A program made the translations under genes and the position numbers. Shown in pieces: positions 1-27,615 of a stretch of 27,615 nucleotides of DNA; the first letter of the stretch is position 1; every line of letters starts with the position of its first letter. The DNA lies in IMG/VR virus record IMGVR_UViG_3300042568_001234, positions 1 through 27,615 of that record; one strand, written 5' to 3'. The notes beneath the pieces are model-generated. The model made no database searches and was not told the origin of the DNA. It saw nothing but the letters and a program-made list of their open reading frames with translations. This DNA is from a virus.

Positions 1-249
1 AATGAAGATAACTGCATTCTCGTCAAACCAAATGGAGAACAAGATTCGGAAGATGGAATATTCTTTAAAAATGGAGGCCCATTTAATCAAGGAACATTCT
101 TGACTTTCGACGAACAAGATCTCATTTCGGCAATGGAAACTGCTGAGACAAAAGTGGGACAAATTAACTCGCACGGCTCACTATTGGGACAAACTTTCAC
201 ATATAAACGTGCCACCGATGAGATTTTAAGTTTAATTGGCTTGGCATAG
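1..249 (+). CDS. C-terminal end of a possible glycosyltransferase (5' end outside window)
   Basis: Frame 1 is open from the first base to a TAG at 247-249, giving the last 82 residues of a protein that starts left of the window. The visible part has an N-C-I-L-V-K-P stretch, then G-x-F-F, then a 'fNqGtFltFdEqDLIsAMe' helix region, and ends in a short 'FTYkrATDEILSLIG' helix. That order (small-residue sugar-nucleotide strand, helix that covers the C-terminal Rossmann lobe, terminal helix) resembles the C-terminus of GT-B glycosyltransferases of the GT4 type. The catalytic region is not in view, so the family call is tentative. It could instead be an unrelated structural protein. It is co-directional with the Hsp20 gene 21 bp downstream and may share a transcript with it. 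Confidence 0.4.
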   Translation, partial: NEDNCILVKPNGEQDSEDGIFFKNGGPFNQGTFLTFDEQDLISAMETAETKVGQINSHGSLLGQTFTYKRATDEILSLIGLA

Positions 250-270
250 CAAATGCTTTAATAAAATTAT

Positions 271-627
271 ATGTATTTAACAGACGAATTAATCAATCAA
301 GCATTTGGTTTAAAAACTAATTTAAATTCAAATTCATTATCAACATTGGCAAATCAAGGATATGTTGATGAAAATGGCTTCTCTAAAATTAAATTTAGAG
401 TACCTGGATATGAAAAATCTGAAATTAAACTTAGTATTGATAAGGGATCATATGGCAAAAAGATTTTAAATATCAAAGCTGAAAATCAAGAATTTGGTAT
501 TCTGAAAATTTCAGAAACATTAAGTTCTACAGTTGACGAATCTTCAATTAAAGCTTCTCTAAAGAACGGTATTTTAACAATTAGTTGCAGCACTAATAAT
601 AAAACCATTCAAATTGATCTTGATTGA
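271..627 (+). CDS. Hsp20 / alpha-crystallin family small heat-shock protein
   Basis: This 118-residue protein is an alpha-crystallin domain with a short N-terminal arm. From residue 42 the strand F-R-V-P-G-Y-x-K-S-E-I matches the family's conserved 'v.lPGy.k.di' segment. Residues 99-104 are N-G-I-L-T-I, the family's hallmark A-x-x-x-n-G-v-L turn, preceded by 'IKASLK'. The protein ends in I-Q-I-D-L-D, so there is almost no C-terminal extension and no separate oligomerisation tail. Small heat-shock proteins are ATP-independent holdases, and phage copies are known from large T4-like cyanophages. A role in virion-protein folding or host stress during infection is likely, but inferred. No clear Shine-Dalgarno precedes the ATG. 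A hairpin terminator follows the stop by 25 bp. Confidence 0.85.
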   Translation: MYLTDELINQAFGLKTNLNSNSLSTLANQGYVDENGFSKIKFRVPGYEKSEIKLSIDKGSYGKKILNIKAENQEFGILKISETLSSTVDESSIKASLKNGILTISCSTNNKTIQIDLD

Positions 628-651
628 TCAATCTAAAAAATAAAAAATAAG

Positions 652-683
652 AAACCCGTCGAAATCGACGGGTTTTCTTTTTA
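652..683 (+). terminator. Rho-independent terminator after hsp20
   Basis: A 10-bp perfect stem (652-661 with 666-675, core ACCCGTCG/CGACGGGT) closes a 4-base AAAT loop and is followed by a T-rich run (672-683). An A-run lies on the other side, so it may work in both directions. It ends the Hsp20 transcript. The next gene's ATG at 692 is only 16 bp past the stem. Confidence 0.85.
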
Positions 684-691
684 TAATAGCT

Positions 692-1081
692 ATGCCATTA
701 TATCTTTATCAAAATGAAAAAACTGGAGAAGTTAGAGAAATTCTTCAATCAATGAATGATATTCATGAATATGCTGGAGAAGATGGAAAAGAAAAAAATT
801 GGAAAAGAATTTTTACAATACCACAAGCATCGATTGATACAAAGCAAGATCCATTTAGTGCAAATGATTTTTTAGATAGAACTAAATCCAAAAAAGGCAC
901 ATATGGAAATATGATGGATTATAGTAAAGAGTTGAGCGAAAAAAGAGCTTCAGCAATGGGTGGCGTAGATCCAATCAAACAGAATTACTATAAAGAATAT
1001 AGTAAAAATAGAAGAGGCGCAAAACATCCAGATACGATCAAAAGATCATTTGAGAATAAACATGTCAAAATAGAACTTTAA
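692..1081 (+). CDS. FmdB-like small protein lacking the zinc cysteines
   Basis: This 129-residue protein begins M-P-L-Y-L-Y, followed by 'E.ReilQSMndihEY'. This is the layout of the FmdB-type putative regulatory zinc ribbon, which normally starts MPxYxYxCxxCG and goes on to 'fe..qsm'. Here both cysteine pairs are absent: the CxxCG position reads Q-N-E-K-T-G, and the protein has no cysteine at all. The rest is charged and polar: 'DPFSANDFLDRTKSKKGTYG', then a basic C-terminal tail with KNRRGAKHP. The function is unknown. Phage copies may be structural or regulatory. The start is well supported by the conserved MPLY beginning. The stop TAA shares the TTAA at 1078-1081 with the stop of the opposing gene. 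Confidence 0.55.
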   Translation: MPLYLYQNEKTGEVREILQSMNDIHEYAGEDGKEKNWKRIFTIPQASIDTKQDPFSANDFLDRTKSKKGTYGNMMDYSKELSEKRASAMGGVDPIKQNYYKEYSKNRRGAKHPDTIKRSFENKHVKIEL

Positions 1082-2277
1082 ATTAATGTTCTTAGATAGC
1101 TTTCGTCCCCATCTATAGATCCCTTTGGTAATAATTTCTCACCACCACTAGCCCTAATAACATCATACACAAGGTCGTTAGTTTTTAACTTAATTGCTTT
1201 TATTATTAATCCGCTTTTATCATCAGATTCAAAAGAAGCGCTCATTGAATAAGATATACTTTCATTAACGTTGACGTTATAAGAAAAATTTTCCAAATAT
1301 ATATTTTGAATAATAATTTCAGAATAATCTGAATCGGCTGAAGAAAAATCACCAATTGCAATTTTTAAAGAAAACTTTGAATCGTTTTGTAAAAATTGTG
1401 ACAGTGTTTTTTTATTAAAATTATCTGTTATTCCAGATATTTGCAATGCGCCATTAACTGGATAAATGAACTCTCTATCAATTGGTTTGTTACCTTTGTT
1501 AAAATAAAAATTTTTATTTCTAGATAAATCTACTGAAATATTAATTGTTTGAATTAATCCACTTAAAAAATTTGATACGTTTGTAAATGGTAAGTTTAAT
1601 GCATTAATAGACGAAGCGTCTAATGAAAAATTTATTACTTGATAAGTAATATTTTTCGATAAATTTTTTGAAGTTCTATCTCGCAACGATTCAATTTGTT
1701 TTTGAGATAAAATTATATTCTCTAAATTATTTTTATTTACGTAAAATCCGTGTGGATTAGGCAAGTATATTAAATTTGCAACATTTAATATTTCTTCAAA
1801 AGAAAACGATACATCTACTCTCGGAAGCGAGCCAACTGAATAGTTAAATGAATAATTTTCAATAAATAAGTTTGACAAAAATATACTCACCATATTTTCA
1901 GTGAAATCATTTGCTATTATTTTTGTTAATATCTCGCCATCTTTAGTTTCGTCTAACAACAAAAAAGCGCTTTTATTAAAAAAATTATTTTTTAAATTTG
2001 AAAAAACGCTTTTTTCTCCAGTTTCTGAAATATCAAAGCCTAGCATTCTTTCTTGAAGAAAATCATTTCTTTGAAGATAAGATATTTGTAATTTTAAATC
2101 ATTCTCTGAATATATTTTTTTATCACTAATATTTTTTCCAATTGATTTTTGAGAAACTCTTGAAACATCGTAGCTCAAAGATGCGCTCTGCAAGAAATCC
2201 AAATAATAAAAATCATGTAAATTACCAAGTGCGCTTTTATCTAAAGCTAATAAACTATTATTACTTTTAAATATCAT
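1078..2277 (-). CDS. Tail-tube-like distal tail protein (tube paralogue B)
   Basis: This 399-residue structural protein has no cysteine and no signal peptide. Two stretches match the main tube protein encoded at 18164-19429. Residues about 137-155 read 'NYSFNYSVGSLPRVDVSF', against 'NYTFNASVGNLPTASVTI' in the tube protein. The C-terminal segment K-K-T-L-S-Q-F-L-Q-N-D-S-K-F-S-L-K-I-A-I-G, followed by 'LENFSYNVNVNESISYSM', aligns with K-S-L-A-Q-M-L-D-D-N-S-K-R-E-I-S-L-T-I-G and 'LQSESFSSSIGANKTVDL'. It is therefore most likely a paralogue with the tail-tube fold. As the last gene of the distal-tail operon it is a candidate ring protein at the tail tip. Its ATG overlaps the previous gene's stop as TAATG (2275-2279), which implies translational coupling. 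The exact role is inferred. Confidence 0.6.
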   Translation of the reverse strand: MIFKSNNSLLALDKSALGNLHDFYYLDFLQSASLSYDVSRVSQKSIGKNISDKKIYSENDLKLQISYLQRNDFLQERMLGFDISETGEKSVFSNLKNNFFNKSAFLLLDETKDGEILTKIIANDFTENMVSIFLSNLFIENYSFNYSVGSLPRVDVSFSFEEILNVANLIYLPNPHGFYVNKNNLENIILSQKQIESLRDRTSKNLSKNITYQVINFSLDASSINALNLPFTNVSNFLSGLIQTINISVDLSRNKNFYFNKGNKPIDREFIYPVNGALQISGITDNFNKKTLSQFLQNDSKFSLKIAIGDFSSADSDYSEIIIQNIYLENFSYNVNVNESISYSMSASFESDDKSGLIIKAIKLKTNDLVYDVIRASGGEKLLPKGSIDGDESYLRTLI

Positions 2278-5200
2278 TATATAATACCCCCTCTTATATC
2301 TATGCAGATATTATTTTGTTCAGAAAAACATAAATAGTAAGGATTTGAATTAATTAAATTTTTAGCATAATATTTAACATAACCAGCATTATTTTGAATT
2401 TTTGCATCTGCATTAAAATTATCACTATTCAAAACGCTTCTTGATCCACTTGCATCACTCCAACATATTGAAGAAATAAAAGTAAAATCTGGAGATAAAA
2501 ATTTTATTGATTTTTCTTGAAAATTTGCCAAATCATAAACAAAATAATAAAATTTATTTAATCCAGTTTCATTTACCTCTTCGCAATATTTCATTAAATT
2601 TGTAGAATATATAGGATCTTTAATATCAAGAAGTGGATAATTTGTTATAAATTTTATTGGTTGAATTCCGCTAAAAAGATAACATTTAGAAAAATTTAAT
2701 ATTCTTCCTGTTTCTGTTTGTCTTATACTTTCTGAATCAATATTTATTGAAAATTGATTTTGAAAAATGTTTGTATTTGAATTTTGCAAAAATCCAGATT
2801 CTACTCCAGAATACTGGCCATCTTCAAAAAAAACTGATAATTCTCCAGTAGAACCACCCTCATAACTAAATCCAGTTCTAATAAAATTTAAATTTTTATT
2901 TAAAATCTTTTCAGAGCAAATTGACCCAGATTCAAAATGAATAAAGCAATCTGAATATTGCAAGCAATTTACTATTGGTAAAACGTAAGCATAACCATCT
3001 CCAGATCTAGATTTATATGCGAAAGGTTCTACTGCAGAAGAAGATCTGCATGAAATTTTTTGATCTATAATAAAACTTCCACTTCCACTTGGGATTTGAT
3101 GAGAGCAATCATAAAATTCATTTTCTAAATCTATCATTAAAAAATTATAGTCAGAAGACCCATAAGAAAAATTACAATAATCACACATATGTATAGACCC
3201 GTAATTTAATTCGCTTGCAATAAAAAACAAAAGATTATTTAGTCCATAATATCTGTCTAAATTAAATTTGTTATACGGATCTAAATACAATGTAACACAG
3301 TCATTTATTTTTGTTTCATATGAGGATGTTAAATAAAAGTTTGGAGATTCCAATCCAGAAGTAATGCTATTATTTATTTTAGGAATTTTAAAACAAACTG
3401 AATTTAAATTACAGCAATTAAAATTTAAATCAATTCCACTATAATTTAAATTTATATTAGTATTGCATAATCTTTCGTATACTTCTGAGTTTGAAATTAT
3501 TTTAAGCTTGTCCAAACTCAATGCTTGAATTGGAAAATCTAAAACTGTAGAATTGTCATTAACTAATAAAGTTATATTTATATTTGATTCTGGAATTTCG
3601 TAAATTAAATCCTTATATAATACACAACAAACTGGATAATACTTATATTCAAGTCCGCTATAAAAATAACTTTTTTCAAAATTTCCAATAATAGGAACAA
3701 AGTATTCACTTACATCGCAATTATCCTTACATAAAATCGAATTGGTGCAAAATCTATTTTCGCAATAATTTAAACATACATAATAATCTGCTGGCTGATT
3801 GTCAATGTAAGCTTGATCTAAACAGCTAACTAATACAGAACAATTTACAAATTCTCCAGTAGAAAATTGATAGTCACAATCAACAAATTTTCCAGAAATA
3901 CCAGTTGCAAATAAATGGCTAGAATCTGCAATTTCATAACAATAAATATACGGAAGTATTTCGCATACTGGTAAATATACATTTTCTCTGTTAATGTTTT
4001 TATTTTTTAAACTTGCTATTGAATATCCAGAATTTAAATTAAAATTTATAAAAAATTTATCTGTAGAATTTCCAGTTATGGAGTATTCAATATTTGGTTG
4101 AATGATACAAGATCCAGAAATTTCAATTATTGAGCATGGAGTTAAATTATTTATTAATAAAAGATTTTGATTAGAATCTCCAGATGTACCAGAATATTGA
4201 TATTTAAATTTATATATTTTTTCTGAACAAAATTCAAAATCATAAATTAAGCGTAAATTTGTTTGTTCGCAAATTATTTTTTGAAAAAATCCAGAGTAAA
4301 AATTTTCTCCAGTAGGATATATAAAACATAAAAATCTGTCATTACAATATAAATGAACGCATTTAATATTAATTAAATAATTATAACTATTATCGCCAAA
4401 TTGCGAATATGAACATATCCCGCTGTCGATGTGTTTACAAGATCCAGAAAATGACAAGTTTAAATCTAACTCATTATCAATTAATGAACAGGTAGAAAAT
4501 TCTTGATAAGAATCAAATGGATCATAAGTCCATTTAAAGTCTAAAGATAAATCTGAATATCCAGTATTATTAAAACCAGAATTGCATGGTAAAAAATTGG
4601 AACCGAATGGATGACTTGTTGAAGTCTCCATATATTGAACATAAGAAAGAGATCCATTAAAATTATTAACTGGATTTAATCCATTTCCAATTATTAATTT
4701 ATTTGTTCCAGAATCTGGCATTAAGATTCCAGAATTATTAAATCCAGAAAATATACATTTTAAATCTCCATTTATCCAAATTGAACCAGTGCAATTGTAC
4801 ATATCAACAGAAAAATGATTCCATTGATTTTCTTTAATTCCAGTTTTTACAAAAAAACCAGATTCAATTATTTCACATACTAATTCAGTAGAAGAAAATC
4901 CATTGACATATGAAACTGATCTATTTTGCCATCCAGAATCCAACACTCCAGTTTGAAGACCCAAAAATTGAATGCTTCCAGTTATTTGTTGATTATTTTT
5001 TTCAAAGCCGCTAATTGAAAGTGGTGGAAAAATTCTTGAAATACAATTGCCAGTATAAAGGGATTGATTTTTAATAAATCTAAAACCATACATGCACGCA
5101 TTCAATGTATAGTATCCGTCTCTATAACCTATTAAAGCCTTGCAATATCCAGTGCATAATCCAGTATTTGATGCGCCAAAAACGCAGCATGAGTCAGCAT

Positions 5201-6404
5201 AAATTCTAACGCAGCCACTATTTCTTGAAATAGCAAAATGTTGCCACTGTCCAGTTTTTATATATAAATTTGGTTGCCAATTATAGCAGTTATTTCCAAT
5301 TTGAAAAGTGCAGTTTGAATAATCTCCAAGATGTAATTTTATTCCTCTAAAGTCAAAAAAAGAAGAAACATTTAAGCTATTTACTTTTGCAAAAAAATCA
5401 ATCGTAAAATTATCTGTATTTAATGTATATTTTTCGCTTGCTTCGTTATTTATAATGCCTCCACAAAAAGTCGGGCCACCAACATTAAAGCAAATAGAAT
5501 TTGTCGAAAAACATAATTCCTTATTTATCACATCTCCACTCCCAACAAAAATACACTCTTTATTAAAGCCAAGTAAAGTATATGGAATAGCTGAATCAAT
5601 ATAAGCAACACTTGTATTGCCAGTTCCGCTTGACATGCAATTTATTTTAAACCAAGTTTGAAAATTAAAATTTCCGCTTTTAATATTGAAACAATTGCAA
5701 CCATTACCTCCAGACGGTATCGACAAATACTCATCGTCACCAATTGCTAAACTTAAAAAATTACCAGATGTATTAGGTGCATCATATGTTCTGCGAGTTC
5801 CAGAATATTCAATTGCAAAATTATTATCTCCACAATCTATATAATCTATATTAAAATTACAAAGATCATTATATCTGTAAATTGGAGCCCCATTAATGCA
5901 ACACACAGGATATAACCCGCATAAATTTTGATTTTTTAAATTTGAAAAATTATAAAAATATCCGAATGGATATTCACCACTAGAGAAATAAGCAGAACCA
6001 TCTTGGTCTATATTTAAATTTAATAAAAGTCCCTGTTTCGGCTCAATAACATAATTAGAAAAAGAACAAGCATTTTTATTATTTATTTTTTCTTTTTCAT
6101 ATTGAAAATATAATCCGCCGACTCCAGTTTCAGCAGAACAAAGATTTATATTATAATTTCCTATATTTCTTATGTAGACAAATGGTTTGGTTGCACCATT
6201 TAAAAAAATTGGTTTTTCACTTACAGCTTCTAAAATATAAATTTGAGAATTTTGAAGTGGACATATTTCATAAAATGGCAATAATTGATCACAAAATGAA
6301 ATGCAATAATCTCCGTTAATCGATACAGGACTATTAAAATAGCTAGACTTTGAATCTACAGCAAAATCCCAACTAATATTTAAATTTTGAAGTGGATAAG
6401 CCAT
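2277..6404 (-). CDS. Large cysteine-rich tail protein with LamG-like domains (probable adhesin)
   Basis: This 1375-residue protein lies in the distal-tail operon. Residues about 225-460 and 480-600 have the pattern of concanavalin/LamG-type jelly rolls: 'FNFQTWFKIN' and 'FTIDFFAKVN' strands, then G-Q-W-Q-H-F-A-I-S (about 385) with 'VRIYAD', and a second N-Q-W-N-H-F-S-V-D with 'GSIWINGDLKCI'. These match the family's 'W.Hva..r..g..rlyvdG' region. Such domains often bind carbohydrate, so a tail-tip adhesin is likely. By my count about 69 residues are cysteine, spread over the whole length and including CC, CNC and CxxC spacings, while neighbouring tail proteins have none or a few. Residues 600-1375 are beta-rich and unrecognised. 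There is no signal peptide. The start lies 2 bp after the previous gene's stop (TAA-AT-ATG). Confidence 0.65.
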   Translation of the reverse strand: MAYPLQNLNISWDFAVDSKSSYFNSPVSINGDYCISFCDQLLPFYEICPLQNSQIYILEAVSEKPIFLNGATKPFVYIRNIGNYNINLCSAETGVGGLYFQYEKEKINNKNACSFSNYVIEPKQGLLLNLNIDQDGSAYFSSGEYPFGYFYNFSNLKNQNLCGLYPVCCINGAPIYRYNDLCNFNIDYIDCGDNNFAIEYSGTRRTYDAPNTSGNFLSLAIGDDEYLSIPSGGNGCNCFNIKSGNFNFQTWFKINCMSSGTGNTSVAYIDSAIPYTLLGFNKECIFVGSGDVINKELCFSTNSICFNVGGPTFCGGIINNEASEKYTLNTDNFTIDFFAKVNSLNVSSFFDFRGIKLHLGDYSNCTFQIGNNCYNWQPNLYIKTGQWQHFAISRNSGCVRIYADSCCVFGASNTGLCTGYCKALIGYRDGYYTLNACMYGFRFIKNQSLYTGNCISRIFPPLSISGFEKNNQQITGSIQFLGLQTGVLDSGWQNRSVSYVNGFSSTELVCEIIESGFFVKTGIKENQWNHFSVDMYNCTGSIWINGDLKCIFSGFNNSGILMPDSGTNKLIIGNGLNPVNNFNGSLSYVQYMETSTSHPFGSNFLPCNSGFNNTGYSDLSLDFKWTYDPFDSYQEFSTCSLIDNELDLNLSFSGSCKHIDSGICSYSQFGDNSYNYLINIKCVHLYCNDRFLCFIYPTGENFYSGFFQKIICEQTNLRLIYDFEFCSEKIYKFKYQYSGTSGDSNQNLLLINNLTPCSIIEISGSCIIQPNIEYSITGNSTDKFFINFNLNSGYSIASLKNKNINRENVYLPVCEILPYIYCYEIADSSHLFATGISGKFVDCDYQFSTGEFVNCSVLVSCLDQAYIDNQPADYYVCLNYCENRFCTNSILCKDNCDVSEYFVPIIGNFEKSYFYSGLEYKYYPVCCVLYKDLIYEIPESNINITLLVNDNSTVLDFPIQALSLDKLKIISNSEVYERLCNTNINLNYSGIDLNFNCCNLNSVCFKIPKINNSITSGLESPNFYLTSSYETKINDCVTLYLDPYNKFNLDRYYGLNNLLFFIASELNYGSIHMCDYCNFSYGSSDYNFLMIDLENEFYDCSHQIPSGSGSFIIDQKISCRSSSAVEPFAYKSRSGDGYAYVLPIVNCLQYSDCFIHFESGSICSEKILNKNLNFIRTGFSYEGGSTGELSVFFEDGQYSGVESGFLQNSNTNIFQNQFSINIDSESIRQTETGRILNFSKCYLFSGIQPIKFITNYPLLDIKDPIYSTNLMKYCEEVNETGLNKFYYFVYDLANFQEKSIKFLSPDFTFISSICWSDASGSRSVLNSDNFNADAKIQNNAGYVKYYAKNLINSNPYYLCFSEQNNICIDIRGGII

Positions 6405-6406
6405 AT

Positions 6407-7423
6407 TTATACTATATAATAATAATCATTTCCATTTACATTATCAATAAATATATTTGGATTTGGTTCTTCTATGATTTCCATGTCTATTGAATGACAG
6501 TTTTGATATTTAAATGTATGCGTCCATTTTGCGCAAATGAAAACTTTACTTGCCTTTAAAAAAATCGGATATTCGTAAATAAATCTTCTGTATCCACATT
6601 TTTTTTCTAAGAAAAATAAAATAGACCTACATTCAATATCGTCTATGTTATCAAATTTTAAAGAAGTTCTTTTTAATGCGTTTGAATTGTTTTTATGTTT
6701 TATAGTTTGTATGAATGAATTTTTAAAATCCATTTTGTAAAAATCTAATTGATTTGAAAGTTCAAATGGCAATTTATAATCATGCGTAAAATTTTTACTC
6801 CAATTTTCTAAAGAAAAAGATGTATTGGCGGCTATATCATTTTTTGCAAACCAAAAATTATCAATCTTACTGCCAGTAAAATTTTTTGCTAGTGCAACTT
6901 CTTCTGGATCAATATAAACAAATTGATGTTTCTTATAAGAATTTGCTGAATTAAATAACGTAACACTAGAACTTGTATTATTTAAAATTGAACTAGTTCT
7001 CCAATTTAAAAGAGGAGCTTTTATATAGGACAATAAAGATATATTTACTTCATTTAAATTGCTGCCCCCAGAATTTTTAGAAACTGAATAAGTTTCTACA
7101 ACTCCTATTATGTCCTTGTAAAGATTGGAAGGATCATGAAATTTTAGATGTTTATATCCTCCAGCAATTTCAACTGTTTTTAATAAATTTCCAGCATCTT
7201 CATCATTCAATAAAAATCTAAAAGAGTAATTTATTGATATGTTATTTTCTGAAGATGGTAAAATCTTAAGTGAATTATCAACAGTTTCTAAAAAATTTAA
7301 TCTAGAAGTAAAAGAAACGCTTGATCCATATACTGGTTTGTATATGCTTAAATCATTAATGTAGGAATATGAATCCTTAAAAGACGAATCTCTATTATAA
7401 AGAAATGGATTATTATAAGCCAT
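6407..7423 (-). CDS. Minor tail protein, lambda gpM-like, apparently duplicated
   Basis: This protein has 338 residues. The C-terminal half has 'LKRTSLKFDNIDDIECRSIL', F-F-L-E-K-K-C-G-Y-R-R-F-I-Y, then 'FICAKWTHTFKYQNCHSIDM' and E-I-I-E-E-P. This matches the layout of the lambda gpM / phage minor tail family: a strand, a helix ending in 'Fle...G...F.w..P', then 'y.c..W......n...i...f.E'. The N-terminal half repeats the layout with 'NISINYSFRFLLNDEDAGNL', L-K-T-V-E-I-A-G-G-Y-K-H-L-K-F-H-D-P and 'NEVNISLLSY', so it looks like a tandem duplication. GpM-type proteins sit at the distal end of siphovirus tails, joining the tube to the tip. The gene overlaps the preceding one by 11 bp. The family call rests on pattern only. 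Confidence 0.5.
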   Translation of the reverse strand: MAYNNPFLYNRDSSFKDSYSYINDLSIYKPVYGSSVSFTSRLNFLETVDNSLKILPSSENNISINYSFRFLLNDEDAGNLLKTVEIAGGYKHLKFHDPSNLYKDIIGVVETYSVSKNSGGSNLNEVNISLLSYIKAPLLNWRTSSILNNTSSSVTLFNSANSYKKHQFVYIDPEEVALAKNFTGSKIDNFWFAKNDIAANTSFSLENWSKNFTHDYKLPFELSNQLDFYKMDFKNSFIQTIKHKNNSNALKRTSLKFDNIDDIECRSILFFLEKKCGYRRFIYEYPIFLKASKVFICAKWTHTFKYQNCHSIDMEIIEEPNPNIFIDNVNGNDYYYIV

Positions 7424-8228
7424 AATATCCTAAAAAATTATTTTTTATTTCAACTGTATTTTGATTTGCAATTGAAACGTTTGAAGAAACTAATTTAGAT
7501 TTTCTTATTGGTAATTTAAATAAAGATGATGAACCAGAAACTACAATATCAAAATCTTTAAATCCATCCGCATTATCTGGAATATCTATTATTTTAGAAT
7601 TATTTGGAACTTTTGAATTTATAGAAGTTTGGATTTGCAATGGTAAAATTGGACAAACTTCAGTAGGTTCTCTTTGTCCTACAGAATAATATGGCTGTCT
7701 ATTAATAGATAAATTGTAATCGAAGCTATATATATTATATTTTTGAGTTAAATTCTGATCATAAATACCAGATATTGTTATTGAATTTAATTTAGGTATA
7801 TCTAATGTCATTAAATTAACTGATCCTCCATCAAAAAATTCAACTTGTTTTATGATTGATCCATAAGAAGAAAAACTTGTTGATATTTTAGGCAATTCGC
7901 CAACAGAAAAAGATGCTGAATAATTTTTTAAAAAAACATTAGAAATTGAAAAGAAATTTATGCCATCATAAATTCTAAATTCGCGAATTGGATCTGATCC
8001 AGTACAATCAAAAATATTATCATAATTAATAAAACTTCTATCGAAAGAAATTTCGATTTCTTCTGGAGCGTTTACGCTATATGCAGAATCAATTCCACCA
8101 AGCGAAAATCTAGAATCATAAGATAAACTCTTTTGAATATTTAAATTATTAATTCCATCTAATTCAAAAAAAGAATCTCCGTTTTTCCCAGATAAATAAT
8201 ATAGTTTATATTTTGATGGATCAATCAT
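7413..8228 (-). CDS. Tail-tube-like distal tail protein (tube paralogue A)
   Basis: This 271-residue protein is encoded immediately after the tape measure. Residues about 97-115 read 'FLKNYSASFSVGELPKISTSF', the same N-Y-(T/S)-x-x-x-S-V-G-x-L-P signature as in the main tube protein (18164-19429) and the protein at 1078-2277. It lacks the C-terminal 'KSLxQxL...SK' region seen in those two and is shorter, so it may be a single-domain version of the fold. A tube-fold protein directly downstream of the tape measure is the usual place for a distal tail (Dit-like) or tail-tip ring protein. Its ATG overlaps the tape-measure stop as TAATG at 8226-8230, so translation is probably coupled to it. Confidence 0.55.
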   Translation of the reverse strand: MIDPSKYKLYYLSGKNGDSFFELDGINNLNIQKSLSYDSRFSLGGIDSAYSVNAPEEIEISFDRSFINYDNIFDCTGSDPIREFRIYDGINFFSISNVFLKNYSASFSVGELPKISTSFSSYGSIIKQVEFFDGGSVNLMTLDIPKLNSITISGIYDQNLTQKYNIYSFDYNLSINRQPYYSVGQREPTEVCPILPLQIQTSINSKVPNNSKIIDIPDNADGFKDFDIVVSGSSSLFKLPIRKSKLVSSNVSIANQNTVEIKNNFLGYYGL

Positions 8229-11200
8229 TACCTTAACATACCTCCTAATCTCTTCTCATCTCTTAGTACTGACAAGACGACTTCTTTAATTCTTCTTGCT
8301 AATTCTTTATTTTGTTGATCTTGTTTAGAATCGCTTTGGCTTTCTTTTTCGCCACCTTTTCCATCAGAATTTACTGATATATTAATTGTTCCAACGCCAG
8401 CTATTTTTTCAACTAATTCTTCTAATTTAGCTTCTATCCTAGATGTCATTTCACCAGAATCTCCACCAGTTGCACCAGTTGAATTTAATTTTTGCAAAGC
8501 TCCATATCCAGTTTTCTGTGCAGCTTCTTTAGATACTACAAATTCCCCACCGTTTAACATTGCTGGTACGTTATCCCCCATTCCATTTCCAGCCACATAT
8601 CCACCAGCAGCCCTTCTTTGCCAAGAATATGGCGTACCCACTGAACCTTTGCTCCAAGAAACTCCCATTGGAGCAATAGCATTATATTGACCCATTGTTA
8701 ATGGTTCGTAACTTTGATTTTTAGCGTTCCAGCCTAAAGCCCCACCTGGACTTGTCGCTGTGGCTGAAACTCCAAGTAGATTAGCGGTCTTAAATGCATT
8801 AGAATCAAACTTCAATGCATTTCCTAAACCACCAAAAGTTTCTCCATTTATTTTTGCACCGCCCCACATGCCAGTAAAAAATCCTGGTTTTTCAGCACCT
8901 GGTTGACCAGAAGCAAATGCTTGTTGAGCAGCAGTTTTTCCAGCCATCATTGAGTTTCCAACAGCACTAACCGCCATTGAGACTCCAGCACTAATAAGCT
9001 GCGACATTAATGCATTTCTTGCTTGCTTTTTAGCTTGTTTTTTTGCTTCCTCATAAGCTTTTAATTGTTCTTCATATCGTTTTTGATTATCAAAATCCAT
9101 TTGGATTTTATCTTTCGAAGCTTGATATCCTTGAAAATACAAATCTAAAGCTTTATTTTTTGATTCTAAATATTGCGCATTTCTTACGTTGCCTTGATCG
9201 CGAAGTGCGAATAAAGAAAGATTTCCACTTCCAGCAGCTAAATCGATTGAAGCTCCACTACCACTCGATGAAATTTTATCATATTGAGTTCCAGCTGTTT
9301 GTTGTGTAGCGTAGGCAAGTAAGTTTTTTTGTCCTACTATCGCGCCTCGTCCATATGTTCCAGGCATGAAAAATCCGCCCTCTCCAGTCTGTTGATCTCT
9401 ACTATAAAAATCAGTCTGAGCCCTTAAAATTGCATTTTGTTTATCTTCTTCAGTGCCTGTATAGTTATCAATTCCAATTGCTTTTCCATTTTCGTCAAAC
9501 GATAAACCACCCATTCGAGTTTGACCATATGGCGTATATTTTGTAGGATTTTTAATTAAATCATTTAAGTCTGTTTCAACTAACCCTCCATTCGCAAATC
9601 CTTTTAATTTGCCAGCATTAAGTTTATCAAAGAAATCTTTTCCATATTTATTAACTGCATTCTTTTTAATAACATACTCGCCACCCATTAACATTGCTGG
9701 AACGTCATCTTTATTCCCAGAACCGCCTTTGATAATTCCTCCAGATGCAAAACCAAGCATACCAGCAACGCCAGTTCCAGGCTGCCCATTTCCAAAAAGT
9801 CCTGTAGTCAACTGATTTGCAGCTTTTGTCATTAATGCATCATTTATTTTATTGACGAATGCAGTTGCCACGCCCATTAATCTTTCACCTAATGAAGTTG
9901 TGGCGTTAGGGTCAGATAATGCTTTCATTGCATCAACTAATCCATCTCTAAAATTCATTGGAATTTGTTTTCCAAGAGTATTGCCGAATTCTTCTACTTG
10001 TGTATTTAATGCGCTCAAGGATTCTTTCATTCCTAAACCAAATTCTACTCTTGATCTTTCTGCAAAAATAGCCGCTTCTGTTTTAAATTGTTTTGTTTTA
10101 TCTATACTTTCTTCTTGTTTTCTTTGGTCCAAAGGTTGCTCTAAATTATTTATTGCTCCAATAGTTTTTCTATCTAGCTTTTCGGGCGGTGGCGCAAATG
10201 GATCTAATTTAAGTGATAATGCATCATATTTATCTGCAATAGTTTGCAAATCATCTTCCAAAGTATTTATTTCACTTTTTAAACCTTCAACTATCGCCAC
10301 ATCATATTGATTTGATATGGCAGTTTCCAGTTCATTTTTTTTCTCATCAATTTTTTCTTGCAATTTATTTGTTTGATCTATCAATTTAAAAGATTCATCT
10401 TCAAAATCTTTCGTATATCCTTTTTGATTTTTGCCACTGTACAAGTTTGAATCTATAGCTTGCTTTTTAGCAATTGCGATTGGATTTTTTGTTGGCGCAG
10501 TTTCGCCAGTTTTTTCGCTTGGATTAATGTATTCAGCAGTTTCGATAACTATCTTTTTAAATTCTTTTGCTGCACTTATAATTGAAGATTCAAAACTTTT
10601 TTCATCTATACTGTATGCTTTTTCTAAAGCTGAAAGCAACTCATCTTGAGTTTTTGCATTCATAGCTTCTCGCGCAAGCGGCATAGTCTCTGGCCTTTCA
10701 GAAAGGCGCTGTACTACTTTTGATTTGTTTGCATTTGCTATTTCTTGATTACGTGTTCTTAAATCTTCTTTTCTCCTATCAGCTTCTCTTTGAATATCTT
10801 GCAATTGTTGAGAAAATTTATCTTTTGGAGTATCTCTTCCTATTCTAGCAATACCAACTTCCGCATCTTCAATTTCTCTTAAGTATCCAAGTCTTTCTTT
10901 TTCTTTTTGGAGAGCTTGATCTCTTAAAGTTAAATTTGCCCTTAATATATCTCTTTCGGTATTAAAATAAAAATCTTGTTGTTTTTTGATTGAGGTATTC
11001 AATGAGTCTAATGCATTTTGCCTTGCTTTTTCTGCAGAAGCTTTTTTTGCATAATCGACTTGCTTGCCCATTATATTGAGCATTGTTTCGAGAACAATAT
11101 TGGAAGCTCCAATGGTTTGTAATTTTTCTTGTTCTGCTTTAACCAGCTTTTCTTGACTTTCTATTTGCTCTTTGCTTGCATTCCCTTCGCTAATTAATTT

Positions 11201-14200
11201 CTCTAAAATTTGTTTCTTTGTGTTTAATTGTTTTTCAATTTCTTTGGTTTGCTCTTCTGAATTTTTTCTAATAGGAATTAATAAATCATTAAATTCTTTT
11301 ATTGCTTGATTTGATTCTTCTAAAGAGTTTGCATCTATTATTTTCTGAAATCCTCCTTTAAGCTCCGCTCTTCTTGGTTCAGTTAAACTTGAACCAGTCA
11401 TTCCTAAATATTTATCTAAAGTTTCGCGACCTCTTGTTGTCGTAATATTTTTGATTTCGGACTGCAGTCTTCTTTGTTCTTCTAATTGCTTTAATTCTAA
11501 ATCGATAGAACTTCTTCTTGCTTCCGTTGTTGAAAGCAAATCTTTTTCGATTGACAGCATGTTCTCTCTTGGAGTTATTCTATTTAATTCTAACTGCTTT
11601 AATTTTGTTTGAATGTCTAATTCTTCTTTTAAGAAATTTGCACTAACAAGCATTGCTTCTTGACGAACTGATTCGGCATAAGCGGCTTGTTGGGCTGGAG
11701 CCACTTGTTCTTTTATATATTCTGCAATCAATTTGGCATATTCAACTTCATTCAATTTGAGAGTAACTTTTTCTTTTGTATTTTGATTTATAAAATCTTC
11801 TTCTCTTTTAATATCTTGTAGCAATTTTTTTCTTTCTTTTTCTAAATCGACATTACTTATAAGATCAAGTTTATTATTTTTAATATCTTGATCGATAGAG
11901 GCGAGTCTATCATATTTATCACTTAATCTACCTTTAGCTTCAACTGCTGCTTGCTTAATTTCTGGAGTTTTTATTTCGTATGTTGCTTGCTTTTGAAGTT
12001 CCGTTAATCTTTCGACTAACATTTCAATACTTTTAGATTGAATTTCAGTATTTGTTGGATTTTGATTTCCTTCTGTAGTTAACTGTTGAGTTGCTTGTGG
12101 AGCAATAACGTTACCTAGTTTTTCCAGCAACGCCTTTTGTCCATCAGTAGTTAATTTAGTTGAATTTACTAATTCTTTTAAATTTCCAAAAGTTTTAAAA
12201 TCTTCATTTTCTACTATTTTTCCATACAGCATTGAAAGCTTTGACGCTATATCGGTTCCACCAGCAGCGCCTTCTGATATTTTTGAAACTGTTTTTTTCT
12301 GTTGTTCAGTTAATTGAATGTTATATTTTTCACTTGCAGTTGTTAAATCTTCTATGAATTTTTCGCTTTTTGCAATAGTCCCATTCCAAATTTGCATCGC
12401 AGAATCTACCGCCTTAATTCCCTCATATGCAGCAACTGCGTAACCAGCTCCAGCAGTTATAAAGCCTACTGCTGCCATTCCTCCACCGCCTTTCAAGAAT
12501 GCACCCGCTTGAGATCCTAGAGATCCTCCGCTTTCTTTTGCGGCTTGTGCCGCTTTTTTTCCAGCCTCAAATCTGCCACTTATTCCACCTTCGCCAGCTA
12601 TTGAAGTTCCTAAATCTTTTGCTTGAGAAAACAAATATAAAGATTGTCCAGCCCCATTTAAAATTTCAGCTATTTTTTCTCCAGATTTTCCAAATGAAGA
12701 CATTGCTCCAGTCGCGAATGATAGCGCTGTTTGAAACTTGACTAAATTATATAGAGCATCTTGGGTAGTTTTTGTTTCTTTTTCATTTGCGCCCTTTTTA
12801 CCTTGAGCATCTTTATTACTTTGGTCAGTATTTTCTTTATTGCTTTCTGTTACTTGCTGTGTGGATTGTACAACATCACTTCCGCTTGAAGTCATTTTAT
12901 CAAAAACTTGAACTACGGCTTCTCCACTTACTCCAAGATTGTCAGCAATTCTTTTGAAGGCGTCATCAAGATTTAGAGACGAATCTTTTAAATTTTTTAA
13001 TCCATCTAAAGACTCTTCTATGGCTGCGACGACATCTGGATTTAATCCACCAGACGCAAAGTTGGGCACTCTGCCATCTGGCTCATCACGATTATTAATT
13101 ACTGCATATCCGTCTGGATTTTGCGGTCCTCGCACGCGAGCATCTTGAACCACCTTAATTGCAGATAATGGCAAACCAGATTCGCTTTGTTCGCGACCTA
13201 TAGCATCTAAAATAGCTTCTTTTGAAAAATTTGGAATATAACCTCTTGACGCACTTCCTTCTGGCGTACCTTTCCACCGCTTCAAAAACTCTTCCCTCTT
13301 TTCACTTTTTCTCTTATCTCTCGCTTCTCTTTTAATCCTATTTAATTCTACTTCAGGCTCTTGAGTTTTTTGTACAAATTTTAGTTGATCTATTATTTCA
13401 AATAGATCTATTCCCTCTGGCATATTCAATAAATTGCCAATAATATTATTTGCCAATTCTTTTCCAACTGGAGAGAATTTTTTTGCAGCCTCCATTAACC
13501 TTTTTATAAAAGGATCATTTCTGGTTACTGTTCCATCACCGTCAACATCTCCAGACGCAAAATTTGGCACGTATCCTACTGCCGCAGTTTTTGTCGGAGC
13601 ATAAGTCTGAAGCGACTTTTCAAAATTTATATTATCCCAATCAGAAACTCCAAAATCTCTTAAAGTCTCCAAAATAGTTCTTAGATTTTCAAATTCAGCA
13701 TCATTAACAACAGCCATTTTCTTTTTAGCTTTGTTATATGCAAAATTAGATTTTATTTTCTTTGCAAGAAATGGATTTTTTTCAGCTAATTTATTTAATT
13801 TATTTTCAATTCCGTATTCACCCTTCCAGCCTGTGATGAATGCAGTGCTTGTTCTGCCGTATTGATCCTCTTTGGTTTTCTCGTAAGAACCATATGGATA
13901 TTCGCTTTTCGCAATTATTGAAAGAACGTCAGAAGCATTAAATTTAGTTTTGTAGAACGTTGAATCTTCTCCTTCAGATGGGCGTTTTTTAGGATCATTT
14001 AAAATAATTCTATCTAATTTAGATTTACCAACTCTTTTTAAATTTTCTGGAGTTTGCAAGGGCATGACAAATCTTCTTTCTTGTTGAAGTTGATCAACTT
14101 TTAATTTATCTGGCAAAAGCAAGTTTCCATATTGATCTATATCAACACTCTTTCCTAAAGCTAAAAATTCTGCATCGTCTCGACCTATTGTAGTCATGAT

Positions 14201-17200
14201 TGCAGATACTTTAGTCTTTAATCTTTTTGTTAATTCATCTATAACTACTGGCCTGAACTGAGTAACTAACTTTGATATTTTGCTTTGTTCATCTGGACTA
14301 TTGATCGAACGAACACCAGCACTCGCTTTCGTTTGGAAAATTTGAGTCCAGACATCTTGCATGTTTCTATTTTTTGCAATGATATCAAATATTTGTCCAA
14401 GTTTTTCGTATTTTAATTCTCTCGCAAAACCACTGACTTCTCCAGTTACAGCTCTATTTTCGTCTGATTTTACTTCTGGCATTTGGCCAAAAGCAGTTTT
14501 GTTGGTTTTACCAGTTTTATAACTGGTAAATGCAGACATTAATTTCGCATAATATGCCTTATCAAGATTTCCATCATTTCCAAGTAAATGATAATTCGGC
14601 CCTAAAATGGAAGCCGCCATATCATTTTTAATTTTATTTATGTCTAAATTCTCATTAACTTTTGTTCCAGCTAAATCTGTGGTATATGATTCATTGCCAC
14701 CAAGTCTGTTTTTTAACTGCTCTATTGTTGCGCCTTTTACTCGATCACCAATTGTCATTACTGGTGCATTTTTCAATTCTCTTATTGCAAAATTGGGAAC
14801 ATAACCTTCTGCAGCCGTATTTAAATTATAATTAGATTCGTAAACAGTAAAGTCAATATCTTCCAATAAAGAATCTAAATCATCACTTTTTTTATTTCCC
14901 TTTTTTCCCTTTCCTTCAGATCCCAAAAATGCTAAAACTTTACTATTCGCTTCAGATTGAGTGAGCGCAGTTTTTCTTGCTTTTATTTCAACTAACTTTT
15001 TTCTATCCCTGCTGTGGAAATCAATTCCAGCATTAAAATCTTCTACCTTTACATAAGAAGTTAATTTATCTTTAAATTCTTTTTCTGCAATCGCTCCCTG
15101 TAAATTACTTTTTAATCCACCTAGAGAATTACCTTTTATTTTGCGATCTAAAATTTTGTTATATTCAAATTTGTCGCTTAAATAAGAACCGTAAGTATTT
15201 TGAATATATGAATAATCGCCTTTTTCTCTTGCGGATTTAATTAATTTATCTGCTTGGTCTCTATAAGTGATTGCATTTTTTTTATTTTTTTCTCTTTTGA
15301 TTTTTACATTTGCCGATTGTAAATAATCATCAAATTTTTCAGAACCATCATCATAATAAAATCCTAAATTGCCACCACCTTTACCACCCTTTTTAAGGGC
15401 AGAAATTTTTGTTTTGGAAAAATTTGGAACATATCCTTCGGATGCAGTTTTTGCTTTTTCTTCAACTTTGCCTTTTGCATCTTCTTTAGAAATTGATGCT
15501 GACTGATTTAACAGTTTAGCTTTTAAAACTTCACCACCTGGTTGAGAAAGTTGTTGTATAAATTTTGTGCCCAACTCGTCATTTAAAGCTTTTTCGGAAG
15601 ATTTAATTTCAACATATTCCCAAAACTTTTTAGGCAATCCATACTGTTCTGCAATGTCTGGCTTCAATCCATAAATATCGAATCTACTATTTGAGTCGTT
15701 GAAAAACTGACCAAAATTTTCATCTTCAGCAGACATGTTGGCCATTTTGAGCATCGTCTCAAAAAATGTACCAGCCATGCTATCATTGACTAAATTAAAA
15801 TTTTTGCCCCTGTTCATCATCAACTGCATTGTTGCAGTTGGCTTTATGCCCAATGAACTTAGTTCGTCTTTTATGAAAGTTCCTATTTGAGGACTTAGAG
15901 CTTCGTTTGCCTTTTTAAGAAAATGATTTTTTATATCTTCTTCACTTGCTTCAAGCGAATCTAAATTTTGATCACGCCTTCTATAAATATTTCCAACACT
16001 TACATTTTTAAAATTAAGTTTAGAATATTTTGATAAGGCTTCAATTAAAGCTGGATCTTTTGTTTCGCTTAACAATTGCGGAGTTAATTGCTTACCCCTT
16101 ATCCCTTTTGATCCAGTTCCTCCTATTGTTAAACCCGCAAACGAATAAGCATTTGCATCAATATCTAAACTTTTTTGTACGTCTGCAAAATTTGGAACAT
16201 ATCCAGAAGCTGAAAATAAAGTTGGTTTTCCAGTTCTAGTTTTAGAATAAGATGGAACTACAAAATCTCCCATTGGAGTCTTATAAACAGACTCCATTGA
16301 GTTAACTATCATTGTCCCTCGACCTTCCGTTGGGCCAAAATTAAAGTTGGAAATTTCTTTTATAGAAGCGCCAGCTGGAGCTTCTTGCATCTCCATTTTT
16401 CTAGCAGTATCTTTAGACATGTATCCACCAGCGGCAGTTTTCGCTTTAACATTTTTTGTGCCTTCTGTAGTTAACCTAATTCCTCCCTCATAAACTGAAG
16501 GTCCAACTTCCTTACTAAGTTTCGACATTCTTTCTAATGTCGCAGCTTGCTTCGAATAAAGACCTAAAAGATATTCTGCTTGAGCAGTTTTATTTCCTTC
16601 TAATGAAACAATTTTTGTTTGAACGGCAGTGTTTTGAAGCAATAATCCAAGTATAGATTTTTCTATATCTTGTTGTTCTTTTTTTACATTTGTTACGCCA
16701 AGTTGATTCTTTAAACTATCAACACCAAATTTTGCAAGATCACCAAAAAGTTTAATTCCAAGACCAGCAATCAAAAGAGCCCCTGGACCAGTAATTACAG
16801 AACCAATTCCTTTAACAATTGATTTTCCAATTGTCGCTCCACCTTCTTCTCCACCAGAAATACTTTCATTTAAAGATTCAAGAAATGAAGATGTTTTATT
16901 TAAAATAGATCTAAAATCATCAGAAAAAGCAACCTTACCAATAGTTGCCGCAAATTGAGTTCCAGAAGTCGTTAATCTGTCAAATGAAGCTTGAACTGTT
17001 TTATTTAGTTCATCTAACTTTTTAAAACCTTGATTTCCAGCATTTGATGATTGTTCCAAACTTCTATTAAATGTGCCATTTGCATTTGATATATCGTTAA
17101 GCAATGCGGCTAATTTATCAATTTGAAAACCACCACCGATCTTAATTAAAAGACCTTTTCTAGTTGCTGAATCTAAATTTTGAAATTCATCCGCAAGTTT

Positions 17201-18076
17201 TTTAATGATAGTTGTAGCGGGAAGAATGTCGCCACTGACATCATTTACTGCAATTCCCAAATTTCTGATATAATCGAGATTTTCAGTTGTTTGAACCCTT
17301 TGAAAAATTGTTTTTAAAGCGTTACCAATTACAGCTCCACCACGCGCAGTTTTTTCTTGGAGTGTTGTAATTAATGCTGTTAATTCGTCGAAAGAAACTC
17401 CAGCCTCTTGGGCTACCGAAGCGGAACGGGAAATACCTTCAATCAAATCTCTAGAACTGACTGCAAACTTAGTATCAACTGCAGCTAATTTATTTACTAC
17501 AGTTTCGTAATCTAATCCAACTTGATTAAATGACAAAACAGCAGCCGTAAGACCCTTTACGGCCTCTGCTGCATCCAAGCCAGTAGTTCTTGTCAATACT
17601 AGCGCAGCTTTTGCTTTCATCAAGGAATCTTCAAGAGTTCCACCTTGACGAGCAAATTCTAACGTAGCCTCAGACGCTTGTTTAAAAGACAGTCCAGTAG
17701 ATCTGGCGACCTCAAATATTCCTTTTCCCAATCTTTCCAAATTGCCACTTGTTTCTCCAGTAGCGACTTGAATTTCTTTAAGAGAAGCTTCAACTTGAGT
17801 ACTAGCAATAACTATATTTTGAAAACTTTTTGCTACAGCATTTAATACACCAACAGAAGCTCCGAACGCAAGTACGCGAGCGTTTGCAGCTTCCATTGAT
17901 TTTGAGAATTCATCAGCTTGGCCAGTGATTCTGCCAAGAGGGGCACTGATCTTTTCAAGACCTTTAGAATCTATAGTTGGACGTATAACTACAGTAGCCT
18001 TACGCGCAGCGTTGGCTATCTGCGATTCCATTTGCGTTGTGTCCGCTCCTACTGATAAACGAATATCTTCTGCCAT
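8228..18076 (-). CDS. Tail tape measure protein with multiple inserted modules
   Basis: This 3282-residue protein controls tail length. Residues about 65-360 are the classical tape-measure core (TIGR01760/PF10145 type), with 'AFGASVGVLNAVAKSFQNIV', 'ATGETSGNLERLGKGIFEVA' and 'LDAAEAVKGLTAAVLSFNQ'. Hydrophobic stretches lie near 430-455, 1865-1890 and 3020-3045. Residues about 620-1675 carry six G-Y-(V/I)-P-N-F-type motifs at 625, 881, 1091, 1501, 1612 and 1668 (the last is G-R-V-P-N-F) that separate modules. Two modules look nuclease-like, and one opens with a D-x-D-x-D-G calcium loop. Residues about 2000-2700 are highly charged coiled coil. Two copies of a G-G-E-(Y/F)-V box with D-x-V-P-A-M-L lie near 2776-2806 and 3156-3186, as is common at tape-measure C-termini. 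I saw no cysteine in the whole protein. AAAGGA lies 7 bp before the ATG. Confidence 0.93.
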   Translation of the reverse strand: MAEDIRLSVGADTTQMESQIANAARKATVVIRPTIDSKGLEKISAPLGRITGQADEFSKSMEAANARVLAFGASVGVLNAVAKSFQNIVIASTQVEASLKEIQVATGETSGNLERLGKGIFEVARSTGLSFKQASEATLEFARQGGTLEDSLMKAKAALVLTRTTGLDAAEAVKGLTAAVLSFNQVGLDYETVVNKLAAVDTKFAVSSRDLIEGISRSASVAQEAGVSFDELTALITTLQEKTARGGAVIGNALKTIFQRVQTTENLDYIRNLGIAVNDVSGDILPATTIIKKLADEFQNLDSATRKGLLIKIGGGFQIDKLAALLNDISNANGTFNRSLEQSSNAGNQGFKKLDELNKTVQASFDRLTTSGTQFAATIGKVAFSDDFRSILNKTSSFLESLNESISGGEEGGATIGKSIVKGIGSVITGPGALLIAGLGIKLFGDLAKFGVDSLKNQLGVTNVKKEQQDIEKSILGLLLQNTAVQTKIVSLEGNKTAQAEYLLGLYSKQAATLERMSKLSKEVGPSVYEGGIRLTTEGTKNVKAKTAAGGYMSKDTARKMEMQEAPAGASIKEISNFNFGPTEGRGTMIVNSMESVYKTPMGDFVVPSYSKTRTGKPTLFSASGYVPNFADVQKSLDIDANAYSFAGLTIGGTGSKGIRGKQLTPQLLSETKDPALIEALSKYSKLNFKNVSVGNIYRRRDQNLDSLEASEEDIKNHFLKKANEALSPQIGTFIKDELSSLGIKPTATMQLMMNRGKNFNLVNDSMAGTFFETMLKMANMSAEDENFGQFFNDSNSRFDIYGLKPDIAEQYGLPKKFWEYVEIKSSEKALNDELGTKFIQQLSQPGGEVLKAKLLNQSASISKEDAKGKVEEKAKTASEGYVPNFSKTKISALKKGGKGGGNLGFYYDDGSEKFDDYLQSANVKIKREKNKKNAITYRDQADKLIKSAREKGDYSYIQNTYGSYLSDKFEYNKILDRKIKGNSLGGLKSNLQGAIAEKEFKDKLTSYVKVEDFNAGIDFHSRDRKKLVEIKARKTALTQSEANSKVLAFLGSEGKGKKGNKKSDDLDSLLEDIDFTVYESNYNLNTAAEGYVPNFAIRELKNAPVMTIGDRVKGATIEQLKNRLGGNESYTTDLAGTKVNENLDINKIKNDMAASILGPNYHLLGNDGNLDKAYYAKLMSAFTSYKTGKTNKTAFGQMPEVKSDENRAVTGEVSGFARELKYEKLGQIFDIIAKNRNMQDVWTQIFQTKASAGVRSINSPDEQSKISKLVTQFRPVVIDELTKRLKTKVSAIMTTIGRDDAEFLALGKSVDIDQYGNLLLPDKLKVDQLQQERRFVMPLQTPENLKRVGKSKLDRIILNDPKKRPSEGEDSTFYKTKFNASDVLSIIAKSEYPYGSYEKTKEDQYGRTSTAFITGWKGEYGIENKLNKLAEKNPFLAKKIKSNFAYNKAKKKMAVVNDAEFENLRTILETLRDFGVSDWDNINFEKSLQTYAPTKTAAVGYVPNFASGDVDGDGTVTRNDPFIKRLMEAAKKFSPVGKELANNIIGNLLNMPEGIDLFEIIDQLKFVQKTQEPEVELNRIKREARDKRKSEKREEFLKRWKGTPEGSASRGYIPNFSKEAILDAIGREQSESGLPLSAIKVVQDARVRGPQNPDGYAVINNRDEPDGRVPNFASGGLNPDVVAAIEESLDGLKNLKDSSLNLDDAFKRIADNLGVSGEAVVQVFDKMTSSGSDVVQSTQQVTESNKENTDQSNKDAQGKKGANEKETKTTQDALYNLVKFQTALSFATGAMSSFGKSGEKIAEILNGAGQSLYLFSQAKDLGTSIAGEGGISGRFEAGKKAAQAAKESGGSLGSQAGAFLKGGGGMAAVGFITAGAGYAVAAYEGIKAVDSAMQIWNGTIAKSEKFIEDLTTASEKYNIQLTEQQKKTVSKISEGAAGGTDIASKLSMLYGKIVENEDFKTFGNLKELVNSTKLTTDGQKALLEKLGNVIAPQATQQLTTEGNQNPTNTEIQSKSIEMLVERLTELQKQATYEIKTPEIKQAAVEAKGRLSDKYDRLASIDQDIKNNKLDLISNVDLEKERKKLLQDIKREEDFINQNTKEKVTLKLNEVEYAKLIAEYIKEQVAPAQQAAYAESVRQEAMLVSANFLKEELDIQTKLKQLELNRITPRENMLSIEKDLLSTTEARRSSIDLELKQLEEQRRLQSEIKNITTTRGRETLDKYLGMTGSSLTEPRRAELKGGFQKIIDANSLEESNQAIKEFNDLLIPIRKNSEEQTKEIEKQLNTKKQILEKLISEGNASKEQIESQEKLVKAEQEKLQTIGASNIVLETMLNIMGKQVDYAKKASAEKARQNALDSLNTSIKKQQDFYFNTERDILRANLTLRDQALQKEKERLGYLREIEDAEVGIARIGRDTPKDKFSQQLQDIQREADRRKEDLRTRNQEIANANKSKVVQRLSERPETMPLAREAMNAKTQDELLSALEKAYSIDEKSFESSIISAAKEFKKIVIETAEYINPSEKTGETAPTKNPIAIAKKQAIDSNLYSGKNQKGYTKDFEDESFKLIDQTNKLQEKIDEKKNELETAISNQYDVAIVEGLKSEINTLEDDLQTIADKYDALSLKLDPFAPPPEKLDRKTIGAINNLEQPLDQRKQEESIDKTKQFKTEAAIFAERSRVEFGLGMKESLSALNTQVEEFGNTLGKQIPMNFRDGLVDAMKALSDPNATTSLGERLMGVATAFVNKINDALMTKAANQLTTGLFGNGQPGTGVAGMLGFASGGIIKGGSGNKDDVPAMLMGGEYVIKKNAVNKYGKDFFDKLNAGKLKGFANGGLVETDLNDLIKNPTKYTPYGQTRMGGLSFDENGKAIGIDNYTGTEEDKQNAILRAQTDFYSRDQQTGEGGFFMPGTYGRGAIVGQKNLLAYATQQTAGTQYDKISSSGSGASIDLAAGSGNLSLFALRDQGNVRNAQYLESKNKALDLYFQGYQASKDKIQMDFDNQKRYEEQLKAYEEAKKQAKKQARNALMSQLISAGVSMAVSAVGNSMMAGKTAAQQAFASGQPGAEKPGFFTGMWGGAKINGETFGGLGNALKFDSNAFKTANLLGVSATATSPGGALGWNAKNQSYEPLTMGQYNAIAPMGVSWSKGSVGTPYSWQRRAAGGYVAGNGMGDNVPAMLNGGEFVVSKEAAQKTGYGALQKLNSTGATGGDSGEMTSRIEAKLEELVEKIAGVGTINISVNSDGKGGEKESQSDSKQDQQNKELARRIKEVVLSVLRDEKRLGGMLR
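13514..13549 (-). other. Calcium-loop (dockerin/EF-hand-like) motif in the tape measure
   Basis: Residues 1510-1521 read D-V-D-G-D-G-T-V-T-R-N-D, with acidic residues at loop positions 1, 3, 5 and 12 and Gly at position 6. This is an exact 12-residue EF-hand/dockerin-type loop. It begins three residues after the fourth GYVPNF motif and is followed by a helix, 'PFIKRLMEAAKKF'. Only one loop is seen, whereas dockerins normally have two. Confidence 0.55.
14882..15139 (-). other. PD-(D/E)XK nuclease-like module 2 inside the tape measure
   Basis: Residues about 980-1065 lie between the second and third GYVPNF motifs. They contain G-A-I-A-E-K-E-F-K-D-K-L (helix with E, about 990), then D-F-N-A-G-I-D-F (D near 1017), then K-L-V-E-I-K-A-R (about 1027), a helix, and a Lys/Gly-rich linker. 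This is the same E - D - E-x-K order as module 1, in a shorter domain resembling Mrr/Holliday-resolvase type cores. The two modules share little sequence outside the motif, so they are probably not a recent duplication. Confidence 0.5.
15527..15874 (-). other. PD-(D/E)XK nuclease-like module 1 inside the tape measure
   Basis: Residues about 735-850 lie between the first and second GYVPNF motifs. They contain a helix with G-T-F-F-E-T-M-L (about 770), a strand with S-R-F-D-I-Y-G-L-K-P-D-I (about 799), then W-E-Y-V-E-I-K-S-S (about 820) and a following helix with F-I-Q-Q-L (about 842). Glutamate in the first helix, aspartate at the strand, E-x-K on the next strand and a Gln-bearing helix are the signature order of the PD-(D/E)XK nuclease fold. 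Activity is not shown. Confidence 0.5.
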
Positions 18077-18083
18077 TCCTTAA

Positions 18084-18089
18084 TCCTTT
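18084..18089 (-). promoter_or_regulatory. Ribosome binding site of the tape-measure gene
   Basis: On the minus strand AAAGGA lies 7 bases before the ATG at 18076. A second purine block, TAAGGA (18077-18082), abuts the start codon. These fix the start at 18076, in agreement with the tape-measure core beginning near residue 65. Confidence 0.6.
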
Positions 18090-18110
18090 ATATTAGTTAC
18101 ACAATAAATA

Positions 18111-18143
18111 AAAAAACCCGCCTCTTTTGAAGGCGGGTTTTTT
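18111..18143 (-). terminator. Strong hairpin terminator between tube and tape-measure genes
   Basis: A stem of up to 13 bp (18111-18123 with 18131-18143, core ACCCGCCT/AGGCGGGT) closes a 7-base loop, with A/T tracts on both sides, so it reads as a terminator in either direction. It lies 20 bp after the tube gene stop and 34 bp before the tape-measure ATG. It would make most transcripts from the tube promoter end after the abundant tube protein, leaving read-through for the tape measure. Confidence 0.85.
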
Positions 18144-18163
18144 ATAATTTTAATTTCTACTTA

Positions 18164-19429
18164 TTAGTAACCCCACTGACCGCTCAACACATCAGTATAA
18201 GATCCAGAAAGATAGATACCATTGTTTGTATCTGTAGGACCACCGACTTGAGTTTGGAAAACTAAATCAACAGTTTTATTTGCTCCAATGCTTGAAGAGA
18301 ATGACTCGCTCTGCAATTGAGAACCTTTAAACTTGAAGATTAAGGCTTTTGCTGTTGAACCAGGTTTACCGATAGTCAATGATATTTCTCTCTTTGAGTT
18401 ATCATCTAACATTTGAGCCAAACTCTTAGTTTGAACTTCGTTCAATACTGCGCTAACATTTAATGTGGCGACGATTGGGAAATCAACAACCCTAGCAAAT
18501 GCGAATCTTGAACCCAATCTTTCGATTGGAGTACGACTCAATGGAAGAGTTATTGAAGCTGTTTGTACGTTGATGCCGTTTGCACCTTCGAGAACTGCAA
18601 TTGGAGCGCCAGTTGCATTTACTCCAGTATAATCGCCAAAGCTTAAAGTAATATCGCCTGGACGTAGAGCAGAAACGTAATTAGTACCAGTAGCTTCTAC
18701 TGGGCTTGGAATTCTGCCAGTGAATGATAATTCGGAGCCACCTACTGGGTCAATTGTTGGAGAAAGAACGAAATTTCCAGTAAGCGTTCCTGTTATCATT
18801 CCAGTTGAAACTGGACCACTTCCAGTTCCAGTTCCATAAAGATCAATTAGACCTAAAACAGAAGAAGATTTTACGTTTAAGCCTTCAATTGTGACCGAAG
18901 CAGTAGGAAGATTTCCAACGCTTGCATTGAACGTATAATTACTTAAATATCCATTTCCAATCGCAATCGCAGCTTTTCCAGAAAGCGCATAGTCTCCAGT
19001 AAGTGTATTTAAATCTGAACCTTCTTCCGAAGTAATGATATAAAAATTTTGTCCACTAGAACCAGCCATTTGACCAGAAGCAAAATTAGCTTCAATAGTT
19101 GAACCGTATCCAGTTATCGTTCCAGTTGCAGTTCCAGTTCCATAGAGAGGCGCGTCAATAAAACTTTGCACATAAAATCCTAAAGCTTTTTCATTATATC
19201 CATCGGTAGGATAATATGTAAAATCTAAAGAAACAGTTGGACTTTTAAGAACCAAAGAGTCGATACGCGCTAATTGACCAAATTGGTTAACATCTTGACG
19301 TTCAATGCTAAAGTTATAATTAGCACTTTGGACCCTTCTTAATTGAGCGTGTTCGCCCGAAGCAGTAGAATTAATGTTCTTACTAACATAAAGAGCTTCA
19401 CTTTGATAAATTACGCGATTACGTGCCAT
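18164..19429 (-). CDS. Major tail tube protein
   Basis: This 421-residue protein is called the main tube subunit from its position: last gene before the tape measure, alone behind its own promoter-like sequence, and closed by a strong terminator. It has no cysteine. Near residues 160-177 it carries 'NYTFNASVGNLPTASVTI', and the C-terminal domain has K-S-L-A-Q-M-L-D-D-N-S-K-R-E-I-S-L-T-I-G. Both recur in the protein at 1078-2277, and the first also in the protein at 7413-8228. Two Gly/Thr-rich segments, Y-G-T-G-T-A-T-G-T-I-T-G (near residue 95) and Y-G-T-G-T-G-S-G (near residue 200), flank the central part and look like surface loops or an inserted decoration domain. The protein would stack as hexameric (or trimeric two-domain) rings around the tape measure. 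The ATG at 19429 has no clear Shine-Dalgarno. Confidence 0.75.
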   Translation of the reverse strand: MARNRVIYQSEALYVSKNINSTASGEHAQLRRVQSANYNFSIERQDVNQFGQLARIDSLVLKSPTVSLDFTYYPTDGYNEKALGFYVQSFIDAPLYGTGTATGTITGYGSTIEANFASGQMAGSSGQNFYIITSEEGSDLNTLTGDYALSGKAAIAIGNGYLSNYTFNASVGNLPTASVTIEGLNVKSSSVLGLIDLYGTGTGSGPVSTGMITGTLTGNFVLSPTIDPVGGSELSFTGRIPSPVEATGTNYVSALRPGDITLSFGDYTGVNATGAPIAVLEGANGINVQTASITLPLSRTPIERLGSRFAFARVVDFPIVATLNVSAVLNEVQTKSLAQMLDDNSKREISLTIGKPGSTAKALIFKFKGSQLQSESFSSSIGANKTVDLVFQTQVGGPTDTNNGIYLSGSYTDVLSGQWGY

Positions 19430-19452
19430 ATGATTAAAAAATTATTTGTTAG

Positions 19453-19481
19453 ATTTTACAGTAGTCCTATCAGATTGTGAA
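19453..19481 (-). promoter_or_regulatory. Sigma-70-like promoter for the tail tube gene
   Basis: On the minus strand, TTCACA (19476-19481) and TAAAAT (19453-19458) are separated by exactly 17 bp. Each matches the -35 or -10 consensus at five of six positions. The expected start near 19446 gives a leader of about 17 nt before the ATG at 19429. It lies in the only gap (60 bp) within the otherwise overlapping neck-to-tube genes. Confidence 0.45.
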
Positions 19482-19489
19482 AATTTAAA

Positions 19490-20332
19490 CTACGATCTGT
19501 ACCTGAATATTGATAAATCAAAATCAATAAATCCTATATACAAGTCTTTCAATAGATTTTGTTTTAACTTGTCAGAGAGTTTTGAAGTATAAACTTCTTT
19601 AACAAATATCTCTTTTGGATATGTTGATTTTATATCTTCGTAAGAATAATATCCAGTCTTGAGACTTGAATATTCGTTAAATGGATGAGATTCAAATTCA
19701 ATAAGCGTAACATTCTCATTATATGAATCAGCAAAAATAGACAGCACAGTATCCAGTTCGTAACTATTGTTTGCGATAATAGTTGCCCTTGCTTTTGTTA
19801 ATGTCTCATTCATTCCACCAAACGCAAAAGGTTTATTTTTCATACTATCATTCGACATATAAATTGCTGGAATTTTTTGTTCGTAAGGTTGATAGTAATC
19901 AGTATGGACGTTTGAAACGCTTTGATTTATTTTTTCTTGTACATTTAGTACGATATTTTCCTCAGTATCATTTGTATAATAAAAATTTATATCTTTAACT
20001 GTAAATTGTCCAGTAACACTATTGCCAGTAGCCATGCCGCTTGCGATAAATCTTCCATTGTCGAAATCCAGCATGTATTTATCTTTTTGAAAAGGCACAA
20101 AATTACCACTAACATACAAACCAGACGGCACATAAACATTCGGTAAAGAAGAATCATAAACCATCTGCTTGTATTGACTTCCAAAACTTTCATACATTGC
20201 AGGAAGTCTATCGTCCGCATAATGGGTAAAAGCGCCAGTTTTTATAGAATAAGCTTCTGATTTTTTCATAAAGAAATTCTCAAACCAAAGCAAATAAGAT
20301 GTTGCGAGTTTATGTTGGAATTGAGGTTTCAT
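19490..20332 (-). CDS. Neck / tail-terminator-region structural protein
   Basis: This 280-residue protein is soluble, with no membrane segment or cysteine. It starts 'MKPQFQHKLATSYLLWFENF', an amphipathic helix, followed by a mixed alpha/beta body containing 'YADDRLPAMYESFGSQYKQM', a 'VKDINFYYTNDTEENIVLNV' segment, 'KPFAFGGMNETLTKARATI' and 'LDTVLSIFADSYNENV'. I do not recognise a named family. Lying directly before the tube gene and after two connector genes, it is most likely a tail completion, terminator or neck protein. Its ATG overlaps the upstream stop (TAATG at 20330-20334), so it is translationally coupled. Role from context only. Confidence 0.45.
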   Translation of the reverse strand: MKPQFQHKLATSYLLWFENFFMKKSEAYSIKTGAFTHYADDRLPAMYESFGSQYKQMVYDSSLPNVYVPSGLYVSGNFVPFQKDKYMLDFDNGRFIASGMATGNSVTGQFTVKDINFYYTNDTEENIVLNVQEKINQSVSNVHTDYYQPYEQKIPAIYMSNDSMKNKPFAFGGMNETLTKARATIIANNSYELDTVLSIFADSYNENVTLIEFESHPFNEYSSLKTGYYSYEDIKSTYPKEIFVKEVYTSKLSDKLKQNLLKDLYIGFIDFDLSIFRYRS

Positions 20333-20985
20333 TATTCGAACGAAGTTACTTCTGTAAATATATTTTTACTCTTCTTTCCTAGAGAAGAGAACTTTGTTTT
20401 ATATTTTTTTAGCAAAGTGCTAATGTATTGAGTTGGATTGTATCTTGCAGATGGAGATACTTTTTTACTTGATTGAATTGCCGTTCCAGATCTAGAGTCT
20501 TCAAAAGCCTTTAAAGCTTTTATGCCAGCTTTTTGAACTGAAAGATAAAAATTTAATCCAGAAATACCAGATTCAATTCCTTTAGCCCAACTTCTTCCAT
20601 CCGCCCAAGGCATGGGCGTAACAGCCCAAATATCGTCTGGAGTTGGAATTTTAATATATAAAAAAAGATCATTTCCATTGAATCGCAAATCTATTCTTGT
20701 TGCATTTAATAAATCTAAGACTGGGGCGATTGGATCTTCTGGATAATCAAAGCCTATAAATGAATATAAATTCCCATATCCAACCAAAGTCTGACTGTAA
20801 TTTTGAGCTGTATTTTTTTCTGATAATTCTCTTGTTACTGGATGTCTCAAGAAATCAGCTATCATTTCTTGCTTAATTTTTTGTGCAGTTTTTTCAATAT
20901 CTTTATTCTTGTTCTTGGCAACTTTGACTGCAGCATTTTGCATTTTTTTTCTCAAAGCTGAACTGATTTTAATTTGATTTGCCAT
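20332..20985 (-). CDS. Neck / tail-completion protein (HK97 gp10-like position)
   Basis: This 217-residue protein has a basic N-terminal helix rich in Lys (residues 10-40), then M-I-A-D-F-L-R-H-P-V-T-R-E-L, then G-N-L-Y-S-F-I-G-F. The H-P-V-T-x-E-(I/L) to G-N-L-(F/Y)-S-F-I-G-F arrangement recurs, as far as I recall, in neck or tail-completion proteins of large tailed phages. A Lys-rich C-terminal tail (YKTKFSSLGKKSKN) may touch DNA or the connector. Start and stop codons overlap both neighbours as TAATG, so the three neck genes form one translationally coupled unit. The function is inferred from context and the motif. Confidence 0.5.
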   Translation of the reverse strand: MANQIKISSALRKKMQNAAVKVAKNKNKDIEKTAQKIKQEMIADFLRHPVTRELSEKNTAQNYSQTLVGYGNLYSFIGFDYPEDPIAPVLDLLNATRIDLRFNGNDLFLYIKIPTPDDIWAVTPMPWADGRSWAKGIESGISGLNFYLSVQKAGIKALKAFEDSRSGTAIQSSKKVSPSARYNPTQYISTLLKKYKTKFSSLGKKSKNIFTEVTSFE

Positions 20986-21431
20986 TAGTTTTCAAGAGGT
21001 ATTAATAAAAATTTATAATACTGAGGCCCAAACATCCCCTCTGGCTTTCCAGGACTTTTTATTGCAAAAGTTTTGCCATCTAACTCTACTGTTTTTGCAT
21101 CTTTTATATAATTGTAATCTTCTTCATTTACCTTTATATAAACAGCACCTTCTGGAATAACAATTTTTTCCTGAGATTTTTCTTGATAGAAATTAGTTTG
21201 ATCAAACTTTTCATACTTAATTCTTGCCATTACGGTTCTGGAAACTTGCGTCAATTGTTGACGACCAGCATTTACGTTTGTTTTATATATTGCGTTATAT
21301 TCGCTTGTTGTAGCAATTGCCACTTTCTGACCAAACTTGTAAACAGTAATCTCTCTTGCAAAAGTATCATGAATTCGATCAATGATATCTTTGATATTAT
21401 TTTTCTGATTTTCTGTTAAAAAGCCTGACAT
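20985..21431 (-). CDS. Head-tail connector / head-closure protein
   Basis: With the ATG at 21431 the protein has 148 residues and begins 'MSGFLTENQKNNIKDIIDRI', followed by 'HDTFAREITVYKFGQKV'. A longer reading from a TTG at 21473 is possible but would remove almost all of the upstream space and add a poorly structured leader, so the ATG is preferred. The rest is beta-rich: 'EKIVIPEGAVYIKVNEEDYN', 'KTVELDGKTFAIKSPGKP' and a C-terminal 'FGPQYYKFLLIPLEN'. A short N-terminal helix and a compact beta barrel, first in the neck gene run, are typical of head-closure proteins. Confident as a virion neck protein, less so for the exact role. Confidence 0.5.
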   Translation of the reverse strand: MSGFLTENQKNNIKDIIDRIHDTFAREITVYKFGQKVAIATTSEYNAIYKTNVNAGRQQLTQVSRTVMARIKYEKFDQTNFYQEKSQEKIVIPEGAVYIKVNEEDYNYIKDAKTVELDGKTFAIKSPGKPEGMFGPQYYKFLLIPLEN

Positions 21432-21476
21432 ATTTATGTTTACACTTTTAAATTTATTATAAAATAGGTACAAGGT
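21432..21476. promoter_or_regulatory. Divergent intergenic region with back-to-back -10-like boxes
   Basis: This 45-bp AT-rich gap separates the neck operon (-) from the chaperone trio (+). On the minus strand a perfect TATAAT lies at 21456-21461, 24 bp before the neck ATG. On the plus strand TATAAA (21458-21463) or TAAAAT (21460-21465) lies 11-13 bp before the ATG at 21477, with a TTTACA at 21439-21444. No well-spaced -35 exists for either direction, so a phage-type or modified polymerase signal is possible. AAGG (21472-21475) is the likely ribosome site of the plus gene. Confidence 0.35.
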
Positions 21477-21767
21477 ATGAACGCAAAAGAATCTTTAGCA
21501 AAGAAATCATCAAAATCAATCAGTCAACTTTTTAAGCAATATTTAATGCTTATTGAAGACTTGAAATTCGAACACGAACAACAAGTTTCTAAAATCAAAC
21601 AAAATATTCCAAAAGAATATCACGGATACGTAGACGCCTCGAATTACTTTACGGAAGCAAAAATGGCTTGGCTTAGAAAAAGAGTTTTAGATATCGGAAA
21701 TGAAGCGGTCCGATCAAATGATGATAATCTGCAAGATTTTAGTGTAAGTTTCGTATTTAAAAATTAA
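21477..21767 (+). CDS. Small helical phage protein of unknown function
   Basis: This 96-residue, lysine-rich, mostly helical protein has no cysteine and no membrane segment. It contains 'SISQLFKQYLMLIEDLKFEH', 'FTEAKMAWLRKRVLDIGNEA' and ends with a beta-like 'DFSVSFVFKN'. I recognise no domain. It opens the (+) strand trio 15 bp before the next gene and is probably cotranscribed with the chaperone-like genes, so it may help tail or neck assembly. AAGG directly precedes the ATG. Confidence 0.6.
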   Translation: MNAKESLAKKSSKSISQLFKQYLMLIEDLKFEHEQQVSKIKQNIPKEYHGYVDASNYFTEAKMAWLRKRVLDIGNEAVRSNDDNLQDFSVSFVFKN

Positions 21768-21782
21768 TATAACTTAAGGAAT

Positions 21783-22535
21783 ATGGAATCAAAAAATTTA
21801 TATAGTTTTACTCTTTTTTCGGAAAAAGAAAACACATTAGAAGAAAAAAGAATTGACGAACAAACAAAAGAAGAAATCATTGTAATGAAAAAGGTAGTCG
21901 AAAAAGTACCTTTTGAAGTTTTGTTGAGGAAGCCAACTCGCCGCCAAATCGAAGAAGCTGATTTGGAATACAGTGTCGAAATGAGCAAATGCATCAAAAA
22001 AGGCATTCTCACAAAAGCCATGTTAGCTAAGAAGTATTCCGATACTGGCGGAATGCTTTCTGAAAATGAATCAAGGAAACTCGTAGATCTATACAAGAAA
22101 ATCTATGATCTTCAAAATGAGAACATTCGTCTAGAAAGTTCCACCAAGAAGAAAGAAAATAAAGAAAAGATTGACGCAGTTTTAGAAGATCTCACAAAAA
22201 CCCGTAAAGAAATTATTGATATTGAATCTAACTATCGATCCTTATTCGACCACACTGCAGATTCAAAGGCTCAAAATAAATTACTACTTTGGTATATTTT
22301 AAATTTGACTTATGTCAAACCTGATGGAGAAGATAAGGAGAAGCCTTATTTTCAAGGAGAGGAATTTGAAGACAAACTTCAAAACTTTTACGCGAAAGAA
22401 GAATCTCCAGATGAACACTATAGCGTTATCTCCAAAAAGGTTTCAACACTAATAGCGTTTTGGTTTTTTAATCAAGCCTCGACAAAAGAGGACTTCGAAG
22501 ATCTTGATAAAAAAATAGAAGCTGGTGAACTATAA
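21783..22535 (+). CDS. Probable tail assembly chaperone
   Basis: This protein has 250 residues. The centre has 'RKPTRRQIEEADLEYSVEMS', K-C-I-K-K-G-I-L-T-K-A-M-L and an acidic 'YSDTGGMLSENESRKLVDLY'. A 'kPt..q..eAd..ys...sk.i..GiLtk..L' pattern recalls tail assembly chaperone-type proteins of large phages. A coiled-coil segment follows (residues about 105-155, rich in E/K/N/L), then a compact hydrophobic part with 'LLLWYILNLTYVKPDG' and 'VISKKVSTLIAFWFFNQAS'. Tail chaperones bind the tape measure before the tube assembles. Being on the strand opposite the tape measure is unusual. TAAGGA (21775-21780) lies 2 bp before the ATG. The gene overlaps the next by 11 bp. The chaperone role is inferred. 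Confidence 0.5.
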   Translation: MESKNLYSFTLFSEKENTLEEKRIDEQTKEEIIVMKKVVEKVPFEVLLRKPTRRQIEEADLEYSVEMSKCIKKGILTKAMLAKKYSDTGGMLSENESRKLVDLYKKIYDLQNENIRLESSTKKKENKEKIDAVLEDLTKTRKEIIDIESNYRSLFDHTADSKAQNKLLLWYILNLTYVKPDGEDKEKPYFQGEEFEDKLQNFYAKEESPDEHYSVISKKVSTLIAFWFFNQASTKEDFEDLDKKIEAGEL

Positions 22536-23496
22536 TCCATTATCTAATAGCCTAATAGATATATTCGATGGAAGGACAGCCTTTGACCTTAATGGTCAAA
22601 GGTTGTTTTTTCGTCATTTTACGATTCGCGATCAGAATTGCATAGGAGTCTTTTATGAAAAATATAAAAAGATCGCTATAAAAAGAGGAATAGAAACTGA
22701 AGAGCAGATCTACAAAAGACTTAAAGATGATGGAGATTGGTCTGGGGACGATGATTTAAAAATATCAGAATTAGAAAATTACGTTTCTAATCTAAAAAAG
22801 ACGAAAGAAAAACTCTTTCTTCCATCACAGAAAGAAGCTCATCAAAAAACAATCAATGAACAACAAAGCCAATTGAACTTCCTTCTTTCAAGAAAGAATG
22901 AATTGGTTGGAACTAGCGCGGAAACTTACGCCAACAAAATGGCAAACGAAGAATTTTTGCGCACATTAATATATAAAGACATTAATTTAAAAGAATTAAA
23001 ATACTCTGATGAAGATTTCGGCAGTTTAACTTCTGATGAAATTTCAGAACTTAGTAAAACTTACTTTCGTATTTCAAGCGACTTGTCAGATTTAAATATT
23101 CAAAGTATAGTATTGCAAGATTTTTTTAATATCTATCTTTCGGCTTGCGAAAATCCATATCATTTTTTTGGTAAATTCATTCATGAGTTAACGGCTTATC
23201 AAATGAAGCTTTTGCTATATGGAAGAATATTTAACAACATCTTTCAATATCACGACGATATTCCTGACAATATCAAAAAAGATCCTCAAGCTATTTTTGA
23301 TTTTGTTGACTCAAAGAAAACTAGAGAAAATTTCCAATCCCAGAATAAAGATGGCGCAACGGCCATCTTTGGAGCAACATCTAATGATTTAGAAATTCTA
23401 GATCCATCGGCTAGAAAAGTTTCTCTTTCAGAAGAAATTAAAAAGAGCGGCGGATCTTTAAATATGGAACAGATGATGAAATTAATGGGACAATAA
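22525..23496 (+). CDS. Virion-assembly protein, possible second tail chaperone
   Basis: This 323-residue protein starts at a GTG inside the end of the preceding gene (11-bp overlap). Residues 1-40 form a beta-type head ('FDLNGQRLFFRHFTIRDQNC'). Residues about 75-135 are a charged coiled coil ('ISELENYVSNLKKTKEKLF', 'INEQQSQLNFLLSRKNELVG'). Residues about 200-260 are helical, with 'NPYHFFGKFIHELTAYQMKL', and are followed by I-P-D-N-I-K-K-D-P-Q-A-I. The tail ends 'GGSLNMEQMMKLMGQ'. I do not recognise a named family. By pairing with the upstream gene it may play the G/GT-type chaperone partner or be a baseplate-hub assembly factor. A frameshift fusion with the upstream gene is not supported, because a TAG at 22516-22518 in this frame precedes the GTG. 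Confidence 0.45.
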   Translation: MNYNPLSNSLIDIFDGRTAFDLNGQRLFFRHFTIRDQNCIGVFYEKYKKIAIKRGIETEEQIYKRLKDDGDWSGDDDLKISELENYVSNLKKTKEKLFLPSQKEAHQKTINEQQSQLNFLLSRKNELVGTSAETYANKMANEEFLRTLIYKDINLKELKYSDEDFGSLTSDEISELSKTYFRISSDLSDLNIQSIVLQDFFNIYLSACENPYHFFGKFIHELTAYQMKLLLYGRIFNNIFQYHDDIPDNIKKDPQAIFDFVDSKKTRENFQSQNKDGATAIFGATSNDLEILDPSARKVSLSEEIKKSGGSLNMEQMMKLMGQ

Positions 23497-23500
23497 TAAC

Positions 23501-25957
23501 TTATAAGTTAATTTGAAATACACGAACATGACCAGCGTCAACTTTTGCTCCATTTACATCGTTATAAAACGCTGCAATCGCAACTCTATCACCAGCAGCG
23601 TTCATTGAGACAGGCGAGCCAAAAAAATCATTAGCCGCTTCCCCATTAATATTCACTCCCAACTGCGTCCAAGCCGTTCCGTTCCAACTATATATACGAA
23701 CATGACCAGTATTAGAATATTTACCACTCCCCCCAATCGCGACTCTATCACCAGCAGCATTCATTGAGACTGAGCCCGAATAGTCACCAGCCGCTTCCCC
23801 ATCAATATCCACGCCCAACTGCGTCCAAACGCCAGATCGCAGTTCATATACACGAACATGACCTCGATTATTTGTAGAAGCTCCTCCTGCATCGTTACTA
23901 GTCGATCCAATCGCAACCCTATCACCAGCAGCGTTCATTGAGACAATGCTAGATTCATCACCAGCCGCTTCCCCATCAATATCCACTCCCAACTGCGTCC
24001 AAGCCGTTCCGTTCCAACTATATACGCGAACATGTCCTCGATTATTTATAGAAGTTCCTCCTGCATCATTAGTAGGCGCTCCAATTGCAACTCTATCACC
24101 AGCAGCGTTCATTGAAACTGAAGAGCCAAAACCATCACCAGCCGCTTCCCCATCAATATCCACACCCAACTGCGTCCAAGTACCAGATTGTAGTTCATAT
24201 ATACGAACATGACCAGCGTCAACTTTTGTTCCGCCTACATCATTCAATACTGCCCCAATCGCAACCCTATCACCAGCAGCGTTCATTGAGACTGATCTGC
24301 ACCAATCATTAGCCGCTTCCCCATCAATATCCACACCCAACTGTGTCCAAGCCGTTCCATTCCAACTATATATACGAACATGACCAGAATTAGAACCATT
24401 GATTCCATCGTTTAGCTGCGCTGCAATTGCAACTCTATCACCAGCAGCGTTCATTGAGACTGATATGCCAAACCAATCATTAGCCGCTTCCCCATCAATA
24501 TCCACACCCAACTGCGTCCAAGTATCAGATTGTAGTTCATATATACGAACATGACCAGCGTTAACTTTTGTTCCGCCTACATCGTTAAAAGTTCCTCCAA
24601 TTGCAACCCTATTACCAGCAGCGTTCATTGAAACTGGTCTGCCAGATTCATCACCAGCCGCTTCTCCATCAATATCAGATCCTAACTGATATATTGCTAT
24701 TCTATTACCGATTACATAATCATAATATATACGAACATGGCCAGAATTAAAGCCATTTCCATCGTTATATTGTGTCCCAATCGCAACTCTATCACCAGCA
24801 GCGTTCATTGAGACTGAATAGCCAGATTGATCGCCAGCCGCTTCTCCATCAATATCCACTCCCAACTGCGTCCAAGCCGTTCCGTTCCAACTATATATAC
24901 GAACATGGCCAGCAGTAAGACCATTTCCATCGTTATAATGTGCCCCAATCGCAACTCTATTACCAGCAGCGTTCATTGAGACCGAAATGCCAAATTGATC
25001 GCCAGCCGCTTCTGCATTAATATCCACTCCCAACTGCGTCCAAGCCGTTCCGTTCCAACTATATACGCGAACATGACCAGCATCAACGCCATTTCCATCA
25101 TTCAATACTGCCCCAATCGCAACTCTATTACCAGCAGCGTTCATTGAAACTGAAGTGCCAAATTGATCGCCAGCCGCTTCTCCATCAATATCCACTCCCA
25201 ACTGCGTCCAAGCCGTTCCGTTCCAACTATATACGCGAACATGACCAGAACTAGAACCATTTCCATCGTTACTCCAAGCCCCAATCGCAACTCTATCACC
25301 AGCAGCGTTCATTGAGACTGAATCGCCAAATTGATCATTAGCCGCTTCTCCATCAATATCCACTCCCAACTGCGTCCAAGCCGTTCCATTCCAACTATAT
25401 ATACGAACATGACCACCGTCAACTTTTGTTCCGCCTACATCATTACCCCAAGCCCCAATCGCAACTCTATCACCAGCAGCGTTCATTGAGACTGAATAGC
25501 CAAAACGATCACCAGCCGCTTCTGCATTAATATCCACTCCCAACTGCGTCCAAGCCGTTCCGTTCCAACTATATACGCGAACATGACCAGCATCAACGCC
25601 ATTTCCAGCGTTATAAATCGCTCCAATCGCAACTCTATCACCAGCAACGTTCATTGAGACTGACAAGCCAGACCAATCACCACCCGCTTCTCCATCAATA
25701 TCTACCCCCAATTGCGTCCAAGCCGCTCCATTCCAACTATATATACGAACATGGCCAGAAGAAGAACCATTTCCATCATTCAATATTGCCCCAATCGCAA
25801 CCCTATCACCAGCAGCGTTCATTGAGACTGAATAGCCAAAATAATCAGCAACCGCTTCTCCATCAATATCTTGCCCTAATTTTAAAAACCTATTCTTTCC
25901 TAAAGAAACAAAGTCTCTTTTCGTATCTAAATTATTAAACTTTTTAAAAAATGACAT
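23501..25957 (-). CDS. FG-GAP-type repeat protein, probable double beta-propeller (receptor-binding candidate)
   Basis: This 818-residue protein is made almost wholly of 14 repeats of 53-60 residues. Each has L-G-V-D-I-D-G-E-A-A-(G/N)-D, then 'SVSMNAAGDRVAIGA', an acidic N-D-G-N-G-type loop, and 'GHVRIYSWNGTAWTQ'. This is the FG-GAP/integrin-like blade pattern. Fourteen blades suit two seven-bladed propellers. The blade linker changes once, near residues 405-425, to 'YYDYVIGNRIAIYQLG', and this resembles the protein's own start, 'FVSLGKNRFLKLG'. No signal peptide or membrane segment is seen, so as part of a phage it would be a virion surface protein. It lies 12 bp after the fibre gene stop and is probably cotranscribed with it. 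It converges on the (+) chaperone trio with a 4-bp gap. Confidence 0.8.
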   Translation of the reverse strand: MSFFKKFNNLDTKRDFVSLGKNRFLKLGQDIDGEAVADYFGYSVSMNAAGDRVAIGAILNDGNGSSSGHVRIYSWNGAAWTQLGVDIDGEAGGDWSGLSVSMNVAGDRVAIGAIYNAGNGVDAGHVRVYSWNGTAWTQLGVDINAEAAGDRFGYSVSMNAAGDRVAIGAWGNDVGGTKVDGGHVRIYSWNGTAWTQLGVDIDGEAANDQFGDSVSMNAAGDRVAIGAWSNDGNGSSSGHVRVYSWNGTAWTQLGVDIDGEAAGDQFGTSVSMNAAGNRVAIGAVLNDGNGVDAGHVRVYSWNGTAWTQLGVDINAEAAGDQFGISVSMNAAGNRVAIGAHYNDGNGLTAGHVRIYSWNGTAWTQLGVDIDGEAAGDQSGYSVSMNAAGDRVAIGTQYNDGNGFNSGHVRIYYDYVIGNRIAIYQLGSDIDGEAAGDESGRPVSMNAAGNRVAIGGTFNDVGGTKVNAGHVRIYELQSDTWTQLGVDIDGEAANDWFGISVSMNAAGDRVAIAAQLNDGINGSNSGHVRIYSWNGTAWTQLGVDIDGEAANDWCRSVSMNAAGDRVAIGAVLNDVGGTKVDAGHVRIYELQSGTWTQLGVDIDGEAAGDGFGSSVSMNAAGDRVAIGAPTNDAGGTSINNRGHVRVYSWNGTAWTQLGVDIDGEAAGDESSIVSMNAAGDRVAIGSTSNDAGGASTNNRGHVRVYELRSGVWTQLGVDIDGEAAGDYSGSVSMNAAGDRVAIGGSGKYSNTGHVRIYSWNGTAWTQLGVNINGEAANDFFGSPVSMNAAGDRVAIAAFYNDVNGAKVDAGHVRVFQINL
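23630..25880 (-). repeat. Fourteen tandem DNA repeats of about 160-180 bp (propeller blades)
   Basis: The block encoding L-G-V-D-I-D-G-E-A recurs near 23640, 23795, 23968, 24150, 24318, 24490, 24663, 24842, 25013, 25182, 25350, 25524, 25688 and 25855, with long near-identical runs between copies. Units of about 156-180 bp stay in frame. Such close DNA identity implies recent expansion or gene conversion and would allow blade number to change by recombination. Confidence 0.9.
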
Positions 25958-25969
25958 ATTCTTAATATT

Positions 25970-27615
25970 TTAAGAAAAGAATCCCAAAGACCCAAATATG
26001 CGAAATGAATTACTTCCCGTTTTGAATGTAGTTATAGAATAAACATTAGTTGCATTTGGAACTCCAGATGGAGTGCCTCCACCACCAGCCCATATTACAG
26101 ATCTTGCAGTTCCATCTATATTTACACCAGTTAAGGCGAAACAGCTTGCGCCGTTAACATGCGCGAAACTTACGGATAAACTATTATTTAATGGTAATAA
26201 ATTATTAAAAGTACAAGAAGCATTACCTCTTAAATTTATATAAAAATTAGAACTTGAATTGCCAGTATAAAATAAAGTAGAATTGGGTATAACATCAAAA
26301 TTAATTAAATTAGTATTGATAATACTGGAAGATGTAAAGCTTTCATAAATAGTATTGACTCCGCTAGATCCACCGCCACCACCAAATGTTCCCGTCTGAC
26401 CCGTAGTAACATAGCAATTGCGTGCATAACCAGTCGTTTCGTATACGCCCGTCTGACCCGTATTCACGAAACAATTGCGTGCATAACCAGTCGTTTCGAA
26501 TATGCCAGTTTCCGAACATAAAGCAAAAACTCCAGATTGTATTTTACTCGCCTCAATTCCCGCACTACCAGATATATCAGAGTTAGTTATTAAACTAGCT
26601 CTGCTTTGCATTATTCCATTAATTACTTTAACTAATCCCGAACCACCAACGCTTGGAACAGTAGTATGAACGTGAGAAGGAGTATTGCCACCAAAGTAAA
26701 AAGTTATTCTTTTATGGTTAGCCAATGCTTTTGCTAGATATCTTATGTATAATCTATCTGTAGAAGTTATGGTTGTTTGTGGCAATACAACTGACCCTAT
26801 ATATTGAGCAGTAACAGCACCATCATAAGTATAAATATCATCAGAACTTGCTATTAATGTCGCAGTAGTAGTTGCGCCATCGTATTTATATACTTCTAAT
26901 TTTACAATTGTTTGTGTTGAAGTGTTGCTAGATGCCCAGAAATTAAAATCAAATAAACCAGCTGGAATTGTAGAAATATTTGGGTCCAAGACATCAGTAA
27001 TAAAACCAACAACTCCAGTATAATTAGCAGTTGGCAAATCTGGAGTTTGGAATGAGAATTGACCAGTTATTCCAGACCTGCCTAATTCATAAGCTCCAGA
27101 AATTGTATGCGGAAGATTTCCAGTAGGAAGATCCGCAGCAACCCTTTCATTGAAGTAGTAAACCAATCCGCCACCGCCATTGCCACCAGCAGCAATATCG
27201 CCTGGAACCCAAGATGTACCATTAAATTGTAAAGTTTGGCCATTTGCTGGAGTCGCAGTTGATACTGGATATCCTTGCAATTGGCAGATCAATGCATTAT
27301 TAGTGCCAGCCACAATGCAAATGTCTCCAGTGATTGTGGGAATTTGCGAAGATAAAAGATATCCACTATTAATAGTTGCAAAATTACCCGTCTGCGAGGT
27401 AGTCACAAAACTACCAGTTTGATCTACAAAGACGTAATCGCCAGTAGGAGCGAATACGCTGGAGAGATCGCCAGTTTGTGCAGCTGTAACGTAATCGCCA
27501 GTAGGAGCGAATACGCTGGAGAGATCGCCAGTTTGTGCAGCTGTAACGTAATCGCCAGTAGGAGCGAATACGCTGGAGAGATCGCCAGTTTGTGCAGCTG
27601 TAACGTAATCGCCAG
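25970..27615 (-). CDS. Tail fibre protein, 5' end outside window
   Basis: The frame is open from the right edge to a TAA at 25970-25972, giving at least 548 codons. A GTG at 27406 could serve as a start, but the frame continues uninterrupted and repetitive to the window end, so the gene is partial here. Parts in order: exact 19-residue repeats (27433-27615); 'TLQFNGTSWVPGD', a shaft/collar segment common in fibres; a jelly-roll-like domain from 'LVYYFNERVAADLPTG' to 'DRLYIRYLAKALANHKRITF' and 'THVHTT'-like S-H-V-H-T-T; a second 19-residue repeat pair (26399-26512); a Gly-rich hinge; and a C-terminal beta domain. The shaft repeats contain Q-T-G and T-G-(Y/F) every 19 residues. The likely role is a trimeric host-binding or structural fibre. 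Confidence 0.7.
   Translation of the reverse strand, partial: GDYVTAAQTGDLSSVFAPTGDYVTAAQTGDLSSVFAPTGDYVTAAQTGDLSSVFAPTGDYVFVDQTGSFVTTSQTGNFATINSGYLLSSQIPTITGDICIVAGTNNALICQLQGYPVSTATPANGQTLQFNGTSWVPGDIAAGGNGGGGLVYYFNERVAADLPTGNLPHTISGAYELGRSGITGQFSFQTPDLPTANYTGVVGFITDVLDPNISTIPAGLFDFNFWASSNTSTQTIVKLEVYKYDGATTTATLIASSDDIYTYDGAVTAQYIGSVVLPQTTITSTDRLYIRYLAKALANHKRITFYFGGNTPSHVHTTVPSVGGSGLVKVINGIMQSRASLITNSDISGSAGIEASKIQSGVFALCSETGIFETTGYARNCFVNTGQTGVYETTGYARNCYVTTGQTGTFGGGGGSSGVNTIYESFTSSSIINTNLINFDVIPNSTLFYTGNSSSNFYINLRGNASCTFNNLLPLNNSLSVSFAHVNGASCFALTGVNIDGTARSVIWAGGGGTPSGVPNATNVYSITTFKTGSNSFRIFGSLGFFS
26399..26512 (-). repeat. Two 57-bp repeats in the fibre gene
   Basis: Two consecutive 19-residue units, E-T-G-I-F-E-T-T-G-Y-A-R-N-C-F-V-N-T-G and Q-T-G-V-Y-E-T-T-G-Y-A-R-N-C-Y-V-T-T-G, are encoded by 57-bp units with few differences. 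A third unit starts Q-T-G-T-F and then passes into a Gly-rich run. Confidence 0.85.
27433..27615 (-). repeat. Exact 57-bp tandem repeats at the window edge
   Basis: Three copies that read as identical (27433-27489, 27490-27546, 27547-27603) and the start of a fourth (27604-27615) run off the window. On the minus strand each encodes the 19 residues Q-T-G-D-L-S-S-V-F-A-P-T-G-D-Y-V-T-A-A in phase. The total copy number is unknown. Confidence 0.95.

Follow-up and report, generated by a model that had tools for sequence, protein, structure and literature searches.

The exact 57-bp array at the end of this virus record very probably encodes part of the stalk of a tail fibre of an uncultured tailed phage, a stalk whose repeat units turn over in frame, with the contig cut at the loop that such an array forms in an assembly graph of word length k = 127. 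The window analysed here is the whole virus record G000, 27,615 bases long, and the edge of the array is therefore the edge of the contig and not a cut made in a longer record. The features of the gene that holds the array are as follows:

25970..27613 (-): open frame of 547 aa, start missing; C-terminal part of a probable tail-fibre protein (from its identity with L002 and the head-domain matches of relatives)
27432..27615 (-): exact period-57 run, three full copies of a 19-residue unit, running off the contig (from sequence periodicity)
27290..27442 (-): diverged Thr-Gly shaft units, from the exact array to the conserved module, GDYVFVDQTGSFVTTSQTGNF... (from the translation and comparison with L002)
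26501..27289 (-): conserved module of ~263 residues, common to many uncultured phages
26391..26504 (-): older 57-bp tandem pair, 88% identical, with the unit containing TGYARNC (from self-comparison)
25970..26383 (-): C-terminal domain with a match to phrog_5906, a family of unknown function (residues 411-546, E 2.8e-9)

The sequence-only reading had described exact 57-bp repeats running off the end of the record, and these were found as described except that they start one base earlier: a period-57 run without mismatch extends from 27432 (27433 had been given) to the last base of the record at 27615, a length of 184 bp or 3.23 copies. The array encodes, in frame on the minus strand, the 19-residue unit GDYVTAAQTGDLSSVFAPT, and the three full units lie at 27557-27613, 27500-27556 and 27443-27499. 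The 11 bases at 27432-27442 are the start of the next, diverging unit (GDYVFVD), and after the three GDYVTAAQTGDLSSVFAPT copies the frame reads the diverging GDYVFVDQTGSFVTTSQTGNFATINSGYLLSSQIPT. The longest exact self-match at offsets of 5-500 is 127 bp inside the array compared to 72 bp outside it (positions 1-27400), where it sits in another repeat gene of the window, and chance is ruled out as the source of the exact run.

To what kind of protein does the array belong? The frame stops at 25970 and has only internal codons as possible starts within the contig. It is 74% identical to the last 543 residues of its best relative, L002, whose whole gene encodes a 1494-aa protein; just before GYLLSSQIPT, L002 has three copies of GDYVTATQTGTLTSVFAPT, the third with a different ending. 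The first 80-90 residues of L002, L064, L066 and L038, a part that is absent from the window, match tail-fibre or long-tail-fibre PHROGs in all four cases, weakly (E 7.5e-5 to 0.0022), and the top head-domain match for L002 and L038 is phrog_29752, whose function is unknown. Another Thr-Gly shaft protein, L046, has a Peptidase_S74 chaperone domain at its end. The frame is encoded among the tail genes of a tailed phage, since a 3282-aa tape-measure protein in the same window identifies the record as coming from such a phage and a terminase gene lies on the upstream side in the relatives L036 and L066. We conclude that the frame most likely encodes the C-terminal region of a tail fibre whose N-terminus the window lacks, and that the 57-bp array probably codes for part of the stalk, a role that we infer; the earlier proposal of a 19-residue coding unit in a fibre shaft is thus supported. 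Presence in the virion and host binding would be expected of the putative fibre as a member of the tail-fibre class.

The conserved module of about 263 residues is modelled as a beta-sandwich with a mean pLDDT of 59.9 (104 of 263 residues at 70 or above), and we take it to be one with moderate confidence in its core. Its top matches among viral models, judged from the best 50 of 1830, are uncultured Caudovirales proteins, some of them named after chaperone (S74) or collagen repeats. Foldseek also matched the module to CocE-type esterases; these matches, which presumably concern a beta-sandwich domain, are uninformative on enzyme activity. No Pfam family matched the window's fibre protein at E 0.01, and Pfam matches to repeat-rich proteins (ARF_AD, Fascin, DUFs), mostly with no single stretch that passes alone, were taken as composition effects. 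There were no sequence relatives of the protein in the PDB at E 0.001, and a scan of cellular genomes with the shaft peptide and the module alignment gave no confirmed relative.

The shaft itself is built on a Thr-Gly repeat. In a set of 30 shaft genes (duplicates and genes with fewer than 8 units left out), the commonest spacing of successive Thr-Gly pairs is 9 residues, which accounts for 244 of 1024 distances (up to 40) compared to 6.0 in shuffles, and further peaks occur at 3, 6, 10 and 14 residues. The 30 genes have, by this 9-residue periodicity, the long repetitive shaft of a fibre. The commonest 9-residue form is TG-[NDS]-[FY]-[VI]-[TS]-x-[SA]-[QE], and in the window one 9-residue and one 10-residue form in tandem make up the 19-residue unit. 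Shafts of the triple beta-spiral (adenovirus) type are trimeric beta-spirals with repeats of about 15 residues; the model of the window's shaft, made as a monomer, is of low confidence (mean pLDDT 46.2). The shaft peptide had no match among 50,697 phage records, where a low-complexity filter may mask matches, and in a non-exhaustive search of the literature on fibre repeats and contig breaks we recognised no description of this Thr-Gly shaft. L070 and L068 are the two ends of one record, IMGVR_UViG_3300037189_026210 (71164 bp), and both cut genes with Thr-Gly units, which suggests at least two such genes in its phage.

Several other genes of the window are worth recording. At 23501-25957 (-), an 818-aa protein consists of about 13.5 diverged 56-residue repeats (168 bp), with FG-GAP_2 matches in 8 stretches, and is perhaps a beta-propeller adjoining the fibre; the third-position G+C of its gene is 0.29, compared to 0.20 in the tape-measure gene. 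The tape-measure protein (8228-18076 (-)) has a scattered motif GY[VI]PNF[AS], of which five copies and a variant were found by eye. A 1375-aa cysteine-rich protein at 2277-6404 (-), with a Laminin_G_3 (concanavalin-like) stretch at residues 327-418, is possibly another tail-tip or binding protein, and a 118-aa protein at 271-627 (+) matches HSP20/alpha-crystallin at E 1.2e-5, above the Pfam cut-off.

Why does the contig end where it does? With words of length k, a de Bruijn graph can no longer follow an array of period p whose exact run is k + p or longer. The run at the end of the window is 184 = 127 + 57 bp, which is k + p for k = 127, the word length and a single turn of the loop. When arrays were simulated (de Bruijn graph with k = 127, p = 57, random flanks and one run per array size), those of 114, 161, 171 and 183 bp were resolved (4 of 4), and those of eight sizes from 184 to 1715 bp were all broken (8 of 8), leaving 127 bp on each flank. 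L066, which comes from another metagenome, also ends at k + p, in a different 57-bp array: its last 127-mer recurs once, 57 bp earlier, and there is no longer match. In the collection at large, the longest shared terminal word is exactly 127 bases at 9 of 68 true contig ends compared to 0 of 74 artificially cut ends, and every other length is found at 3 of the 68 or fewer; the nine comprise the window and L066, which share the word with themselves, and seven ends that share it with other contigs. These contig ends suggest that the collection was assembled with k = 127, and JGI runs metaSPAdes up to k = 127. The copy number at the end of the window most likely reflects the assembly software and not biology, and its 3.23 units (at least 184 bp exact) are a lower bound for the array. 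The earlier description of three identical copies and a fourth begun holds as a statement about the sequence, 184 bp of which are exact, and fails as a copy count, because this length is 127 + 57; the accompanying warning that assemblies mishandle the array is supported.

On this reading, an exact stretch of at least 184 bp could not be crossed by a k = 127 short-read assembly, the contig would halt once it had gone round the repeat loop a single time, and another contig, presumably present in the same sample, would hold the 5' half of the fibre gene. A direct search of the viral collection with a 38-base word of the array gave no match, so the other half of the window's phage was not found. 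Seven contigs were observed with an end inside a Thr-Gly shaft (the window, L066, L044/L068, L064, L003/L065, L067 and L038), and just two of them, the window and L066, have the 127-base mark. The repeated end word is 62 bases long in L038 and 68 in L067, and L044/L068, L064 and L003/L065 have none of at least 20 bases; the ends of these five contigs may be due to low depth or strain variation, that is, to other or mixed causes.

Could the assembler have made the repeats themselves? If it had walked a false loop over one or two real units, the run would be expected to stop exactly at a length determined by the graph, as it does, and its final 57 bases could come from traversing one edge twice. 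A k = 127 loop, however, requires reads that hold more than two consecutive units, and comparable arrays lie in the interior of contigs: three 57-bp units in L002, five near-identical 57-bp units and a variant in L066, and seven 54-bp units in L039 (counted by eye). We therefore consider it very improbable that the repeats are an artefact. The sequence-only reading had named an assembly artefact as the finding that would overturn it; the repeats are very probably real, and it is their count and their end point that the assembler made. It is, if anything, slightly less probable still that the array is a natural end of the phage DNA, a terminal repeat, and not an assembly break. The array does reach the last base of the record, but the reading frame is open through that end, and the same gene and the same gene order run past this point in L002 and L028. 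Both the array, which codes for part of a probable fibre shaft, and the assembly limit that cut it are of known kinds, and there is a high likelihood that k = 127 set both the count and the exactness of the end.

Breaks in the same gene are found in the relatives. A pattern scan and tblastn gave three contigs with the 19-residue unit, four with the window, and three of these four end inside the array; the fourth, L002, has an exact run of 161 bp, below the 184-bp limit, and was crossed by the assembly. Among 42 distinct contigs with a shaft match (the window left out), the match lies no more than 10 bp from the contig end in 4 (0.035 expected), no more than 100 bp in 5 (0.325 expected) and no more than 250 bp in 6 (0.81 expected). 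L038 and L039 are identical over 8285 bp, and L038 halts in its 54-bp array, which L039 crosses, with one diverging unit besides the seven noted above. L064 and L066 run from the genes upstream of the fibre into the shaft and end there, the window and L003 start in the shaft and continue into the downstream genes (82-99% identity), and L028 spans both sides of the fibre shaft; the neighbouring genes of L036 and L064 have 90-97% protein identity. L064 and L003 bear the same metagenome number and, on this basis together with gene order, may be two halves of one phage. A join of L064 and L065 by overlap was rejected, as their facing ends have no common end word of at least 20 bases and no common 25-mer in 700 bases.

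The identity of the units had been taken to mean that the array is young or kept uniform, but how much can the exactness at a contig end tell us? Because a loop-type end needs a stretch of exact repeats, such ends are preselected for exactness, which here argues only weakly for youth. The part of the claim that stands comes from core units at a distance from the break. Of the three L002 units, the first two are one silent base apart and the third diverges at its end (~91%, hand count), in L066 five units differ by at most one silent base (its first unit is 86% alike), and in L086 two units are identical. Core units within an array are 98-100% alike, compared to about 75-90% (75.4-89.5%) for the best unit pairs between phages. 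Because likeness within arrays exceeds likeness between phages, the arrays would appear to arise, or become uniform, within each lineage, with their edge units diverging.

It had also been proposed that fibre length could vary between phages. Between conserved flanks, open frames of 465 codons (six contigs), 510 codons (L041) and 555 codons (L040) differ for the most part in their number of 9-residue units, so that the shafts of L046, L041 and L040 differ in whole-unit steps of 9 residues; L041 and L047 align at the DNA level in four stretches, three at 87-92% identity and one at 77%. Differences within the shaft are likewise seen between the window and L002. Among near-identical contigs there are no length differences in the L046 group (six), L055/L056/L058, L072/L074/L075 or L034/L035, and L038 and L039 agree over the shared part of their array. 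A comparison of copy number within populations, run on these near-identical contigs, thus saw no variation, and since such groups hold only arrays that can be assembled, the test is biased against finding any. The proposal is supported by the whole-unit differences among relatives and not by the near-identical contigs. In-frame gain or loss of whole units by recombination or slippage would give stalks of different length, and such turnover would make the neighbouring units of any one phage resemble each other and let different phages drift apart; recombination is presumably the mechanism, and the stalk units may have an effect on host range.

The arrays also have an unusual base composition. 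The array of the window is 53% G+C in a 33% record, with a third-position G+C of 0.38 compared to the 0.19 predicted from codon use. Near-exact arrays have a third-position G+C excess in 18 of 19 shaft genes (Wilcoxon P = 8e-6), and in all 19 when a second masking and a second reference are used, while the other shaft codons of the same 19 genes have none (5 of 19 positive, P = 0.49). Among the near-exact arrays that encode other proteins of these loci, just 2 of 8 have the excess; one of these eight controls, L084, is a Thr-Gly array missed by the filter (-0.02), with which the Thr-Gly count there becomes 19 of 20. Median CpG observed/expected ratios are 1.21 in arrays, 0.67 in other shaft sequence and 0.76 in the loci (P = 0.003). 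L040, L041 and L045 have a small third-position excess (+0.03 to +0.06) and low CpG. These G+C and CpG tests count related genes separately, some of them on one contig; by eye there are about 10 independent groups, each positive on average. Synonymous codons are shared by array-array pairs between phages at 0.56 compared to 0.42 expected, related phages included. Third-position G+C and CpG that are both raised relative to diverged units were observed in the window, L066, L044, L002, L028, L039, L067, L070 and L071.

Two further explanations concern how the units are kept alike. The copy number could be fixed, the exactness reflecting a recent duplication without turnover and the stalk being invariant within the population. 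This would account for the near-identical groups that show no length difference and for the agreement of L038 with L039; we nevertheless think it rather unlikely, given the whole-unit differences between related phages, the restriction of the near-identical groups to assemblable arrays, and neighbouring core units that resemble each other more closely than units of different phages do. It is more doubtful still that the array is as much a product of DNA-level processes as a protein feature. Biased repair during homogenisation, or an easier amplification of GC-rich units, could be the cause of the third-position excess in nearly all of the 19 arrays and of their CpG ratio, but near-exact arrays of other proteins mostly lack the excess, many of the 19 genes are related (the roughly ten groups above), and L040, L041 and L045 depart from the pattern. 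A bolder form of the preferred reading, in-frame unit turnover in a stalk, is equally speculative and on balance improbable: the shaft arrays would work as a dial for rapid changes of length, with active homogenisation of their units leaving an excess of C- or G-ending codons and of CpG that is absent from older, diverged units of the same genes. If this were true, third-position G+C would reveal array turnover from sequence alone, and breaks caused by the arrays would keep the most variable fibre genes out of sight in virus catalogues built from short reads.

How does the array compare with known fibre systems? Tetart et al. reportedly described in 1996 domain duplications in the adhesin tip encoded by T4 gene 37 that change host range. 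There, as here, a small domain of a fibre protein is duplicated, but the repeats of the window are in the shaft and are not known to affect the host. In Enterococcus phage EfV12-phi1, the sections of the report consulted describe in-frame tandem duplications, in varying number, in a putative tail-fibre gene in all four coevolution replicates, and link them to infectivity (PMC6365445). The window's array is likewise an in-frame tandem duplication inside a putative tail-fibre gene; unlike the 1.8-kb unit that, according to the same sections, arose in the laboratory, its unit is 57 bp and natural, with no change over time observed (PMC6365445). Collagen-like prophage fibres of E. coli have stalks whose lengths differ by whole units, in multiples of 3 residues (collagen) or 7 (coiled coil), as set out in the consulted portion of PMC3368898, and the shafts studied here also step in whole units. 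Unlike the fibres in that portion, the window's unit does not have the Gly-X-Y period of a collagen-like fibre; it has two glycines in 19 residues and a Thr-Gly start, and matches no Pfam family (PMC3368898). That repeats fragment short-read virus assemblies, with long reads as the remedy, is stated in the part of PMC6487183 consulted; fibre-shaft arrays and the k + p end length go beyond that part.

Fibre genes determine which host a phage can bind, and in this phage group the fibre gene is a site of contig breaks (3 of the 4 contigs with the unit). With breaks inside the fibre gene, one phage will probably enter a catalogue as two partial viruses, one for each half; such ends can be recognised in catalogues by the k + p rule, which also gives a lower bound for the array. 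If the number of units varies within populations, it would provide these phages with a simple and measurable route to a change in fibre length.
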